From: Bryobacteraceae bacterium
GTDB lineage: Bacteria > Acidobacteriota > Terriglobia > Bryobacterales > Bryobacteraceae
Length of the DNA stretch: 64,000 bases
Reading direction: 5' to 3'
Assembly (NCBI GenBank): GCA_026002855.1
Contig: BPGD01000001.1
Coordinates: 2,674,001-2,738,000 of the forward strand
Under the pieces are notes generated by a model. That model was not told the origin of the DNA, made no database searches, and was given only the letters and a program-made list of their open reading frames with translations. Positions 1 to 64,000 of the stretch are shown here, in pieces. Position 1 is the first letter of the stretch, and every line of letters begins with the position of its first letter. A program made the translations under genes and the position numbers.

Positions 1-1004
1 GCGTGGGCGACACCATCTGCGACGCCGACAATCCGCCGGCCGAGCCGCTGCCCGGCTTCGAAGAGATGAAGCCGATGGTGTTCGCTGGCCTGTATCCGGT
101 GGAAAGCCACGAGCACGGGCTGCTGCGCGACGCGCTCGAAAAGCTTCGGCTGAACGATTCTGCCTTCACCTTCGAGCCGGAGTCGAGCGCCGCCCTCGGT
201 TTCGGCTTCCGCTGCGGCTTCCTCGGGCTGTTGCACCTCGAAATCGTCCAGGAGCGGCTGGAGCGCGAGTTCGGCATTGACCTGATCACCACCGCCCCCG
301 GCGTGCGCTACCGCGTCTACCTGGGCAACGGGCAGATGGTCGAGGTCGACAACCCGACCAAATGGCCCAACCCGAGCGAGATCGTCAGGGTGGAAGAGCC
401 GGTGATCGAGGCCACGGTGATCACCCGCGAGGAGTATCTCGGCGAGATCCTCAAGCTGCTCGACGAAAAGCGCGGCCGGCAGAAGAAGTTCGAATACATC
501 GGCGCCGGACGGGTGATGCTCGTCTACGAGCTGCCGCTCAACGAGGTGGTGCTCGACTTCTACGACCGGCTGAAATCGGCCTCGCGCGGCTATGCCTCGC
601 TCGACTATCACCTGGCCGGCTACCGCGAGTCGCCCATGGTGAAGATGGACGTGCTGGTGGCGGGCGAGCCGGTGGACGCGCTGTCGATTATCGTGCACCG
701 GGACTTCGCCTATGAGCGCGGCAAGGCGCTGATCGAGCGGCTGCGGAAGCTGATCCCGCGGCAGCAGTTCGAGGTGGCCTTGCAGGCGGCCATCGGATCG
801 AAGATCATCGCCCGGGAAAACATCGCCGCGCTGCGGAAGAACGTGCTCGCCAAGTGCTACGGCGGCGACATCACCCGCAAGCGCAAGCTGCTCGAAAAGC
901 AGAAAGAGGGCAAGAAGCGGATGAAGCGCGTGGGCCGGGTGGACATTCCGCAGGAGGCGTTCCTGGCCGTTCTCAAAGTGGGGCACAGCGGGGAACAGGC
1001 GTAG
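1..1004 (+). CDS. lepA: LepA/EF4 ribosomal back-translocase, C-terminal part (5' end outside window)
   Basis: Translation GTPase that acts on the ribosome during elongation. The window starts inside the gene, so the G domain is missing. What remains is the EF-G-like domain III/V core (motifs GLYPVE and [14 protein letters not shown]) and the LepA-specific C-terminal domain, with its lysine/arginine-rich stretch [19 protein letters not shown] followed by [12 protein letters not shown]. About 333 residues are visible, as expected for the last 55% of a roughly 600-residue protein. The stop is TAG at 1002-1004. Identification is secure; only the truncation by the window edge limits it. Confidence 0.97.
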
Positions 1005-1027
1005 TACTGGCCGCAGGTAAAGTACTA
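1002..1027. repeat. Short inverted repeat at the lepA stop codon
   Basis: TAGTACT (1002-1008) and AGTACTA (1021-1027) form perfect 7-base arms around a 12-base spacer. The left arm includes the lepA stop. No T-tract follows on the plus strand, so this is not a clear intrinsic terminator. It could be a weak hairpin or an operator for the PEP-CTERM gene that follows. Confidence 0.35.
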
Positions 1028-1048
1028 AGAAAAATTGACATTGCCCGC

Positions 1049-1077
1049 TTGTGCAGGAATCGTAGTCCGCTTATATT
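1049..1077 (+). promoter_or_regulatory. Candidate sigma-70-type promoter for the PEP-CTERM gene
   Basis: A -35-like TTGTGC (1049-1054) lies 17 bases before a -10-like TATATT (1072-1077). The -10 matches consensus in five of six positions; the -35 is weak. A perfect TTGACA at 1035-1040 has no -10 at proper spacing. Transcription would begin about 40 bases before the ATG at 1125. Confidence 0.4.
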
Positions 1078-1124
1078 CATGGTATCGGTGCGGAAGGCTG
1101 GAGAAAAGGGGAGGTGTGTCGCCG

Positions 1125-1892
1125 ATGCTTCGGAGGTTGATGCTGGCTGGCGCAGCGGTCCTCCTGCTGTCGACGGCAGGGTGGGGGATTACGATCCCGC
1201 TGAACACGCCCGCTTACGGCGCTTACAGCACCGGGTTCAGCGCCGGCGGAACGTTGCTGACGACGGACGCAGCCCCGGACGGCAACTGGACGTTTTATGC
1301 GGGCAACAATCTGAGTGCGTTGAGCGGGACGCCGATTGGGGCTTGGGTTTTTAACGCGAACAAGCAGCCTCTCAACAACGGCACCTGGGCATCTCCGGGC
1401 ACGAATCCTTCGTCGCAATGGATCAGCCCCACGAGTTCACGCAAACAGGGCGGCCACCTGTCTGCCGTCGACGGCACTTCGTTCATCGCCGTCATGGACT
1501 TCATGACGCCCGGTGCGTCGCAGTTGCCCTCCGGCTGGTCTCAATGGTGGCTGGTGATGTCCGGCTACGTCTGGGCCGACGATACGGTGGCGAGTAACAC
1601 ATACTACTTACTGAACTCTTCGAATCAACCGGTCTATACCGGGACCATCAGCGGCACCGTGTCCGGGACATCTTCCGGCTCTTTCGCTTTTCAGACCTGG
1701 GTCGATCCCGGCGCTACCTACAAGCTTGCCTTCATCCTCCCTAACACGGCGAACACCATAGCCGGTTTCCGGCTCCAGTTCAACGAAGCCTACGTCACCC
1801 CTGAACCCGGCGCCTGGGCGCTGATGCTGAGCGCGGGAGCGGGCCTTGTGTTCGCCTCCCGGCGGTGCCGCGCCAGAAAACCCAAGGCATAG
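1125..1892 (+). CDS. PEP-CTERM sorting-domain protein
   Basis: Exported protein of 255 residues. It starts with a signal peptide ([21 protein letters not shown]) and ends with a PEP-CTERM anchor: [15 protein letters not shown], a hydrophobic stretch, and a basic tail with RRCRARK. Such proteins are delivered to the envelope by an exosortase, which is not in this window. The ATG at 1125 was chosen because a GGGGAGG lies about 10 bases upstream and it begins the signal peptide; the frame is open upstream but without signal-like sequence. The middle is rich in Ser, Thr, Gly and Asn, consistent with a secreted beta-sandwich, but I recognise no enzyme motif. The cargo function is unknown. Confidence 0.8.
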
Positions 1893-1981
1893 CCGGCTTT
1901 TTGCATCGCCTCCCCGTTCCAGTCTCCGGGCCCGTCTGCCCTGTCTCTTTGCGAAAATAGCAAAAGCGCGCAGGGCAGACC

Positions 1982-3076
1982 ATGCAATGGAAACCCTCCC
2001 TGGACTGGCTCCTCGTCTTTGTACCCATCACGGCGGCGCTGGAATGGCTGGCCCCGCAGGCACACGCGTGGATCTTCGCCTCGGCCTGCCTGGCCATCCT
2101 GCCGTTGGCGGCCTGGCTCGGCCACGCCACCGAGCACCTGGCTGCCCACACCGGGGAAGGCGTCGGCGGGCTGCTGAATGCGACGTTCGGCAATGCCGCC
2201 GAGCTGATCATCGCCATCGCCGCCCTTCAGCGGGGCCTGCACGAGGTGGTGAAAGCGTCGCTGACGGGCTCGATCATCGGCAACATCCTGCTGGTGGCCG
2301 GCCTGTCGATGCTCGCCGGCGGGCTGCGATACCGCACACAATCCTTCCAGCCGGTGGCAGCGCGGGCGCAGGCGACGCTGCTCATTCTTTCCGCCATTGC
2401 CCTGGTCGTGCCCGCGGTTTTCCATCACGTCGCCCGCGTGTCGCAGCGGGTGGAGAACGACCTGAGCCTGGAGATCTCGTTCGTCCTGCTGGCGATCTAC
2501 GCGGCCCATCTGGTCTTCTCGCTCATCACCCACAGGAGTTTTTTCACGGGTCTTCAGCCGGTGGCGGAAACAGAGCCGGGCCAGCATGCGGTCTGGAGCC
2601 GCGGAAGAAGCGCCGCCGTGCTGGCTGTCTCCACTGCGCTCATTGCGTGGATGAGCGAGATCCTGGTGGGCAGCGTCGAGCAGGCGGCGCATGCGTGGGG
2701 CATGCCGCAGGTCTTCATCGGCGTCATTGTGGTGGCCGTCATCGGCAACGCGGCCGAACATTCCTCCGCCATCCTCATGGCGTGGAAGAACCGCATGGAC
2801 CTGAGCCTCTCGATTGCGGTCGGCTCCAGCATCCAGGTGGCGCTGTTCGTTGCGCCCGTGCTCGTGCTGCTAAGCTACTGGATCGGTCCGGCGCCCATGA
2901 ACCTGGTCTTCACCCCGGCGGAGGTGCTGGCGGTGGTGGTGACGGCGGTCATCGCAGCGCAGATCGCCTCCGACGGCGAATCGAACTGGCTGGAAGGCGC
3001 CATGCTGCTGGCCGTATATCTGATTCTCGCCATGGCCTTCTACTTCCTGCCGGACCCGGGCGCCGCCTCGCGCTGA
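1982..3076 (+). CDS. Calcium/proton (CaCA/Cax family) antiporter
   Basis: Inner-membrane cation exchanger of 364 residues, likely exporting Ca2+ in exchange for H+. The two alpha-repeats of the CaCA superfamily are visible: [20 protein letters not shown] near residues 60-80 and [18 protein letters not shown] near 255-275. Both contain the GNAAE signature with the ion-binding glutamate. About ten or eleven hydrophobic segments surround them, and the length is typical of microbial Cax proteins. The ATG at 1982 follows GCGCAGGGCAGACC, a weak SD. It stands alone between the PEP-CTERM gene and the glucosidase on the same strand. Substrate specificity (Ca2+ or Na+) cannot be fixed from sequence; the GNAAE form favours Cax. 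Confidence 0.9.
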
Positions 3077-3124
3077 AGGCCGAGGTCGGGCGTGCCAGAA
3101 TTGGAACGAGGCGGAGTTTCTGCC

Positions 3125-5365
3125 ATGATCTGGCGCCGATTCCTGCCCGCCCTTTTGCTGCTTTCCGCGCCCCTGTCGGCACCGCATCCCGCTCCTCCTT
3201 CCGCGAACCTGTCTCCGGAAGAACGCGCCGACGCCCTCATCGCTCAGATGACGCTCGATGAGAAGATCCAGCTTCTGCACGGCGCCCTGCGCGACTACAA
3301 CCCCGGGCCGCTCGGCACCGCCGGCTACATTCCGGGCATTCCGCGGCTCGGCATTCCGGACCTGCACTTCGCTGACGGCAGCCTGGGCGTGGGCAACCAG
3401 GTGGGGCCGGCGACGGTGCTGCCCTCCTGCATCGCCAGCGCCGCCACCTGGGATCTGGAACTCGCTTACGACTACGGTTGGGTCATCGGCCGCCAGTCGC
3501 GCGCCTATGGGGTCAACGTGAACCTCGGCGGCAACGTGAACCTGGCCAATCGCGAGCCGCGCTGTGGGCGGACATTCGAGATGAAGGGCGAGGATCCGTT
3601 GCTCGCCGGCCGCATCACAGCGGCGCACGTGCGCGCCATCCAGGACCAGGGCGTCATCGGATGTCTGAAACACTTCGCCCTGAACGACCAGGAGACCGGG
3701 CGCTTTACCGCGGACGTGCGGATCAGCGAGCGCGGCGCCCGCCAGAGTGACCTGCTCGCCTTCGAGATCGCGCTGCGGGAGTCCGGCGCCCAGTCCGTGA
3801 TGTGTGCCTACAACCTCGTCAACGGCGTCTACGCCTGCGAAAATTCCTGGCTGCTGAACACGGTGCTCAAGGGGGAATGGGGTTTCCGCGGCTTCGTCAT
3901 GTCGGACTGGTACGCCGCGCGCAGCTCGGTGAGGGCGGCGCTGGCCGGGCTCGACCAGGAACAGCCCGGCGGCTACCTGTTCGGCGGCGAGCGGGACCGC
4001 AGCCTGAAGAGCGCGGTTCAGGAAGGGCTGCTGCCGGAAGAGAGGCTGAACGACATGGTGCGGCGCGTGCTGCGCGCGATGATCGCCGTTGGCCTGCTCG
4101 ACTCAGGCGGCGCGCACCCGCCGCTGGATCTGGCCCGCAGCGAAGCCATCGCGCAACGCGTGGCCGAAGAAGGCACGGTGCTGCTGGTGAACCAGGGGCT
4201 GCTTCCGCTGGACGCGCGGAGCCTGCGCTCCATCGCGGTGATCGGGGGCAACGCCGACCGGGGCGTGCTCACCGGCGGTGGCTCGGCGCAGGTGACGCCC
4301 ACCGGCGGGCCCGCGCTGTGGTTCCCTGCGCCGTGCCCGCCCTGCTGGGGCGGCATTGTCTGGGCGCCGTCCTCTCCATTGCGGGCGATCCGCGCCATGG
4401 CGCCGCAGGCCGACGTGCAATACGACAGCGGCGCGGACATCCGCTCCGCCGCCGCCCTGGCGCGCCGCGCTGACGTGGCCGTCGTCTTTGCCGCCGAGTG
4501 GGAGAGCGAGGGCATGGATCTGCCGTCACTCGGGCTCAGCGGGAATCAGGATGCGCTCATCCAGGCGGTGATCGACGCCAATCCGCGAACCGTCGTCGTG
4601 CTCCAGAGCGGCGGCGCGCAGCTCATGCCCTGGAGCGCGGGGGCGGAGCCGACGCTCGCCTCGCGGCCGCGGAAGTTCGGGCCGGTGATGCCCTGGGCGC
4701 ACGGGGCCGCGGCCGTGCTTGCGGCGTGGTATCCGGGGCAGCGCGGCGCCGAAGCCATCGCCAACATCCTGTTCGGCGCCGTCAACCCCAGCGGCAAGCT
4801 ACCGCTCACCATCCCCCTGCGCATCGAGGATCTGCCGCGCACGGCCATCGACGCGCCGCCCGCGCCGGACTCGAGCGAGCCCTTCCCGGTGCGCTATGAC
4901 GAAGGGCACTGGGTCGGCTACCGATGGTTTGACGCGCGCGGCCTGGAGCCGCTGTTCCCCTTTGGTTTCGGACTCTCTTACACGACCTTTGAGTTTTCTG
5001 GCCTCCGGCTGGAATGGCTCGACACGCGCCCCGGCACGCGGCGGCTGGCCGTCTCCTTCGACTTGTGGAACACGGGCCCGCGCGAGGGCGCCGAGGTGGC
5101 TCAGGTCTACCTGAGCCTGCCGCCGGAGACCGGCGAGCCGCCGAAGCGCCTTGCCGGATGGGCGAGGGTGAACCTGAAGGCCGGCGGGCGGCGGCGCGTG
5201 GAAGTGATCCTGGATGAGGCGGACGCCTCACACCCGTTCTCCGTCTGGAGCGATGCGGCGCGGCGGTGGGTGACGCCCGCCGGCCAATATCGGGTCTGGG
5301 TGGGCAACAGCGCCGGGCGCAGCGGACTGAAGCTGTCGTCAGCGTTCCGGCTGGAAGCGCCGTGA
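3125..5365 (+). CDS. Exported glycoside hydrolase family 3 beta-glucosidase-like enzyme
   Basis: A 746-residue secreted GH3 enzyme that removes terminal beta-linked glucose or related sugars. The ATG at 3125 opens a signal peptide (MIWRRFLPALLLLSAPLSA) behind a GAGGCGGAG SD; in-frame codons further upstream lack a signal. Order: N-terminal GH3 barrel (about 30-320) with the substrate and nucleophile motif VMSDWYA (Asp261), a C-terminal alpha/beta sandwich (about 350-560) with GSAQVTP, and a fibronectin III-like domain to the end (motif FGFGLSYTTFEFSG at its start). Length and layout match three-domain GH3 enzymes. It converges with the GH127-like gene seven bases downstream, suggesting a local glycan-use pair. 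Beta-xylosidase or other GH3 specificities are possible. Confidence 0.9.
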   Translation: MIWRRFLPALLLLSAPLSAPHPAPPSANLSPEERADALIAQMTLDEKIQLLHGALRDYNPGPLGTAGYIPGIPRLGIPDLHFADGSLGVGNQVGPATVLPSCIASAATWDLELAYDYGWVIGRQSRAYGVNVNLGGNVNLANREPRCGRTFEMKGEDPLLAGRITAAHVRAIQDQGVIGCLKHFALNDQETGRFTADVRISERGARQSDLLAFEIALRESGAQSVMCAYNLVNGVYACENSWLLNTVLKGEWGFRGFVMSDWYAARSSVRAALAGLDQEQPGGYLFGGERDRSLKSAVQEGLLPEERLNDMVRRVLRAMIAVGLLDSGGAHPPLDLARSEAIAQRVAEEGTVLLVNQGLLPLDARSLRSIAVIGGNADRGVLTGGGSAQVTPTGGPALWFPAPCPPCWGGIVWAPSSPLRAIRAMAPQADVQYDSGADIRSAAALARRADVAVVFAAEWESEGMDLPSLGLSGNQDALIQAVIDANPRTVVVLQSGGAQLMPWSAGAEPTLASRPRKFGPVMPWAHGAAAVLAAWYPGQRGAEAIANILFGAVNPSGKLPLTIPLRIEDLPRTAIDAPPAPDSSEPFPVRYDEGHWVGYRWFDARGLEPLFPFGFGLSYTTFEFSGLRLEWLDTRPGTRRLAVSFDLWNTGPREGAEVAQVYLSLPPETGEPPKRLAGWARVNLKAGGRRRVEVILDEADASHPFSVWSDAARRWVTPAGQYRVWVGNSAGRSGLKLSSAFRLEAP

Positions 5366-5372
5366 GGCCGCC

Positions 5373-7121
5373 TCAGTCGGCGGTGAGAAACCAGTATTCC
5401 CAGTCGCAGGTTGCCAGGCCGGTCTGCTCGCTCACCGGGCGCAGCGTCGCGGCGCCCGGTTGAAGCGGGTATCCGCCGGGCAGGTACGGCACTTCGAAGC
5501 GCGCCGCCGGCACGGCGAAGGCGTGGTCGCCGCCGCGGCCGGCGGGCATCAGCCGCACCGAGCCGTCCGCGCCCGGCGTGATGCGCAGCCGGTTCGTTGT
5601 GAAGGGCTCGTCGAAGAAGAACGGGTCCGTCGCTTCGGCCACGCCGAGCAACCAGGGCCCGTGGAACAGCGCCACGCGCCCCTCCGCGTCGCGCTCGACG
5701 CGCGTCTTCGGGAAATACCGGACGGTAAGAACGTCGCCGGGCTGCCAGACGCGCGCCACGCGGCACCAGCCTTCCCCGGAAGCGATCTCCGCCGCGCCGC
5801 TGTGCGAATGAACTTCGACGCCTGCCGACCACGATGGAATCCGCAGATAAAGCGGCGCCCGCCGCCCGGCCGCCGCGAGGATCCGGACGGTGACGGCGCC
5901 ATCGGTTTCGAGCGTCGAACCCGAGACCAGCCGCAACCCGTCCGTGCGGAGCTCGCCCTCAATGGGCAGATCGAACCAAAGCGCTCCGCCGCTGTCGCGC
6001 CAGGCGTGCCGGAAGATCTCCGGGAACGCCCGCAGCCCGTGCAGCGTGCAGCACCACCAGGCCCGCGCCGAGCCGCCGGCCTGCCCTTCGGTGGCGCCCT
6101 GGCGCACTCCGGTCCTGGCCAGCGGGCGGTGGCCGAAGTCGCCGGTGGAAAACTGGTTCATCGCGAATTCATTGAACAGCGTGCGCTCGGCCGCTTCCAG
6201 ATACCGCAGCCGACCGGTGAGCCGCCAGAGGCGCAGGCTGAGCCGGAGCCAGTCCGCCTCCGCGCATCCTTCCGTTCGGAAGGCCCTGGGTTTCCAGGCC
6301 TCCGGGACGGTGCCGGCGATGAACACGTTGCCGCTTTCCGCCACCTCCTGCCATTCGCGCTCGGCCTGTGCCAGCAGCGCCCGTTCCCGCGTGGCTTCAT
6401 ACAGATCCACAACGCCGCGCAGAGACGTGAGGAACCCGTGAGCGTGCTCGCCGGGGCGGCGTTCGAGGTGCGCCGCGATGTCGAGGGCGGCCCGCCCATA
6501 GGCCTGTTGCCGGGTCGCCGCGGACAACGCGGCCAGCCCCTCGGTCATCTGCGTCCAGCAGATGTAGCCCATGGCGAAGGCGCCTTCGGCGAACTGCTGC
6601 TGGACGCGCGGCGAGTTCATCTGTGGCGCGATTCTGCCGAGAAAATCGCCCAGCCGGCGCGCTGCTTCGAGCGGGCGCGGGTCGCCTGTCAGGCGGTGGC
6701 GTTCGACCAGGCCGACCAGCAGCCGCCCGTTGCCCCACAGCAGCGCCATGTCCTCGCGCCGCAGCTCTCCGGCGGAGAAACCGCCGCCGAAATATCCTTC
6801 CGCCCGCTGGCAGGCAAGCAGCTCCGGCAGCCAGTCGTCGAGCTCCGGGTAGCGCTCGCCGCGATCGGCGGAAGCCGCGGACAGCGCCTCCAGCCAGCGG
6901 CCCGAAACATCGCCGCTGAATTCGGTAAAGCGCCTCACCGGGCGGGGCACCGCATCGGCAAGCACAAGCTCTTTCGTGTACACGGGCGGGCCGCCTTCGC
7001 GGACGCGCCGCAGCGCCAGATCATAACGCCGGGAGAATTGCCCGCTCCGCATCACTGGTGCGGGCGCCCCTGCCAGGGCCGCTGCCGCCGCCGTACCAAG
7101 CCATGTCCTGCGCGTGATCAC
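5373..7121 (-). CDS. Tat-exported GH127-like (DUF1680) glycosidase, beta-L-arabinofuranosidase family
   Basis: A 582-residue (alpha/alpha)6-barrel glycosidase. Two metal and catalytic motifs of GH127 are visible: EGCAEADW (Glu284, Cys286) and WWCCTLHG (Cys357, Cys358). These resemble the Glu/Cys set that binds zinc and supplies the nucleophile in known beta-L-arabinofuranosidases. The C-terminal part is beta-rich (LYLRIPSW, GPWLLG), typical of the family. The N-terminus (MITRRTWLGTAAAAALAGAP) is a twin-arginine signal. The start is GTG at 7121; no strong SD precedes it, but TAACAT lies six bases upstream, so a leaderless message is conceivable. It converges with the GH3 gene. Related families such as GH146 are possible, and the substrate is inferred. 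Confidence 0.78.
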   Translation of the reverse strand: MITRRTWLGTAAAAALAGAPAPVMRSGQFSRRYDLALRRVREGGPPVYTKELVLADAVPRPVRRFTEFSGDVSGRWLEALSAASADRGERYPELDDWLPELLACQRAEGYFGGGFSAGELRREDMALLWGNGRLLVGLVERHRLTGDPRPLEAARRLGDFLGRIAPQMNSPRVQQQFAEGAFAMGYICWTQMTEGLAALSAATRQQAYGRAALDIAAHLERRPGEHAHGFLTSLRGVVDLYEATRERALLAQAEREWQEVAESGNVFIAGTVPEAWKPRAFRTEGCAEADWLRLSLRLWRLTGRLRYLEAAERTLFNEFAMNQFSTGDFGHRPLARTGVRQGATEGQAGGSARAWWCCTLHGLRAFPEIFRHAWRDSGGALWFDLPIEGELRTDGLRLVSGSTLETDGAVTVRILAAAGRRAPLYLRIPSWSAGVEVHSHSGAAEIASGEGWCRVARVWQPGDVLTVRYFPKTRVERDAEGRVALFHGPWLLGVAEATDPFFFDEPFTTNRLRITPGADGSVRLMPAGRGGDHAFAVPAARFEVPYLPGGYPLQPGAATLRPVSEQTGLATCDWEYWFLTAD

Positions 7122-7341
7122 ATCCCGATGTTATGTGCGGCGCCGGCGGCGGGACAAGCCTGGCGGGTCCAGGCGGGAGGCAGGTGGCCCGTCGACTGGC
7201 GGCGCGGGCATTTTCTTCTGCGAAAATCGCCGGATTTTACGGCGCATTTTCTGCGGAATTTCCGGTGTAATTACCGGGCGCTCCGGCCGCATTTGGAACA
7301 CAGGCGTGCGGCGGGGCGCGAATCGGCCTTCAGAATGCCGG

Positions 7342-9687
7342 CTACTGCCGGATGCCGAACCCCGCCGCTTCCAGGGCGGCGATGATCGCCGCACGCACGG
7401 CCGCCACCTCCTCGCTCGACAGCGTGTGGTCCGGCGCGCCCAGCGTGATGCGGTAGGTGAGGCTCTGCCGGTCCTCGGGCAGCGGCTTGCCCTGATAGGA
7501 ATACAGATACTGCACGCGCTCGCACATCGGGCCGGCGGCGTCGCGGATGCGCGCCGCCAGTTCGGCGCAGTGGACGCGGAGGCCGGCCACCACCGAGAGG
7601 TCGAACTCGCTGGCCGGATAGCGCCGCGGCGGCGTGTATTTCTTCGGCAACGGCCCCAGGGCGAACATCACGTCGAGGTCTACGTCGAGCACCGTGGCCC
7701 GCCCCTGCTCCACCAGCCGCGGATGCAGCTCGAACAGGCGCCCAAGTGTCTTTCCCCGCCAGATGATCTCGCCCGCGCGCGCCGGGTGTTCATACGGGCG
7801 CGCTTCGGCCGGCCGCGTCTCGCAGCCGGGCATCAGGCATTCGGCCAGGCGCTTCAGCTCGAAGAAGGCTTCCCGGCCGTCGCCGCGGCTGTAGATGGCG
7901 GCCGCCAGGTGCGGGACCTCCCGCGGCAGCTCTTTGCCTTCGCGTTTGTGGATCTCGTTGCCGATTTCGAAGAGGCGGAAAGAAGGAAAAAAACGCGAGT
8001 TGTCCAAAATGTTTTTGTGGATGCCCGGCAGCAGGCTCCTGCGCAGCAGGCTCTGCTCCACCGAGATCGGATTGGCCACGCGCAGGTGCTCTTCCGGCGC
8101 GAACCCGAACCGCGCGGCCATCTCCTCGCTGATGAACGAATAGTTGTAGACCTCGATGAAGCCCTGCGCCGCCGCCATCTGACGCACCGCGTGGTGGAAC
8201 AGCCGCTCCTCGTTCACCCACGGCCGCCGCGCCGGCAGCAGCGGGGCCGCGGGCGGCACCGTATCGTAGCCCACCATGCGGCCCACTTCCTCGAGCAGGT
8301 CCTCTTTGATCGAGATGTCTTTGGTGGCGCGCCAGCTCGGCACGCGCACCAGAAACACCCTGGGGCGCGGCTCCTCCACGCCAAAGGAGAGCGATTCGAG
8401 GATGCGCCGCACTTCGTCCTCCCCGATGGGACGGCCGAGCCGCCGCTCGAGCCATTCGATGTCGAGCTCGATCGGCTTCGGTTCCGGGGCGCGCCGCCAG
8501 GAGTCCACCAGCCCGCCCGTCAGCCGGATGCCCGGCGAGACGAGCTGGAAGAGCTCCACGGCGCGGGCCAGCGCCCGCACCGTGTTGGCCGGGTCCTGCG
8601 CCTTTTCGAAGCGCATGGAAGCGTCCGTGCGGATCTTCAGCGCCGCCGAGGTGCGCCGGATGGAGGCGGCGTCGAAGTTCGCGCTTTCGAGAACGATTCT
8701 CCGGGTCGACTCGCGGATGGCCGATCCCGCGCCGCCGATCACGCCGGCCAGCGCCACCGCGCCGCGCCCGTCGGCGATGACCAGGTTCGAGGGCGAAAGG
8801 CGGTAAGTTTCGCCGTTCAGGGCCTCCAGCTCCTCGCCTTCTTCGGCGCGCCGGACGATGATCGTGTTGCCGTGGAGGAGGTCGGCGTCGAAGGCGTGCA
8901 TCGGCTCGGCCAGCTCCGCCATGACGTAGTTGGTGACGTCAACAATATTCGAGATCGGGTTCAGCCCGATCGCTTCCAGCCGCGCCTGCAACCACAGCGG
9001 CGACGGGCCGACGGTGACGTTTTCAAAAACGAGCGCCGAATAGCGCGGGCACAGGTCAAAGTCGCGGATGTCGACGCGCCAGGCGGGCTCGCCGGTCGGG
9101 ATGAGCTCCTCGTGCACCGGGTCGGCCAGCCGCAGCGATGTGATGGCTGCCACCTCGCGCGCCATGCCGACGTGGCCCCACAGGTCCGGCCGGTGCGTCA
9201 GGCTCTTGTTGTCGACCTCGATGATGTGATCCACGGGACAGCCGGGGACGGGCGCGCCCGGCTCGGCTGCCTCCAGTTCCAGAATGCCTGAGCTGTCGCG
9301 GTTCAGACCGAGCTCCGCCCCTGATGCGAGCATCCCCTGGCTTTCGACGCCTTGAATCAAAACCGTGCGGACATGTTTTCCCCCGGCGACGGTGACACCT
9401 GGCGGCACGAAGGCCGTCAGCAGCCCGGGGCGGCAGTTGGGGGCGCCGCAGACCACCGTGCGGCGGCCGTATTCCGGCCCCGCATCGACCACCGCCTTCA
9501 CGTTGTGCGAGCCAGACATCGGCTCGACGCTTTCCACGCGCGCCGCCACCACCGCCTGCATCCACGGGGCGTATGGTTCGACGCCCTCGCATTCGGCGGT
9601 TTTCATCGTAATCAGCCGCGCCAGGTCGCGCGGCGACGCCTCAAGTCCGGGCACAAGCTCGCGAAGCCAGTTATAAGAGAACTTCAC
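7342..9687 (-). CDS. pheT: Phenylalanine-tRNA ligase beta subunit
   Basis: Beta subunit (781 residues) of the alpha2-beta2 enzyme that charges tRNA-Phe. The usual order is visible: a core start MKFSYNWLRELVPGLEAS, an N-terminal tRNA-binding OB domain (about 40-150), the B3/B4 editing domain in the middle, the B5 domain near 400-480, the catalytic-like domain, and a C-terminal anticodon-binding ferredoxin fold (from about RRYPASEFDLSVV to the end). Length is normal. It lies 12 bases downstream of pheS on the minus strand, so the pair is cotranscribed. Nothing unusual was seen. Confidence 0.97.
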   Translation of the reverse strand: MKFSYNWLRELVPGLEASPRDLARLITMKTAECEGVEPYAPWMQAVVAARVESVEPMSGSHNVKAVVDAGPEYGRRTVVCGAPNCRPGLLTAFVPPGVTVAGGKHVRTVLIQGVESQGMLASGAELGLNRDSSGILELEAAEPGAPVPGCPVDHIIEVDNKSLTHRPDLWGHVGMAREVAAITSLRLADPVHEELIPTGEPAWRVDIRDFDLCPRYSALVFENVTVGPSPLWLQARLEAIGLNPISNIVDVTNYVMAELAEPMHAFDADLLHGNTIIVRRAEEGEELEALNGETYRLSPSNLVIADGRGAVALAGVIGGAGSAIRESTRRIVLESANFDAASIRRTSAALKIRTDASMRFEKAQDPANTVRALARAVELFQLVSPGIRLTGGLVDSWRRAPEPKPIELDIEWLERRLGRPIGEDEVRRILESLSFGVEEPRPRVFLVRVPSWRATKDISIKEDLLEEVGRMVGYDTVPPAAPLLPARRPWVNEERLFHHAVRQMAAAQGFIEVYNYSFISEEMAARFGFAPEEHLRVANPISVEQSLLRRSLLPGIHKNILDNSRFFPSFRLFEIGNEIHKREGKELPREVPHLAAAIYSRGDGREAFFELKRLAECLMPGCETRPAEARPYEHPARAGEIIWRGKTLGRLFELHPRLVEQGRATVLDVDLDVMFALGPLPKKYTPPRRYPASEFDLSVVAGLRVHCAELAARIRDAAGPMCERVQYLYSYQGKPLPEDRQSLTYRITLGAPDHTLSSEEVAAVRAAIIAALEAAGFGIRQ

Positions 9688-9699
9688 CGCAATCCACCT

Positions 9700-10722
9700 C
9701 TAGAACTGCTGGAGGAAGCGCAGGTCGCCTGACTGCAACAGCCGGATGTCGTCGATTCCGTAGCGCATCATCACCAGCCGCGTCAGCCCAAGCCCGAAGG
9801 CGAAGCCGTTCCACGCGTCCGGGTCAATGCCGCCGGCGCGCAACACGTTGGGATGCACCAGGCCGCAGGGCAGCAGCTCCACCCAGCCGCTCTGCTTGCA
9901 CACCGGGCAGCCCTGCCCGCCGCACAGCAGACACTGGATGTCGAGCTCGAAGCCCGGCTCGACGAAGGGAAAGAAGCCTGGCCGCAGCCGCACCGTCACC
10001 TCGCGGCGAAAGACGGCCTCGAGCAGCGTCTTCATGAAGTAGAGCATGTGGCCGATGCTGACGTCGCGGTCCACCATCATGCCTTCGAGCTGGTAGAAGG
10101 TGTGCTCGTGGCTGGCGTCCACTTCTTCATTGCGGAAGACGCGCCCCGGGGCGATGATGCGCAGCGGCGCGCCGAAGCGCTCCATCGCGCGCACCTGCAC
10201 GGGCGAGGTGTGCGTCCGCAGCAGCAGCCCGTTTTCCAGCCAGAAGGTGTCCTGCGCGTCGCGCGCGGGGTGCGTGGGCGGGATGTTCAGCGCGTCAAAA
10301 TTGTGCCACTCGGTTTCGACTTCGGGGCCGTCAACGACGGCAAAGCCGAGGCTGGTGAAAACGTCCTCGAGCTCCTTCTGGATCTGCGTCAGCGGATGAA
10401 GCGCGCCGGGCCGCACGCCGGGCGCGGGCAGCGTCACGTCGAGCCACTCGGCGTCGAGCCGCGCCCGCAGGGCCTGTTCCTCGAACCACGCCTTTTTCTT
10501 TTCGAAACGCTCTTCCAGCGTCTGTTTCACCGCATTCAGCAGCCGGCCGACGCGCGCCCGTTCTTCGGCCGGAAGCCGGCCCATTTCCCGGCCGATCTGC
10601 GCCAGCGCGCCCTTGCGGCCGAGGAATTCGACGCGCGCTTCTTCCAGCGACGCCGCATCGGCGGCCGCTTCAATGGCCGACACGGCACGCGCTTCGATCT
10701 CCGATAGCGTGGAATCCAGCAT
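9700..10722 (-). CDS. pheS: Phenylalanine-tRNA ligase alpha subunit
   Basis: Catalytic subunit (340 residues). An N-terminal coiled coil (about 1-85, with LGRKGALAQIGREMG) precedes a class II synthetase core with motif 2 around HPARDAQDTFWL and HTSPVQVRAM, and motif 3 GLGLTRLVMMRYGIDDIR at the C-terminus. Four cysteines form CLLCGGQGCPVC, a zinc-like knuckle found in some bacterial PheS. The ATG at 10722 (MLDSTLSEIEAR) is chosen because the family begins here; the frame is open 23 codons further upstream with no homologous sequence. It is the first gene of pheST and diverges from the guanylyltransferase gene. Confidence 0.96.
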   Translation of the reverse strand: MLDSTLSEIEARAVSAIEAAADAASLEEARVEFLGRKGALAQIGREMGRLPAEERARVGRLLNAVKQTLEERFEKKKAWFEEQALRARLDAEWLDVTLPAPGVRPGALHPLTQIQKELEDVFTSLGFAVVDGPEVETEWHNFDALNIPPTHPARDAQDTFWLENGLLLRTHTSPVQVRAMERFGAPLRIIAPGRVFRNEEVDASHEHTFYQLEGMMVDRDVSIGHMLYFMKTLLEAVFRREVTVRLRPGFFPFVEPGFELDIQCLLCGGQGCPVCKQSGWVELLPCGLVHPNVLRAGGIDPDAWNGFAFGLGLTRLVMMRYGIDDIRLLQSGDLRFLQQF

Positions 10723-10737
10723 TTGCGTGAACCTACC

Positions 10738-10743
10738 AGAATA
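10738..10743 (-). promoter_or_regulatory. Candidate -10 element of pheST
   Basis: On the minus strand, GCTATTCTGGTAG lies just upstream of pheS. TATTCT fits a -10 box 15 bases before the ATG, giving a leader of under ten bases. Nearly the same 13-mer (GCTATTCTCGTAG) precedes the divergent guanylyltransferase gene. No convincing -35 was found. Confidence 0.35.
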
Positions 10744-10808
10744 GCAGGAGCGCCTCGCGCACTCCCGTTCGGCATACGTAGGGCGCCGCATGGCCGGCGC
10801 AGTGCGGC

Positions 10809-10814
10809 TATTCT
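10809..10814 (+). promoter_or_regulatory. Candidate -10 element giving a leaderless guanylyltransferase mRNA
   Basis: TATTCT lies five bases before the ATG at 10820, and no SD is present. This spacing would start the transcript at or next to the start codon. The element matches the TATTCT upstream of the divergent pheS. Confidence 0.35.
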
Positions 10815-10819
10815 CGTAG

Positions 10820-11911
10820 ATGGTGTCCCGAACAAGTCATCACCGCCATGCCCTGATCCTGGCCGGAGGACGGGGAACACGCTTCTGGCCGCGGAGCCGC
10901 CGGGCTGCGGCCAAGCAGGTGCTGGATCTCACCGGCGAGGGCCCGCTGATACAGCTCACCGTGCGGCGGCTGGCGCCGCTGGTGGATCCTTCGCGCATCT
11001 GGGTGCTCACTTCCCGCGAGCTGCGCCCGGCCATCCGCCGCCTGCTCGCGGACGTGCCCGCACGGCAGATTCTGGCCGAGCCTGCCGGTCGCAACACCGC
11101 GCCGGCCATCGGCCTGGCGGCAAAGATCATGCTCGATGCCGACCCGAAGGCCGTGATGGGCGTCTTTCCGGCGGACCACCATATCGGCCGAGCCGCCGCC
11201 TTCCGGCGGCTGGCCGCGGCGGCCTGGGAAGAGGCCGCGCGGGGCCGCATGGTGCTGCTGGGCATCGAGCCCCGGTGGCCGGAGACCGGCTATGGGTACA
11301 TCGAATTCCCCCCGGACTCGCTCCGGCCGGGCTCGCTCAGGCCCGCCCCGGTGCTCCGCTTCCGTGAAAAACCGGACCTGGAAACGGCGAGGAAATACGT
11401 GGAGTCCGGGAATTTTCTCTGGAACGCCGGCATTTTCTTCTGGCCAGCCGCCCTGTATCTGGAGCATCTGCGCCGATGCCTGCCGCGCACAGCCGGCCTG
11501 ATTGATTCACTTCCGCGCTTCGGATCCCGCGATTTTTCGAAAAAATTAAGCGAGATTTTTCCGCAGTGCGACAATATTTCCGTCGATTACGCGGTGCTTG
11601 AAAAGACGCCCGGCATCTCCGGCTTCGCCGCCGGCGACATCGGCTGGAGCGATCTGGGCAGCTTCAACGCCGTTTACGAGCTGCTCGCCAAGGACAGCGC
11701 GGGCAACGCCGCGCGCGGCGAGCTGCTGGCGCTGGACGCCCGGGGCAATTATGCTGATGCGCCCGGCAAACTGGTGGCGCTCTTGGGCGTCGATGACCTG
11801 ATCGTCGTCGACACGCCGGACGCGCTGCTGGTGACGCGGCGCGAACAGGCGCAGCGCGTGGGCGAGCTGGTAAAGGCGCTGGAGGCAAAGGGCCTCGACC
11901 GTCTGCTGTGA
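10820..11911 (+). CDS. manC: Mannose-1-phosphate guanylyltransferase
   Basis: Makes GDP-mannose from GTP and mannose-1-phosphate for envelope glycans. The nucleotidyltransferase signature ALILAGGRGTRFWPRSR is near residues 11-27. EPAGRNTAPAIGLAA, FPADHHI, the sugar-binding FLWNAGIFFW and GWSDLGSFNAVYELL follow in the expected order. At 363 residues it has the left-handed helix domain but not the fused phosphomannose isomerase cupin of type II enzymes. It diverges from pheS across 97 bp and converges on the TonB receptor gene. The symbol covers the manC/cpsB group; a related NDP-sugar specificity is less likely. Confidence 0.92.
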   Translation: MVSRTSHHRHALILAGGRGTRFWPRSRRAAAKQVLDLTGEGPLIQLTVRRLAPLVDPSRIWVLTSRELRPAIRRLLADVPARQILAEPAGRNTAPAIGLAAKIMLDADPKAVMGVFPADHHIGRAAAFRRLAAAAWEEAARGRMVLLGIEPRWPETGYGYIEFPPDSLRPGSLRPAPVLRFREKPDLETARKYVESGNFLWNAGIFFWPAALYLEHLRRCLPRTAGLIDSLPRFGSRDFSKKLSEIFPQCDNISVDYAVLEKTPGISGFAAGDIGWSDLGSFNAVYELLAKDSAGNAARGELLALDARGNYADAPGKLVALLGVDDLIVVDTPDALLVTRREQAQRVGELVKALEAKGLDRLL

Positions 11912-11971
11912 AACAGCGGCGAAGTCCGGTTCCGTCCCTGCGGCCACGCGCGAGGGAGGCCGCGCGCCGCG

Positions 11972-12005
11972 AAAAAATGGGCCGGCCCGCTTTCGGCGGA
12001 CCGGC
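11972..12005 (-). terminator. Rho-independent terminator after the TonB receptor gene
   Basis: On the minus strand, a GC-rich stem (arms 11996-12005 and 11981-11990, one mismatch) with a five-base loop is followed by CC and ATTTTTTC. It begins about 32 bases after the receptor stop codon, the right place and orientation to end that transcript. The guanylyltransferase gene converges on it. Confidence 0.8.
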
Positions 12006-12036
12006 TCTCGCAAAAGCGGTGGTCGGATGAAAGATC

Positions 12037-15000
12037 TCAGAACTCCAGGCGCAGCGACACCTGTCCGGTGCGGCCGCCCCCGAAGTCGACACTGCGAACG
12101 CTGGTAATCCGGCCGAAGTTGCTGTCGGCGATGTTGAGGTTGGGATCGCCGAGGTTGGTCCAGTTGGGCAGATTGGTGAAGGAGCCTTCCAGACGGAGAC
12201 CGGCCCTTTCTCCGAATGCAAAGCGCTTCTGCATGCCGGCGTTCCACGCAAAGGTGCCCGGTCCGGTGAGGATGCCGACGCCCGAGTTGCCGAAGCGGCC
12301 GATGGGGTTGGGATCGCGGCCCGGCACGGCACCGATGCGGCAATCGAACTGGAGCGCTCCGGCAGCGCGGCCGGGGCAGGCGAAGGCGCTGCGGTCCGCC
12401 CACTGATCGCGGGTTGGACCGGGGACGCTGCCATTGGCCGCCCCGAGACGGTCCGGACGCTGGGGGCCGCGGCTTGGCGCGTTCGTTCCGGAAGGATCGC
12501 CGCCGGAAAAGACCGGCGTGAGGAACGGGCCCGATTGAAGCGTAAGAATCGTGGAGAACTGCCAGCCCCCGGCCAGCAGGTCCACCGGCCGCGACGCCTG
12601 AGAAAGGAAGCGGCGCCCGCGGCCGAAGGGAAGCTGGTAGACCAGCGTGTTCACCATGCGGTGACGGCGCGTTGCGTAAACATCGCCGCGGTCGGCGCGG
12701 CGGTCGAGCGAGTTGGTCACGCGCCCGCCGCCGTTTTCACCGGCGAAGCCGCCGGGCGCGGGGCCGGCGTTGTCGGCGAGGTTCTTGGCGAGCGTGTAGG
12801 CGGCCGTGTACGCCAGGCCGCCCGCCAGCCGCCGGTTCGCTTCCACCTGGAGTGAATTGTAGAGGGCGTTGGCACCGGCGTCGCGGCTGAAGATAAGCCC
12901 GAAGTTCGGGAAGGGCCGCTCGAGGTTGCTGCGCTGGGAGAAAAACGTGGTGGACGGCGCCATCATGTTGATGTCCGGCGCCCACGGAAGTTGATAGGAG
13001 CGGCTGCCGATATAGGAGACGCGGAGCCCGGTGTGCGAGGCCAGCTCGCGGTCGACTGACAGCGCCCACTGGAACATCTGCGGCGGACGGAAGTCGATCT
13101 GATTCGCAGTACGAAATTCAAATGTGCCGATGGCGCCGCCGCGGACGCCGCTGCCGGGCGTGCGGGTTTCGGGAAGCGTGAAAATGGGCCGCCCGTCGGA
13201 GCCCACGTTGTTGAAGTTCCGGACGTCGCTCTGCACGGTGCCGGTAAGCGAGTAGAAGACGGAGCCGAGGATGATCATGTTGTAGAAGCCGCCGCTGGCG
13301 CGGACCGTCGTGCGGTCGTTGAGGCGGTAGGCGAAGCCGAGCCGCGGGAGGAACTGTGTTTTGTAGGTCTTGCGCAGTCCCTCTGGCAGGCCAGCCTCCT
13401 CGGCGGTGACGATGGGCGTGCAGGGAATCCCGTTGATGGCCGGCGCCGGGCAGGCGTTGAACGAGAGGGCGGCTCCCGGGGCAACGTATTCGCGCGCCTT
13501 CGGGTCGGACATGATGAGCACTCTGCCGGTGACCGGAATGGAGCGGTCAAAGTTGGCGATGTTCAGGCCGTTGTCCCTGTAGGCGGGATGCAGCTCGTAG
13601 CGGAGGCCCAGATCGACCGTGAGGCGGCTGCTGACCCGCCAGGTGTCCTGCGCGTAAAACTTGTAGTGCCAGGCCTGGCCGTCGTTGTCGCGGCTGACCA
13701 CGGCGATGGCGCTCTGCGCCGGAACGCCCAGGAGGAAGTCGGCGAAGCCATAGCCGGTGAAGGTGGGGCCGAAGGCGAAATCCCCGTAGTTATTGCCCGT
13801 GGTGAAGCCGAGATCGGAACGGGCGCGGAGCTTGCGGACGTCGCCGCCGTACTTGAAAGTGTGGCGTCCGCGCGTCCAGGTGAGATTGTCAATGATCTGG
13901 AAATTGTCGGAAATGCTGAAGCCCGGGCGGCTCTTGCTGAAGGCGGTGTACAGGTCGATGCTGAAATTCGGCAGGCCGTTGAAGAAAATATCGCGCTGAA
14001 TGTCTTTCAGATTCAGGCTGTTGGTGAAAGCGCGTCCGTCGAAATTGAAAACGCGCGAAGCGTCTGAGCGGACAAAGCCTGCGCGCAGCTCGTTCAGCAG
14101 CGACGGCGTAATCGTGTAGCTCCAGCTCCCCGCTGTCTGCCAGTATTTCTCGTCCACCGTGTCGGAAGGCAGCGTCAGATTATTCGGCGCCGAAGAGGGA
14201 ATTTTCTTGTACATGAAGCGGCCGAAAACCCGGTGACGATTACCGATGTTCTGATCGCCGCGGAATTCAAACTGATCCGAGTTGATTGTCGTCGAGCGGT
14301 TGTCGCGGTAATTGGCCGCTGCGCGGCGGTCTGCCGGACCGCTGTTCGGATCAGGAAAAAAGGGCAGGATTTTCTGCGCCACCGGGTTGATGCGCGACGA
14401 TGGTATCAGGTTGCCCGGAAACGGCTGGCCGTTGAGAGGATCGCGAATCGTGATCCCCTCCCGGCTGAAGTCGCCGTTCTTGACAAACGTGGTGGGCACG
14501 GTGTTCTGGATGGTGGTCTGGCGCGGGAAGCGCAGAGACTCCCAGGTGAAGTAGAAGAACGTCCGGTTTCTGCCATCGTAAAGACGGGGGATGGAGAGGG
14601 GCCCTCCGAGCGTGGCGCCGAAGGTGTTGCCAATCTTGGCCGGCAGCACGTTCTGCCCAAAGGAGCGCGCGTCGAAAGCCCTGTTTTGGTGATACCAGAA
14701 GAGGGCCCCATGAAAGTCATTGGAGCCGCTTTTCGAGATAAGAGTGATGTCGCCGGGCTGGCCGAATTCGGCGGTGTTGCCGACCCCCTGAACACGCATC
14801 TCGCTGATCGATTCCACCGAAAGGAACTGATTGCGGTTCGGGCTGTTGCCAGTGACCTGGGTGATCGAAATGCCGTCGACGCTCGATTCGCTCTGCGCCG
14901 GCAGCCCTCCCTGGACGGAGAGGCCCAGGCCATTGTCAGCCTGCACGCCGGGCAAAGTCTGCAGCAGTGCATACGGGCTGGTGCTCCCCGCACCGCGCAC

Positions 15001-15447
15001 ATTCGATGGCAGGTCGAGCACCTTCTTGGCCGACAGATAGGAGGCGATGGCCGGCGTGTCGGTGGCGATGACGCCGGCCGAGGAGGTCACCTCGACCGTC
15101 TGCGTCAGCTCGCCGACTTCCAGCCTTGCGTTCACGCGCAGGCGGGAACGCGCCTGAAGCAACAGATCGGAGGCGCGGAACAGCCGGAATCCTGGTGCGG
15201 ACACCGTCAACGCATAAGGTCCCGGTTTCATCTCGGGCAGTTCGAAGTCTCCCGCTCCATTGGTTCGGGTGGCGGCTTCGATATTCTCGGCCAGATGCCG
15301 CGCGCGGACTTCGGCATCCTGAACGGCCGCCCCGGACGGGTCTGTCACCGTTCCGAGGATTGTGCCAAGCGTCGTCTGTCCGAAGACAGGGTGTGCCAGC
15401 AGAAAGCCGGTTGCCAGCGCATACTGCAGATACTTCCAACTCGACAA
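12037..15447 (-). CDS. Oar-like TonB-dependent outer-membrane receptor with carboxypeptidase-regulatory domain
   Basis: Large outer-membrane transporter or adhesin (1136 residues) of the type greatly expanded in Acidobacteriota. After a signal peptide (YLQYALATGFLLAHPVFGQ) come a CarboxypepD_reg fold (about 25-110, GTVTDPSGAAVQDAEV), a plug (about 125-240, with SVDGISITQ), and a long beta-barrel ending in SLRLEF, the aromatic C-terminus used for barrel insertion. The start is TTG at 15447: AAGGAGGG sits six bases before it, far better than any upstream ATG. A terminator follows the gene. The substrate is unknown; polysaccharide fragments or siderophores are typical guesses for the group. No SusD-like partner lies nearby. 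Confidence 0.92.
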   Translation of the reverse strand: MSSWKYLQYALATGFLLAHPVFGQTTLGTILGTVTDPSGAAVQDAEVRARHLAENIEAATRTNGAGDFELPEMKPGPYALTVSAPGFRLFRASDLLLQARSRLRVNARLEVGELTQTVEVTSSAGVIATDTPAIASYLSAKKVLDLPSNVRGAGSTSPYALLQTLPGVQADNGLGLSVQGGLPAQSESSVDGISITQVTGNSPNRNQFLSVESISEMRVQGVGNTAEFGQPGDITLISKSGSNDFHGALFWYHQNRAFDARSFGQNVLPAKIGNTFGATLGGPLSIPRLYDGRNRTFFYFTWESLRFPRQTTIQNTVPTTFVKNGDFSREGITIRDPLNGQPFPGNLIPSSRINPVAQKILPFFPDPNSGPADRRAAANYRDNRSTTINSDQFEFRGDQNIGNRHRVFGRFMYKKIPSSAPNNLTLPSDTVDEKYWQTAGSWSYTITPSLLNELRAGFVRSDASRVFNFDGRAFTNSLNLKDIQRDIFFNGLPNFSIDLYTAFSKSRPGFSISDNFQIIDNLTWTRGRHTFKYGGDVRKLRARSDLGFTTGNNYGDFAFGPTFTGYGFADFLLGVPAQSAIAVVSRDNDGQAWHYKFYAQDTWRVSSRLTVDLGLRYELHPAYRDNGLNIANFDRSIPVTGRVLIMSDPKAREYVAPGAALSFNACPAPAINGIPCTPIVTAEEAGLPEGLRKTYKTQFLPRLGFAYRLNDRTTVRASGGFYNMIILGSVFYSLTGTVQSDVRNFNNVGSDGRPIFTLPETRTPGSGVRGGAIGTFEFRTANQIDFRPPQMFQWALSVDRELASHTGLRVSYIGSRSYQLPWAPDINMMAPSTTFFSQRSNLERPFPNFGLIFSRDAGANALYNSLQVEANRRLAGGLAYTAAYTLAKNLADNAGPAPGGFAGENGGGRVTNSLDRRADRGDVYATRRHRMVNTLVYQLPFGRGRRFLSQASRPVDLLAGGWQFSTILTLQSGPFLTPVFSGGDPSGTNAPSRGPQRPDRLGAANGSVPGPTRDQWADRSAFACPGRAAGALQFDCRIGAVPGRDPNPIGRFGNSGVGILTGPGTFAWNAGMQKRFAFGERAGLRLEGSFTNLPNWTNLGDPNLNIADSNFGRITSVRSVDFGGGRTGQVSLRLEF

Positions 15448-15839
15448 GAATACCCTCCTTGATGTGGCGGAAACGAATGAAAATTCCTGCCACCTCGCAG
15501 GGTAGTGAGCCGGCATAAACTGCCGATGAAAGAGGAGTGTCAATCGCGTGAAAGCGGGCGGGCGAGGGCAAAGGATTGCTGATTGGGCTCCGGGCTTCGC
15601 GTCCGTCAAGTCGCTGCCGGCATTGGCCAGGCGTGCGAGTCTCATTCGGCCGCGCCGGGCGCCCGCCCTGGTCCTGCTTTTGCGGCGCCAGCCCGGGAAG
15701 CGTGCGAAGAGATCTCAGCGTCTGGCTGGAACGGCTGCCGAACAAACCGCTTCGAGAGAAGGCCGCCCGAGAGACCTTGCGAACACGAAGCTGAAGATGA
15801 ATTGATGCAGACTGGTGCGTTGATGGGCGGCCCTACGGA
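15448..15839. other. 392-bp intergenic region between the receptor gene and ssb
   Basis: I see no convincing gene, tRNA or long repeat here. It holds the SD and candidate promoter of the receptor gene at its left end. The rest is GC-rich with open frames that lack an SD, a signal sequence or any recognisable motif. Confidence 0.6.
15514..15543 (-). promoter_or_regulatory. Candidate promoter of the TonB receptor gene
   Basis: Minus strand: a perfect -35 TTGACA (15543-15538), an 18-base spacer, then TTTATG (15519-15514) as a weak -10. The inferred transcript would carry a leader of about 60 bases containing the AAGGAGGG ribosome site of the TTG start. Confidence 0.42.
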
Positions 15840-16307
15840 TCAGAACGGAACGTCGTCGTCAGTGATGGGGCCGGAGAGGTCGGGTTCTTCGCGCGAGGGC
15901 TCCGGGCGCGGCTTCGGCGGCGCCGCAGGGCGTTCGCTGCCTTCGGAATAATCGCCGGCTGCGGCTGCGTCGCCGCGCGAGCCCAGCAGGAACACTTCGT
16001 CAGCGACGACTTCCGTGATGTAGCGTTTCTGCCCCTCCCGATCCTCGTACGAGCGCGTCTGAAGCCGCCCTTCCACGTAAACCTGTTTGCCCTTTGTGAG
16101 GTACTGCGCGAGATTGTCCTGGCGCCAGACGGCCACGTTGTGCCAGTCGGTCTCGTCCCTCCATTCGCCGGTGTTCGGGTCCTTCACCCGGCGGTTCGTA
16201 GCGAGAGTGAAGCGCGTGACCGGCACGCCGGTGGGCGTGTAGCGGGTCTCGGCGTCGCGGCCGAGATGGCCGATGAGGATGACCTTATTGACGCTGCGGT
16301 TGGCCAT
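15840..16307 (-). CDS. ssb: Single-stranded DNA-binding protein
   Basis: Coats single-stranded DNA in replication, repair and recombination. The 155-residue protein starts MANRSVNKVILIGHLGRDAE, has the OB fold through about residue 110 (WHNVAVWRQ, KGKQVYVEGRLQTRSYED), a low-complexity Ala/Pro/Arg linker, and the acidic tip DDDVPF that recruits partner proteins. The ATG at 16307 is the family start; the frame is open 17 codons upstream but that extension is not SSB-like. It lies 70 bases after the subtilisin gene on the same strand. No rpsF or rpsR neighbours are present, unlike the common arrangement. Confidence 0.96.
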   Translation of the reverse strand: MANRSVNKVILIGHLGRDAETRYTPTGVPVTRFTLATNRRVKDPNTGEWRDETDWHNVAVWRQDNLAQYLTKGKQVYVEGRLQTRSYEDREGQKRYITEVVADEVFLLGSRGDAAAAGDYSEGSERPAAPPKPRPEPSREEPDLSGPITDDDVPF

Positions 16308-16377
16308 ACTTGAGCCAAGGGTAGCACAGCGCTGACCCGGCCGGTTTCCGGCCGACACTTCGGGCCGCGCCCTGCTC

Positions 16378-18906
16378 TCAGTTCGAAGTTACCACCTGGA
16401 AATAAAAGATTCTTCCGTCCACCTCCACCTGGAAGACGTGCGTTCCTGCCACGCTGCTGGTGAGGATCTCGACCAGCCAGGAATTTGGATACAGAGAGTC
16501 GGAACGGATGACACGGCTCACGCGGCCCAGCACGCCCCCGGGCTGCGGCACGGGCGCGACTCGTGGGTTGATGTCACTCAGCGCCAGGCCCGCGCGGTCG
16601 TGAATCCGGAAATAGACGCGTACAGTGGAGGCGGGCTTCGCCGTACGGGGGCTCTGGCGGAGGACAACCATTGCATCCGGTCCGCTGCCCTCGACGGCAT
16701 ACCAGTAAGGAATCCGAATCTCCGGGAAGGCAGCCCCCGGCACCTGATCGGGAGGAGCGCTACCATCCTCGTTCCCGTCTCCGGAGGGCTCGCCGCCTCT
16801 GGAGGTCGGCGAGTCCGGTTTCAGCACGCTTTCCGTGGAAGTCGCGTTTGCTGTGGAAGCCCCTTCGCCCTGTTCACCAGATGCGGCGATCTCGGCGGCC
16901 CGGACCTTGAGAAAGCCTTGATAGGCGCCCGGCGCCACGCCGGCCGCCGTCCACGAGACCTTCAGCGCCGCCGATTCGCCGGGCGCAAGAGATAGTTCGG
17001 CTGGGTCCACCGCAGGACGCACTTCATCGGCGGACTCCACCTCAACCCTCAGCGCCAGCGGTTTATCCGCCAGATTCCGGAGCGTCACCTCCCGCGCAAG
17101 ATCCGCGGTTGCGGCGCCGGCGCCAAAACTCACCGAGACCGGAGCCGCCGAAAGCGGCGAAAGCAGCGAGTTACGCAGATTGAGCATGCCCGCCCCGGCC
17201 GACTGCACCGGTGCGGTCTTTCCGTCTGAAAAGACGAACGGCTGCGCCGCATTGACGAGCAGGGACCGGTAATCGTCCACGCCGAGGCCGGGCCGCGCAG
17301 CCTTCAGGACCGCGGCCGCGCCGGCCACCAGCGGCGCCGAAAAACTGGTCCCGCTGAGCGATGCATAGCCGGAAGGATCGCAGATGTCGCAGGCCCACCG
17401 CTCGTCCGGAATCGCTGCCGTATAGACCGACGAGCCCGTGGCCAGCAGATCCGGCTTGATTCGGAGGTCGACGGACGGGCCGCGGCTCGAAAAGGAAGAA
17501 ATCTGGTTCGGTACGGCGTCCGGGTTGGGGAACCGGAGCGTCACCTGGAGGTCCTCGAACACGGGCAGCCATTCCTTCAGCGTCATGCCGTCGCTGCGGC
17601 GGACGAAGAGCCCTGGAATGGTCGGGTTGTCGTCGACGTTCATGGTCACAAGGCTCTCCGGGTCGCCGTTGGGCGGATTGGCGGAGTTGAAGACGATGGC
17701 TGCGGGCGCCCCGGCCGCCGCGGCGTTGGCAAGCTTTTCGGAGAAGAAGCATCCGCCCCGCTCGATGAGGGGAATCTGGCCCTGAAGCGCGTTTTCGGGG
17801 TACGGTCGGCATCCGAGCGGATCGCCGAAGCGGGCGGCGTCCACGAGCGGCCCCATGATCGGGTCCAGCGAGCCCACGTTGCTGGAGGCTGCCGCCGGCA
17901 TGGGAAGCCCGCGGGACGGGATCACCTGGGTCACGTCCGCGGGCGTCGAGTGATTGGAACCCACGCCGAGAACCTTTTCGTTCGCCGCCGTGTCGTCCAC
18001 GGTCATCGGCCCTGCCGTGTTGCCCGCCGCGTTAACCACGACAATGCCCGCCTGAACAACGTTGCGCACCGCGTCGGCCAGCGGATCGTCGTCGGACGAG
18101 TTCGCGCCCACCGAGCCGAAGCTCATGTTGATGACGTCCATGCCGTCCTTTACGGCCTGATCCAGGGCCTGGAGGACGACGTCGCTGTAAATCAGCCCGT
18201 CCTCGAGACTGCTGACCCGGTACACGCCCAGCCAGGCGCCGGGCGCGACGCCCGAGATCAGGCCGCGCGGGCTTTCATGACGCAGCCCGGCGGCGACCAT
18301 GGCCACGGCCGTGCCGTGTCCGTCGCGGTCGCGCGCCGATTTCCCGTCGAAGCTGCGGGCGACGATGACCTTGGCGTTGGTCAGAGCGAGGTTCTCCTCG
18401 GCGGGCTCGCTGACGCGCGGATAGCCTTCGGGCATGGTCCAGTCTTCCGGAGGACGAAAGCCCGGGTGCCGGGTGTCGATACCCGTGTCGAGAATGCCGA
18501 TTTTCACCCCTTTGCCGGCGCTCTCGGCTCCCCCGCTCAGATCCCAGGCTTCGGGAACCTTGTGGTTGACGAGTGCCCGGTTGAGGAACAACTCATAGGC
18601 GCGTACCGGACTGACGCGCCGCACGCCCGGCGCCGTGCGCAAAGCCTCCGCGTCCGGCGCTTCCACGACCAGCGCGTTCAGGACCGTATCGACCCGCGCC
18701 AGAACGCGGGCGCGCCGCGCGCGCAGATGCCGCTCCGCAGTGTCCTGCTCGACGCGGATCTCGGCCCGGCGCCGCTCCGGCAATGCATGCCGCACCGCCG
18801 GCGCCGACGCAAATTCCACAATGAAGCGGCCAACGGCCGCTTCCTGGGCCAGCGACGGCAGCAACGCGCCGGCCAGAATCAGAAGAAATCTGCCCAAACC
18901 CTTCAT
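16378..18906 (-). CDS. Exported subtilisin-like (S8) serine protease with PA domain
   Basis: Secreted endopeptidase of 842 residues. A signal peptide (MKGLGRFLLILAGALLPSLAQ) is followed by an inhibitor-I9-like propeptide (about 25-105) and the S8 catalytic domain with Asp140 (GILDTGID), His197 (DGHGTAVA) and Ser521 (SGTSFSAPLVAG). A protease-associated (PA) insert lies between His and Ser (ERGGCFFSEKLANAAAAG), as in large extracellular subtilases. The C-terminal third is beta-rich, with an Fn3-like segment, an acidic Ser/Thr/Gly linker and a final domain. All catalytic residues are present, so it should be active. It lies downstream of htrA on the same strand but behind a hairpin, so separate transcription is likely. 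Confidence 0.93.
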   Translation of the reverse strand: MKGLGRFLLILAGALLPSLAQEAAVGRFIVEFASAPAVRHALPERRRAEIRVEQDTAERHLRARRARVLARVDTVLNALVVEAPDAEALRTAPGVRRVSPVRAYELFLNRALVNHKVPEAWDLSGGAESAGKGVKIGILDTGIDTRHPGFRPPEDWTMPEGYPRVSEPAEENLALTNAKVIVARSFDGKSARDRDGHGTAVAMVAAGLRHESPRGLISGVAPGAWLGVYRVSSLEDGLIYSDVVLQALDQAVKDGMDVINMSFGSVGANSSDDDPLADAVRNVVQAGIVVVNAAGNTAGPMTVDDTAANEKVLGVGSNHSTPADVTQVIPSRGLPMPAAASSNVGSLDPIMGPLVDAARFGDPLGCRPYPENALQGQIPLIERGGCFFSEKLANAAAAGAPAAIVFNSANPPNGDPESLVTMNVDDNPTIPGLFVRRSDGMTLKEWLPVFEDLQVTLRFPNPDAVPNQISSFSSRGPSVDLRIKPDLLATGSSVYTAAIPDERWACDICDPSGYASLSGTSFSAPLVAGAAAVLKAARPGLGVDDYRSLLVNAAQPFVFSDGKTAPVQSAGAGMLNLRNSLLSPLSAAPVSVSFGAGAATADLAREVTLRNLADKPLALRVEVESADEVRPAVDPAELSLAPGESAALKVSWTAAGVAPGAYQGFLKVRAAEIAASGEQGEGASTANATSTESVLKPDSPTSRGGEPSGDGNEDGSAPPDQVPGAAFPEIRIPYWYAVEGSGPDAMVVLRQSPRTAKPASTVRVYFRIHDRAGLALSDINPRVAPVPQPGGVLGRVSRVIRSDSLYPNSWLVEILTSSVAGTHVFQVEVDGRIFYFQVVTSN

Positions 18907-19050
18907 TGGGGCAATCCTGCCAACCGACTCTGCCCGCCTCAGCCGGACAGGCTTTCACTTCTTCTCATCTCATCGGAAGAGAGCCCTGAATTCAGAATAC
19001 TCCCGCCGTCAATGGAGTCCAATTCCCCCGCCGATTTGGGGATACGGACA

Positions 19051-19084
19051 CGGAAAGGGGCAGGAGTTTCCTCCTGCCCCTCCG
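19051..19084 (-). terminator. Hairpin terminator after htrA
   Basis: GGGGCAGGAG (19057-19066) and CTCCTGCCCC (19071-19080) are perfect arms around TTTC, extended by CGGA/TCCG after a two-base bulge. It lies 24 bases past the htrA stop on the minus strand. Only TTT follows, so termination may be partial or factor-assisted. Confidence 0.65.
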
Positions 19085-19107
19085 TAAGCCGGAATCCGCC
19101 CCGGCGA

Positions 19108-20724
19108 TTATTTCGGCAGTACGCCGGACAGATACACGCCCGTCCACTGCCGCTGGCCGCGCGTCTGGCCCGGCACCGGCCGCATGACCTTGAACGCGAC
19201 CGCGTCGCCGCGCTTCAGCCCGGACTGGATGCGTTTGACGTCCTCAAACGAGGCCACCGGCTGGCGATTGATGCTCACGATGATGTCTCCGACGCGCATG
19301 CCAATGTCTTCGGCGAAGGAGTCCTCTTCCACCACGGTGACCTCGACGCCGCCCGATTCGGTAAAGCCAAGCTGTTTGCGGCGCTCTTCGGTCAGCGGGC
19401 GGATGCCGATGCCGAAGCGGGCCGAGCTTTCAGCACCCCTGTCTTCGGAGTCCACCATCTCCCGGCCTCCGCCCAGCGCGGCCAGATCCTCCTTGAAGAC
19501 CTTGTCGCGCTCCTCGATGGGGACTTTCAGCGTCATCCGTTTGCCGGCGCGGTCAAGTTCGAGCACGGCCTCCGAGCCGACCGGCATCTCGGAGATCCGC
19601 GTCACCAGATCGTTGCCGTCCCTGACCGACTGGCCGTTTAGCGCGAGGATCACATCGTCGGCCTTGAGGCCGGCGCGTTCGGCCGGGCCGCCCGGCGCCA
19701 CGCTTTCGACGATGACGCCGTGGTCGAAGCCCAGCGCCTTGAGCGTGTTCTTCATCTGGTCCTCGTCGCGCGGGAAGCGGATGCCGATGGAGCCGCGGAT
19801 CACCCGGCCGTTGCGGATGATCTGGTTGTAGGACTTCACCGCCGTATTGATGGGCAGCGCAAAGCCGATGCCCTCATAGCCGCCGCTGCGGGTGGCGATC
19901 ATTGTGTTGACGCCGATCACTTCGCCGCGGATGTTGACCAGCGGCCCGCCGCTGTTGCCCGGATTGATGGCAGCGTCGGTCTGAATGAAGCGCTGGAACT
20001 GCTGCGGCGTGGCCAGGTCGCGGCCCAGCGCGGAGACGATGCCCACCGTCACCGTCGTCTCCAGCCCGAAGGGCGCGCCGATGGCGATGGCCCAGTCGCC
20101 CACCTGCACGCTGTCGCTGTTGGCGACCTTCACCGGTTGCAGGGGCCGCCCGGCGTCAATCTTGATGACCGCGATGTCGAGCTCGGGATCCGAGCCGATC
20201 AGCCTTGCCTTGTACTCGGTGGAATCGCCGGTGAGGCGCACCTTGATCGCGGTGGCGTCCTTGACCACGTGCAGGTTCGTCATGATATAGCCGTTGCGGT
20301 CCACGATGAAGCCGGAGCCCGTGCCCTCCTGCCGGCGCGGCACCGGGATGTCGCCGAACGGCGACTGGAAGAAGCGGCGGAACGGGCCGGGGATGACGTT
20401 GTCCCCCTGATCCTCGTCCTCGTCGGGTTGCGGGGTTCGCCGGCGTTGCGTGGGCCGGATCTTGTATTCCGAGGTGATATAGACGACGGACGGCTCCAGC
20501 AACTGCGCGATGCGCGTGAAATCGTTGCCGAGTTTCGCCACCGGGGGAATCGTGATGGGGGTGGCGTCCGGCGCTGCCGCCTGGCTTCGCGCCGAGGTCA
20601 CGCGCGCGGTGAATGCCGCGCCCGCGACAATGACCAACGCGGCGGCCAGCAGGGCGGTCGCCGTGGCCGTCCATCTTTGGGATGCGATGCGCCGCACCCA
20701 GCCGGAAAAACCTGCCTGTGTCAT
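19108..20724 (-). CDS. HtrA/DegP-type periplasmic serine protease
   Basis: Envelope stress protease and chaperone of 538 residues. It has an N-terminal membrane anchor (about 20-40, ATALLAAALVIVAGAAFTA), a trypsin-like domain with His152 (NLHVV), Asp183 (ELDIAVIKID) and Ser258 (NPGNSGGP), and two PDZ domains (about 300-400 and 440-535). The stretch around 90-130 is a charged linker rich in Asp/Glu and Pro. The ATG at 20724 is preferred: AAGGAG lies 14 bases away, whereas a GTG at 20739 would almost touch that SD. A hairpin terminator follows. Assignment to degP, degQ or degS cannot be made; two PDZ domains argue against degS. Confidence 0.94.
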   Translation of the reverse strand: MTQAGFSGWVRRIASQRWTATATALLAAALVIVAGAAFTARVTSARSQAAAPDATPITIPPVAKLGNDFTRIAQLLEPSVVYITSEYKIRPTQRRRTPQPDEDEDQGDNVIPGPFRRFFQSPFGDIPVPRRQEGTGSGFIVDRNGYIMTNLHVVKDATAIKVRLTGDSTEYKARLIGSDPELDIAVIKIDAGRPLQPVKVANSDSVQVGDWAIAIGAPFGLETTVTVGIVSALGRDLATPQQFQRFIQTDAAINPGNSGGPLVNIRGEVIGVNTMIATRSGGYEGIGFALPINTAVKSYNQIIRNGRVIRGSIGIRFPRDEDQMKNTLKALGFDHGVIVESVAPGGPAERAGLKADDVILALNGQSVRDGNDLVTRISEMPVGSEAVLELDRAGKRMTLKVPIEERDKVFKEDLAALGGGREMVDSEDRGAESSARFGIGIRPLTEERRKQLGFTESGGVEVTVVEEDSFAEDIGMRVGDIIVSINRQPVASFEDVKRIQSGLKRGDAVAFKVMRPVPGQTRGQRQWTGVYLSGVLPK

Positions 20725-20757
20725 GGAAACCGAATTCACTCCTTTTCTGGCTCCGGG

Positions 20758-21645
20758 TCAAGCCCCATGTTCTGGATGTTGCGCGCCGACGGCGGGTTTC
20801 AGCTCCACCAGCACGATGGCGGCGAGGATCAGGGCCGCGCCGGCCAGCGAGGACGCCGTCCACCTGTCCCCGGCCGCCCAGGCCACCAGGCCTGCAAAGA
20901 CCGGCTCGAGCGCAAAGATGAGCGCCGCCCGCGCCGCTGACGTGTGTCCCTGTGCCCAAGTATAGAGCACGAAAGAAACGGCCGTGGCCAGTACGCTCGT
21001 CGCCAGCAGCGCGCACCAGACCCTTGGGGTCCACAAGATGCGGGCCGGCTCCAACAGGGCCGCCCCCGCCCAGGACAGCGCGGCCACCGCCGCGATCTGC
21101 ATCAGGCTCAGCCGTTCGAAATCCATCCGCCGCGAATACCGTTCCACGGCGAGGATGTGGCCGGCGAAGGCCGCCGCGCAGCCGGCCGTGAGCAGGTCGC
21201 CCCGGTTCCACTGCGCGGGCATGCCGCCGCTCATCATCGCCGTGCCCGCCGTTGCCAGCGCCGCCCCGCCCAGCTCCGCCAGGCGGGGTCTGTTTCTGTA
21301 GACGAGCGAGGCGAGCAAAGGTACCAGCACCACGTACAGTCCGGTGATGAAGGCCGAGTTGGACGCGGTCGTCCAGCGCAGCCCGGCCGTCTGAAGAGCG
21401 TAGCCGGCAAACAGCAGCAGGCCGCACAGCGCGCCGCCGCGCCAGTGAACCGGCGTGCGGCGTGCAATCCGGCGGCGCAGCCAGAAAGCGAGCAGAAGGC
21501 TGGCGAGCGTGAAACGGAGCGCGAGAAACAGGAACGTCGAGACGTCCTCGAGCGCGCTCTTGACGATGACGAATGTGGTTCCCCAGAGGAAGGCGACGCC
21601 GGCCAGGGCGAGCTCGGCACGGACCCGTTGCGGATGCCCGCTCAT
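20758..21645 (-). CDS. EamA/DMT-family transporter
   Basis: Ten-helix drug/metabolite transporter of 295 residues with two EamA repeats. The first begins GVAFLWGTTFVIVKSALEDV; the second covers about 150-280 and ends ALEPVFAGLVAWAAGDRW. Probable role is export of small metabolites across the inner membrane; the substrate is unknown. The ATG at 21645 overlaps the stop of the upstream M20 peptidase as ATGA, a sign of translational coupling. That suggests export of a product of the peptidase, for example an amino acid, but this is inference. A longer in-frame N-terminus is arginine/proline-rich and lies within the peptidase gene, so it was rejected. Confidence 0.88.
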   Translation of the reverse strand: MSGHPQRVRAELALAGVAFLWGTTFVIVKSALEDVSTFLFLALRFTLASLLLAFWLRRRIARRTPVHWRGGALCGLLLFAGYALQTAGLRWTTASNSAFITGLYVVLVPLLASLVYRNRPRLAELGGAALATAGTAMMSGGMPAQWNRGDLLTAGCAAAFAGHILAVERYSRRMDFERLSLMQIAAVAALSWAGAALLEPARILWTPRVWCALLATSVLATAVSFVLYTWAQGHTSAARAALIFALEPVFAGLVAWAAGDRWTASSLAGAALILAAIVLVELKPAVGAQHPEHGA

Positions 21646-22916
21646 GGCCGGGGCAGATTCTCCAGCAGCAGGGCGACGAGCAGGGCGATGCGGCGCAGGC
21701 CGAGTTCGCGCCCCTCGGGCGAGTACCACTCGGCGGGCGTGTGGGCGCCGCCGCCGCTGCCGCCGGCGCCGATCGAGATGGCGGGCAGTCCCATCGACAG
21801 CGGCACGTTGGCGTCGGTGGAGGCGCAGTCCAGTTCGCTGCGGATGGCGAGGAATGCGTCCACGCTGCGAACCACTTCGAGCAGCGGGCTGTCCGGCGCC
21901 AGCGCTCCCCCGGGCCGCGAGCCGGTTTCCCGGATGCGCACACTGATGCGGCCCGAGCGCGCTGTCTCGTTCTCGTGGCGGGCGGCCCTTTCAAAGGCGG
22001 ACTCAAGCGCCGCGGCCAGCCCATCGAGGACGGCCGGGCTATGGCTGCGCAGATCCACCTTGACGCGCGCCGAGGCGGGGATCGCATTCACCGTCGTGCC
22101 GCCTTCAATCACGCCAAAATTCCAGCTGCTCGGCGCCGCCGGGGGCGCGGCGGAGCGATCATCGCAGAAACACGCAATGGCGCGGGCCAGCGCATGCACC
22201 GGGTTGGCCATGCCGCGGTCGGACCAGCTATGGCCCCCGGCCCCGCTGATCACGATTTCGAAGCGGCGCGAGGCCAGCGCCACGGCCGTCACATGGCTCA
22301 CGTCGGGCCCGTCCATCACGACCAGCGCCTGGAGCCGCTCGGCCCACGGCGATTGCTGACAGAGATACCGCATCCCGCTCAGATTGCCGTCGCCCTCCTC
22401 GCCGACGTTGGCCACCAGAAGAAGCTGCGCGGAGCGCATTGCGCCCGGGTTTTCAGCCAGCGCGCGCCCCAGCGCGACCAGCGCCGCCAGGCCGGCGCCA
22501 TTGTCGGAAACTCCCGGGCCGGTGAAGGTTCCGTTGGCCTCCAGCCGGATCTCCTCCGGGCGGCGCGGCGCAAGCACCGTATCGAGGTGCGCCGTCAACG
22601 CCACCACCGGCCCGGGCCTGGCGGCAGGCAGCGTGGCGGTGACGTTGCCGGCACGGTCGATCTTCGCGTTCCAGCCGAACGACTCAAGCATGGCAGCCAC
22701 GGCCGCCGCGCGGGCGCCCTCCTGAAACGTCGGCGCCGGAATGCGGCACAGCGCCAGGTGCTGCTCGTCGATCCACTGCCGGTTGCGCGCAAACCACTTC
22801 AGCAGGCCGGCCATGGCCGGACGCGAGGCCACGTCCTCCACCTGCGCGTTGGCGGCGGGCGGCACGGCGGCGGGAGGGGATTTCTTCCTGGCGGCCAGTT
22901 CGAAGGGGCCGGGCAT
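21642..22916 (-). CDS. M20-family metallopeptidase
   Basis: Zinc-dependent exopeptidase or amidohydrolase of 424 residues. Metal and catalytic motifs of M20 are in order: VALTAHLDTV (His110, Asp112), GPGVSDNGAGLAAL (Asp138), NVGEEGDGN (Glu173, Glu174), GAGGHSWSDRG, STDANVP and HTPAEW near the end. The dimerisation insert (about 225-345, GVIEGGTTVNAIPASARV) is present. There is no signal peptide, so it should be cytosolic. It is coupled by a four-base overlap to the DMT exporter gene downstream. Similarity to PepT/ArgE-type enzymes is clear, but the substrate is not. It diverges from motA. Confidence 0.92.
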   Translation of the reverse strand: MPGPFELAARKKSPPAAVPPAANAQVEDVASRPAMAGLLKWFARNRQWIDEQHLALCRIPAPTFQEGARAAAVAAMLESFGWNAKIDRAGNVTATLPAARPGPVVALTAHLDTVLAPRRPEEIRLEANGTFTGPGVSDNGAGLAALVALGRALAENPGAMRSAQLLLVANVGEEGDGNLSGMRYLCQQSPWAERLQALVVMDGPDVSHVTAVALASRRFEIVISGAGGHSWSDRGMANPVHALARAIACFCDDRSAAPPAAPSSWNFGVIEGGTTVNAIPASARVKVDLRSHSPAVLDGLAAALESAFERAARHENETARSGRISVRIRETGSRPGGALAPDSPLLEVVRSVDAFLAIRSELDCASTDANVPLSMGLPAISIGAGGSGGGAHTPAEWYSPEGRELGLRRIALLVALLLENLPRP

Positions 22917-23028
22917 GCGTTTCTTTCAGTGTAGCGCCCTGTCCGCGCCCGTCCACCTGGCTCAAGATGCCCCGTCTGCTGCCGATACGAACAAGCGGAG
23001 CCCGCACGCGGGCCGGCGAAATCAGGCC

Positions 23029-23895
23029 ATGTATATCATCATCGGCGCCATCATCGTCCTTGGTTCCATCATCGGCGGCTATCTGCTCGAGCACGGAAAT
23101 CTGCATGTGCTTTTCCAGCCGGCCGAGCTGGTCATCATTGGCGGCGCGGCGCTGGGAACGATCTTCATCGCCAACCCGCTGCACACGATCATTGGCATCT
23201 TCAAGGGGCTGATTCAGGCGCTGAAAGGGTCGCCATACAATGCGGCGTTTTATCTGGAGCAGCTCAAGCTGCTGAACGACGTTTTCGTCTACGCCCGCAA
23301 GCATGGAATGGCAAAACTGGAATCCGACCTCGACGAGCCGGAAAAGAGCCAGGTTTTCAGCAAATATCCGAAATTTCTTGCCGACCACCATGCGCTGCAT
23401 TTTTTCTGTGACACGGTGCGGATGGCGATTTCCGGCGGTGTGGGCCCTCTCGAGCTGGACCAGTTGATGGAGCTCGACATCGAAGTGCACCACCACGAGG
23501 GCGGGGAGCCGGTGGCGGCGCTGACGAGCGTGGCCGATTCGCTGCCGGGCCTCGGCATTGTCGCCGCCGTGCTTGGCGTGGTGATCACGATGGGCTCCAT
23601 CGGCGGGCCGCCCGAGGAGGTGGGCCACAAGGTGGCGGCGGCGCTGGTCGGCACCTTCCTCGGGATTCTCATGTGCTATGGGTTTTTCGGCCCGCTGGCA
23701 TCGAATATGAGCAAGATCAACGAGGCGCACGGGCAATACCTGAACGTGTTGCGCATGGGCGTGCTGGCGTTCATCAAGGGCATGCCGCCGTCGCTGGCGG
23801 TGGAGTTCGCCCGGCGCACCATCCCGCCGCACCTGCGGCCTTCGTTCAAGGAAACTGAGGCGACACTGAAGGGCGCCGCCAAGGCGGCTGCCTGA
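23029..23895 (+). CDS. motA: Flagellar motor stator protein MotA
   Basis: Proton-channel subunit of the flagellar stator, 288 residues. It starts MYIIIGAIIVLGSIIGGYLLE, has the MotA/TolQ/ExbB fold with four membrane segments, the long cytoplasmic loop that contacts the rotor, and the conserved proline in LPGLGIVAAVLGV of the third helix. The fourth helix is VGTFLGILMCYGFFGPLA. The ATG at 23029 is the family start, although the frame is open much further upstream over the divergent M20 gene. motB follows after 15 bases. No other flagellar or chemotaxis genes are in the window, so the rest of the motor must be encoded elsewhere. Confidence 0.95.
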   Translation: MYIIIGAIIVLGSIIGGYLLEHGNLHVLFQPAELVIIGGAALGTIFIANPLHTIIGIFKGLIQALKGSPYNAAFYLEQLKLLNDVFVYARKHGMAKLESDLDEPEKSQVFSKYPKFLADHHALHFFCDTVRMAISGGVGPLELDQLMELDIEVHHHEGGEPVAALTSVADSLPGLGIVAAVLGVVITMGSIGGPPEEVGHKVAAALVGTFLGILMCYGFFGPLASNMSKINEAHGQYLNVLRMGVLAFIKGMPPSLAVEFARRTIPPHLRPSFKETEATLKGAAKAAA

Positions 23896-23910
23896 GGAGG
23901 GCGGACAGGC

Positions 23911-24702
23911 ATGGCCACACAGTCGAGTCCCGCGCCGGTCATCGTCATCCGCAAGAAGAAGGGCGGACACGGAGGCCATCACGGCGGCGCCTGGAAGGTG
24001 GCCTACGCCGACTTCGTCACCGCGATGATGGCGCTGTTCATCGTGCTCTGGCTGCTGTCGAGCGACGAGAAGGTCCGCAAGGCCGTCGGCGGCTATTTCC
24101 AGGACCCGACAGGCAAGGGCAACCTGATGGGCACGACGATGAGCGGAGCCGGCGAGGGCCTGCTGCTGTCGCAGGACGACATGAGCAAGCTCAAGGAAAA
24201 ACTCGAGCAGGCCATGCGCGAGCTGCCGCAGTTTGAGCAGATGAAAAAGAACATTGAAGTGACGGTCACCAGCGAAGGGCTCCGAATTGAGCTTCTTGAA
24301 AAGGAAGGCGGGATGTTTTTCGAAAGCGGCAACGCCAGGCCCACCGCCAAGGGCACCGAGCTGATCCGCATGCTCGGCGAACAGCTCAAAACGATTCCCA
24401 ACAAGTTGCTTGTCGAAGGACACACCGACGCCAAGCCCTACTCGGCCGACCACGGCTACACCAACTGGGAGCTCTCGGCCGACCGCGCCAATAGCGCCCG
24501 GCGCCTGCTCGAAGACAGCGGCGTGCCGCCCGAGCGCATCGCCCAGATCCGCGGCTTCGCCGATCAGAAGCTGCGCAACCCGAAAGACCCCTTCGATCCC
24601 GCCAACCGCCGCGTCTCCGTTCTAGTCCAGTACCGCGAGCCGCAGGAAATCAAGACGCCGCCATCAAACCAGAAGCAGGAGCACAAAGCGAACACCCATT
24701 GA
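23911..24702 (+). CDS. motB: Flagellar motor stator protein MotB
   Basis: Stator subunit that anchors the proton channel to peptidoglycan, 263 residues. A Lys/Gly/His-rich cytoplasmic tip (IRKKKGGHGGHHGG) precedes one membrane helix with the proton-carrying aspartate (YADFVTAMMALF, Asp34). A linker and the OmpA-like peptidoglycan-binding domain follow (about 120-245, with VEGHTDAKPY and LSADRANSARRLLE). The SD GAGGAGG sits ten bases before the ATG. All key residues are present. It forms an operon with motA. Confidence 0.96.
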   Translation: MATQSSPAPVIVIRKKKGGHGGHHGGAWKVAYADFVTAMMALFIVLWLLSSDEKVRKAVGGYFQDPTGKGNLMGTTMSGAGEGLLLSQDDMSKLKEKLEQAMRELPQFEQMKKNIEVTVTSEGLRIELLEKEGGMFFESGNARPTAKGTELIRMLGEQLKTIPNKLLVEGHTDAKPYSADHGYTNWELSADRANSARRLLEDSGVPPERIAQIRGFADQKLRNPKDPFDPANRRVSVLVQYREPQEIKTPPSNQKQEHKANTH

Positions 24703-24729
24703 ACGTGGCCCCAGCCCCCGGAAACTTCC

Positions 24730-25677
24730 TCACCGCTGATCCGCTCCAACGCCGGCCATCCGGCGCAGGGCGCTCCTGACCGCCCTCTTCACCCCACACT
24801 TCTCCAACAGCTTCCCCGCCCTGTCATTGCCGCTCTCCAGAGCCGCATGCAGCCGCGCCAGCAGCCGATAGCGCCAGCCTGGCCGGAAGACCATCGCGTC
24901 CACATACACACGGCAGCCGGTCGAAAAGTACTCTTTATACCAAATTTCCCCTGATCCAAAGCTGAACACCTGAAATTCCTTCTCCCGGAAAACGTCCTCG
25001 AGAAGGAGGTACAACAGCGCAGTGCCTGGCGAAAGATTGGCGTATTTCGTCAGGTAGCCCGTATACAAATAATCGAGCTGCCCCCCTTTTCCCTCGCACC
25101 AGCCATAGGCCACGGGGCGGCCTTCAAACCACAAGAGATAGCCCCGGGCCATTCCCACGGCGGCCAGCCCCTTCATTTTTTCGACAAAATCCGGGTTCTC
25201 CGGGATTCCAGCCCGAAACAGCTTATGCTGGTAAGTCTGAAGAGAAATTTCGACTGCCCGGCGATGGAATTCTTCCATCTCTTCCGGCCGCTTTGCGATC
25301 CAAAGCGGCGACCCGCCTGAGGGCTGAAACCGGCGGATAATTCTTCTGAGATCCCGCCGTTTCTTGGCGGTGAATCGGGAGAGGTAATCCTCAAAGTTGC
25401 CCCTGATTTCAATGTGGAAAGACTTTTCCTCCCCGCGGATGTAGACCAGCCAGTCCCCCTGCCGGTGCACGCCCGCGCGCAGGTCCCCGGGCGTCAGATT
25501 CCGGCAAAGATAGCCGTCCAGGGCCGCATCCAGCGGCCGGTTGTCGAGCGCCTGCCAGTCCATGGAAGCCTGGCCGGAACAATCGATGGCGACAAGCCGA
25601 GGCCGCCAGATCCAGAAGGCATACTCGCCAATCCGGAAACGAAGCGACGGCGTGGCAATTTCCGTGGCGTGGTGCAT
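24730..25677 (-). CDS. BioF2-like (FemAB-related) GNAT acyltransferase
   Basis: A 315-residue acyltransferase of the Acetyltransf_6/FemAB-related type, often found with exopolysaccharide genes. Visible family features are the substrate-side motif YLSRFTAKKRRDLRR (near 95-110), the central region ending GYLLWFEGRPVAYGWCEGKG, and the acceptor/CoA part SPGTALLYLLLEDVF with FGSGEIWYKEYF. There is no signal peptide or membrane segment. It lies on the same strand as the broken GNAT gene and near a NodB-like deacetylase, which together suggest modification of an envelope glycan. The exact acyl group and acceptor are unknown. Confidence 0.75.
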   Translation of the reverse strand: MHHATEIATPSLRFRIGEYAFWIWRPRLVAIDCSGQASMDWQALDNRPLDAALDGYLCRNLTPGDLRAGVHRQGDWLVYIRGEEKSFHIEIRGNFEDYLSRFTAKKRRDLRRIIRRFQPSGGSPLWIAKRPEEMEEFHRRAVEISLQTYQHKLFRAGIPENPDFVEKMKGLAAVGMARGYLLWFEGRPVAYGWCEGKGGQLDYLYTGYLTKYANLSPGTALLYLLLEDVFREKEFQVFSFGSGEIWYKEYFSTGCRVYVDAMVFRPGWRYRLLARLHAALESGNDRAGKLLEKCGVKRAVRSALRRMAGVGADQR

Positions 25678-25847
25678 GATGCAACCGTGCGCGGGCGCCC
25701 ATCTATGTTAACCCGCAACCAACCCGGCGCTCCAGGGATCGGAAGGGGGGCTTGCCGTTTGCGGCGCGCCCGCTGCGGAAGCGTCGGGTTTCGCATCAAG
25801 GCCACTGCAAATCCACCGCCAGCCCAGCCGGACCGCCGGCGGCGCGA

Positions 25848-26478
25848 TCAAACCCACCTCAGGTTCGAACCATCCGCGACGATTCTTCTGAGGATGATCC
25901 GGATGTCGATGTCCTTGACGCGGGTCAATTCTGCGCCTTCCAGTCCCCGTAGAGACGGAACATTCTCAGGGTGAACCTCAGTGTAGACACGCGCGCAGCC
26001 CTGAATGGCTAGCTGGCGGCAGACTTCGTTCACGGCCAGCCGGTGCAGGTCCCGGCCGCGGAACCGCGGCACCACATAACCTCCGCCGAGCAGCACTGCT
26101 CCCGACGGCAACGCCAGGAGCCGGGCCTGGCGTGAGCGGAAATAAACGCCGCCCCGGCCCGCCACCTCTCCATTCTCGGTCAGCAGGACCCATACCCCGT
26201 CCTGCTCTTCCAGCTCGGCCAGAAACTCGCCCCCGCCTGCCCTGTACACTTTCACGCGCACGTCGTCCGGAATCTCCCGGTGGCGCGAGTAGAACTTGGA
26301 AGCGGATGCCGGGCGGAAAAACGCTGGGTGCCCGGCGGGCCCCAAGGCGGTCTTGCATCAGAATGGTCCGCCACCGCTGATATACGAACCGGCCAAACAG
26401 CAATCGGATCAAGCCCACAGTCCCGCGTGTTTTCCAAATTTCCGTCAAACGGCGGAGGGCTCCTGCGGGTGCGCGCAT
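25848..26478 (-). pseudogene. GNAT acetyltransferase interrupted by a frameshift
   Basis: The C-terminal two thirds read as a GNAT protein in one frame: VLLTENGEVAGRGGVYF, then the acetyl-CoA loop region VVPRFRGRDLHRLAV, VYTEVHPEN, and an end at 25848. The matching N-terminus (MRAPAGALRRLTEIWKTRG and GRFVYQRWRTILMQDRL, starting at ATG 26478) is in another frame. Moving between them needs one base skipped between about 26281 and 26345. Third-position GC supports the change: it is low in the first frame below 26280 and high in the second from about 26340. GGGG and TTTTT runs lie in that interval, so a sequencing indel is as likely as a real mutation. Alternatively, a shorter protein begins at TTG 26345. 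Confidence 0.55.
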
Positions 26479-26626
26479 CCCTGTATTCAGTTGGCACAAG
26501 TGAACCTTGCCATCCCATCTTACCTACAGAGCGTCTTCGGCAGTACCACTCTGCTGCCCCTCCAGGAACTAGTACGAAAGCGCCTCAGTACCCACATCTT
26601 CGTCCTATGACAATCGGAGCGAATCC

Positions 26627-26646
26627 CGCCTACGCTCAGGTAGGCG
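26627..26646. repeat. Inverted repeat in the leader of the deacetylase gene
   Basis: CGCCTAC (26627-26633) and GTAGGCG (26640-26646) are perfect arms around a six-base loop, about 32 bases before the ATG. No T-tract follows. It could be a weak hairpin or a regulator site; no function can be assigned. Confidence 0.35.
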
Positions 26647-26678
26647 AGCCACGTCGGGGATGTCGCCCAAGGAACCGG

Positions 26679-27710
26679 ATGCCATCCAGGATGCGCGTAT
26701 ATCTGACCATTGACACCGAGAGCAGCATGGGCGGCGCATGGCAGAATCCGTCTCTTCGCCCGCTGCCGGTCGAAAAACGCGTTTTTTGCCGCATTGACGG
26801 AAAAGACTACGGCATCGGATGGCAGTGCGACCGGCTGGAGGAACGGGGCCTGCGGGCCACATTCTTCTGCGAGGTCCTGTGCTCGCTCGTGCTGGGCGAG
26901 AAGGAAGTGAAATCGTATCTGGATTACCTGTTGGAGCGCGGCCAGGACGTCCAGCTCCACGTGCACCCCAATTATTACTTTTACGCCGAAAAGCTTTGGG
27001 CAGACGCCCGAGGTCTCGACTACTCGCCGCCTTCCAGCCCCGACGCAATCGGCGCGCTTTCCCCAGAAAACCAGGCGACCGTTCTCTCCATGGCCGTGGA
27101 GATCTTTGAATATTTGACAGGCCGGCGGCCGGTGGCCTTCCGTGCAGGCAGTTATTCGGCAAGCTTGAGGACGCTTGCCATCCTGTCGCAGTTCGGCGTC
27201 CGGATCGACTCGAGCTTCAATCCGGTCTACCATGCCGCAGGGTCGTTCTCTGGCGAGCGGCTTCCTGTCAATCGGCCCTTTCTGGCGGAGGGGCTCCTGG
27301 AGCTTCCGATCACGGTGGTCCGGCAGTCGTTACCCGCGCCGAACAAGCCGGGCGGTCTTGTGCCCCTGGAAATCTGTGCACTGTCGGAGCAGGAGATGCG
27401 CGCCTCGCTGGACCGGCTCCACGAAGCGGGGCTCAGCGATGCCGTGATCGTCCATCACAGCTTTGCCTGCGTGAAAGCCGGCGATGTCCAGTACCGGCGC
27501 ATGCGGCCGGACAAGGTCGTGATGCGGCGTTTTGAGACCCTGCTCGACCACCTGGCCGCGCACCCGGAGCGCTTTGAGGTCCTCACCATGGATTCTCTGG
27601 CCGCGAATCCTTCCCACCCGGAAGACGAAATTCCGGAAGTGATCCCTTCGCTCGGCTACTGGCGGCCTCTGATGCGGACGGTCCAGCAGGCCGTGAACCT
27701 GTTCATGTAA
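26679..27710 (+). CDS. NodB-like polysaccharide deacetylase-family protein
   Basis: A 343-residue carbohydrate-esterase-4-like protein, probably removing N- or O-acetyl groups from an envelope polysaccharide. Motifs: YLTIDTESS near the N-terminus (Asp12, catalytic/metal aspartate), ATFFCEVL, the metal histidine pair in QLHVHPNYY, VAFRAGSYSAS (motif 3 arginine), and VIVHHSF near the C-terminus. There is no signal peptide, so it should act in the cytosol or at the inner face. The ATG at 26679 has AAGGA five bases upstream; the next in-frame ATG at 26691 is possible. It diverges from the acyltransferase genes, consistent with one glycan-modification locus. Confidence 0.78.
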   Translation: MPSRMRVYLTIDTESSMGGAWQNPSLRPLPVEKRVFCRIDGKDYGIGWQCDRLEERGLRATFFCEVLCSLVLGEKEVKSYLDYLLERGQDVQLHVHPNYYFYAEKLWADARGLDYSPPSSPDAIGALSPENQATVLSMAVEIFEYLTGRRPVAFRAGSYSASLRTLAILSQFGVRIDSSFNPVYHAAGSFSGERLPVNRPFLAEGLLELPITVVRQSLPAPNKPGGLVPLEICALSEQEMRASLDRLHEAGLSDAVIVHHSFACVKAGDVQYRRMRPDKVVMRRFETLLDHLAAHPERFEVLTMDSLAANPSHPEDEIPEVIPSLGYWRPLMRTVQQAVNLFM

Positions 27711-27825
27711 GACTCAGCCGCGTTCGCCGGCTGCTGTCAGGATGTGCGAGGCCTCTTGTCGTACGGGCGGCAGCCAGAGCATACTGAAATTAGCTCCTAA
27801 ATCCAGGCAAGGAAAGCAGGTTGCT

Positions 27826-28275
27826 ATGGCTCAGGATCAGCATGTGACCCTGTCGCCCGAGCGGCAGGCTCTTCGCGCCCGGGCGCAGGTCCGGCTCATT
27901 CGCCCTGAAGAAGAAGGCTTCTCCATTCGCCGCTTGCCGGACGGCGTTTATGGGTACTCTTCTGCCGCTTCCAGCGACGAAATTCCGCTCTTCGGCAGGC
28001 CGATTTACGGTGCCTTCGAAGTCCACAAACTCGCCGGCGGCGAGGTGGCCTGGGTCGGCTATGTGACCGAGGCCGACCAGCGGCGTTTCGAAGAAGGCGA
28101 AGAGCCGTTCTCGATGGAGCTGTATCCGGAACCCTGGGGCGAGGCGACCAGGCTCGTCCACGTTCCGGCCTCTCGCGTGGATCGGCGCCGGCCGCAGGCG
28201 CGCGAGAACGGCATGCCGATGCGCGTTGAGGTGGCGCCGCGGATCGAAAAGGTGGACCTGGCGGCGCACGCCTGA
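27826..28275 (+). CDS. Conserved hypothetical protein, 149 residues
   Basis: I do not recognise this protein. It starts MAQDQHVTLSPERQALRARA after AAGGAAAGCAGG, has no signal peptide or membrane helix, and is mixed alpha/beta with charged surfaces. Near the middle, FGRPIYGAFEVHKLAGGEVAW and WVGYVTEADQRRFEEGEEP look like a compact folded domain. The C-terminus is arginine-rich (VDRRRPQARENG). It converges on the minus-strand [2Fe-2S] gene 18 bases away. Codon use looks like that of its neighbours. Confidence 0.7.
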   Translation: MAQDQHVTLSPERQALRARAQVRLIRPEEEGFSIRRLPDGVYGYSSAASSDEIPLFGRPIYGAFEVHKLAGGEVAWVGYVTEADQRRFEEGEEPFSMELYPEPWGEATRLVHVPASRVDRRRPQARENGMPMRVEVAPRIEKVDLAAHA

Positions 28276-28293
28276 GCAGGTGCGGCGCCGGAA

Positions 28294-28578
28294 TCAGGCG
28301 CGTTTCAGATCCAGGCGGCACAGCTCCACGCGCAGCCGCCGTGGCGTCACCGCGCCCAGCATTTCGCCATCTTCCATCACCGCCGGCGCCAGTGCGCAAT
28401 GGCCCAGGCACCTTGATGCGGAGATGCGAAGGCCGGAGTCTGCGTTGGCGCGCCATCCCTTCAGCTCCTCCAGAAGGGCCATGGCCCCCCGCCGCCTGCA
28501 CTCCTCTCCGGTGCAGACCACGATCACATGGCGCCTGCAATTTCTGCGGGCGCACCGCGGTTCGGCAACTGCCGGCAT
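28294..28578 (-). CDS. Thioredoxin-like [2Fe-2S] ferredoxin
   Basis: Small cytosolic electron carrier (94 residues) related to the C-terminal domain of NuoE. The cluster ligands have family spacing: VCTGEEC (Cys22, Cys27) and CLGHC (Cys57, Cys61), with APAVMEDGEML after them. The ATG at 28578 is behind GAGGGGG. It follows the radical SAM gene by about 40 bases on the same strand, so it may supply electrons to that enzyme; this is inference. Two further N-terminal cysteines (Cys9, Cys14) are outside the usual set. Confidence 0.85.
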   Translation of the reverse strand: MPAVAEPRCARRNCRRHVIVVCTGEECRRRGAMALLEELKGWRANADSGLRISASRCLGHCALAPAVMEDGEMLGAVTPRRLRVELCRLDLKRA

Positions 28579-28618
28579 GATGAGTCCCCCCTCGGATTCG
28601 TCAAGCCTTCCTGAAATT

Positions 28619-29731
28619 TCAACTCGCCTGGGCCGCGCGCGGCTCGTAGATGCAGAACGGTTCCTCGTCGTGGTAGTCACCCGTGAAGCCGTAGGCCCGC
28701 GCCCGGCACCCCATGCAAACCCTCTTGAACTCGCAGATTCCGCACTTGCCCTGGAGGTTGTCCAGGTTGCGCAGGTCGGCAAACAGCGGCGAATGCTGCC
28801 AGATGTCCTCGAAGCTCTGCTGCCGCAGGTCGCCGGCCTCCAGCGGCAGGTAACCGCACGGCTGCACCTTGCCCTGATGCGAGATGAAGCACACGGCGGA
28901 CGCAGCCAGGCAGCCGCGCGTCATCTGATGCAGCGCAGCCGGCTGGCCGGCATGGTTCGGATGGTGCATCTCGGGCACGGGCGCGCCTGCCCGCCGCGCC
29001 TCGGCGCGGCGCTGCCGGGCGATGCGGTAGTATTGCGGCGCGCAGGTGGCCTTAAGCTCCATGCCCGAGTCAAGGCTGCGGTCGTAGAACCAGTTCAGGA
29101 TTCGCTCGGCCTCCGCGCCGTCGACCGATTGGTCTTCCGCGATCGTCAATCCACAGCCCACCGGCACCAGCAGGAACAGGTGGAACGCGTCCACTTTCAG
29201 GCGACTGGCCAGTTCCAGCATTTCGGGCAACTGGTGGGCGTTGTGACGGGACACGGTCGTGTTGATCTGGGTGGAAACGCCCACCTCCTGGAGGCAGCGG
29301 ATGCCGCGGAGCGCTGCCCGGAAGGCGCCTGGGTGGCCGCGGAAAGAGTCGTGGGTGGCTGCATCGGCGCCGTCCAGGCTGATGGAAACACGGACGATGC
29401 CCGCCTCGCGGATCCGCTCCGCCATGGCTTCATCCACCAGCGTGCCGTTGGTGGCTAAAGCGACGCGAATGCCGCGCCCCACCGCATGCTTTGCGATTAG
29501 AAAGACGTCCCGCCGCCAAAGAGGCTCGCCGCCGCTGAGAACCAGAATGAATGGGGCATATGGCGCAAGCTGGTCAACGATCCGCAGGCATTCCCCTGTG
29601 TTCAGATCGTCGGGGCTCATCAGCTCCGTGGCGCTCGCCCGGCAGTGGATGCACCTGAGATTGCAACCGGTTGTCAGCTCCCAGAACACCAGCCGCGGGC
29701 GGAATTCCATGCCTTGTACCGCCGAGGTCAT
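28619..29731 (-). CDS. Radical SAM/SPASM protein, AhbD/NirJ-like
   Basis: Radical SAM enzyme of about 370 residues. The [4Fe-4S]-SAM motif is CNLRCIHC (Cys23, Cys27, Cys30), followed by LVLSGGEPL, VALATNGTL, VSISLDGA and THDSFRG. The C-terminal SPASM region has many cysteines (MTRGCLA, VQPCGYLP, GKCGICEFK, CMGCRARAYGFTGDYHDEE). This pattern, with INTTVSRHN, FHLFLLVPVG and KATCAPQYYRI, is close to AhbD (Fe-coproporphyrin III to heme b) and NirJ. A peptide-modifying SPASM enzyme remains possible. The ATG at 29731 is tentative; 29710 is an alternative. A [2Fe-2S] gene follows and a GH88 gene precedes it on the same strand. Confidence 0.85.
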   Translation of the reverse strand: MTSAVQGMEFRPRLVFWELTTGCNLRCIHCRASATELMSPDDLNTGECLRIVDQLAPYAPFILVLSGGEPLWRRDVFLIAKHAVGRGIRVALATNGTLVDEAMAERIREAGIVRVSISLDGADAATHDSFRGHPGAFRAALRGIRCLQEVGVSTQINTTVSRHNAHQLPEMLELASRLKVDAFHLFLLVPVGCGLTIAEDQSVDGAEAERILNWFYDRSLDSGMELKATCAPQYYRIARQRRAEARRAGAPVPEMHHPNHAGQPAALHQMTRGCLAASAVCFISHQGKVQPCGYLPLEAGDLRQQSFEDIWQHSPLFADLRNLDNLQGKCGICEFKRVCMGCRARAYGFTGDYHDEEPFCIYEPRAAQAS

Positions 29732-29848
29732 ACCAATCCGTATGCAATTCGCAGGCCAACCCGTGACGAGCCCGCCTGGCAGACGTGGCGACCCAAGGGG
29801 ATGAGGCCTTGAAGGTGGCACGGGGCGGTGGAAACGGCCGCCTGGCCT

Positions 29849-31216
29849 TCAGCGCCTCACAGCGCCGAAAAAGACCAGGTCTGGCGCGCCCGCGGCCAGC
29901 CGGTGCACATACAGCGCCGCTTCGAGTGCATGGTAGTCGCCCCACATCGACGATTCACCACGCGGGACGCTGCCGCCGTCCGGCGTGCGGTCCCATCCGT
30001 TGGGCCGGTGATAGACCGAGTGCAGGATCAGGCCCTGGTGCGCGGAGCTGACGGACAGGTAGGGTTCTTCGAGCAGCGTATCCAGCACGGTGAGCCCGGC
30101 CTGGAAATAGCGGCCGTCGTTCAGATGCCGGCCCAGCCGCAGCAGCGCCTGCGCGGCGATGGCGGCGGCGGAACTGTCGACGGGTTCGCAGGCATTGAAG
30201 GGATCCGCGGGGCGGCCGCGCCAGTCGCCCAGCTTTTCTAGGAGCGGCGCGCCGGTGTCCCAGTAGGGGATCCCGTCGGCGGCCGTGTTTAGGATGTAGA
30301 AATCGCTGGTGGCCAGCGCGGCCTTCAGCCACTCCGTGCGGATCGCCGCCTTGCCGCCGAGCGGCGCGAGCTCCTCGTCGGGCAAGGTTTCGAGAAACTC
30401 CAGCTCCTCGGCGAATCCGAGCATCGCCCAGGCGAGACCGCGCGTCCAGGTGGAAAATGGCGAATAGCCCTGCTGGGAATTCGGGCAGCGGTAGCGGCCG
30501 TCATTCAGGTTGAAGATCGACTCGTGGGCCACGCGGCCGCGCACGTCATAATGGTCCCGCCCTTCGCCGTAATAGACCGAGTGACGGGCCGTGGCGCGCG
30601 CGTGGTCGACAAGGCGGCCGAGCAGCGAAATGCGCGTGTCGTTTTCGCCCATGAGCGCATGGCCCAAGCCATGCGAGATGGCCAGCGCGCGCAGGGAACG
30701 GATTGTGTCTACAAACAGCGAGTGCGGCCCGTTGAACGAGTAGATATAACCGCCGCCTTCGATGCGCGTCCACCGGGCCGCCTGCACGGCGCCGCTCACC
30801 TTCAGCGCCAGCTCGTAGAAGCGCCGCTCCCACGGGTTGTCTGGAATCCGGCCTTCATTCATCAGCCGGAGCAGATTGCCGTAGGTGGAGACGTTGTTGA
30901 ATCCGTGATCGTGGACGCCCGTGTGCGTCAGGTGCGGGGCCATGCGCTCCACCGTGCGGCTGCGGCCCAGCTCCAGCATGGCCTCCTGGCCGGTCGCGTC
31001 GAAGACGAGCAGCGGCATGCCGAACTGAAAACCCTGCGTCCATTCGGTCCAGCCGCGGGCCGTGTAGACGCCCTCGACGGTAAAGACCGGCGAGCCGCGC
31101 GAGGGATCCCAGACGCGATCCAGCGCGAGGATTTTCTCCGTGGCCAGTTCGAAAAGACGGCCGATTTTCTGCCGCATGGAGGCAGAATTTGCGGATATCG
31201 ATTCGCGGATTTTCAT
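29849..31216 (-). CDS. GH88-family unsaturated glucuronyl hydrolase-like protein
   Basis: A 455-residue (alpha/alpha)6-barrel hydrolase that would cleave unsaturated uronic acids left by polysaccharide lyases. Family landmarks: VHDHGFNNVSTYGNLLRL (Asp103), NGPHSLFVDTIRSLR (Asp170, the general acid/base position), STWTRGLAWAMLGFAEELE, VDSSAAAIAAQALLRLG and SSMWGDYHALEALYVH. There is no signal peptide, so it is cytosolic like most GH88 enzymes. Its ATG overlaps the stop of the preceding oxidoreductase gene as ATGA, so the two are translationally coupled. No polysaccharide lyase is in the window. Specificity (glucuronyl or rhamnogalacturonyl, GH105) is not resolved. Confidence 0.85.
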   Translation of the reverse strand: MKIRESISANSASMRQKIGRLFELATEKILALDRVWDPSRGSPVFTVEGVYTARGWTEWTQGFQFGMPLLVFDATGQEAMLELGRSRTVERMAPHLTHTGVHDHGFNNVSTYGNLLRLMNEGRIPDNPWERRFYELALKVSGAVQAARWTRIEGGGYIYSFNGPHSLFVDTIRSLRALAISHGLGHALMGENDTRISLLGRLVDHARATARHSVYYGEGRDHYDVRGRVAHESIFNLNDGRYRCPNSQQGYSPFSTWTRGLAWAMLGFAEELEFLETLPDEELAPLGGKAAIRTEWLKAALATSDFYILNTAADGIPYWDTGAPLLEKLGDWRGRPADPFNACEPVDSSAAAIAAQALLRLGRHLNDGRYFQAGLTVLDTLLEEPYLSVSSAHQGLILHSVYHRPNGWDRTPDGGSVPRGESSMWGDYHALEAALYVHRLAAGAPDLVFFGAVRR

Positions 31217-32277
31217 ACGGAAAGAACCTTCCCGGTGCGAGCGGCCTCGTGGGCGGCCAGTGTCAGCTCACAGACGCGGAAGATCTCATTGTGTGGCAGC
31301 GAGGTGGGCTTGCCCAGGTAGACGTGATCGAGAAACTCGGCAAAAAGCGATCCTTCCGGCGGCAGCTCCACGATCTTTTCCGGCTTGCGCGCGGTGGTGA
31401 GCAGCGTGACGCCGGTCGCCGCCATGTATTCGGCCACGCCTCGGGTGCCGGCCAGGCGGAGGCGGTCGTCTCCGTGCGAGCCGGCCGCGGCCGGGCGGCA
31501 ATAGTCCATGTGGAGGCAGGCGGTGCCGCCGTTGTCAAGCCGGAAGGCGGAGGAGGTGGTCGTTTCCATGGCGCCTGCGCGCAGCTCGCCGGCGACTCCC
31601 TGAAAGCCGGCCACGGCGCGGAATTCGCGGCCGCTGGTCCACCGCATCAGGTCGATCATGTGGATGCCGATCCAGAGGATCGTGCTCCCGTAGGTGGCGC
31701 GGTTCCGCATCCACTTCGGCCGCTCGCCGAGGACATACGATTTCTGCGCGGAGATCTGGATGATCTCGCCGATCTCGCCGCAACTGACAATCTTCTTCAG
31801 CGCCTGATAGGGCCGCTCCCAGCGCATGGGCAGCAGCATCCCGAGCCGCACGCCGGAGCGTTTCAGTTCCCGCCGGATCCGTTCGAGATCGCCGTAGGTA
31901 AGCGCCAGTGGTTTCTCAGCCACTACATGCAGGCCGCGCCGCAGGCATTCCAGGATCGCCGCGGCGCGGTGGCCATTGTCATTGCAGACGCCGACGATGT
32001 CCGGCCGCGTCTCGTCCAGCATCCGGCGGGGGTCTGCATAGACCTTCGCTTTGCCACGCGCGTAGCGCTCAGCCGCGGCCAGGTCCCAGTGCTGGACGCC
32101 GACGATCTCCACGTCCGGGTAGCGCGCCAAGGGCTTGGTGAATTCACCGGCGTGGCCGTCAAGACCCCACACCGCGACGCGCACTTTCTTCGGGAGCCGC
32201 ACCGTTTCCATCGCGGCCGCTGCCGGGGCGGCCAGCAGGACCCGGCGGCTGATGAGCGGGCCAGCCAGCACGGACAT
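31213..32277 (-). CDS. Gfo/Idh/MocA-family oxidoreductase
   Basis: NAD(P)-dependent sugar or inositol-type dehydrogenase, 354 residues. A Rossmann domain (VRVAVWGLDGHAGEF) precedes the cofactor/catalytic motif VVAEKPLA and a C-terminal alpha/beta domain with GSTILWIGIHMIDLMRW. The N-terminus MSVLAGPLISRRVLLAAPAAAA is a probable Tat signal, a habit of acidobacterial members. The usual GxGxxG is altered to GLDGHAG. It is coupled to the GH88 gene by a four-base overlap and follows the SagB-like gene by 18 bases. A role in uronate or sugar conversion is inferred from context only. Confidence 0.88.
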   Translation of the reverse strand: MSVLAGPLISRRVLLAAPAAAAMETVRLPKKVRVAVWGLDGHAGEFTKPLARYPDVEIVGVQHWDLAAAERYARGKAKVYADPRRMLDETRPDIVGVCNDNGHRAAAILECLRRGLHVVAEKPLALTYGDLERIRRELKRSGVRLGMLLPMRWERPYQALKKIVSCGEIGEIIQISAQKSYVLGERPKWMRNRATYGSTILWIGIHMIDLMRWTSGREFRAVAGFQGVAGELRAGAMETTTSSAFRLDNGGTACLHMDYCRPAAAGSHGDDRLRLAGTRGVAEYMAATGVTLLTTARKPEKIVELPPEGSLFAEFLDHVYLGKPTSLPHNEIFRVCELTLAAHEAARTGKVLSV

Positions 32278-32295
32278 ACCCGTATTCTGGCAAAG

Positions 32296-33705
32296 TCAGC
32301 CGGAGAGGCGCGGATCCGGGATTGGGTCGCCCACGGCGAAGTGATACACCACCTGCCATGGCCCGGCCGTCTCCAGGCCCAGCCACTGGTGGACGTGGTC
32401 GTCGTAGAAGGCGCCGATGCCCGTGCCGCGGAATCCGAAGGCTTCCGCCGCCAGGTACAGGCGCTGGCCGAGCGCGCCCGCCTCGTGGTGCACGAAACGG
32501 TAGGCGCGCGGACCGAAGCGTGCGCAGGCGCGGCCGACGTCAGCCACGAAGGTGACGGTGAAGCACGAGTTGCCCGCCAGCTCCTGCCCCAGGCTGAGCG
32601 CCGCGGCCGCCCCGCGCTGGTCCCCGCGCCGAACCAGCGCGAGTCCTGTTCCTTCGGCTCGGTACAGCCCTGGCTCAACGCCCTCGACGCGATGGACGAA
32701 AATCCAAGGTGCAACGTAGCGCTCGCCCCAGTCCGTGGGCAGCGGCGCCGCCAGCAGTTCGAGCATCGCCGTGAAGGCCGGCTGCGGCAGGACCCGGCCT
32801 TGCGGCAGGAAGTCGAGCGCCGAACGCCGTTGCCGCGCGAGCCGCGCATAGTCGCCGTGCGGCCAGCGTTCGACGCGCGCTTGTGCAAATGCGGGACTGG
32901 CCTCGCTGGCGAGTGTCGCCTGATGGATCTGTTCGATCAGCGGGTATTCGACGACCTCCGCCGACAGCCGGTTCGGCTCCCCCGGCGTCCACCCGGTCGG
33001 TTGCGGAGTGCGCGGCCCGGTCGGCGGCAAGAGCTCAATCAGCAGCATCACCTGTTCGTCGGCGGCCAGATGCAGGCGGCTGTGCCATTCCGCATCCGGA
33101 AAGATCCCGCGGACGAGCGACGGCCAGCCCATCGCGCCGGCGGCGTACTGCACTGCCATCATCGCGTGGCCGAGGTCGTGGTTCACGTAGCGGTAAGCGC
33201 GGGCGCGGTATTTCCAGGCCTCGCGCCAGAAAATCGACGATAGCACCACGCACAGCGGCGCGGCCGTGAAGTCGTCGAGCACGCCGCCCCGCGCACGCCG
33301 CTCGGCCATGTGCGATGAGGGGCGGTAGTGATAGAGCCCGTCTTCCCAACCCGCCAGGCCGCGCGCGGCGAAGTGAAACTCCGTGGGATGCAGGTTGCCG
33401 GAGGAGGGATTGACGCGCAGCGCGTAGCGGTAGCCCGACGGCGCACGCTTGGTAGCGCTGATCGACGCCGAGTAATAAAACAGCGCGGAAATGGCCTCCG
33501 CGCCCCCGGCTTCCGGCGACAGCCGCGGACCGGCGGGCAGATCCACCACGGGCGCGCCTTCGTAGTGGCGGAACGCGTCCGGCATGTTGGCCCAGTCCAG
33601 CATGTGGCGCGAGACGCGCAGCCGCTCGGGCGTGTGTTTGGTGGCCTCGTGATACAGGGCCACGGCGGCCGGCAGCGCCGGAGCGGACTCAGGGACGGGG
33701 CTCAT
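32296..33705 (-). CDS. SagB/ThcOx-type nitroreductase with two nitroreductase-like halves
   Basis: FMN-dependent oxidoreductase-like protein of 469 residues. Two halves resemble each other: residues about 60-240 (SSGNLHPTEFHFA, NHDLGHAMMAVQYAAGAMGW) and about 280-460 (AYRFVHHEAGALGQRLYLAAEAFGFRGTGIGAFYDDHVHQWLG). This double form is known in the SagB/ThcOx family, which includes azoline oxidases of peptide natural products. No YcaO cyclodehydratase or precursor peptide is nearby, so a RiPP role is not supported here. It overlaps rsmD by 17 bases and lies in a long minus-strand run. Substrate unknown. Confidence 0.82.
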   Translation of the reverse strand: MSPVPESAPALPAAVALYHEATKHTPERLRVSRHMLDWANMPDAFRHYEGAPVVDLPAGPRLSPEAGGAEAISALFYYSASISATKRAPSGYRYALRVNPSSGNLHPTEFHFAARGLAGWEDGLYHYRPSSHMAERRARGGVLDDFTAAPLCVVLSSIFWREAWKYRARAYRYVNHDLGHAMMAVQYAAGAMGWPSLVRGIFPDAEWHSRLHLAADEQVMLLIELLPPTGPRTPQPTGWTPGEPNRLSAEVVEYPLIEQIHQATLASEASPAFAQARVERWPHGDYARLARQRRSALDFLPQGRVLPQPAFTAMLELLAAPLPTDWGERYVAPWIFVHRVEGVEPGLYRAEGTGLALVRRGDQRGAAAALSLGQELAGNSCFTVTFVADVGRACARFGPRAYRFVHHEAGALGQRLYLAAEAFGFRGTGIGAFYDDHVHQWLGLETAGPWQVVYHFAVGDPIPDPRLSG

Positions 33706-34225
33706 AAAAGCTCAGCGAATTGTCGCCCTGGCTGAGGATGCGCACGCGCCGGAGCCTTCCATAGGAGTCCTTCAGATGATGGGTGAACTTTGAAGCGTGC
33801 TGCACGATGACGAGCGGGGGCGGCTGCTCGCCCAGCGCTTCCAGACAGAGCTGGTATTCGCGCTCCCTCGGATAGGGCGGGTCGAGAAAGACGATATCGG
33901 CCTGAAACTTCGTGACAACGGGCGCGGCGTTGCCGGCGTGCACCTCGCAGCGCGGGCCGATGTCGAGCATCCGGATGTTCTCCTGCAGGACGCGCAGCGC
34001 CTGCCGGCTCTTCTCCAGAAAGATGGCCCGCCGCGCGCCGCGGCTCAGCGCCTCGATGCCGACGCTGCCTGAGCCGGCGTACGCGTCCAGAAAGACCGCG
34101 CCCTCGATGCGCGGCGCCAGGATGTTGAACAGCGCTTCGCGCAGCCGGTCCGGCGTGGGCCGCACCGTGTCCCCGTGCGGCGCTTTCAGCCGCCGGGACC
34201 GAAACTCTCCGCCAATGACTCTCAT
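33689..34225 (-). CDS. rsmD: 16S rRNA (guanine966-N2)-methyltransferase
   Basis: Methylates G966 of 16S rRNA using SAM. The 178-residue protein starts MRVIGGEFRSRRLKAP, has the SAM site FLDAYAGSGSVGIEALSRGA (about 45-64) and the catalytic motif FLDPPYPRE, with TRPTxDRxREALFNIL-type sequence near 20-37. Length is normal. A coaD gene often follows rsmD, but here a SagB-like gene overlaps its end by 17 bases. It lies 16 bases after recG on the same strand. Confidence 0.95.
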   Translation of the reverse strand: MRVIGGEFRSRRLKAPHGDTVRPTPDRLREALFNILAPRIEGAVFLDAYAGSGSVGIEALSRGARRAIFLEKSRQALRVLQENIRMLDIGPRCEVHAGNAAPVVTKFQADIVFLDPPYPREREYQLCLEALGEQPPPLVIVQHASKFTHHLKDSYGRLRRVRILSQGDNSLSFYEPRP

Positions 34226-34241
34226 CGTTCAGCTACCTTCT

Positions 34242-36404
34242 TCATCCGACCAGCGCCAGGCCGTAGCGCTGCTGCCAGTGGTCGCGCACATAGCGCATGG
34301 CGCGCTCAAACTCCTCGCGCGACGGCGGGCGCTCGGCGAACTCAACCGCTTCGCGCCGCGCCAGCTCGAGGATCTCCTGGTCGCGGATCAGGTTCCCGAT
34401 GCGGAAGACGGGCAACCCGCTCTGCCGGGTTCCCAGGAATTCTCCGGGCCCGCGCAGCTTCAGGTCCATCTCAGAAATGTAGAAGCCATCGTTTGAGTCG
34501 ACCAGCGTGCGGATCCGCTCGCGGGCCGTCTCCGAGAGCCGGTCCGTCACCAGGATGCAGTAGCTCTGCGCGGCCCCGCGGCCGACGCGGCCGCGGAGCT
34601 GGTGTAGCTGCGCCAGCCCGAAGCGCTCGGCGTTTTCGATCACCATCACGGTGGCGTTGGGCACGTCGACGCCCACCTCGATCACTGTGGTGGACACGAG
34701 AATCTGAAGCTCGCCACGCTTGAACGCTTCCATCACGCGGTCCTTTTCCTCGGCCGGAAACCGGCCGTGCAGCAGCCCGATTTTCAGCTCCGGGAAGACG
34801 TGCTCGGTGAGCTCCCGGTAGCCCGCTTCGGCCGCCTTGAGCGCGGTCGACTCGTTTTCCTCAATGGCCGGATAGACGATGTAGGCCTGCCGGCCTGCCT
34901 GAATTTCCTTCAGCAGGAAGCTGTAAACCTGTTCGATTTCGTCGCGCGTCCGGTGCAGCGTCTGGATCGGCTTGCGCCCTGGCGGCAGCTCGTCGATCAC
35001 GCTCAGGTCGAGGTCGCCGTAGATGGTGAGCGCCAGCGTGCGGGGAATCGGCGTGGCGGTCATCACCAGCACGTCCGGTGAGACGCCTTTCTGCTGAAGC
35101 GCTTTCCGCTGAAGCACGCCGAAGCGGTGCTGCTCGTCGATGATCACCAGGCCGAGCCGGGCGAACCGGACGTCTTCCTCGATCAGCGCGTGCGTGCCGA
35201 TGACGATGTTGGCGAAGCCGGTGGCGGCGGCGCGTTTGCCGAATTCTTTCTCTTTTTTTGTGAGAGAGCCGAGCAAAAGCAGGATCTGATAATTCAGCGG
35301 CGCAAAGATTTTCCGGAAATTCAGGTAGTGCTGGGTGGCAAGAATTTCCGTCGGCGCGAGGATCGCCGTCTGATAGCCGTTCTCGACGGCGATCACCGCC
35401 GCCTGTGCGGCCACGATCGTCTTGCCGCTGCCGACGTCGCCCTGGAGGAGCCGGTTCATCGGCACGGGCGAGGCCATGTCGCGGGCGATCTCGCCGAGGA
35501 CGCGCTTCTGCGCCGCCGTGGGTTTGAAGGGGAGCATCCGCTTGATCTGTTCCCGCACCCGGTCCGTGAGCTGGAAACTGATGCCCGCGGCGGCGCGCTC
35601 TTCGCCGCGCTTGATTGCCAGGCCTGCCTCCAGCCAGAAGAATTCCTCAAAAATCAGCCGGAATTGCTCCGGCGTCCGGAACTGGTTCAGCAGGTTCACA
35701 TCGGCGCCGGACGGCGGGAAATGCAGCGCGCGGAGGGCCTGCGCGAGATCCGGCAGCCGCAGCCGCCGGCGCACCGAATCAGGCAGCGGATCTTCCAGCC
35801 CGCCCAGGTCGGACGTCAGCCGGTACAGAATGTTACGGAAGACGCGCGTGGAAACCTTGCCCGCGGCCTCGTAGACGGGCACGATGCGCCCGGTGTGGAG
35901 AGCCGCGTCTTCCTCGTCGTCTTCGCCCCGGAGGATCTCCAGCTCCGGATGCGTCATCAGGAGTCCGCCGATCCACGGGTCGAAATCGACCTTGCCGAAC
36001 AGCGCCACGCGCACGCCGGGCTGAAGGAGGTTCGCCAGGTACTGGGCGTGGAACCACCGGGCGGTGAGCGGAATGCGGGAGCCGTCGTCGAGGACGGCCT
36101 CGATCATGCCGAGGTCGCGCCGGCGGAAGCGCGGCGCCTGCACCCTGCGCACGGTGGCGATCACGGTGGCCGTCTCGCCGGGGGCGAGGCGGCTCAGCGG
36201 CTTGAGATTCGAGCGGTCCTCGTAGCGGAATGGCGCGTAGTAAAGCAGATCGGCGGCGGTCTCAAGGCCCTTGGCGCGCAGCTCTTCAGCGCGCTTCGGG
36301 CCGACCCCCTTCACGTACATGACCGGAGTGGAAAGGTCGATGGGCACAGCGTGCGGGGCTTGCAATTTCAGTGTACGAAAGGCCGCTCCGCCAATGGCGC
36401 GCAT
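34242..36404 (-). CDS. recG: ATP-dependent DNA helicase RecG
   Basis: Branch-migrating helicase for stalled forks and Holliday junctions, 720 residues. The N-terminal wedge OB domain (about 60-180) starts after VMYVKGVGPKRAEELRAKG. The SF2 motor has LLQGDVGSGKTIVAAQAA (Walker A), IIDEQHRFGV (DEQH box), VLVMTATPIPRTLAL and TTVIEVGVDVPNATVMVIE. It ends with the RecG wedge-contact region LRGPGEFLGTRQSGLP. The ATG at 36404 has GAGG eight bases upstream; a GTG at 36347 is an alternative that would leave more room for the divergent histidine kinase promoter. Confidence 0.96.
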   Translation of the reverse strand: MRAIGGAAFRTLKLQAPHAVPIDLSTPVMYVKGVGPKRAEELRAKGLETAADLLYYAPFRYEDRSNLKPLSRLAPGETATVIATVRRVQAPRFRRRDLGMIEAVLDDGSRIPLTARWFHAQYLANLLQPGVRVALFGKVDFDPWIGGLLMTHPELEILRGEDDEEDAALHTGRIVPVYEAAGKVSTRVFRNILYRLTSDLGGLEDPLPDSVRRRLRLPDLAQALRALHFPPSGADVNLLNQFRTPEQFRLIFEEFFWLEAGLAIKRGEERAAAGISFQLTDRVREQIKRMLPFKPTAAQKRVLGEIARDMASPVPMNRLLQGDVGSGKTIVAAQAAVIAVENGYQTAILAPTEILATQHYLNFRKIFAPLNYQILLLLGSLTKKEKEFGKRAAATGFANIVIGTHALIEEDVRFARLGLVIIDEQHRFGVLQRKALQQKGVSPDVLVMTATPIPRTLALTIYGDLDLSVIDELPPGRKPIQTLHRTRDEIEQVYSFLLKEIQAGRQAYIVYPAIEENESTALKAAEAGYRELTEHVFPELKIGLLHGRFPAEEKDRVMEAFKRGELQILVSTTVIEVGVDVPNATVMVIENAERFGLAQLHQLRGRVGRGAAQSYCILVTDRLSETARERIRTLVDSNDGFYISEMDLKLRGPGEFLGTRQSGLPVFRIGNLIRDQEILELARREAVEFAERPPSREEFERAMRYVRDHWQQRYGLALVG

Positions 36405-36422
36405 GCGGCTGGCCTCGTTAAG

Positions 36423-37757
36423 ATGGCCATGATGCCGCCGCGGACTCCGACGCTGATCCAGCTTCTCGGGCTGCTGGTGACCCTGGCGGCGGTGGGAACC
36501 TTTTCCGTCTTCACGCTGCGGCAGGTGGAGGACCTGCGGCGGCTCGGCTCCGATATCGTCGACCGCAACCGCCGCGATTCGCTCCAGCTCATCCGCATCC
36601 AGGATGACGTGGCGCAGATCGGCCTGGCACTGCGCGACATGGCCGAAGGCGCCGAGCCGTACCCGCTGGAGGCCTACCGGCCGCAGTTCCAGCGGCTCCG
36701 CGAGGATCTCCAGAATGCCCTCCAGCTCGAGGCGCGCCTCATGCCCGCCACTCGAACCGCCGCCCAGCAGAAGCTGCTAGAGACCGTTTTCGCGCGGTTC
36801 TGGGGCGCCGTGGACGAACTCTGGCAGCTTGCCGGCGAAGGCAGGACGGACGCGGCCAGAGCGCTGATCCGCACCCGGATCGAGGCCGAGCGCGCCACGC
36901 TGGCCACGCTGATTTCGCGCCTGCTGATCCAGAACAATGAAGCCGAAGCGGCCGCCGTCGAGGAGATCCAGGCGATCCACAACAAGGTGGAGCGGAACCT
37001 TTACATGATGCTGATTGCGGTGCTGGCGGCCATCACGATCACCGGTTCGCTGGTCATCTGGCACGACCGGCGGATGTTCGCGCAGGTGGCTCACCTGTCC
37101 GAGCAACGCAAGGAGCTCGCCGGGCAGGTGATTCGCGTGCAGGAGGAGCTGTTCCGGACGCTGGCGCGCGAGCTGCATGACGAGTTCGGCCAGGTGCTCA
37201 CCGCCATCGGCATGATGCTGCTCCGCGTCGAGAAGCGGCTGCCCGAAGGCGCTCGCGAACGGGAAGACCTCCGCGAGGTGCGCGAGATCGCCAACCAGAC
37301 GCTGGAACGCGTGCGCGGCATGTCCCAACTGCTGCACCCGCCGGTGCTCGACGATTATGGGCTGGAGCGCAGCATCGAATGGTACATCGGCCAGTACGAG
37401 CGGCAGACCGGCATGAAGGTCCACTATGAGAAGACGGGCGTGGCGCCGTGGATCGGCGATGTGGTGGCCATCCACATGTACCGGATCCTTCAGGAGTCGC
37501 TCAACAACGTGGTCCGCCACGCCGGCGTCCGCGAGGCGTGGGTGCGGGTGAACTATTCGCCGGAGAAAATAGAGATGGAGGTGGAGGACCACGGCGTGGG
37601 ACTGCCTGACCGGCCGCAGGAAAGCGGCCTGGGCATGATCGGCATGCGGGAGCGCGCGGAACTGCTGGGAGGCCGCATCGAGTTCCGGCGCCGGCCGGGC
37701 GGCGGAACGGTGGTCTGGGTGGAAGCCCCGTTGCAGGGGAAGGGAGGCAGGTCATGA
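36423..37757 (+). CDS. Membrane sensor histidine kinase (NarX/LiaS-like, HisKA_3)
   Basis: Two-component sensor of 444 residues. The N-terminal membrane helix (LIQLLGLLVTLAAVGTFSVF) and a second one (LYMMLIAVLAAITITGSLVIW, about 193-213) flank a periplasmic four-helix-bundle-like domain. The cytoplasmic part has the phosphoacceptor motif ELHDEFGQVLTAIG (His252), then the ATPase domain with LNNVVRHAGV (N box) and GLGMIGMRERAELLGG (G box). Start is ATG at 36423; 36429 and 36432 are alternatives. Its stop overlaps the ATG of the response regulator (ATGA). The signal it senses is unknown. It diverges from recG. Confidence 0.93.
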   Translation: MAMMPPRTPTLIQLLGLLVTLAAVGTFSVFTLRQVEDLRRLGSDIVDRNRRDSLQLIRIQDDVAQIGLALRDMAEGAEPYPLEAYRPQFQRLREDLQNALQLEARLMPATRTAAQQKLLETVFARFWGAVDELWQLAGEGRTDAARALIRTRIEAERATLATLISRLLIQNNEAEAAAVEEIQAIHNKVERNLYMMLIAVLAAITITGSLVIWHDRRMFAQVAHLSEQRKELAGQVIRVQEELFRTLARELHDEFGQVLTAIGMMLLRVEKRLPEGAREREDLREVREIANQTLERVRGMSQLLHPPVLDDYGLERSIEWYIGQYERQTGMKVHYEKTGVAPWIGDVVAIHMYRILQESLNNVVRHAGVREAWVRVNYSPEKIEMEVEDHGVGLPDRPQESGLGMIGMRERAELLGGRIEFRRRPGGGTVVWVEAPLQGKGGRS

Positions 37758-38404
37758 GCAGGATCACGGTGCTGCTGGCGGACGACCACTCGCTGGTGCG
37801 TAAGGGTTTCCGCCGCATGCTGGAAGACGATCCCGATATCGAGGTGGTGGGCGAGGCGGCCACCGGCCCGCAGGCCGTTGAAGAGGCCCTGCGTCTCCAA
37901 CCTCAGGTGGTGGTGATGGACCTGGCGATGCCGGAGCTCGATGGGATCCAGGCGGCCAGCCAGATCCTGAAGAAGCGCCCGGAGACGGCCATCCTCATTC
38001 TGTCGATGTACTCCGAGGATGCCTACGTGCGCAACGCGTTTGCCGCCGGCGTCAAGGGCTATCTGCTGAAGAACGCGCTTGAGGTGGACCTGCCTTATGC
38101 GATCAAAGAAGTGGCCGCCGGCCGTACCGTCATCGCTCCCGGCCTGACGCCGCCGAGCCAGCAGGAAACGCCCAGCGATTTCGAGAAACTCACCCAACGC
38201 GAGCGAGAGGTGTTGCAGCACATCGTGCAGGGCCGCTCCAACAAGGAGATCGCCGCCATCCTCGGCCTGAGCGTGAACACGGTGGCGGTGCACCGGGCCA
38301 ACCTGATGCAGGCGCTTGGCATCCACCGCACGGCGGATCTCGTCGTCTACGCCATCAAGAAAGGGCTGGTGACACTGCCGGAGGGGCCGCTGCCGGAGAA
38401 GTGA
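37754..38404 (+). CDS. NarL/FixJ-family response regulator
   Basis: DNA-binding partner of the upstream histidine kinase, 216 residues. Receiver domain (1-120) with ITVLLADDHSLV, phosphoacceptor Asp56 in VVVMDLAMPELDG, the Ser/Thr switch in ILILSMYSED and Lys in GVKGYLLKNA. The C-terminal LuxR-type helix-turn-helix runs from about 150 (LTQREREVLQHIVQGRSNKEIA) to 205. It is translationally coupled to the kinase by a four-base overlap. The next gene, six bases downstream, encodes an FG-GAP/UnbV protein and may share the operon. Targets are unknown. Confidence 0.95.
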   Translation: MSRITVLLADDHSLVRKGFRRMLEDDPDIEVVGEAATGPQAVEEALRLQPQVVVMDLAMPELDGIQAASQILKKRPETAILILSMYSEDAYVRNAFAAGVKGYLLKNALEVDLPYAIKEVAAGRTVIAPGLTPPSQQETPSDFEKLTQREREVLQHIVQGRSNKEIAAILGLSVNTVAVHRANLMQALGIHRTADLVVYAIKKGLVTLPEGPLPEK

Positions 38405-38410
38405 CCGGCC

Positions 38411-40087
38411 ATGCGCAGGCGGGATTTTCTCAAAGGGCTTGGGGGGCTTTGGCCGGCGCTGGCGGCGGCGCAACCGAATGCGCGGCCTGGATTCCGCCTC
38501 GTCGATGTCACTGCGCAGGCGGGCATCCATTTCGTCCATAATTCCGGCGCGTTCGGCAGGAAATTCCTGCCGGAAACGATGGGCTCGGGCTGCGCTTTCC
38601 TCGACTACGACAACGACGGCTGGCAGGACATTTTGTTGATCAACGCAATGGACTGGCCGGGCCATAAACGGCGCCGCACCACGCTGAAGCTTTACCGCAA
38701 CAACCGCGACGGCACCTTTACCGACGTCACCCGCGCCGCCGGGCTCGACGTGGAGATGTACGGCCTCGGCGTCACCGTCGGGGACTACAACAACGACGGT
38801 TTCCCCGACATTTTCGTCTCCTGCCTGGGGCAGAGCCGGCTGTTCCGCAACACCGGCAAAGGGACATTCCTCGATGTCACCCGCACGTCGGGGCTCTGGG
38901 GTTTTGACGGGTTCTCCACGTCGGCCATGTGGTTCGACTACGACCGCGACGGCTTCCTGGATCTGTTCGTGACCAACTACGTCCGCTGGGCCCAGGAGGG
39001 CGACATCTTCTGCTCGTTCGACGGCATCAGCAAGGCCTACTGCACGCCGGAAGCCTACCGCGGCGCCACCTGCTGGCTGTTCCACAACCGCGGCGACGGC
39101 ACCTTCGAAGACGTCACTGCCAGGGCGGGCGTGCTGGACACCACTTCGAAATCGCTGGGCGTCACGCTGCTGGACTTCAACCACGACGGCTGGCCGGATG
39201 TCTTCGTCGCCAACGACACGCAGCCGAACAAGCTCTACACGAACCTGCGCAACGGGAAGTTCCTCGAACAGGCCGTCCGCATCGGTCTCGCCTTCAGCGA
39301 GGACGGCCGCGCCCGCGCCGGCATGGGCGTCGACGCGGCCGATGTCGACAACTCGGGGCTGGTCTCGATCATCGTCACCAACTTTGACAACGAGATGATG
39401 GGCCTGTATCGGGGCACGCGCGACGGGCAGTTCGTCGACCGCGCTCCCCAGGCGGGCATCGGACAGGCCACGCGCCACTCACTCGGCTTCGGCTGTTTCT
39501 TCTTCGACCCAGACCTCGACGGCATGCTCGACCTGCTGATCGTCAATGGCCACATCGATGAATCCATCAGCCGCGCCCGCCGCAACGTCACCTACGCGCA
39601 GCCGCCGCACCTGTTCATGAATGACGGCAAAGGGAACTTCCGCGACGTCAGCCGGCTTGTGGGAGACGGCTTCGCCACACCCAAAGTCGCCCGTGGCGCC
39701 GCCTACGGCGATTTCGACAACGACGGCGACCTCGACGTCCTCATCACCACCAACAACGGGCCCGCCTTCCTCTACCGCAATGACGTGGAAAACGGCCACC
39801 GCAGCGTCCGGCTCCGCCTCGTCGGCACGAAGTCGAACCGGGACGCCATCGGCGCCGTTGTCCGGTTCGAGACCGGCGACCTGTCCGGCAGCCGCATGGT
39901 GAAGTCTGCCACCGGGTACCTGTCCCAATCCGAATTGCCGGTCACTATCGGGCTGGGCCACCGCGATAAGATCGACCGCGTGCAGGTGTTCTGGCCCAGC
40001 GGCCGGACCGAAGAATACAGGGGCCTGAAAGCCGGCGGCCGCTACCGCATCGAGGAAGGCAAGGGCCTGATTCCGGGCGGGTTGTAA
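38411..40087 (+). CDS. Tat-exported FG-GAP/ASPIC-UnbV (CRTAC1-like) protein
   Basis: Secreted 558-residue protein, probably a calcium-binding beta-propeller. The Tat signal is MRRRDFLKGLGGLWPALAAA. At least six FG-GAP/VCBS-type repeats carry the calcium-loop pattern D-x-D-x-D-G: DYDNDGWQDILL, DYNNDGFPDIFVS, DYDRDGFLDLFVT, DFNHDGWPDVFVAN, DPDLDGMLDLLIVNG and DFDNDGDLDVLIT. The C-terminus is an ASPIC/UnbV module (TGYLSQSELPVTIGLGH, VFWPSGRTEEYRGL). Such proteins are abundant in Acidobacteriota, but their role is not established. It follows the response regulator by six bases and could be an output of that system. Confidence 0.92.
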   Translation: MRRRDFLKGLGGLWPALAAAQPNARPGFRLVDVTAQAGIHFVHNSGAFGRKFLPETMGSGCAFLDYDNDGWQDILLINAMDWPGHKRRRTTLKLYRNNRDGTFTDVTRAAGLDVEMYGLGVTVGDYNNDGFPDIFVSCLGQSRLFRNTGKGTFLDVTRTSGLWGFDGFSTSAMWFDYDRDGFLDLFVTNYVRWAQEGDIFCSFDGISKAYCTPEAYRGATCWLFHNRGDGTFEDVTARAGVLDTTSKSLGVTLLDFNHDGWPDVFVANDTQPNKLYTNLRNGKFLEQAVRIGLAFSEDGRARAGMGVDAADVDNSGLVSIIVTNFDNEMMGLYRGTRDGQFVDRAPQAGIGQATRHSLGFGCFFFDPDLDGMLDLLIVNGHIDESISRARRNVTYAQPPHLFMNDGKGNFRDVSRLVGDGFATPKVARGAAYGDFDNDGDLDVLITTNNGPAFLYRNDVENGHRSVRLRLVGTKSNRDAIGAVVRFETGDLSGSRMVKSATGYLSQSELPVTIGLGHRDKIDRVQVFWPSGRTEEYRGLKAGGRYRIEEGKGLIPGGL

Positions 40088-40252
40088 TCCCTGGGCCGGG
40101 CGTTCCGGGCCAGTACTAGTCTGCCCGTTCCGGTACCAGAATATCTGTGCTTTGCCGGCGATCAACGATAGCCTTGGAAGTGGAAGTGGGACTGGCGCCG
40201 GCAATGAAACTGGCAGCCACAACTCCCGCCATCAGTACGTAAGGCAAGGCGC

Positions 40253-41617
40253 TTGAAAGTCAGGATCCACTACCGAGGGCCAGCGCGAGGGGTTATCCAT
40301 CACCGCCACGCCACCGGCGCATGGGCGCCGACGGTTCTTGCCTGCTTCCTGTTGGCGGCAACGGCGGGAATGGTCGCCGTCTGGAAGCATGGCGGCCGGG
40401 AGGCGGCGGTTTCCACGGCGGACTCGTTCCAGGGCTACCTGGGGCGTCTGATGGAGCAGCAGTCACGTCCGCCGGCGCGCCTGGTCTATCCCTACTCGGT
40501 TGTTCCCGGCGGTGTAGCGAGCCCGGAGGAAGTGGCCGAGGCCATGCTCAAGGATCCGGTCGTCGCGCGTCACTACGCGGGATTCGACCCGAAGCGGGCG
40601 CGCGTGGAAACGCTACGGCAGCCGCGGCTCGCCTATGTCTCCTACCGGATCAAGGACCGCGTGTTTTTCACGCGCAAGCCGGTGCGGCTCTACGCCGGCG
40701 AGCAGGTGATCACCGATGGCAGGACAACCATCCGGGCGCGGTGCGGCAACAAGGTCGAGGAAGCCCCCCAGGCTGCGGTGAGCCCTGAGGAGCCGGCTGA
40801 GGAAGTTCTGAACGCGCCGAAGCTCGAGCCGGAAAGGGGGAAAGAAGCTCCTCTTGGCGCTCCAGTGCTGGAAGCGGCCAAACCGGAACAGGAAACGCCC
40901 CTGGCGGCGGTGGTGCCGCCCCCGTCTTTCGCGCCGCTCGACATCCCGGTGCGTCCCGGCGGCATCTGGCTGACGCCACCGCCCGCGGGCGGAGGTTTTC
41001 TGCCCCCTGCGGGGCCGGGCGGCGCCGGGGCTCCGCCCGCCTCGCCTCCAGGCGCGCCGTCCGCGCCGCCCGCCACACCGCCTCCGGTTTCTCCGCCTCC
41101 GTCCCCGCCGCCTGGCACGCCGACAGTGCCGCCACCTCCAGTCACGCCACCGACGACGCCGCCAACTTCGCCGCCGTCCACTCCGCCGAGTGCGCCGCCG
41201 GGCACACCTCCAGCGACGCCGCCCTCTCCGCCGCCGGCCACCCCGCCGGGGACGCCCCCGGCTTCGCCGCCGGCCGTTCCGCCGGGCACGCCTCCAGCGG
41301 CCCCACCGGCCACCCCGCCGGCTTCTCCGCCGCTGTCTCCGCCCGGAGCGCCCCCTCAAATGCCTCCGGCCACACCGCCGGGCACGCCACCGGGGACGCC
41401 TCCGCTGCCGCCGCCCCTGCTGCCCCCGCCGGGCGGCACGCCGGAGACACCGGCTTCGGAGCCGCCGCCCGAGATCGTGGTGCCGCCGCCCCCGGGGAGT
41501 CCTCCCCCGGAGATCCCGGAGCCACCGCCCATCCCGGAGCCTTCAACCTACGCTCTGGTGGCTGCGGGGCTGCTCGTCCTGGGCTGGATCCGGCGCCGGC
41601 GCGTCCGCGGCCATTGA
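40253..41617 (+). CDS. PEP-CTERM protein with long proline-rich stalk
   Basis: A 454-residue envelope protein in three parts. Residues 1-200 include a membrane/signal segment (VLACFLLAATAGMVAVW) and a small soluble domain with basic and aromatic residues. Residues about 260-430 are dominated by proline in short units such as PPGTPPA, PPATPPS and PPTTPP, expected to form a stiff extended polyproline rod. The end is a PEP-CTERM anchor: IPEPSTYALVAAGLLVLGW then IRRRRVRGH. The start is TTG at 40253 with AAGGCAAGG upstream; no ATG fits better. It is likely exported and sorted by an exosortase encoded elsewhere. Specific function unknown. Confidence 0.78.
   Translation: MKVRIHYRGPARGVIHHRHATGAWAPTVLACFLLAATAGMVAVWKHGGREAAVSTADSFQGYLGRLMEQQSRPPARLVYPYSVVPGGVASPEEVAEAMLKDPVVARHYAGFDPKRARVETLRQPRLAYVSYRIKDRVFFTRKPVRLYAGEQVITDGRTTIRARCGNKVEEAPQAAVSPEEPAEEVLNAPKLEPERGKEAPLGAPVLEAAKPEQETPLAAVVPPPSFAPLDIPVRPGGIWLTPPPAGGGFLPPAGPGGAGAPPASPPGAPSAPPATPPPVSPPPSPPPGTPTVPPPPVTPPTTPPTSPPSTPPSAPPGTPPATPPSPPPATPPGTPPASPPAVPPGTPPAAPPATPPASPPLSPPGAPPQMPPATPPGTPPGTPPLPPPLLPPPGGTPETPASEPPPEIVVPPPPGSPPPEIPEPPPIPEPSTYALVAAGLLVLGWIRRRRVRGH
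41030..41540 (+). repeat. In-frame proline-codon repeat tract
   Basis: About 500 bases of degenerate tandem units, mostly 9-15 bases built from CCG/CCC/CCT with ACG, GCG, TCG or GGC between them. The units keep codon phase, encoding the polyproline stalk of the PEP-CTERM protein. There are no constant repeats with unique spacers, so this is not a CRISPR array. Confidence 0.85.
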
Positions 41618-41779
41618 TGGCTTGACACGCCCTGCATCATCGCACTTTGGCGAGGGATTTTACGCTCGCCCGCATGCGCTTTTGCGGGGAACGGCCAGAC
41701 CCCCGCGGTAAAATGGGCAGTACGCGGCTGGCTCTTGCCACATTGCTCTGAGGAAGACGATCAAAAAAGGAGGGCCGTC

Positions 41780-43030
41780 TTGAATCGCAGGTCGTTTCTG
41801 GCTGCCGGCGGCGCACTGCTTGCGCGGGCGCAGGCTCCGACGGTGCGCGTGGGAGTCATCGGGTGCGGCTGGTGGGGCGGAGTGGATCTCCGCGCCGCGT
41901 ATCAGGCAGGCGGGGTCTCCTGCGTGGCCCTGTGCGACGCGGACTCGAAAATGCTGGATGACATGGCCGCGCTCGTCGAAAAGCAGGAAGGGCGGCGTCC
42001 GAGGCTCTACAAGCACTATGCGGAGATGCTCGACGCAGGCGGCCTGGATGCGGTCATCCTCACCACGCCGCCGCACTGGCACGCCCTTCCCTTCCTCGCT
42101 GCCACGGAGCGGAAACTGGCGATCTACGCGGAAAAGCCTCTCGCCTATGATGTGCGCGAGGGACGCGCGATGGTCAACGCCTGGAAGAAGGCGGGCAACA
42201 TCGTGCAGGTGGGCTTCCAGCGCCGCCAGAGCGAGGCCTTCCGCGCCGCGACCGAATACATTGCCAGCGGCGCGCCGGGCCGTGTCGTCCAGGTGGACGT
42301 CAACATCCACTACACCGCGCAGCCGCTCGACAACACGCCCCAGCCGCCCCCGCCGACGCTCGACTGGGACCTGTGGTGCGGCCCAGCGCCCAAGATTCCC
42401 TACTCGCCCAACGTCGGCCATCGCGCCTGGCGCCTGGAGGAGACCACCGGCAACGGGCATCTGGTGGACTGGGGCATCCATCTGATCGACGCCACCCGCG
42501 TCATGCTCGGTCTCGGCATGCCCCGCAAGATCACCGCGGCGGGCGGCATTTATCATTACCGCGGGCGCATTACCACGCCGGACACCCTGACCGCGCACTT
42601 TGAGTTCGACTCCTGCCCGGTCGTCTGGCGTCACCGCCTCTGGGGGGCGGTCGAACGGGATCCGGAGTTCTCCAATGGCGTGACCGTTTTCTGTGAGAAC
42701 GAGACCGTTTTTGTCACCGACCAGCGCTGGATCGTGTTCGGCAGGGGAAAGGACGCGCCCCGCCGCGCCCAGGAGATCCGGCCGCCCGTGGATCTGAGCC
42801 TGAAACACATGCAGCAGTTCCTGGACAGCGTGCGCGCTTCGCGTCCGGCGCCGTGCACGCCGGAAGACGCCTTCCGCAGCACGGCCACCGTGCAGTTGGG
42901 CATGATCGCTTACAGGGCGGCGCGCACCATCGAGTGGGACGAGCAGGGCGAGCGGATCCCCAATGACGCGGCCGCGCACGGCATGCTGAAGCGCGAATAC
43001 CGCGCGCCGTACCGGCATCCGTGGGGATGA
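41780..43030 (+). CDS. Tat-exported Gfo/Idh/MocA-family oxidoreductase
   Basis: A 416-residue NAD(P)-dependent dehydrogenase-like protein. The Tat signal LNRRSFLAAGGALLARAQA is followed by a Rossmann start VRVGVIGCGWWGGVDLRAA, the motif IYAEKPLAYDVREG (family Lys-Pro pair), VQVGFQRRQ and GNGHLVDWGIHLIDATR. The start is TTG at 41780, with AAGGAGGG seven bases upstream; an in-frame ATG at 41735 has no comparable SD. Unlike the paralogue at 31213, the glycine-rich loop is intact. It precedes chdC by 28 bases on the same strand. The sugar or cyclitol substrate is unknown. Confidence 0.9.
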   Translation: MNRRSFLAAGGALLARAQAPTVRVGVIGCGWWGGVDLRAAYQAGGVSCVALCDADSKMLDDMAALVEKQEGRRPRLYKHYAEMLDAGGLDAVILTTPPHWHALPFLAATERKLAIYAEKPLAYDVREGRAMVNAWKKAGNIVQVGFQRRQSEAFRAATEYIASGAPGRVVQVDVNIHYTAQPLDNTPQPPPPTLDWDLWCGPAPKIPYSPNVGHRAWRLEETTGNGHLVDWGIHLIDATRVMLGLGMPRKITAAGGIYHYRGRITTPDTLTAHFEFDSCPVVWRHRLWGAVERDPEFSNGVTVFCENETVFVTDQRWIVFGRGKDAPRRAQEIRPPVDLSLKHMQQFLDSVRASRPAPCTPEDAFRSTATVQLGMIAYRAARTIEWDEQGERIPNDAAAHGMLKREYRAPYRHPWG

Positions 43031-43058
43031 ACGCCACAGGAATCGGCAGGGAGGAACG

Positions 43059-43895
43059 ATGAGCGAACCGGTTGTGCCGCTGACGCTGGAAGGCGCGGCG
43101 GTCCTGCATCAGATGTTCCGCATCCGCTGGGACGAATGGCGCTCGGTGGATGCCCACTCGCGCCATACGGCGCTCGAAGAGGCGCGCGAATGGCTCCAGA
43201 CGAAAGAGGGCGCCGAGGGAGGCGAGCAGTCGGCCGCCTACGCGATGCTCGGCCACAAGGGCGACCTGATGCTGCTGCATTTCCGGCGCGACTTCACCGG
43301 CCTGCTCGAGGCCGAGCAGGCCGTGCGGCAGGCGCGCATCGGGCGTTACCTGGAGCTGACGCATTCCTTCCTCAGCGTGGTGGAGCTGGGACTGTACGAG
43401 TCCACGCGCAAGATCCACGAAGAGCTCGAGTCGAAAGGGCTCGCCCCGGGCACCGACGCCTGGGAGGCGGCGGTGAAGGAGACGCTTGAACGGCAGCGCA
43501 AGGCGATGGCGCCGCGGCTGTGGCCGGAGATCCCGGAGAGCCGCTACATCTGCTTTTACCCGATGGACCGCCGCCGCGGCGAGCTGAAGAACTGGTATCA
43601 GGTCCCGTTCGCCGAACGGCAGCGGATGATGCACGAGCACGGCCTCGTGGGGCGGAAGTACGCCGGCTCGGTGAAGCAGATCATCTCGGGCTCGATCGGC
43701 TTCGACGACTGGGAGTGGGGCGTCGACCTGTTTGCCGACGACCCACTCGAGTTCAAGCACATCATCTACGAGATGCGCTTCGACGAGGTGAGCGCCGTTT
43801 ACGGGCTCTTCGGCCCGTTCTACATCGGGCTTCGCGTTCCCAGCGAAAAGATGGACACGCTGCTGCGCGGCGACGTCCGCGGCGCCATCAGCTAG
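43059..43895 (+). CDS. chdC: Coproheme decarboxylase (ChdC/HemQ)
   Basis: Last enzyme of the coproporphyrin-dependent heme pathway: converts Fe-coproporphyrin III to heme b with peroxide. The 278-residue protein has the chlorite-dismutase-like fold, the active-site tyrosine motif YICFYPMDRRR, the heme-ligand region MMHEHGLVGRKYAGSV, and the conserved ISGSIGFDDWEWGVDLF and FKHIIYEMRFDEVSA. It begins at ATG 43059 behind GGGAGGAACG. A chlorite-degrading function is unlikely given these ChdC signatures. The cpfC ferrochelatase gene lies 0.6 kb away in opposite orientation, supporting the heme role. Confidence 0.92.
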   Translation: MSEPVVPLTLEGAAVLHQMFRIRWDEWRSVDAHSRHTALEEAREWLQTKEGAEGGEQSAAYAMLGHKGDLMLLHFRRDFTGLLEAEQAVRQARIGRYLELTHSFLSVVELGLYESTRKIHEELESKGLAPGTDAWEAAVKETLERQRKAMAPRLWPEIPESRYICFYPMDRRRGELKNWYQVPFAERQRMMHEHGLVGRKYAGSVKQIISGSIGFDDWEWGVDLFADDPLEFKHIIYEMRFDEVSAVYGLFGPFYIGLRVPSEKMDTLLRGDVRGAIS

Positions 43896-43904
43896 GCGCG
43901 CGGT

Positions 43905-44420
43905 CTACTCGACGACCGACGCCTTCACGATGCCGTCCAGCAGCGGGAAACTGGCCTCCAGATAGCGGTTGCCGTTCATGCGGATCTGCCCCTGGTTGGG
44001 CTGCTCGCCATAACCGGCATAGATGGAATCGACCACTTCCATGCCCTCCACCACCTCGCCGAAGGGCGCAAAGCCCTGCCGGTCGAGGAAGCTGTTGTCC
44101 CCGAGGTTGATGAAGAGCTGGGTGGTGCGGGTGTTCGGTCCCGCGGTGGCGAACGTGAGGCGGCCGCGGCGGTTGGACTGCTTCACCGGGTCGTCCGGGA
44201 TCGGCTTCGCGCCCAGCTTTGCCGTCATTGCCGGATCGGCCGCCAGGCCGAACTGCACCACGAAGCCCGGCACCACGCGGAAGAACTTCGCGCCGTCATA
44301 AAAACCCGCTTCCACCAGCGAGCGGAACTGCGCGGCGCCCAACGGCGCCCATTCAGGTTGCACCTGGACGACAAAATCGCCCTTGCTTGTTTCGAACTTC
44401 ACGCGGTAGGGTTCTGCCAT
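43905..44420 (-). CDS. Cyclophilin-type peptidyl-prolyl isomerase
   Basis: Cytosolic proline isomerase of 171 residues, with no signal peptide. Cyclophilin landmarks: FETSKGDFVVQVQPEWAP, FYDGAKFFRVVPGFVVQFG (with the catalytic-type arginine), GRLTFATAGPNTRTTQLFINLGDN and FAPFGEVVEGMEVVD. The ATG at 44420 is preceded by AGGAAG. An in-frame codon at 44450 would add ten residues of doubtful value. It lies about 30 bases downstream of cpfC on the minus strand and converges with chdC nine bases away. Confidence 0.93.
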   Translation of the reverse strand: MAEPYRVKFETSKGDFVVQVQPEWAPLGAAQFRSLVEAGFYDGAKFFRVVPGFVVQFGLAADPAMTAKLGAKPIPDDPVKQSNRRGRLTFATAGPNTRTTQLFINLGDNSFLDRQGFAPFGEVVEGMEVVDSIYAGYGEQPNQGQIRMNGNRYLEASFPLLDGIVKASVVE

Positions 44421-44470
44421 GAATCTTCCTATTCTCGCAGGTTCAGCCATCGCCGCAAGCAGGCGGCCTG

Positions 44471-45451
44471 TCAGGGCGCCGGCGGCGCGGGCCGGGGCGG
44501 CGGCATGTGGAGCGGCGCCGGGCAGCAGAGTTGGTGACAGGGTTCGGCCCAGGCCGCGTCCTGAAGGCGCTCCTCGACGAGCTCAACAATCATGCGGATG
44601 AAACGCGGGTGCGTGCCGGCCGTGCCCGCCCGGAACATCTCCAGGCCGAGCTGTTCGGCGTGCCGCGCGGCTTCGTAGTCGAGATCGTAGAGCACTTCCA
44701 TGTGGTCGCTGATGAACCCGATGGGCGCGACGACCACGCGGCGGGCCCCGGCCGCGCGCGCCTCGTCCAGGGCCTCCAGGATGTCCGGCCCGAGCCAGGG
44801 CTGATGCGGCGGCCCGCTCCGGCTCTGATAAACCAGCCGGTACTCCCTGACGCCTGCCGCCTCAGCCACCAGCCGCGCCGTTTCCTCCAGCTGTTCGACA
44901 TAGCGCGACGTGCGCGCCATTTCGAGCGGGATGGAATGAGCGGTGAACAGCACCGGCGCGGGCCCGCTGCGGGCCAGTTGTTCGCGGAGCCGCTCCGCGT
45001 TCACTTCGATGAAGCCGGGATGGTTGTGGAAGTGGCGGATCTTGTCGCATTGCGGCGCCATGGGCCCGGCGGCGGCGCGCGCCCGCTCGATGTCCTCCAG
45101 GTACTGCCGGCAGGCCGAATAGGAGCTGTATGCCGACGTGACAAAGACAAGCGCCCGCCCGATCCCATCGGCCGTCATCCGCCGCATCGTGTCCTCGATG
45201 AACGGGTGCCAGTTGCGGTTGCCCCAGTAGATGGGCATGTCAAGATGCGGCCGCAGCGCCTCGATCAGCGCACGGTTCTGGTCGTTGATCGGGCTACGGC
45301 CGCCGAAATGATGGTAATGCGCGGCTACCTCCTCCAGACGCGCCCGCGGAATGTTGCGGCCGCGCGTGACGCGCTCGAGGAACGGCATCACGTCTTCGGG
45401 CTTCTCCGGCCCTCCGAAACTGGCGAGCAGAAAGGCGTCGTACCGGGGCAT
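44471..45451 (-). CDS. cpfC: Coproporphyrin III ferrochelatase
   Basis: Inserts Fe2+ into coproporphyrin III (or protoporphyrin IX in the classical route). The 326-residue protein starts [20 protein letters not shown], has [29 protein letters not shown], the active-site histidine in [13 protein letters not shown], and the acidic [14 protein letters not shown] segment. These follow the actinobacterial/Firmicute type that acts with ChdC. Proline- and cysteine-rich residues end the protein ([17 protein letters not shown]), so an iron-sulfur cluster is possible but not clear. With chdC nearby, the coproporphyrin route is the better reading. Confidence 0.9.
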
Positions 45452-45521
45452 GGATCCACTTCTAGGATGCGCGACCGGCGCAGGGCGGCGCACGCCTATG
45501 AGAGAATTCTCGGGGAAAACG

Positions 45522-46931
45522 ATGCGCAGAAGGGACCTGTTGCGGGCCGCGCCCGCCCTGATCATTGCGCGGCAGAGCCGCGCGGCGGCACTGGCCGGCT
45601 ATGAACCGGCAGCGCGGAAGCTGATCGCCGCGGCGCTGGAAGACGCCGTCGGCTGGGCGAAGCTTGAGCATATCTGTGACCGCATCGGGCCGAGGCTTTC
45701 CGGCTCGAAGGCACTCGAGCAGGCCATCGAATGGTGCGCCGAAACCATGCGGCGCGAAGGGCTGGAAAATGTCTCCACTCCCCGCGTCATGGTGCCCGTC
45801 TGGGTGCGCGGCAGCGAAAGCGCATGGATGCTGGAGCCGCGCAGGGCGCCGCTGGCGATGCTCGGCCTCGGGGGCAGCGTGGGCACGCCGCCAGAGGGCA
45901 TCACGGCGGAAGCCCTCTGCGTGGAGAGTTTCGAAGAACTCGAGCGGCTCGGCGAAGAGAAGGTCCGCGGCAGGATCGTCGTCTACAATCAGCCCTGGCG
46001 CGGCTATCGGGACACCGTGGCCTACCGCAGCGCCGGCGCTTCCCGCGCCGCGCGGCTGGGGGCGCGCGCCGTGCTGGTGCGCAGCGTCACTCCGGCGAGC
46101 CTGCGCACGCCGCATACGGGTTCGCTCAATTACGCGGCGGACGCGCCCAGAATTCCCGCGGCGGCCATCTCGATCGAGGATGCGCTGATGATCCGGCGTC
46201 TTCAGGAGGCCGGCGTGCGCGTGGTCGTGAGGCTTCAGATGGAAGCGCGGACGCTCGACGACGCGCCTTCGGCCAACGTGATCGGCGAAATCACCGGCCG
46301 CGAGCGGCCCGAAGAAGTGGTCGTCATGGGCGGCCACATCGACTCCTGGGACGTGGGCCAGGGCGCGCAGGACGATGCCAGCGGCTGTGTGGCCACATGG
46401 CAGGCCGTGCAGCTCGTGAAATCGCTGGGGCTGCGGCCGCGCCGCACGCTGCGTGTGTGCCTTTGGACGAACGAGGAAAACGGCCTCCGCGGCGGCCGCT
46501 CCTACCGCGAGTGGGCCGGCGACGCCGTCCGTCACCACGTGGCCGCCATTGAGATGGACGGCGGGGCGGAGAAGCTGCGCGGGTTCGGCCTGTCGATGTC
46601 GGCAGCGCCGCCCGGCGCCTTCGAACACGCTCTTGCACGGCTGGAAGAGATCGCCGCGCTGATGCGTCCGTTGGGCGCAGTGGAAATCGTCCGCGGCGGC
46701 GGCGGCGCCGACATCCTTCCGCTGATGCGCGAAGGCGTGCCCGGCATTGCGCATCTCAGCTCGGGCCGCCGCTATTTCGAGTGGCATCACACGCAGGCGG
46801 ACACGCTCGACAAGATCGACCGCCGCGAGTTTCAGGAGCACATTGCCGCCCTCGCCGTGCTCGGCTACGTGTTGGCCGACATGGAGGGGCGGCTAGCCGA
46901 AGAGGTCCATTCCACAGGAGGGATCGGATGA
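45522..46931 (+). CDS. Tat-exported M28-family metallopeptidase (carboxypeptidase Q-like)
   Basis: A 469-residue zinc aminopeptidase or carboxypeptidase. The Tat signal is [23 protein letters not shown]-like insert (about 120-250, [21 protein letters not shown]) is followed by the M28 metal motifs [43 protein letters not shown] and [14 protein letters not shown] near the end. The ATG at 45522 was preferred over 45498 because it starts at the twin-arginine motif. It diverges from cpfC and overlaps the next gene by four bases (ATGA). All zinc ligands are visible, so it should be active in the periplasm. Confidence 0.92.
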
Positions 46932-47353
46932 AACGGATTCTTGCCGTTCTGTTTTTCTGCGCTGCGGCCGCCTGGGGCGCCGACGAGGCCAGGGCCGTTG
47001 AGGACGCCGAGCGCGGCTGGGCGCGCGGCGTCACCACGAACGACTTTGCGCTGCTCGAAAGAGTGCTCGCCCCGGATCTGGTGTACACGCACTCCAACGG
47101 CGTGGTCGATTCCCGCGACAGCTATATCGGCAAGCTGCGCGACGGAGCGATCCGCTACTTGAAGGTCGACTATAGCGAGCTCAAGGTGCGCGAGATCACG
47201 CCAGACGTCGCGCTGACCCATTGCCGCGTGCAGGTGACCACGAATCAGCAGGGCAGGGAAGTGACCGACCGGCTGGCGCTGTTGCACGTCTTTCGAAAAA
47301 GCCGCGGGCAGTGGCAGATGGTGGCGCATCAGAGCGCGAAGCTACCCCAGTAG
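46928..47353 (+). CDS. Exported NTF2-like (DUF4440) protein
   Basis: A 141-residue protein with a signal peptide ([20 protein letters not shown]) and an NTF2-like cone fold: ERGWARGVTTNDFALLERVL, LVYTHSNGVVDSRDSYI and GQWQMVAHQSAKL. The family includes small-molecule binders and steroid-isomerase-like enzymes; no specific activity can be assigned. AGGAGGGATCGG precedes the ATG, which overlaps the M28 stop. The pair is thus an operon of two exported proteins. Confidence 0.85.
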   Translation: MKRILAVLFFCAAAAWGADEARAVEDAERGWARGVTTNDFALLERVLAPDLVYTHSNGVVDSRDSYIGKLRDGAIRYLKVDYSELKVREITPDVALTHCRVQVTTNQQGREVTDRLALLHVFRKSRGQWQMVAHQSAKLPQ

Positions 47354-47592
47354 ATCTGCGTGGCGCGCCCAACAGAGCCGCGAGGGAGGCAGCGCTCAGC
47401 GGTGCGAGAACGAGGGGAGCAACGGCGGCCTGCTGCCGCATGGCGACCCTGCCGTGCGCTCGCCCTGGCGGGCCAGCTTCATTCGCGGCCTGGAAACGTC
47501 AGTGCGTTGCGGTGCTTGGCGCTCCGGCGGGGCGCGTTCGTCGGGGCGGAGCTGAAGGTGACGGGCCAGGCTGAGCGCTTCGTCCCCCCTGT

Positions 47593-47598
47593 TAGAAT
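47593..47598 (+). promoter_or_regulatory. Candidate -10 element for the DMT pair
   Basis: TAGAAT matches TATAAT in five of six positions and lies nine bases before the GTG at 47608. No -35 was recognised at 16-18 bases. GGGAG between the box and the start could act as SD if transcription begins early. Confidence 0.3.
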
Positions 47599-47607
47599 GG
47601 GAGTCCA

Positions 47608-47985
47608 GTGCCTCGGGAATCGTTCCGGTTTTCGCACCGCCAGTCAGTGGGGCTTGTCTTTCTCTGCACGCTGTTCGGCGTGGCCGCGCAGTATTTCATC
47701 AAGTCGAGCGGCATGCAGATGACGCAGATCACGCTGCCGGCACTGGTGGCCAACTGGCATCTCTGGGCGGGCCTGAGCCTGTACGGCGTGAGCACGGGGC
47801 TGCTGATCCTGGCGCTGCGGGACGGGGAGCTGTCGCTGCTGTATCCGGTGATTTCGCTGACCTACGTCTGGGTGACCATTCTTTCGGTTCTCGTTTTTCA
47901 CGAGAAGCTGACGGGGCTGAAGGTGGCGGGCATCGCCACCATCTGTTCCGGCGTGGCGCTGCTGGGGAAAGGAAAGAGCGAGTGA
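47608..47985 (+). CDS. Four-helix EamA/DMT-like half transporter, first of a pair
   Basis: A 125-residue membrane protein with four predicted helices, covering one EamA repeat. It shows the FGVAAQYFIKSSG start, the GELSLLYPVISLTYVWVTILS motif around helix 3, and FHEKLTGLKVAGIATICSG. GTG start at 47608 with GGGAG upstream. The following gene encodes a similar half and overlaps it by four bases, so the two proteins probably form a heterodimer, as with ArnE/ArnF or paired SMR proteins. The substrate could be a lipid-linked sugar or a small cation; not determined. Confidence 0.8.
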   Translation: MPRESFRFSHRQSVGLVFLCTLFGVAAQYFIKSSGMQMTQITLPALVANWHLWAGLSLYGVSTGLLILALRDGELSLLYPVISLTYVWVTILSVLVFHEKLTGLKVAGIATICSGVALLGKGKSE

Positions 47986-48332
47986 GCACGCCGGCGAGAT
48001 CCATCGTGCTGGTGCTGCTGGCCAGCTTCATTGGCAGCTTTGGCGCGGTGTTTCTCAAGCTGGGCGCAGGCCGCCTGCACCGGCAGATTGCGACGCTCGT
48101 GCTGAACTGGCGGCTCGCCGCCGGTGTGGGGCTGTATCTGCTTTCGTTCGTTTTCTATTTCCTCGGCGTACGGGAAGGCGAGCTGAGCGTGCTCTATCCG
48201 ATGGTGGCGCTGGGCTACATCTGGACGATGTTCTGGTCGCGGCTGTTTTTCGGCGAGCCGCTCACGCGGCGCAAGGCCGGAGGCATTTTGCTGATCCTTG
48301 CCGGCGTGGCGCTGCTGCACGCCGGGAGCTGA
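47982..48332 (+). CDS. Four-helix EamA/DMT-like half transporter, second of a pair
   Basis: A 116-residue membrane protein of the same type: SFIGSFGAVFLKLGAGRL, GEGELSVLYP-like sequence (REGELSVLYPMVALGYIWT) and RKAGGILLILAGVALLHAG. The shared GELS-LYP motif shows it is a paralogue of its neighbour. It starts at GTG 47982 inside the stop of the first half (GTGA), which implies coupled synthesis in equal amounts. It converges with the outer-membrane gene 15 bases downstream. Confidence 0.8.
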   Translation: MSTPARSIVLVLLASFIGSFGAVFLKLGAGRLHRQIATLVLNWRLAAGVGLYLLSFVFYFLGVREGELSVLYPMVALGYIWTMFWSRLFFGEPLTRRKAGGILLILAGVALLHAGS

Positions 48333-48347
48333 GCAAGCGGCGACGGG

Positions 48348-49823
48348 TCACCAGGTGCCGGTGCGGAGCACCACGGCCATGGTGAATGTCACGCCGTTGT
48401 TGTAGCTGCGGCCGTTGACCGGGGGCAGCCAGGATTTCCGAAATTCGAGATTCGCCACGCGAAGAGCGACGACGGGGTTCAACCGCAGATCCATGCCGGT
48501 TCCGGCGGCCATTGAGAAACCGTTGGCATACCAGCGCCGGGCGTAGCGGGCATGATCATCGTAGGCGTTGCGGTTTTCGATGCGCGCGGTGCGGCGGAGT
48601 TCCTCCCGCAGGACGGGATCAACCTGCTCATGCGTCACCTTCAGGCCGCCGATGAGGAGGTGGGCATAGGCGTTCCAGCGCGCGGCAGGACGCGCGGACC
48701 AGCGGGGCCCGAACAAATAGCTCAGAGTGTCGCCGCTCCGGTTGGGGCCGAGCCCGTTGAGCATGCAGCCGGAGACGTCGGCCACGAACTGCCAGGACGG
48801 GGACAGACGGAATGCCGCCTCGCCGCCGCCGGCGATGCAGGCGCCGGTCCGGGAACCATAGAAAACGGGCCGGGCGGTGGCGGCCAGCTCGAAGGCGGAA
48901 ATGCCGAAGGGACCGATGAGCTCCGGCTTCGGGCTGGTGCGGGGCGCGATCGCGCCGGCCCGCTTGTCTGAAAGATAGGAAGTCAGCACGGGGGAAAAGA
49001 CGCCGGGCCGGTCGTCGCGGGCCCAGGGCACCTTGAAGCGCAGGACGTTGGCAAAAGAGCGCGAGGGGTTCAGCGTACCGCGCACCAGCAGGCGAAGCCA
49101 GGGATTTTCGAATTTTTCCTCGAAGCGCTGGATGACGTATTTGTCCAGGGCGTCTTCGCCGATCATCCAGCCCAGCCCGATGACCGGGGTGACGACGTGA
49201 TCGACGAAACCCTGCTGCGGATACTTGCTCTGGATCTTCCCAATGGAGGCCTCGCTGAAAGGCCCGATTTCAAACATGGTGCTGTAAGCCCAGGAGTAGG
49301 CGGTGGCGCGCAGGCGGCTTTTCCAGTAGAAGGAATTCCGGCCGATCTCGGCGCCGATATAGCTGCGGTCATTGTGTGTCCAGATGTAGCCGCTGACGGC
49401 GCCCTGCATGGGATGCCCGATGTAGTTCACGTAAAAGGGGTCGCCGTCAGACCAACCGTGCAGGCTGCCGACGGACTGCATCCAGCCGCGGAAAAAGGGG
49501 CCGCGCAGGCCGGAGCGTGTACCGGGTTCCGTGGCCAGGCGGAAGGCGTGTTCGACGGCGAGGAAGAGGCTCGACTGGCGGCTAAGGCCGTTCCAGTCGA
49601 CGCCGGCGCCGCGGTCGGGCCGCACCCAGATTTCGGCGCCTCCGGCGGGCTTCACGGTTCTGATGACACCCGCAGTTTCTTCGGGTTTTTCCGGGTCTGT
49701 GGCGGCCTCTGTGCCATCGCCGCTGGAGGGCCCCGGGAGGGACTGGGCGCGCAGGCCGAGAAGGCTGAAGAAAAGACAGAGAATCCAGCAGCAACACCTC
49801 GGATATCCAGGCTTCAGCCACAC
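48348..49823 (-). CDS. Putative outer-membrane beta-barrel protein
   Basis: A 491-residue exported protein. The N-terminus is a signal-like segment with several cysteines (RCCCWILCLFFSLLGLRAQS), and the rest is rich in aromatic, alternating polar/hydrophobic strands (SYIGAEIGRNSFYWKS, YNNGVTFTMAVVLRTGTW at the end), typical of barrels. I do not recognise a named family with certainty. Start is GTG at 49823, with AGGAGG seven bases upstream. No dedicated partner is obvious. Confidence 0.65.
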   Translation of the reverse strand: MWLKPGYPRCCCWILCLFFSLLGLRAQSLPGPSSGDGTEAATDPEKPEETAGVIRTVKPAGGAEIWVRPDRGAGVDWNGLSRQSSLFLAVEHAFRLATEPGTRSGLRGPFFRGWMQSVGSLHGWSDGDPFYVNYIGHPMQGAVSGYIWTHNDRSYIGAEIGRNSFYWKSRLRATAYSWAYSTMFEIGPFSEASIGKIQSKYPQQGFVDHVVTPVIGLGWMIGEDALDKYVIQRFEEKFENPWLRLLVRGTLNPSRSFANVLRFKVPWARDDRPGVFSPVLTSYLSDKRAGAIAPRTSPKPELIGPFGISAFELAATARPVFYGSRTGACIAGGGEAAFRLSPSWQFVADVSGCMLNGLGPNRSGDTLSYLFGPRWSARPAARWNAYAHLLIGGLKVTHEQVDPVLREELRRTARIENRNAYDDHARYARRWYANGFSMAAGTGMDLRLNPVVALRVANLEFRKSWLPPVNGRSYNNGVTFTMAVVLRTGTW

Positions 49824-50177
49824 AGGGTTTCCTCCTGTTTCTTCCGGATGTATCCGCGGCCCGGTGCGTTTCCATCAGTTACGCCCGGCGGGCGGGGCCG
49901 ACAGCCTCCTCCAACAGTGTTTTCATCATAGCGGGGCGTGCGGCCATCCGGCGGAGGAGTTTCGTGGCGGCTGACAACGTCCAGACGCTCCCGCCAGCGG
50001 ACAACGGGCCAGAGGGAAGACGCTTTGACGAGCCCGGGTGTGGAGCGGGCGAGGAGAGAGTCAGCGTGCCGGCGCGCGGGTCGCTTGAGGCGGCGTCTGC
50101 CGGCATGGATGATTGAACGCCCCGGCACCGGGGCGCCGGTGGCGGTGCTGCGATGAGGCGACGATGCGGGCCGGGGG
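49824..50177. other. 354-bp region without a convincing gene
   Basis: It carries the SD of the minus-strand barrel gene at its left end and a strong hairpin at 50118-50135 at its right. Open frames here lack SD sequences, signal peptides and recognisable motifs. I saw no tRNA-like cloverleaf or tandem repeat. Confidence 0.6.
50118..50135 (-). terminator. Possible hairpin terminator of the leftward secreted-protein operon
   Basis: CGCCCCGG and CCGGGGCG are perfect arms separated by CA, so the real loop must be about four bases. It lies 42 bases past the stop at 50178 on the minus strand. The sequence after it is TTCAATCATCC, a poor T-tract, so a simple Rho-independent mechanism is uncertain. 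Confidence 0.4.
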
Positions 50178-50759
50178 TCAGGGCCGGCCGCTGACGGGCG
50201 GCGTGCCCGGAGTCTGGGCCGGAGTCCTGTTGCCATCGCCCCGCGCGGCCACGGCCACGCCCGCGGCGGCGGCGCCGGCCGCAGCGAGAATGCCGATGAG
50301 TTTCATCGAAACGCCCCCGCCTGCGGCCGCCCCGGCGGCGTTGGAAACCTGCATCTCCGCCGACCCTTTCATGCCGTCCTTGACGGCGGTGATGCGAATG
50401 GTGAAGCGGCCCTGCACGCTGTTGGGGCGCATGCCGCGGACAACGGCGCGGCCCATTTCGTCCGTGGTGAGGGTGATGTTGTTCAGTCCGTTGCTGAAGA
50501 CGACGCTGGCGCCGTCGCGCGGTGCGGTGAGGGTGAGCAGCGCGCCGGCGACAGGCTTGCGGTTTTCATCCTCCACCTGAATGATCGCCTCGCGGGCGAC
50601 GCGCTGCCGGACATTCAAAATCGCCTGGTCGCCCTCGACGATCACGATACGCAGCTCCTCCGGCTGCCGGGCGCCGGGCACCTGTGCCCAGGCGGGCTGG
50701 AGTGCCAGCCACGTTGACAGACCGAGAGCGATGAAGCCACGCAACGGATATCCCCGCAT
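50178..50759 (-). CDS. Exported Ig-like small protein with C-terminal membrane segment, paralogue B
   Basis: A 193-residue protein. It has a signal peptide (FIALGLSTWLALQPAWAQ), a roughly 105-residue beta-rich domain (RIVIVEGDQAILNVRQR, ENRKPVAGALLTLTAP, VVRGMRPNSVQGRF), a Gly/Ala-rich hydrophobic segment (KLIGILAAAGAAAAGVAVAA) and a proline-rich tail. The central domain resembles bacterial Ig-like modules. It is a close paralogue of the protein encoded at 54479-55102; the two core domains are almost collinear and share most residues. It is last in the leftward operon, 124 bases after the He_PIG gene. GGAGG lies ten bases before the ATG. Function unknown. Confidence 0.75.
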   Translation of the reverse strand: MRGYPLRGFIALGLSTWLALQPAWAQVPGARQPEELRIVIVEGDQAILNVRQRVAREAIIQVEDENRKPVAGALLTLTAPRDGASVVFSNGLNNITLTTDEMGRAVVRGMRPNSVQGRFTIRITAVKDGMKGSAEMQVSNAAGAAAGGGVSMKLIGILAAAGAAAAGVAVAARGDGNRTPAQTPGTPPVSGRP

Positions 50760-50883
50760 GGAAGCCGAACCTCCGTCTCACAGAGAAAATCCGGAATCCG
50801 GCGAGCCCGAGGGCCTACAGGAGTTCCTGTCCTGATCAACGGAAAGCAGGCCGGTTTTTTCGCCGGTGAAGCGGCGGGATCGA

Positions 50884-53520
50884 TCAGAAATTGGCGCTTC
50901 CCGACCCGGAGCCCGCACTATTGGTGAGCGTGACCTGAAGGGAGGCGAGTGCGCTGAAACTGCCCTGGACGTTGAACGGCACGACGAGCAGGAACTGGCC
51001 GCCGTACTGGCGCGACTCCTGGCTGCCGAACCACGCCTGGAAGGCCGACGCCACCGGGACGGTCACCTCAGCGGTGCCGAGTTGAGCGCCCGGCAACGGG
51101 ATGAAGCGGAAGGTCGCGCCAGTGATCTGCCGGATATTCGAGTAGCCAGACACACGCACTTCGAAGCCCGCTGACGTTCTCACGATGGTCACGCCGGTGA
51201 TCCCTGGACCCGAAGAAGGAATGCGGACGGTGCGGACCAGGAACGGGGCCGGCTCCAGCACCGTGGATCCAAGCCGCAGGGTCACCGTCAGCGTGATGGT
51301 GCCGGCGGTGGTTCCCGTCTGGAATGCGAAGAGGCTGCCCGGAACCGGCACGGCGTCGGTCTGGCCGGCGGGAATCGAGAAGTTGACCGATGTGCCGCCA
51401 TTGGCGAACCGAATGGCCGGATCTGGCGGGAGGTCGCCCTCGGGGGCGAAGGAGAGCGTGGCCGTGCCATTCAGCACAACGGGGAAGGACCGCTCCAACT
51501 GGAGCCCGAACGTGGGCTGGCTGGCTGGTGGCGTGGTGTCGGCAAGCTGAGTGATGGTGAGATTGGGCAGCGGGGGCAGGCCGATGTGGAGAGTGAATGA
51601 GCGGACCGAAGTCAATGGCGGCTGACGTCCATCAGCGAGCGTCACCTCGAAAGAGAAATCGCCCGGTTGGGCGGGAGTGCCCGTAATGGCGCCGGTCTGG
51701 GAATTCAGTGTGAGTCCGGTGGGCAAGGCACCCGAGCTGATGCTCCAGGCCAGAGGCGCCTTTCCCTGACCGCTGAGGGTTACCGCGTAAGCGTCACCGA
51801 CTTGGCCCTCGGGCAGGCTTTCGGTCAGGATGGCCGGCCTGAGGATGATGACGACGATGAAGGGGCGCTGTGCGGTGAAGCCTTCGCTGTCAGTGACGAG
51901 CACAGCGATGGCGAACTCTCCGGAGACGGCAGGCGTACCGGAGATCTGGCCGGCCGAAGAAAGAGTCAGCCCCGCGGGGAGCGAGCCAGAAGCCAGAGAG
52001 AAGGCGTAAGGAGGGGAACCGCCTGCCGCATCCAGAGAGGCCGAATAGGGTCTGACCTCGGCGCCTTCTGGCAGTGCAGTGGTGAGGATGCGGAGCGGCT
52101 CGTAAATCCTGATGGTGAAGGACCGCGAGGCGGTGGACCGGGCAGAGTCCCGGACTTCCGTGGTGAACGCGTAAGAGCTAGTGGCGGTTGGCGTACCGGT
52201 GAGGGCGCCGGTGGCCGGATCCAGGGTGAGACCCGGGGGCAGGGAGCCGCTGGAGAGGCTCCAGGCGTAAGGCGGCACGCCGCCCGAGGCCGAGAGGGCG
52301 GCGTTGTAGGGAACGCCCTGAAGACCGTTGGCCAGACTCGTGGTCGTGACCGTGAGTGGCGCCACGCGGATCTGGATGGCGAAATCAGCGAAAGCAGAGC
52401 CCCCGGCCGAGTCGGTGACCTGAACGGAGAAGGAAGAGGAACCGGGCTGCGTGGGCGTACCGGACAGGCTGCCAGTCGCAGACAGGGTGATGCCCGGCGG
52501 CAGCAGGCCGCCCGCAAGACGGAACGAATATGGGGGCGTGCCGTTGGCGGCAAGAATCGAGGCGGTGTAAGGAACCCCGACGGCGCCGGCAGGCAGCGCC
52601 TGCGTCTGAATCTCCAGCGGGGGTGGCAGAACGCGAATGAGGAAGTTGCCGAAGGTGCTCGCGCCATTGACGTCAGTGACGGTACCGGCGAAGTTGTAGT
52701 CACCGGCAGAGATGGGAGATCCGGTAATGGCGCCGGTGGAAGGGTTGAGCGACAGGCCAGGCGGAAGGGAACCGCTGAGGATGCCGAACGTGAACGGGGA
52801 CGTGCCCCCGGACACGGTCATGGCGCTGGAATAGGGCTCGCCCACGAAGGCCGTGGCAGCCGGCTCGGAGAGCACGGGAGCCGGGTTGACCGGGATGCGG
52901 AAGAGCCGGTGGTCACTCTGACTGACGTAGCTCCCACCGAATGCATAAAGGTCGATGGAATAGGTTGTGGGCGCGGACACGGGCGGGAACACACCGGTGA
53001 TAGACATCGACACGGATCCCTCCGGCAGATTGACGGTGATGCCGGGCGGCAGATCGTTGAGCTCATACGACCAGGTGGAAGGCAGGGTCGCGGTGATGAT
53101 GTAGTTGACCGGCCTGCCCGCAGTGGCCGCTGGCAGCGGGGAGGACGTGAGGATCCGCAACTGGTTGTCGACGTTGAACAGGTACGTTCGGCTGACAGTC
53201 AGCGGAGGGATGAATGCAGCCGCGAAAGGGAACGTGTAAACCGTGGAAACGACGAAAGTGGTGGACTGCGGAGTCGTCGGGGTTCCGGAGAGCAATCCCG
53301 TGGTGCTGAAGGCGAGACCCGCTGGAAGGGAGCCCGAGGTGATGGCCCAGCCCCCATTCACGCCGCCAGCGGGCGGGTTCTGCACCGAGAACTGGATGCT
53401 GACGGGCTGGCCGACAAGGGCGTCCAGCTGGTTCACGTCGGGAAGAATGAGCGGCGGAGTCTGAGCCCAGGCGGCCACGGCGAACAAGAGCAGGCCGAAA
53501 AGGAGCGTACGCCAGATCAT
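50884..53520 (-). CDS. Secreted multi-domain putative-Ig (He_PIG) repeat protein
   Basis: A large surface or secreted protein of 878 residues. After a signal peptide (MIWRTLLFGLLLFAVAAWAQ) come about seven He_PIG-type beta-sandwich repeats, each with a core like SGSLPPGLTLDPATGALTG (for example ITSGSLPAGLAFS, SLSSGSLPPGLTL, SISSGALPTGLTL). The second repeat is divergent. A C-terminal beta domain of about 200 residues (from LPNLTITQLADT) ends in SGSGSANF. Such repeats act as rods or adhesins. The ATG at 53520 overlaps the stop of the propeller-like gene (ATGA). A long open frame on the opposite strand is a composition shadow. Confidence 0.88.
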   Translation of the reverse strand: MIWRTLLFGLLLFAVAAWAQTPPLILPDVNQLDALVGQPVSIQFSVQNPPAGGVNGGWAITSGSLPAGLAFSTTGLLSGTPTTPQSTTFVVSTVYTFPFAAAFIPPLTVSRTYLFNVDNQLRILTSSPLPAATAGRPVNYIITATLPSTWSYELNDLPPGITVNLPEGSVSMSITGVFPPVSAPTTYSIDLYAFGGSYVSQSDHRLFRIPVNPAPVLSEPAATAFVGEPYSSAMTVSGGTSPFTFGILSGSLPPGLSLNPSTGAITGSPISAGDYNFAGTVTDVNGASTFGNFLIRVLPPPLEIQTQALPAGAVGVPYTASILAANGTPPYSFRLAGGLLPPGITLSATGSLSGTPTQPGSSSFSVQVTDSAGGSAFADFAIQIRVAPLTVTTTSLANGLQGVPYNAALSASGGVPPYAWSLSSGSLPPGLTLDPATGALTGTPTATSSYAFTTEVRDSARSTASRSFTIRIYEPLRILTTALPEGAEVRPYSASLDAAGGSPPYAFSLASGSLPAGLTLSSAGQISGTPAVSGEFAIAVLVTDSEGFTAQRPFIVVIILRPAILTESLPEGQVGDAYAVTLSGQGKAPLAWSISSGALPTGLTLNSQTGAITGTPAQPGDFSFEVTLADGRQPPLTSVRSFTLHIGLPPLPNLTITQLADTTPPASQPTFGLQLERSFPVVLNGTATLSFAPEGDLPPDPAIRFANGGTSVNFSIPAGQTDAVPVPGSLFAFQTGTTAGTITLTVTLRLGSTVLEPAPFLVRTVRIPSSGPGITGVTIVRTSAGFEVRVSGYSNIRQITGATFRFIPLPGAQLGTAEVTVPVASAFQAWFGSQESRQYGGQFLLVVPFNVQGSFSALASLQVTLTNSAGSGSGSANF

Positions 53521-54452
53521 TGCTGTTGGCCCTCCTCCACCCGGGCGGGGACGAAGAACACCCGACCGCCAGTGTCTCCCAACGCGGCCATCCAGACAGG
53601 GCCACTGCCAGCGGTGATGAGCTGGAAGACTCCCTGCTGTCCGGAGGGCGCCAGATCGAGCACCGATGCCGGACAGCGCCACTGGCCGGCCAATTCGCCA
53701 TGCTCGTTCCAAGAGGCGAGAATCGTTTCCTTCGGGCCAGGTGCGGCGGTAAGCAGTGGAGCGCCGCGGGCGCTGGCCAAGAGGATGCCGTTGGTGCTGG
53801 GCCACTCTGGCAGCACGACCCGGACAGGCGGGCCGTCCCTGCCCTCCATCCAGACGCCGGAGTCTTCTACCCAAGCGAATCGGTCACTGCCCGCCAGGAA
53901 GGTGACCGCTCCGCTGACGTGAGGGCTGACCAGTTGCATGGCGCCGTCGGCAGAAACGCGGTACAGTGCTCCGTCCATTGCTGCCAGAACCGATCCTGCG
54001 TCACTGACGGCAGCGCGCCCGGCGGTGACAGGCAGTTCATAGGCGAGCTTTGGCGTGTCTTCCTCCTCGATGTGCCAGACCTGGAGTCGGCCTTCGGCGA
54101 CCGAGCCAAGGGCGAGCACATGTCCGAGCGGGCTCCAGGCGGCGACATCGGCGTCGTGGACGGCTCCTTCGAGAGTCTGCCAGGCGGCATCTGGCTCCCC
54201 CGGCCTGAGGTGCAGAAGCCCAACCGTGCCGTCGGGGCGCAATGCGACCGCAATGTTCCTGCCAGGGCGGATGGAAAGAACCCTCGCGGCGCCGAAAGAG
54301 AGGGGCGGGCCGAGCTGCGCCGCTCCTGGAAGGCCCACGACCTCGCGGAGGCGGCCCGGCGCGTCGGCCAGGATCCATCCCAGCCGGGGTACCCCAGCGG
54401 ATTGCGCCAGCAGGGGAGAGGTGCAGAGAGTGACGATGGCGGCAATCCGCAT
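53517..54452 (-). CDS. Exported beta-propeller-like protein
   Basis: A 311-residue protein with a signal peptide (MRIAAIVTLCTSPLLAQS) and several blades of WD40/quinoprotein-like sequence: VLSIRPGRNIAVALRPDGTV, VAAWSPLGHVLALGS, GRLQVWHIEEED and ILASWNEHGELAGQW. The repeats are short and irregular, so the number of blades is uncertain. GAGGAGG lies seven bases before the ATG at 54452. Its stop overlaps the start of the He_PIG gene by four bases. It may cap or present the adhesin-like rod; this is speculation. Confidence 0.72.
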   Translation of the reverse strand: MRIAAIVTLCTSPLLAQSAGVPRLGWILADAPGRLREVVGLPGAAQLGPPLSFGAARVLSIRPGRNIAVALRPDGTVGLLHLRPGEPDAAWQTLEGAVHDADVAAWSPLGHVLALGSVAEGRLQVWHIEEEDTPKLAYELPVTAGRAAVSDAGSVLAAMDGALYRVSADGAMQLVSPHVSGAVTFLAGSDRFAWVEDSGVWMEGRDGPPVRVVLPEWPSTNGILLASARGAPLLTAAPGPKETILASWNEHGELAGQWRCPASVLDLAPSGQQGVFQLITAGSGPVWMAALGDTGGRVFFVPARVEEGQQQ

Positions 54453-54478
54453 GGTGACGCCTCCTCGAAAATGGCCTG

Positions 54479-55102
54479 TCACCGCGGCGGGCCCACTGTG
54501 GGCGTGCCGGGCGTGATGGTCGTTGGCGGTGGAGCGGCAGGTCCGCCGCTGGCGCCGCCTCCGCCGTTGCGGGTGGCCGCCACGGTGCCCGCAGCTGCGC
54601 CGGCACCGGCGATGAGCAGAAAAGTGAGCAACTTGGCGCTGATCCCTCCGGCCGCAGCCGCCGCTGCGGCCACATTGGTGACGTTCAGCTGTGCCGAGCC
54701 GCGCAGCCCGTCCTTGACGGCGGTGATCCGGATGGAAAACCTCCCCTGGACGGAATTCGGACGAATGCCGCGGACAACGGCGCGGCCCGAGGAATCCGTC
54801 GCGAGCGTGATGTTGTTCAGGCCGTTGCTGAAAACGGCGCTCGCGCCCTGGCGGGGCGCCGTTAAGGTAATCAGCGCCCCGGCGACGGGCTTGCGGTTTT
54901 CGTCTTCCACCTGAATGATGGCTTCACGGCTGACGCGTTGGCGGACGTTGAAGATCGCTTCGTCGCCTTCGACGATCGTGATGCGCAGGCCGCCCTCGGC
55001 CGGCTGCCAGGCAGCGTGGACGGGCGCGGCAGGCCACACAATCAGGGCAGCGAGGGTGCAGGCAAGGCTCTGTCTGCCGATGGATACCGTGAACTGGGAC
55101 AT
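54479..55102 (-). CDS. Exported Ig-like small protein with C-terminal membrane segment, paralogue A
   Basis: A 207-residue protein with a signal peptide (LACTLAALIVWPAAPVHAA), the same beta-rich domain as paralogue B (RITIVEGDEAIFNVRQR, ENRKPVAGALITLTAP, VVRGIRPNSVQGRF), a hydrophobic segment (KLLTFLLIAGAGAAAGTVAA) and a Gly/Pro-rich tail. The signal peptides and tails differ between the copies, while the core is conserved, so the core is under selection. GGAGG precedes the ATG by six bases. It is first in the leftward operon and 26 bases ahead of the propeller-like gene. Function unknown. Confidence 0.78.
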   Translation of the reverse strand: MSQFTVSIGRQSLACTLAALIVWPAAPVHAAWQPAEGGLRITIVEGDEAIFNVRQRVSREAIIQVEDENRKPVAGALITLTAPRQGASAVFSNGLNNITLATDSSGRAVVRGIRPNSVQGRFSIRITAVKDGLRGSAQLNVTNVAAAAAAAGGISAKLLTFLLIAGAGAAAGTVAATRNGGGGASGGPAAPPPTTITPGTPTVGPPR

Positions 55103-55161
55103 AGCTTCCTCCGTTGGGCCCCCGTCCCAGGTGCGGAGGCCAAGACTGACAGTACTCCCGT

Positions 55162-55190
55162 ATGATACACGAGGAGAGCAGGAAGGTGAA
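55162..55190 (-). promoter_or_regulatory. Promoter of the leftward secreted-protein operon
   Basis: Minus strand: -35 TTCACC (55190-55185), a 17-base spacer, and -10 TATCAT (55167-55162), matching consensus in four and five of six positions. The transcript would start about 50 bases before the ATG at 55102. It lies in the 168-bp region shared with the divergent ubiquitin-like operon, whose own promoter I could not identify. Confidence 0.55.
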
Positions 55191-55270
55191 GCGAATTAAA
55201 CGGAGTTTCAGTTTCTGAGGTTCCACCGGGCCCAGGCGGGTCCTTGCGAGGCAGGAGGGCGAACCCATCC

Positions 55271-56314
55271 ATGGAATATGGGTTGGCAGATTGGCGCGCG
55301 GGCGTAATCGGCCTGGGGGCTCTGGGCAACGAGCTGGTGCGGCAGCTCGGGCTGCTGGGCGTGGGGGAAGTTCTGCTGGTGGATCCGGATCGGGTGGAGG
55401 AGGGCAACCTGGCCAAATGCGCGTTTTTCCGCGTGGCAGGCGCGGTGGGGCGTCCCAAGGCGGAAGTGCTGGCCGAAGCGGGCCGCCAATGGTTTCCGGA
55501 GACGCGCTGGATTGCCCTGGTAGCGGAGATCGCTGATGTGGGCTGGGGGCGGCTGGCCGGGCGGCAGGTTCTATTTGCGGGCGTGGACCGGGAGTCGGCC
55601 CGGCTGGAGATTGCACGGATCAGCACACGGCTGAACATCCCGGTCTGCGATGGCGGGCTGGACACGGGCGGCGCAGGCGGACGGGTGAGCTGGTATCCCG
55701 GCCGTGAAGGGGCCTGCCACGGGTGCCGGCTGACGGCGGCGCGGCGGCGGGAGTGGTTGCAGAGCTGGTCGAGCGCCGCCCACCCGTGCCGGGTTCCGCA
55801 GGAGCCGGGCGGCTGGACGGCGACGCCGCAGCTTGCGGCAGTGACCGCCGCCTTGCAGGCGCACTTCGCGGTGGAGTGGCTCAGGCGCGGCGAGAGCGAG
55901 GCGCGCAGTGTGGAATTCCGCCTGGAGAGGCCGTTGCGGCTGGAAGAGATCCGGTTGGCGGTAAACGAGGCGTGCCCGTTTCACACGGAGGAGCACCGGC
56001 TGCTGGCGCCGATCGCTGGGCTGTTCCGGGATGCGCTGGCCGAGGGCGAGACGGCCTGCTGGGAGTGGCCGGTCTGCCTGAGGGCGCGCTGCCTCGAGTG
56101 CGGGCAAGAATGGCGTCCGCTCCTGCGTGCCGTGAGGTTGCGCCGCGAGGGCGCCTGTCCGAACTGCGGCGGCCGGCGGCTGCTGGAGCTGGAGACGCGC
56201 ACCGGGGTGGCGTGGAACGATTCGCTGGCGGGGCGGAGGCCGGAGGAGCTGGGCTTGCCCCCGGAACACCTGTATAGTATTCGAAAAGGACGGAAACGGG
56301 AGGGATCCGAATGA
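55271..56314 (+). CDS. E1-like ThiF/MoeB-family activating enzyme of a ubiquitin-like system
   Basis: Predicted to adenylate the C-terminal glycine of the ubiquitin-like protein encoded two genes downstream. The 347-residue protein opens directly into a Rossmann domain: GVIGLGALGNELVRQLG (GxGxxG at 14-19), VLLVDPDRVEEGNLAKC (Asp38). CHGC (149-152) and C173 in AHPCRVPQ come before TATPQLAAVTAALQAHF, the position where catalytic-cysteine loops of E1 enzymes lie. The C-terminal third adds CLEC (274-277) and CPNC (296-299), a zinc-ribbon pair unusual for MoeB. ATG at 55271 has AGGAGG 14 bases upstream. Stop overlaps the next ATG. Simple MoeB or ThiF roles are unlikely in this context. Confidence 0.85.
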   Translation: MEYGLADWRAGVIGLGALGNELVRQLGLLGVGEVLLVDPDRVEEGNLAKCAFFRVAGAVGRPKAEVLAEAGRQWFPETRWIALVAEIADVGWGRLAGRQVLFAGVDRESARLEIARISTRLNIPVCDGGLDTGGAGGRVSWYPGREGACHGCRLTAARRREWLQSWSSAAHPCRVPQEPGGWTATPQLAAVTAALQAHFAVEWLRRGESEARSVEFRLERPLRLEEIRLAVNEACPFHTEEHRLLAPIAGLFRDALAEGETACWEWPVCLRARCLECGQEWRPLLRAVRLRREGACPNCGGRRLLELETRTGVAWNDSLAGRRPEELGLPPEHLYSIRKGRKREGSE

Positions 56315-57009
56315 GCGGCCGCTCGGTGACGGTGTTAGCCGCCACGACGTTCCTGTTGTGGCTGGCGCAATTTTTCGCCTGCATGGGCGGGCCGGGAATT
56401 GCGGTGGCCGTGGCGGCGGCCGTCGGCGGGCTGGCGGTGTTTCTCCTGCGGGTCTTCGAGGCGGAACTGCCGAACCCGTGGCTGGCGCTGATTCCATCGG
56501 CTGTCGCTTCCTTGCTGGGAGTGACGGTGTGGAGCCTGGCACAGCCGCGGCTGGACCGGCTCTACTGGCTGGGACCGATGCTGGCGGCGGTGGTGACGGC
56601 AGCCATCATCTGGTGGCAGAACCGCGACGCGCGGCGGTGCGGGCTGTGCAACTGCCGGCTGGCCGGAAAGATTTCGTTCGTCTGTCCGCGCTGCAACCTG
56701 GAGGTTTGCGAGACACGGTGCTGGGATTTTGAAAAGCTCCGCTGCCGGCTGTGCGTGCAGAACGCGGTGCCGCTGTTTCCGCCCAGCCGGCAGTGGTGGG
56801 ACCGCAACGTCGGGCCTGGGGTCACGGCCGGCCGCTGCCAGGTGTGTCAGACGGGCCCGGAGGAGGCCGAGCTCCGGGCCTGCCCGCGCTGCGGCCGGCC
56901 GCAGTGCATTGAGTGCTGGGACGACGCGAACGGCCTGTGCGCCCGCTGCGGCTGGCGGGTGCAGGCCCTGCCGGAATCGCTGAGGAAATTCCTGGTGGAT
57001 GCGCAGTAG
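56311..57009 (+). CDS. Four-helix membrane protein with two all-cysteine RING-like zinc modules (candidate E3)
   Basis: A 232-residue protein, likely the ligase-like partner of the system. Four hydrophobic helices (about 7-25, 28-47, 54-76, 86-102) precede a cysteine-rich tail. Module 1: C110-x2-C113, C125-x2-C128, C133, C137, C145-x2-C148, plus C115. Module 2: C176-x2-C179-x11-C191-x2-C194-x4-C199-x2-C202-x7-C210-x2-C213, a regular four-pair pattern like a cross-brace treble clef with Cys in place of His. With four helices and N-in orientation the tail faces the cytosol. The ATG overlaps the E1 stop (ATGA). E3 activity is inferred from pattern and operon; a plain zinc-ribbon scaffold is the alternative. 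Confidence 0.75.
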   Translation: MSGRSVTVLAATTFLLWLAQFFACMGGPGIAVAVAAAVGGLAVFLLRVFEAELPNPWLALIPSAVASLLGVTVWSLAQPRLDRLYWLGPMLAAVVTAAIIWWQNRDARRCGLCNCRLAGKISFVCPRCNLEVCETRCWDFEKLRCRLCVQNAVPLFPPSRQWWDRNVGPGVTAGRCQVCQTGPEEAELRACPRCGRPQCIECWDDANGLCARCGWRVQALPESLRKFLVDAQ

Positions 57010-57022
57010 GGGGAGGACATTT

Positions 57023-57283
57023 ATGCCCAAGTATCAGATGTATTTCGACACCATCAACGGGGAAACGAAATACAACGTTGACATTGACGAGCACGAAATT
57101 CTCGATGACGTGCTGCACGAAATTCTCTACGACCTGCGGGAGCGCGGCGATGTGCTTCAGGGCGAGGGGGAGCCGCAGGTGGTGTGGAACGGCGTGGCGC
57201 TCGACTTCCGCCGCCCGCTGCCTGAACAGGGCGTGAGGCCGAACGACGTGCTGCGCGTTTCCACGGTAGCCACCAACGGCTGA
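57023..57283 (+). CDS. YukD-like ubiquitin-fold protein ending in glycine
   Basis: An 86-residue protein predicted to be the transferable modifier. Pattern of a beta-grasp fold: strand-turn-strand (YQMYFDTINGETKYNVDID), a helix (ILDDVLHEILYDLRERG), then QVVWNGVALDFRRPL and VRPNDVLRVSTV. The C-terminus is ATNG, with a single exposed glycine and no residues after it, so no protease would be needed to free it. No JAMM-type peptidase gene is in the operon. GGGAGG lies six bases before the ATG. Its stop shares one base with the E2 start (TGATG). Confidence 0.8.
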   Translation: MPKYQMYFDTINGETKYNVDIDEHEILDDVLHEILYDLRERGDVLQGEGEPQVVWNGVALDFRRPLPEQGVRPNDVLRVSTVATNG

Positions 57284-57795
57284 TGCCTCAGGCAGCCTTT
57301 GAGCGGATCCGGGCGCGCCGCATCCGCCATGAATGGGAATGGCTGAAGCGGGCGGCGGCCGCCAATCCCGGCCGGCTCGTGGCGCCCGAGGAGCCGGGCG
57401 GCATCGTGCAACTGCCGGAGACACCCTATTACCGGATGGACGGAACGGAGGGGAGAGGCATCGCGGTGCGCTTTGAATTTCCCGAATATTATCCCTCGGT
57501 CCCGCTGGAAGCCTGGCTCGTTTTTCCGGTGCTGCACCCGAATGTGCATCCGGAAAACGGGTTCGTCTGTCTGTGGGACATGCGTCAGGAAGGGACCTCG
57601 CTGGTGGAGGCGGTGCGCCAGCTCCAGCGCGTGGTCTCCTGGCGGCTGTACAATCTGTCGGCCGACCATCTGATGCAGCCGCAGGCGGGCGTGCGCCCGC
57701 CCCTGCCATACGAGCCGGTGGCGCCGCCGCCCGGCTATGAGCTCGAACGGAGCGCGGGGCTGCCGCCAGGAAAATTCAGAAAGCGATTAAGCTGA
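57283..57795 (+). CDS. E2-like ubiquitin-conjugating enzyme
   Basis: A 170-residue UBC-fold protein, predicted to accept the modifier from the E1 as a thioester. It has FEFPEYYPSVPL (the E2 F-x-FP-x-x-YP element), the HPN motif (85-87, VLHPNVHPENG) and the catalytic cysteine nine residues later (GFVCLW, Cys96), then the alpha-helices of the E2 C-lobe (SLVEAVRQLQRVVSWRLYNL). A proline-rich C-terminal tail (about 138-160) is extra. All key E2 residues are present, including the asparagine often absent in bacterial E2-like proteins. The start overlaps the ubiquitin-fold stop by one base, implying coupled translation. Confidence 0.88.
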   Translation: MPQAAFERIRARRIRHEWEWLKRAAAANPGRLVAPEEPGGIVQLPETPYYRMDGTEGRGIAVRFEFPEYYPSVPLEAWLVFPVLHPNVHPENGFVCLWDMRQEGTSLVEAVRQLQRVVSWRLYNLSADHLMQPQAGVRPPLPYEPVAPPPGYELERSAGLPPGKFRKRLS

Positions 57796-57806
57796 GAGGA
57801 CCTGCC

Positions 57807-59621
57807 ATGTCGAATGCCTCCCGTCAAGCCATCCGCAGCGCGCTGCAACAGGTGATCGGCGACAAGTACGAGGTCCTTGAATGGATCGGCGGCGGCGGCA
57901 TGGCGGAAGTCTTTCTGGCCCGCCACCGCGCGCACGGAGGCCTGTTTGCGGTGAAGGTGCTGGCCGAGGGACTCGCCGACGAGCCGGAGATCGTCGCGCG
58001 GTTCATGGACGAGGCGCGCACCGCGGCGACGCTCGGCGGCCATCCCAACATCGCGCCGGTCTATGACGTGGGCGAGTGGGGCTCGCTGCACTGGCTCATC
58101 ATGCCCTACATCGAGGGCGAGGATCTGAAGAGCTATCTGGAGCGGCACGGGCGGCTGAGTCAGCCCGAAGCGGTATCGATCATCCGGCAGGCGGCCGAGG
58201 CCCTGGCCTGGGCGGGCGAGAGGCGGTTCGTGCACCGCGACCTCAAACCGGCCAACATCCGCATCGACACGAGCGGCCGCGTGATCGTGCTCGATTTCGG
58301 CATTGCCAAGGCGGGCGATGCGCCGAGCGCGCGCACCCGCGCCGGCGAAACGCTCGGCACGCCTTATTACATGTCGCCCGAGCAGATCCGCGCCGAGCCT
58401 TGCGACCACCGCAGCGACCTGTACTCGCTGGGAGTGATCTTTTTTGAGCTGCTCACCGGAATGAAGCCGTTCACCGGGGATAGCTTCCGCGCCATCGAGA
58501 TCGGCCACTGCCAGAAGGCGCCGCCGGCGCTGAGCACGATTGTTCCGGACATCGACCCGGAGATCGAAAGGATCGTCAACAGGCTGCTCGAAAAGGACCG
58601 CGAACGGCGTTACCAGTCCGCGCGCGAGCTGCTCGAGGACCTGCGCCACTCCTACCGGCTGGAGACGGAGGTGCGTCTGCAACCGGTAGTGGACCGGCCG
58701 GATCTGCTGGCCCTGGCGCGCAGCGCAGAGCGGGTGCAGGAACCAGCGCCGGCGCAGGCGGAACCGACGCCTTTCCCGCCGTCGGCTCCGGCGCCCCGGC
58801 CGCGGCCGGGGCGCGCCCCCCTCGTGGCGGGCGCGGCGCTCGTGCTGGTGGCGGCCGTTGCCGCAGGGATTTACTTTGTTTCAAAATCGGGCGATAATGA
58901 GCGGAAAACTGGGAAGGCGGCCGGGAAGACGGAACGTCAGGTTCGAGAGCTGCCCGCCGTGATCCGCGAGGAGGGCGTGACGATGTTCCTCGTCCCGGAG
59001 GGGACGTTCGTCTTCGGCGACAACAGTCCGGAGTCACCGAACCGGCGGCAGGAGATGCGGCTGCCGGCATTTTATATGGACGCCACCGAAGTGAGCAACG
59101 CCCAGTACGCGCGCTTCGTGGAGGCGACCGGGCGTGCGGCGCCGCCCTCGGATGAGTTCCGCAGCGCCCCGTCGCTGCCGGTGACCCACGTGACGCTGGC
59201 CGACGCCCGCGCCTATTGCGCCTGGGCGGGCAAGCGGCTGCCCACTGAACAGGAGTGGGAGAAGGCGGGCCGCGGCACGGACGGCCGCATCTATCCGTGG
59301 GGCAACCAGCCGATGCCGAACCCGGGCACGCTGGTTCCGGTGGACGATTATCCCGAGCGGCAAAGCCCCTACCGGATCCTCGGCCTCGCCGGAAATGTCT
59401 TTGAATGGGTGGACACGCCGTTTCCGGCGACTGAGCGGGAGATCGAGGACCTGCGACGCGCCCTCGGCGGGGCCGATGTGCCGCGCGAGTGGTATTGCAT
59501 CAAGGGCGGGAGCTTCCTGCTCAAGGACGACCGGTTTTTCCGTTTGTATATGCGGAGGGGCTGGCCCGCCAGCCTGCCGCATGCAGCCATTGGATTCCGG
59601 TGCGTGAAAGATGCCCAATAA
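57807..59621 (+). CDS. Membrane Ser/Thr protein kinase fused to a non-catalytic FGE-like domain
   Basis: A 604-residue receptor-like kinase. Kinase domain 20-285: glycine loop IGGGGMAEVF, Lys50, HRDLKPANI (Asp145), DFGIAKAG (Asp163), GTPYYMSPEQ. A Pro-rich linker and a single helix (about 338-358) follow. The C-terminal part (about 390-604) is a formylglycine-generating-enzyme-like fold (VPEGTFVFGDN, GKRLPTEQEWEKAGRG, GLAGNVFEWVDT, IGFRCVK), predicted periplasmic. It lacks the cysteine pair needed by active FGE after the GGSF motif, so it probably binds a ligand instead. Eleven bases separate it from the E2 gene; it overlaps the next gene by 11 bases. Confidence 0.93.
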   Translation: MSNASRQAIRSALQQVIGDKYEVLEWIGGGGMAEVFLARHRAHGGLFAVKVLAEGLADEPEIVARFMDEARTAATLGGHPNIAPVYDVGEWGSLHWLIMPYIEGEDLKSYLERHGRLSQPEAVSIIRQAAEALAWAGERRFVHRDLKPANIRIDTSGRVIVLDFGIAKAGDAPSARTRAGETLGTPYYMSPEQIRAEPCDHRSDLYSLGVIFFELLTGMKPFTGDSFRAIEIGHCQKAPPALSTIVPDIDPEIERIVNRLLEKDRERRYQSARELLEDLRHSYRLETEVRLQPVVDRPDLLALARSAERVQEPAPAQAEPTPFPPSAPAPRPRPGRAPLVAGAALVLVAAVAAGIYFVSKSGDNERKTGKAAGKTERQVRELPAVIREEGVTMFLVPEGTFVFGDNSPESPNRRQEMRLPAFYMDATEVSNAQYARFVEATGRAAPPSDEFRSAPSLPVTHVTLADARAYCAWAGKRLPTEQEWEKAGRGTDGRIYPWGNQPMPNPGTLVPVDDYPERQSPYRILGLAGNVFEWVDTPFPATEREIEDLRRALGGADVPREWYCIKGGSFLLKDDRFFRLYMRRGWPASLPHAAIGFRCVKDAQ

Positions 59622-60543
59622 CATTCCAGTTCGACTGTCCGGACTTCTGCTGGCCGCCCTGGGCGGGTTTGCCGCAGGGACGCAGGAGCCGCTGATCAAC
59701 GCCAGGGACGCGTTTTTTTCCGCCGCTGACATGGTGGCGGTGCAGAAGAAGACGGCCGCGAAGAAATCCGCCAAGACCGCGCCGGCGCGGCGCCCGGAAG
59801 CGGGCCGCGAGCCGGGCAAGGCAGCCGGGCCGAAGCCGGAGCTCGCGGCTGCGCCCCCGCTGGCCAATGCCGAGGCGTATTTCCAGAAAGTATCGCAGAC
59901 GTCACAGAACCTCCCGCCTTTGGGGCTGCGCTACAGCCTGCTGAAGCGGACGCCGCAGGGGCTGGTGGAGGTGAGCGCCGAGACGGAGTTCCACGCCGGC
60001 GACAGCATCCGGCTCAGCGTGATGGGCAACCGGCGCGGGTATCTGTACGTGATCGCAAGGGGCTCGAGCGGCGTGTGGTCGCCGCTGTTCCCGCATCCGG
60101 AGTCGTCGCAGCAGAGCAATGAGATCGTGCCGGGCCGCCTGTATCAGGTTCCTGGCGGCGAGGGCGAGTATTTCACCTTTGACGAGCAGGCGGGCGAGGA
60201 GCGGCTGTTCCTGGTCTTTTCGCTGAAGCCGGTGGAGGACCTGGAAGAGCTGGTGGGCGCGCTCTCGCGCCAGGGGCCGGCCTTGCCGAGGCCTGCTGCG
60301 CGACCGGATACGCCGCCGACGCTATCGGCCGGCCGGTACGACGATGCCTGGATGGAGCAGCTGCGTTCGCGGATCCAGTCGCGCGACCTCGTGTTCACGA
60401 AGATTGACAGGGACAGCGCCACGGCGCCTTCGCCGGTCGGAGGGGGGCCGGAAGCGGCGGTGTACGTGGTGAACGCCTCCACTGTGGGCGGCGGCTCCGG
60501 GGAGGGACGTGTGGTGGCAGAACTGAGGCTCAGGCACCGGTAA
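59611..60543 (+). CDS. Exported DUF4384 protein 1
   Basis: A 310-residue protein with a hydrophobic N-terminus (VRLSGLLLAALGGFAAGTQ) that may act as signal or anchor, a Lys/Ala/Pro-rich linker (about 45-80) and a DUF4384 beta domain (about 100-205) with GDSIRLSVMGNRRGYLYVI and WSPLFPHPES. DUF4384 domains are often found beside caspase-like and kinase genes; their role is unknown. The C-terminus ends VAELRLRHR, similar to the LRLAHR end of the next protein. The ATG lies within the kinase gene end. Confidence 0.85.
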   Translation: MPNNIPVRLSGLLLAALGGFAAGTQEPLINARDAFFSAADMVAVQKKTAAKKSAKTAPARRPEAGREPGKAAGPKPELAAAPPLANAEAYFQKVSQTSQNLPPLGLRYSLLKRTPQGLVEVSAETEFHAGDSIRLSVMGNRRGYLYVIARGSSGVWSPLFPHPESSQQSNEIVPGRLYQVPGGEGEYFTFDEQAGEERLFLVFSLKPVEDLEELVGALSRQGPALPRPAARPDTPPTLSAGRYDDAWMEQLRSRIQSRDLVFTKIDRDSATAPSPVGGGPEAAVYVVNASTVGGGSGEGRVVAELRLRHR

Positions 60544-60566
60544 GCCGATGGAATGGAGGAGGAGAG

Positions 60567-61328
60567 ATGGAGTTCTGCGGCGTATTCCTGGGCTGGATTC
60601 TCGCGGTGGCCGCTGCGGCGGCCCCGCCTACAGGCGGTCTCGTGCGTCCCGGCGACAGAGTAGAGCCGGCGCCGCTGCGCGGCGGGTTGGACGCCCGGCC
60701 CGCACCGGACGGGCCGAAGCGCATCGAGATCATCGTCGAGCGCAACGAGCGCGGCACGGCGCGGCGCGTGGATCCGAACCAGGTTTTTTCGACCGGCGAC
60801 CTGGTGCGCTTCCGCTTCCGCGCCTCATTCAACGGATATCTTTACGTGATGAACCACGGCACCACTGGAAGCTTCACGTTGCTTTTCCCGAAGGAAGAGA
60901 CCGGCACGATGAACCGGATCGAGGCCGGACGGGAGTATCTGGTGCCGATGACCGAGAACGGATGGTTCCGGCTGGAGGGACCGCCGGGCTATGAGATCGT
61001 CTACTGGCTGGTGAGCCCGGTGCGGCTCAGCGACGGCCGGGAAGCGGTGGCAGTGCCGAAGCTGCCCGCGCCGGCGCCGGCGTTGAACCCTTCCATCACG
61101 CCGCGCTGCGACGACACGATTTTCCGCGCCCGGGGCGAATGCCTCGACCACGCCGCCGGGCTGAAAGCGGTGGAAAAAAACGCGGCGCTTCCGGAAAATC
61201 TGGCTCCATTTTCCGGCGCGGCGTCGCGCGAGCTGACGTTTGTGAAGTCGAACCGGAGCGCGGCCGTCAGCGTGGCCGATGACAGCGAGGAGCCGTTCCT
61301 CTACACGCTGCGGCTGGCGCACCGATGA
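60567..61328 (+). CDS. Exported DUF4384 protein 2
   Basis: A 253-residue paralogue-like protein with a signal peptide (MEFCGVFLGWILAVAAAAAP) and a DUF4384 domain (about 50-155): GDLVRFRFRASFNGYLYVMN, GSFTLLFPKEE and AGREYLVPMTENGWFRLEG. A short, less ordered part follows, ending YTLRLAHR. GGAGGAGAG directly precedes the ATG. It lies 23 bases after DUF4384 protein 1. The shared C-terminal ending suggests both are presented or anchored in the same way. Confidence 0.87.
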   Translation: MEFCGVFLGWILAVAAAAAPPTGGLVRPGDRVEPAPLRGGLDARPAPDGPKRIEIIVERNERGTARRVDPNQVFSTGDLVRFRFRASFNGYLYVMNHGTTGSFTLLFPKEETGTMNRIEAGREYLVPMTENGWFRLEGPPGYEIVYWLVSPVRLSDGREAVAVPKLPAPAPALNPSITPRCDDTIFRARGECLDHAAGLKAVEKNAALPENLAPFSGAASRELTFVKSNRSAAVSVADDSEEPFLYTLRLAHR

Positions 61329-61341
61329 GGGAGAGGATGGC

Positions 61342-63438
61342 ATGACGGCCGCCGTATTTCTGCTGGCGCTGCCACTGGCCGCCTGGGCGCAGGCGCCCGC
61401 CGCGCCGCCGGCGGAGCAGCAGCGCGACCTGAAGTTCACGCGCGAGCCCGCGCCCCCGGTGATCAAGCCGGGCGAGAACGTGGTGATCCCGCGCAGCTAC
61501 GCCCTGGTGGTTGGCGTGAGCGAATATCCGAAGCTGCCGCCTCAGGGACAGCTCCGCTTTGCGGCGCGCGACGCGGCGGCCATCTACGCGGCGCTCATCA
61601 GCCCGGAGGGCGGGCAGTTTCCGCCGGAGAACGTCCGCCGGCTGATCGGCCGGGATGCGACGCTGGCCAATGTGCGCGACGCGCTGGAGCGCTGGCTGCC
61701 GTCGGTGGCGAAGGAAGACGACCGGGTGGTGATCTACTTCGCCGGACACGGCTTCGTCGCCGGGGGCAAGGCGTATCTGGCACCCTATGACATCGACCCC
61801 GCCAATATCCCTGGCACGGCGTATCCGATGGAGCGGCTGGGGCGCGTGATCGGCGCCGAGATCCGGGCAAAGTGGAAGGTGCTGCTGACCGACGCCTGCC
61901 ATTCCGGCGCGATCACGCCGGAGTCCGACACGCGGCAGATCAACGCGAGCCTGCTGCAACTGGACCGCTCGCTGTTCTCGCTCACGGCCAGCCGCGATCG
62001 CGAGCAGTCATTTGAAAGCGAGATCTGGGGCGGGGGCCACGGCGTGTTTACCTACTACCTGATCAAGGGCATCGAGGGCGAGGCCGACGAAAACCGCGAC
62101 GGAGTGGTCACCGCCGACGAGCTCGGCGAGTACGTGCGCGTCAACGTGCGCCGCGACACGCAGGCGCGCCAGAACCCGACGGCCGAGCGGGGCAGCTTCG
62201 ATCCCAACATGATCCTCGCCTACAACCCGGCGCGGGCGCCGGCGGCGCCGCTTCAGCCGCCGAAGTTCGGCGCGCTGGTGATCGAGAGCAACATGGACGG
62301 CGTCGAGGTCTTTGTCGACGGACGGAGCCAGGGCGTGGTGAACCGGGGCAAGCCGCTGCGGCTGCCGGGCATTACACCGGGCGTTCATGTCATTCAGGGC
62401 GTGCGGATGGGCTACGAACCGGACGGGCCGCGCGAGGAGACCGTATATCCGGGGCAGGAGACGACGGTGACGCTGCGGATCGTGATTCCGCGCACCCGGA
62501 AACGCTCGGCGGTGGATGCCTTCAACGAAGGCATGGAATATTACCAGAAAGGCTTTGAGAAAAATTATCTGAAAGCTGCGGAATTCTTCCAGAAAGCACT
62601 GAGAGAAGACCCGAAATACAGCCAGGCGGCACTCTATCTGGGCCGTGTTTATCACGCGCTGTATGATCATGAAAAGGCGCGGAAGGCCTTCGAGCTGGCG
62701 ATTTCCATCGACCCCGACTATGCCGAGGCGCAGGCCTCCTTCGGCGGAATGCTGCTCGATGTGGGCGATCTGGACGCCGCCATCCGCCACCTGACGGCGG
62801 CCTGGCAGCGCGACCCGTCGAGCTCGCTCACGCCGGCGCTGCTGGCGCAGGCCTTCACGCGAAAAGGCGCCTACGAGGAGGGAGTGAAGTACGCGCGGGA
62901 GGCGATCCGCCTGAATCCGGGCCACGCCGAGGCGCATTTCTGGCTGGCCGAGGCGATGCGCTTCAGCAAACGCTGCGCCGACGCGATTCCGGAATACCAG
63001 CAGTATCTGCGGCTGAGCGATTTCGATTCAAAGCTGGCGGGCAAGCTGAATTATTACGTGCTGGGCTACCTGGCCGGAGTGGGGCGGAAGAAGCGCGCGG
63101 CGCAGACCGACATCTGGCGCGAGCTCCAATTCATGGCCAATTTCGGCCTGTGCGACTGCGAGCGCGTCAGCCGGCGCTTCGACGCTGCCGCCGGCTGGTG
63201 CCAGCGGGCATTGCGGCTCGACCCCGGGGATCTGTATGCGCACTACGCGCTGGGACTGATTTTCACGGAAAAATTCAACGAATCGTCCTCGGCCGGGTAT
63301 CTTTCGGCGGCGCGCGCCCATTTTGAGAAAGTGATCGAGATCAATCCGGATACCGGCGAGGCCGAGCGGAGCAGGGCCTATCTGGCGCGGATCCAGCAGG
63401 TGGTGTCGCGGCTCAGCGCGCCGGGGGCCTCCCCTTGA
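61342..63438 (+). CDS. Exported caspase-like (C14) protein with PEGA and TPR domains
   Basis: A 698-residue protein. Signal peptide MTAAVFLLALPLAAWAQA, then a caspase-like domain (about 50-300) with the dyad His136 (YFAGHGF) and Cys186 (TDACHSG). An EF-hand-like loop (ADENRDGVVTADEL) lies near residue 255 and could bind calcium. A PEGA domain (about 313-395) and TPR repeats (about 405-690) make up the rest. The dyad is complete, so it may be an active protease in the periplasm. GGGAGAGG precedes the ATG; an in-frame start at 61279 lies inside the preceding gene and was rejected. Gap to the preceding gene is 13 bases. Confidence 0.93.
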   Translation: MTAAVFLLALPLAAWAQAPAAPPAEQQRDLKFTREPAPPVIKPGENVVIPRSYALVVGVSEYPKLPPQGQLRFAARDAAAIYAALISPEGGQFPPENVRRLIGRDATLANVRDALERWLPSVAKEDDRVVIYFAGHGFVAGGKAYLAPYDIDPANIPGTAYPMERLGRVIGAEIRAKWKVLLTDACHSGAITPESDTRQINASLLQLDRSLFSLTASRDREQSFESEIWGGGHGVFTYYLIKGIEGEADENRDGVVTADELGEYVRVNVRRDTQARQNPTAERGSFDPNMILAYNPARAPAAPLQPPKFGALVIESNMDGVEVFVDGRSQGVVNRGKPLRLPGITPGVHVIQGVRMGYEPDGPREETVYPGQETTVTLRIVIPRTRKRSAVDAFNEGMEYYQKGFEKNYLKAAEFFQKALREDPKYSQAALYLGRVYHALYDHEKARKAFELAISIDPDYAEAQASFGGMLLDVGDLDAAIRHLTAAWQRDPSSSLTPALLAQAFTRKGAYEEGVKYAREAIRLNPGHAEAHFWLAEAMRFSKRCADAIPEYQQYLRLSDFDSKLAGKLNYYVLGYLAGVGRKKRAAQTDIWRELQFMANFGLCDCERVSRRFDAAAGWCQRALRLDPGDLYAHYALGLIFTEKFNESSSAGYLSAARAHFEKVIEINPDTGEAERSRAYLARIQQVVSRLSAPGASP

Positions 63439-63478
63439 CTCCGGCGGAGGGGGTGATGCAATAAAAGTGCACTTGGAA

Positions 63479-63484
63479 TACAAT
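63479..63484 (+). promoter_or_regulatory. Candidate internal -10 element before the last gene
   Basis: TACAAT matches TATAAT in five of six positions, 32 bases before the ATG at 63517. No clear -35 was seen at normal spacing. The preceding 78-bp gap is the largest within the operon, so a secondary promoter is possible. Confidence 0.3.
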
Positions 63485-63516
63485 CGCGTCAATGGCCTCG
63501 AGGAGGAGCGGCAAGG

Positions 63517-64000
63517 ATGAGCCTCTACCAGACGTTGTACTTCATGTCGCTGGCCGGAGGCTTCGCTGGTCTGTTGAGCTGGGCGCTGACGGCGCTGCTG
63601 TCGGCGACGATCCTTTCCAACCGCCCGGCGCTGGCGGACCTGACGGCGGCGGCGCTGCTGGGGTTGATCATCGGCCTGCTTACGGTCGCCTTCTCTGACA
63701 AGTGGTCGGGCAACCGCGTGGTTGGCCGCTACGTGCTGGCGGGCGGGGCCATCGGCCTGGTGGCGGGGCTGCTGGGCGGACTGGCGATGATCCCCATCAC
63801 CGAGAACCTGGGCCCGCAGATGCCGTTCCTGGCGCGGTTGCTGAGCTGGATGCTGGTGGGCAGCCTGATCGGACTGGGACTGGGGCTGCGGTGGGTGATG
63901 GCGAACAAGATGCGGGTGGTGCACGCCTGTCTGGGCGGGCTGATAGGAGGTGCGGTGGGCGGCTCGCTGTTCCACGTTCTCGGCAGCCGGATCCCGGACC
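63517..64000 (+). CDS. Polytopic membrane protein, N-terminal part (3' end outside window)
   Basis: The frame is open from ATG 63517 to the window end (161 codons). It starts MSLYQTLYFMSLAGGFAGL and contains about five hydrophobic, Gly/Leu-rich helices (for example LLGLIIGLLTVAF, LAGGAIGLVAGLLGGLAMI, VGSLIGLGLGLRW). The SD is AGGAGGAG. I do not recognise a family from this part. Acidobacterial proteins with a start like this sometimes continue into an FHA phosphothreonine-binding domain, which would fit the upstream kinase; that can only be judged from sequence beyond the window. Confidence 0.75.
   Translation, partial: MSLYQTLYFMSLAGGFAGLLSWALTALLSATILSNRPALADLTAAALLGLIIGLLTVAFSDKWSGNRVVGRYVLAGGAIGLVAGLLGGLAMIPITENLGPQMPFLARLLSWMLVGSLIGLGLGLRWVMANKMRVVHACLGGLIGGAVGGSLFHVLGSRIPD

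Follow-up and report, generated by a model that had tools for sequence, protein, structure and literature searches.

A putative ubiquitin-like conjugation cassette at the head of a T6SS-like gene cluster in Acidobacteriota

Positions 55271-57795 of the window, the whole 64,000-nucleotide stretch of Bryobacteraceae bacterium DNA analysed here, hold four adjacent genes that encode an E1, a membrane RING-like protein, a ubiquitin-like modifier (Ubl) and an E2. The cassette is confirmed, and in the same genome it stands at the head of a T6SS-like gene cluster. Together the four proteins probably form a complete and self-sufficient pathway for Ubl conjugation, in the service of a T6SS-like contractile injection system. 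Bacteria may, in other words, use a ubiquitin-like tag to control an injection machine.

Results

The four-gene cassette and its neighbours

The first-pass annotation had placed four coupled genes in this interval, and re-reading of the coordinates and junctions shows them to be exact. The E1 and membrane-protein genes share a 4-base overlap (ATGA), a 13-base gap separates the membrane-protein and Ubl genes, and the Ubl and E2 genes overlap by 1 base (TGATG). The features of the cassette and of the genes that follow it are these:

55271..56314, + strand: E1, ThiF-type adenylating enzyme, 347 aa (Pfam PF00899 and PDB profile matches)
55787..55789, + strand: codon of E1 Cys173, candidate thioester cysteine (invariant in 21/21 cassettes)
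56311..57009, + strand: membrane protein of 232 aa with four helices and two Cys-rich zinc modules, a putative RING E3 (AF2 model, Prok-RING_2)
56836..56949, + strand: second zinc module of that protein, RING-like, residues 176-213 (Prok-RING_2 match over residues 176-214)
57023..57283, + strand: 86-residue ubiquitin-fold modifier ending Asn-Gly-stop (beta-grasp model; NG end in 20/20 free Ubls)
57283..57795, + strand: E2, 170 aa, HPN at 85-87 and Cys96 (weak UQ_con match, profile match to E2 structures)
57568..57570, + strand: codon of E2 Cys96 (aligned to UBE2K Cys)
57807..59621, + strand: Ser/Thr kinase with C-terminal FGE-sulfatase domain and, by eye, a hydrophobic segment (Pkinase 3.1e-46, FGE-sulfatase 1.6e-40)
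59611..60543, + strand: DUF4384 protein (DUF4384 3.9e-11)
60567..61328, + strand: second DUF4384 protein, probably exported, judged by eye (DUF4384 1e-12)
61342..63438, + strand: caspase-like peptidase with TPRs, probably exported (Peptidase_C14 4.9e-14, TPRs)
63517..64000, + strand: membrane protein of the FHA-bearing family A8, 5' part (A8 profile; gene ends at about 64461, beyond the window)

The order E1-RING-Ubl-E2 is kept in 22/22 Acidobacteriota cassettes from 21 genomes. In all 22, profile searches place a VWA gene and a membrane gene of the FHA family beside the cassette; for the window and G486 cassettes the VWA gene was counted from the adjoining stretch beyond. E2 residues Cys96, His85 and Asn87 and E1 Cys173 are invariant in 21/21 cassettes (the window and 20 other loci). 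This invariance, together with the Asn-Gly end found in all 20 free Ubls, indicates that the cassette is not a chance find.

E1 and E2

The first gene encodes a ThiF-type E1; its product matches Pfam ThiF (PF00899) at 3.1e-19 with 69.5 bits, well over the cut-off of 28.1. A profile of eight E1s finds a NEDD8 E1 subunit as its top match in the PDB (8e-16), with Citrobacter BubCD at 5e-15, Cap2 at 1.2e-7, and UBA7 and SUMO E1s among the best rows. The best NCBIfam row is adenyl_thiF, at a score far below cut-off. Residues G14, G16, L18, G19, D38, N46, K63, D106 and C173 are invariant across the 21 cassettes, and Cys173 is the candidate catalytic thioester cysteine. The protein also carries a CxxC and CPxH pair and a C-terminal CxxC...CxxC ribbon.

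The E2 scores below the Pfam UQ_con cut-off (1.7e-5, 24.9 bits; cut-off 27). Its family profile matches E2 structures, with UBE2K the best at 3.7e-5, and the alignment sets Cys96 on the cysteine of the UBE2K GxICL motif, which we take to be the UBE2K active site; the HPN motif likewise lines up with that of eukaryotic E2s. This alignment and the invariance of the residue in 21/21 cassettes bear out the initial description of an E2 with an HPN motif and an active-site Cys96. Searches with a single E2 sequence recovered near relatives only, in 6/61 genomes and at 2 loci in genome contigs.

The modifier

No Pfam family matches the Ubl, and a Ubl profile found nothing below E 0.38 among PDB sequences; its fold is therefore settled by the structural model. 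The AlphaFold prediction (pLDDT 90.6) is a beta-grasp that resembles EccD-type Ubl domains of ESX-5, ubiquitin and SUMO. In a Foldseek search the five best rows are chains of ESX-5 type VII complexes and the EccD5 Ubl domain (7b7j) is eighth, while VIA-align scores an ESX-5 chain at 10.2, tied with SUMO and ubiquitin at 10.2-10.9. The model and both comparisons agree that the 86-residue protein, which ends in glycine, is a beta-grasp, as first proposed. YukD is absent from the four Pfam families listed for 20 Ubl members (E<=1).

Of the four parts of the cassette the Ubl varies least, with 67-100% identity to the window copy among the 20 free Ubls. RING identity to the window copy falls to 32% over the same 20 cassettes; among eight cassettes, E1 identity falls to 32% and E2 identity to 34%. 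Comparison of the window with locus L007 gives pN values of 0.155 for E1, 0.075 for RING, 0.087 for E2 and 0.000 for the Ubl, whose pS is 0.335. The Ubl had no match in plasmids, and of 95 pattern matches in viral contigs none was confirmed.

All 20 free Ubls end in NG. In two cassettes, those of G486 and G301, the Ubl is instead fused to the E2, and both of these have an adjacent JAMM gene; within the stretches around the cassettes, a JAMM adjoins the cassette only at these two loci. Beside the free-Ubl cassettes (the window and 19 others), searches with a motif and a two-sequence profile gave a single weak match (0.0087), more than 7 kb from E1, in L007, and the sole Prok-JAB match in the genome of the window lies about 1.87 Mb from the cassette. 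The proposal that the modifier needs no maturation is supported by this distribution, in which NG-ended free Ubls lack a nearby JAMM and both fusions have one.

The membrane RING-like protein

The AlphaFold model of the membrane protein (pLDDT 90.3) has long helices at residues 3-25, 28-48, 56-77 and 83-105, with the zinc modules after them. The match to Prok-RING_2 (1.8e-4, 22.1 bits) is just below the 22.4 cut-off; at E<=0.1, Prok-RING_2 is matched by 12/20 family members and Prok-RING_1 by 11/20. Alignments of the second module to RING E3s in the PDB are weak (E 0.006-0.06), and the top row, aS34, matches the first module instead (0.0033). In the RLIM alignment of the second module, invariant W203 falls on the RLIM tryptophan. 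VIA-align rows for the model are filled by the helices, and the sole RING/FYVE-type rows noticed are FYVE rows for the first module; a comparison so dominated by helices barely probes the zinc modules. Thus the membrane helices and two Cys-rich modules of the original description stand in the model, and the RING identity of the second module is weakly scored.

The Pfam RING model PF14445 matched 11 of 396 phylum genomes, two of which carry the cassette (the window genome and G199). The other nine PF14445 loci were rejected as cassettes: by BLAST they are without a window-like E1, Ubl or E2, and among the matches listed they appear by eye to be other zinc-finger or zinc-ribbon proteins. Because G109, G121 and G163 carry the cassette yet are unmatched, PF14445 is unusable as a cassette detector.

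The T6SS-like cluster

The kinase gene starts 11 bases past the E2 gene. A homologue of the first DUF4384 protein (59611..60543) is found in 7/7 other cassette-bearing genomes of family f1. The start of the caspase-like gene was set by eye at a signal-peptide-like Met, the first start of its reading frame being at 61279; this protein was considered as a deconjugase and dropped, since by eye it looks exported. With the A8 profile, window positions 63457-63999 give a match of 4.7e-49; in L089, where the gene is complete, the value is 4.1e-128. The window copy of the A8 protein has no Pfam match; its homologue L060 matches FHA with 22.3 bits (cut-off 20.7).

Past the A8 gene come VWA, TssB and TssC genes, the last two beginning about 2 kb beyond the window end. 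In this downstream cluster Pfam matches exceed their cut-offs for TssB (26.3 bits; cut-off 24), TssC (102.1; 25), TssG (38.8; 24.6), TssK (31.6; 23.4) and the VgrG OB domain (73.8; 23.8). With NCBIfam, proteins of the cluster are below cut-off where matched, and TssC has no row at all; the cluster ATPase scores higher with ClpB (944) than with TssH (740), both below cut-off. Two Hcp proteins, TssE and TssF are named only through homology to genes of relatives that were labelled by eye. A kinase or PP2C lies near the cluster. TssL (DotU) and TssM (IcmF) gave no match in this one-contig genome, with an E. coli control positive for both, and a canonical T6SS is therefore not claimed.

Co-inheritance with TssC

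In a class sample of 399 genomes, 20 carry the Ubl; TssC is present in 19, every one of which also has the Ubl (the two samples of 399 were taken as the same genomes, and the rows listed agree). By genus the counts are 9/136 for the Ubl and 8/136 for TssC. On shared contigs the two genes are 4.8-9.3 kb apart in 18/18 pairs. In the phylum sample each occurs in 7/347 genomes, six of them common to both. Six cassette-linked copies went into the TssC profile, which therefore probes a single TssC clade and not T6SS in general. Genome G668 carries both the cassette and TssC in duplicate; for each copy, E1, RING, Ubl, E2 and TssC are all nearest to the same other genome. Distance correlations across 19 cassettes (G486 set aside) are r 0.76-0.90, values confounded by relatedness.

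The link is not absolute. Two of the 21 Ubl-bearing genomes, the fragmented drafts G049 and G301, have no TssC match, and no T6SS gene was noticed beside the cassette of G301. Conversely, G260 has a weak TssC match, and the 16 kb around it contain no E1, E2 or Ubl match and, on the opposite strand, one marginal RING match (0.00033); the phylum thus includes a T6SS that lacks the cassette.

Discussion

Protein sequences and predicted structures support the reading of the cassette as a Ubl-tagging cascade that requires no maturation. We infer its chemistry, membrane site and substrate as follows. The Ubl, mature from the outset, would be adenylated at Gly86 by E1 with ATP and would then pass to E1 Cys173 and on to E2 Cys96. 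At the inner membrane, the four-helix RING-like protein would recruit the charged E2 and steer the Ubl onto a lysine of a substrate located there. The likeliest substrate would belong to the injection machine, as one of its components, regulators or cargoes, and the linked kinase and FHA-family membrane protein may control the tagging. A more specific version is doubtful at present: the cluster might represent a T6SS subtype without TssL and TssM, in which a built-in RING-anchored Ubl cascade controls assembly, firing or cargo, and in which the RING-like and FHA-family proteins partly replace the missing membrane complex.

It is unlikely that the pathway has a job of its own, such as anti-phage defence in the manner of Bil or Bub, and merely lies beside T6SS genes. 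The matches of the E1 profile to BubCD and Cap2 and the two cassettes without a TssC match are consistent with such independence, but every TssC-bearing genome of the class sample also carries the Ubl, and both G668 copies travel with their own TssC. Moreover, at E<=1 the RING, Ubl and E2 are without a PADLOC match, and the PADLOC matches listed for E1 cover its N-terminal domain, one of them up to residue 236. More improbable still is a non-covalent, structural role for the Ubl as an adaptor in the secretion machine, in the style of YukD or EccD in type VII systems, with E1 and E2 serving some other purpose. The ESX-5 and EccD5 rows at the top of the Foldseek search and the linkage of the Ubl gene to a secretion apparatus would suit an adaptor; the VIA-align tie with SUMO and ubiquitin, the invariance of the C-terminal Asn-Gly and of both catalytic cysteines, and the presence of JAMM exactly where fusion masks the glycine end argue against it.

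Attachment of the Ubl to a lipid of the membrane, in the manner of Atg8, instead of to a protein is less probable again. A sulfur-carrier system of the ThiS/MoaD type, serving a cofactor or metabolite, would explain the ThiF-type E1 and its best NCBIfam row; it is hardly credible, however, given that an E2 and a RING-like protein occur in every cassette, that the Ubl ends in NG and not GG, and that the E1 finds its best PDB rows in NEDD8, BubCD, UBA7 and SUMO E1s.

Pfam has Prok-RING families, whose description reportedly mentions bacterial versions with transmembrane helices. The suggestion that a membrane RING sets the cassette apart must be tempered, both by these Pfam families, which match the RING family of the cassette weakly, and by related operons of Acidobacteria in print. 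The pertinent text of PMC4197634 credits Burroughs, Iyer and Aravind 2011 with E1-E2-RING-Ub operons in Actinobacteria, Planctomycetes and Acidobacteria, and relates these bacterial operons to an archaeal five-gene cluster with an Rpn11-type deubiquitinase. As described there, they unite the same four functional parts in one operon, so the present cassette is of a known kind. It differs from the operons of that account in that 20/22 cassettes are without a nearby JAMM and nearly all are T6SS-linked. The Caldiarchaeum subterraneum operon, in the part of PMC5654768 that treats it, comprises an E1, E2, small RING and Ubl, for which conjugation was demonstrated, and its pro-ubiquitin is cut by Rpn11/JAMM to a di-glycine; here, in contrast, the free Ubl ends in NG, the RING-like protein is membrane-anchored and the window cassette has no nearby JAMM.

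The cassette shares with Bil and Bub an E1, E2 and Ubl in one operon, and an E1 profile that matches BubCD. Characterised Bil and Bub systems include a JAMM, are not known to have a RING and defend against phages, whereas here there is a RING-like protein, no JAMM in the operon and a T6SS link. Type VII systems with YukD or EccD, which to our knowledge have no E1 or E2, resemble the present case in the top Foldseek rows for the Ubl and in their tie to a secretion machine, but YukD is not among the Pfam families listed for the 20 Ubl members. Control of T6SS by a kinase and FHA protein is known, and the present cluster has TssB, TssC, TssG, TssK, VgrG, a ClpB/ClpV-type ATPase, Hcp, an FHA-family protein and a kinase or PP2C nearby; it differs in having no DotU or IcmF match and in its built-in Ubl pathway. 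The coupling of a Ubl cassette to a contractile injection system is the part not found in print: among the best literature matches, in a search with subscription papers mostly outside it, no title or opening of an abstract linked a T6SS to a bacterial E1-E2-RING-Ubl set.

Phage defence has so far been the main role linked to Ubl conjugation in bacteria. The cassette would offer a minimal E1-E2-RING-Ubl set that includes no processing enzyme, and since free-Gly Ubls without JAMM and Ubl-E2 fusions with JAMM both occur in nature, the question of maturation is directly testable. Co-inheritance with a contractile injection system would assign the Ubl cascade another role, and the search for its substrates a defined place.

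The Conjugation Cassette and Its Neighbours

Four genes were read from the sequence:

55271-56314, plus strand, E1
56311-57009, plus strand, membrane protein (RING-like; RING)
57023-57283, plus strand, 86-residue ubiquitin-fold protein (Ubl)
57283-57795, plus strand, E2

The first-pass annotation had described this set with its overlaps and gaps, and its coordinates and junctions are reproduced exactly. The host genome is a single contig of 4.44 Mb, and those of its close relatives that carry a name are MAGs of the Bryobacteraceae and Bryobacterales, within the Acidobacteriota. A Ubl profile detected the cassette in 20 of the 399 class genomes searched and in one genome outside the class (G301), for a total of 22 cassettes in 21 genomes, with the order E1–RING–Ubl–E2 in all. 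Every cassette is matched by profiles for the four proteins and for an FHA-family membrane protein, and a VWA gene adjoins all 22, counting the stretch that follows the window and, in genome G486, the following contig. In one relative (L064), two additional open reading frames (187 and 311 residues; 11004-12477) separate E1 from RING.

Within the window, the genes directly downstream of E2 (57807-63438, same strand) encode, in order, a kinase carrying an FGE-sulfatase domain, two DUF4384 proteins and a caspase-TPR protein, and intergenic gaps from the cassette up to the FHA-family gene are at most 78 bases. All eight cassettes of f1, the family that includes the window's genome, keep this set in the interval from E2 to the FHA-family gene. 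In f8, another family of relatives, the cassette is divergent from the FHA–VWA row, and E2 is followed by a kinase or by a metallophosphatase (by Pfam in L060, by eye in L065–L067). Two small proteins encoded on the minus strand of the window (50178-50759 and 54479-55102) appear by eye to be much alike in their central sequence. The second is divergent and upstream of E1, as is a homologue in the seven other f1 loci; its weak carboxypeptidase-regulatory and Big_1-like matches fall under cut-off.

Conservation and C-Terminus of the Ubl

The Ubl is the best conserved cassette member, with 67–100% identity among the 20 free copies; RING identity in the same 20 cassettes reaches down to 32%, and among eight, E1 falls to 32% and E2 to 34%. 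Between the window and the related locus L007, all 86 Ubl residues are identical and one third of synonymous sites differ; pN for E1, RING and E2 is 0.155, 0.075 and 0.087, respectively. This is the conservation pattern of ubiquitin itself.

Asn-Gly directly precedes the stop codon in all 20 free Ubls. In two genomes, one of them outside the class, Ubl and E2 share a single open frame and the Asn-Gly end is absent:

L068 (G486), 8155-8994, Ubl–E2 fusion frame
L099 (G301), 5337-6206, Ubl–E2 fusion frame

A JAMM gene adjoins the cassette at exactly these two loci. The motif is present in both proteins, and the L068 protein scores 51.6 bits against Prok-JAB. A motif scan, together with a profile built from these two JAMMs, gave a single weak match (0.0087; L007, 173-658) in the fetched stretches of the other 20 cassettes, more than 7 kb from the L007 E1. 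The sole Prok-JAB match in the window's genome is about 1.87 Mb from the cassette. At the level of sequence, free Ubls without an adjacent JAMM and fused Ubls with one are consistent with the earlier proposal that the modifier needs no maturation, and fit the idea that a free glycine end makes processing unnecessary.

Coupling to a T6SS-like Cluster

Beyond the window end lie the remainder of the FHA-family gene, a VWA protein, TssB, TssC and two Hcp proteins, and further along, TssE-like and TssF-like proteins, TssG, VgrG, TssK and a ClpB/ClpV-type ATPase. TssB, TssC, TssG, TssK and the VgrG OB domain exceed Pfam cut-offs; Hcp, TssE and TssF were assigned by eye through homologues, and NCBIfam matches to the T6SS-like proteins are under cut-off. 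The ATPase scores higher as ClpB than as TssH (NCBIfam). Genome-wide searches of the window's genome for TssL and TssM (DotU, IcmF-related) gave no match, with a positive E. coli control. By eye, the region 3' of the ATPase gene (L090, 56-6921; about 83–90 kb in window coordinates) holds an FHA-like open reading frame, along with VgrG/spike-like modules that occur repeatedly and are accompanied by paired proteins.

A TssC profile built from six cassette-linked copies matches 19 of the 399 class genomes, all within the 20 that bear the Ubl, and the Ubl and TssC are 4.8–9.3 kb apart in 18 of 18 same-contig pairs. They are on separate contigs in G486 and G708; in G486 the contig bearing the cassette stops within the FHA-family gene, and the one bearing TssC starts within a VWA gene. 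Genome G668 carries two complete cassettes (L059 and L060), each beside its own TssC; E1, RING, Ubl, E2 and TssC are all nearest to those of G735 in copy a and to those of G604 in copy b. E2 is followed there by a kinase in one cassette and a metallophosphatase in the other. G260 has a T6SS without the cassette, and its TssC is matched weakly by the six-copy profile. Two draft genomes count against full coupling: both G049 and G301 carry the cassette together with its FHA-family and VWA genes, but neither gave a TssC match; the G049 contig terminates shortly past the VWA gene, and a T6SS gene was looked for beside the G301 cassette and none was seen.

Discussion

Operons related to the archaeal E1–E2–RING–Ub cluster are named in Actinobacteria, Planctomycetes and Acidobacteria in PMC4197634, citing Burroughs 2011, and the cassette is therefore of a known kind. 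Other reports demonstrate conjugation by an archaeal set of this type (PMC5654768) and catalogue bacterial operons of Ubl, E1 and E2 described earlier, some of which include a JAB (PMC1779556). The passages covered of PMC11354881, PMC3482391 and PMC9230969 do not link a T6SS to a Ubl set. Since no publication among the matches listed joins a T6SS to an E1–E2–RING–Ubl set, the T6SS coupling and the contrast between fusion/JAMM and free loci are new within the literature searched, Burroughs 2011 being outside the comparison.

The simplest reading of the cassette chemistry is that E1 would activate Gly86 in an ATP-dependent step, the activated Ubl would then pass to Cys96 of E2, and the RING-like protein would deliver it at the membrane. 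Phospho-control is known for T6SS. The kinase, the FHA-family protein and a PP2C gene present in G486, and by eye in G301, suggest such control here. Judging from linkage alone, the substrate of the Ubl is most likely a part or a cargo of the injection machine.
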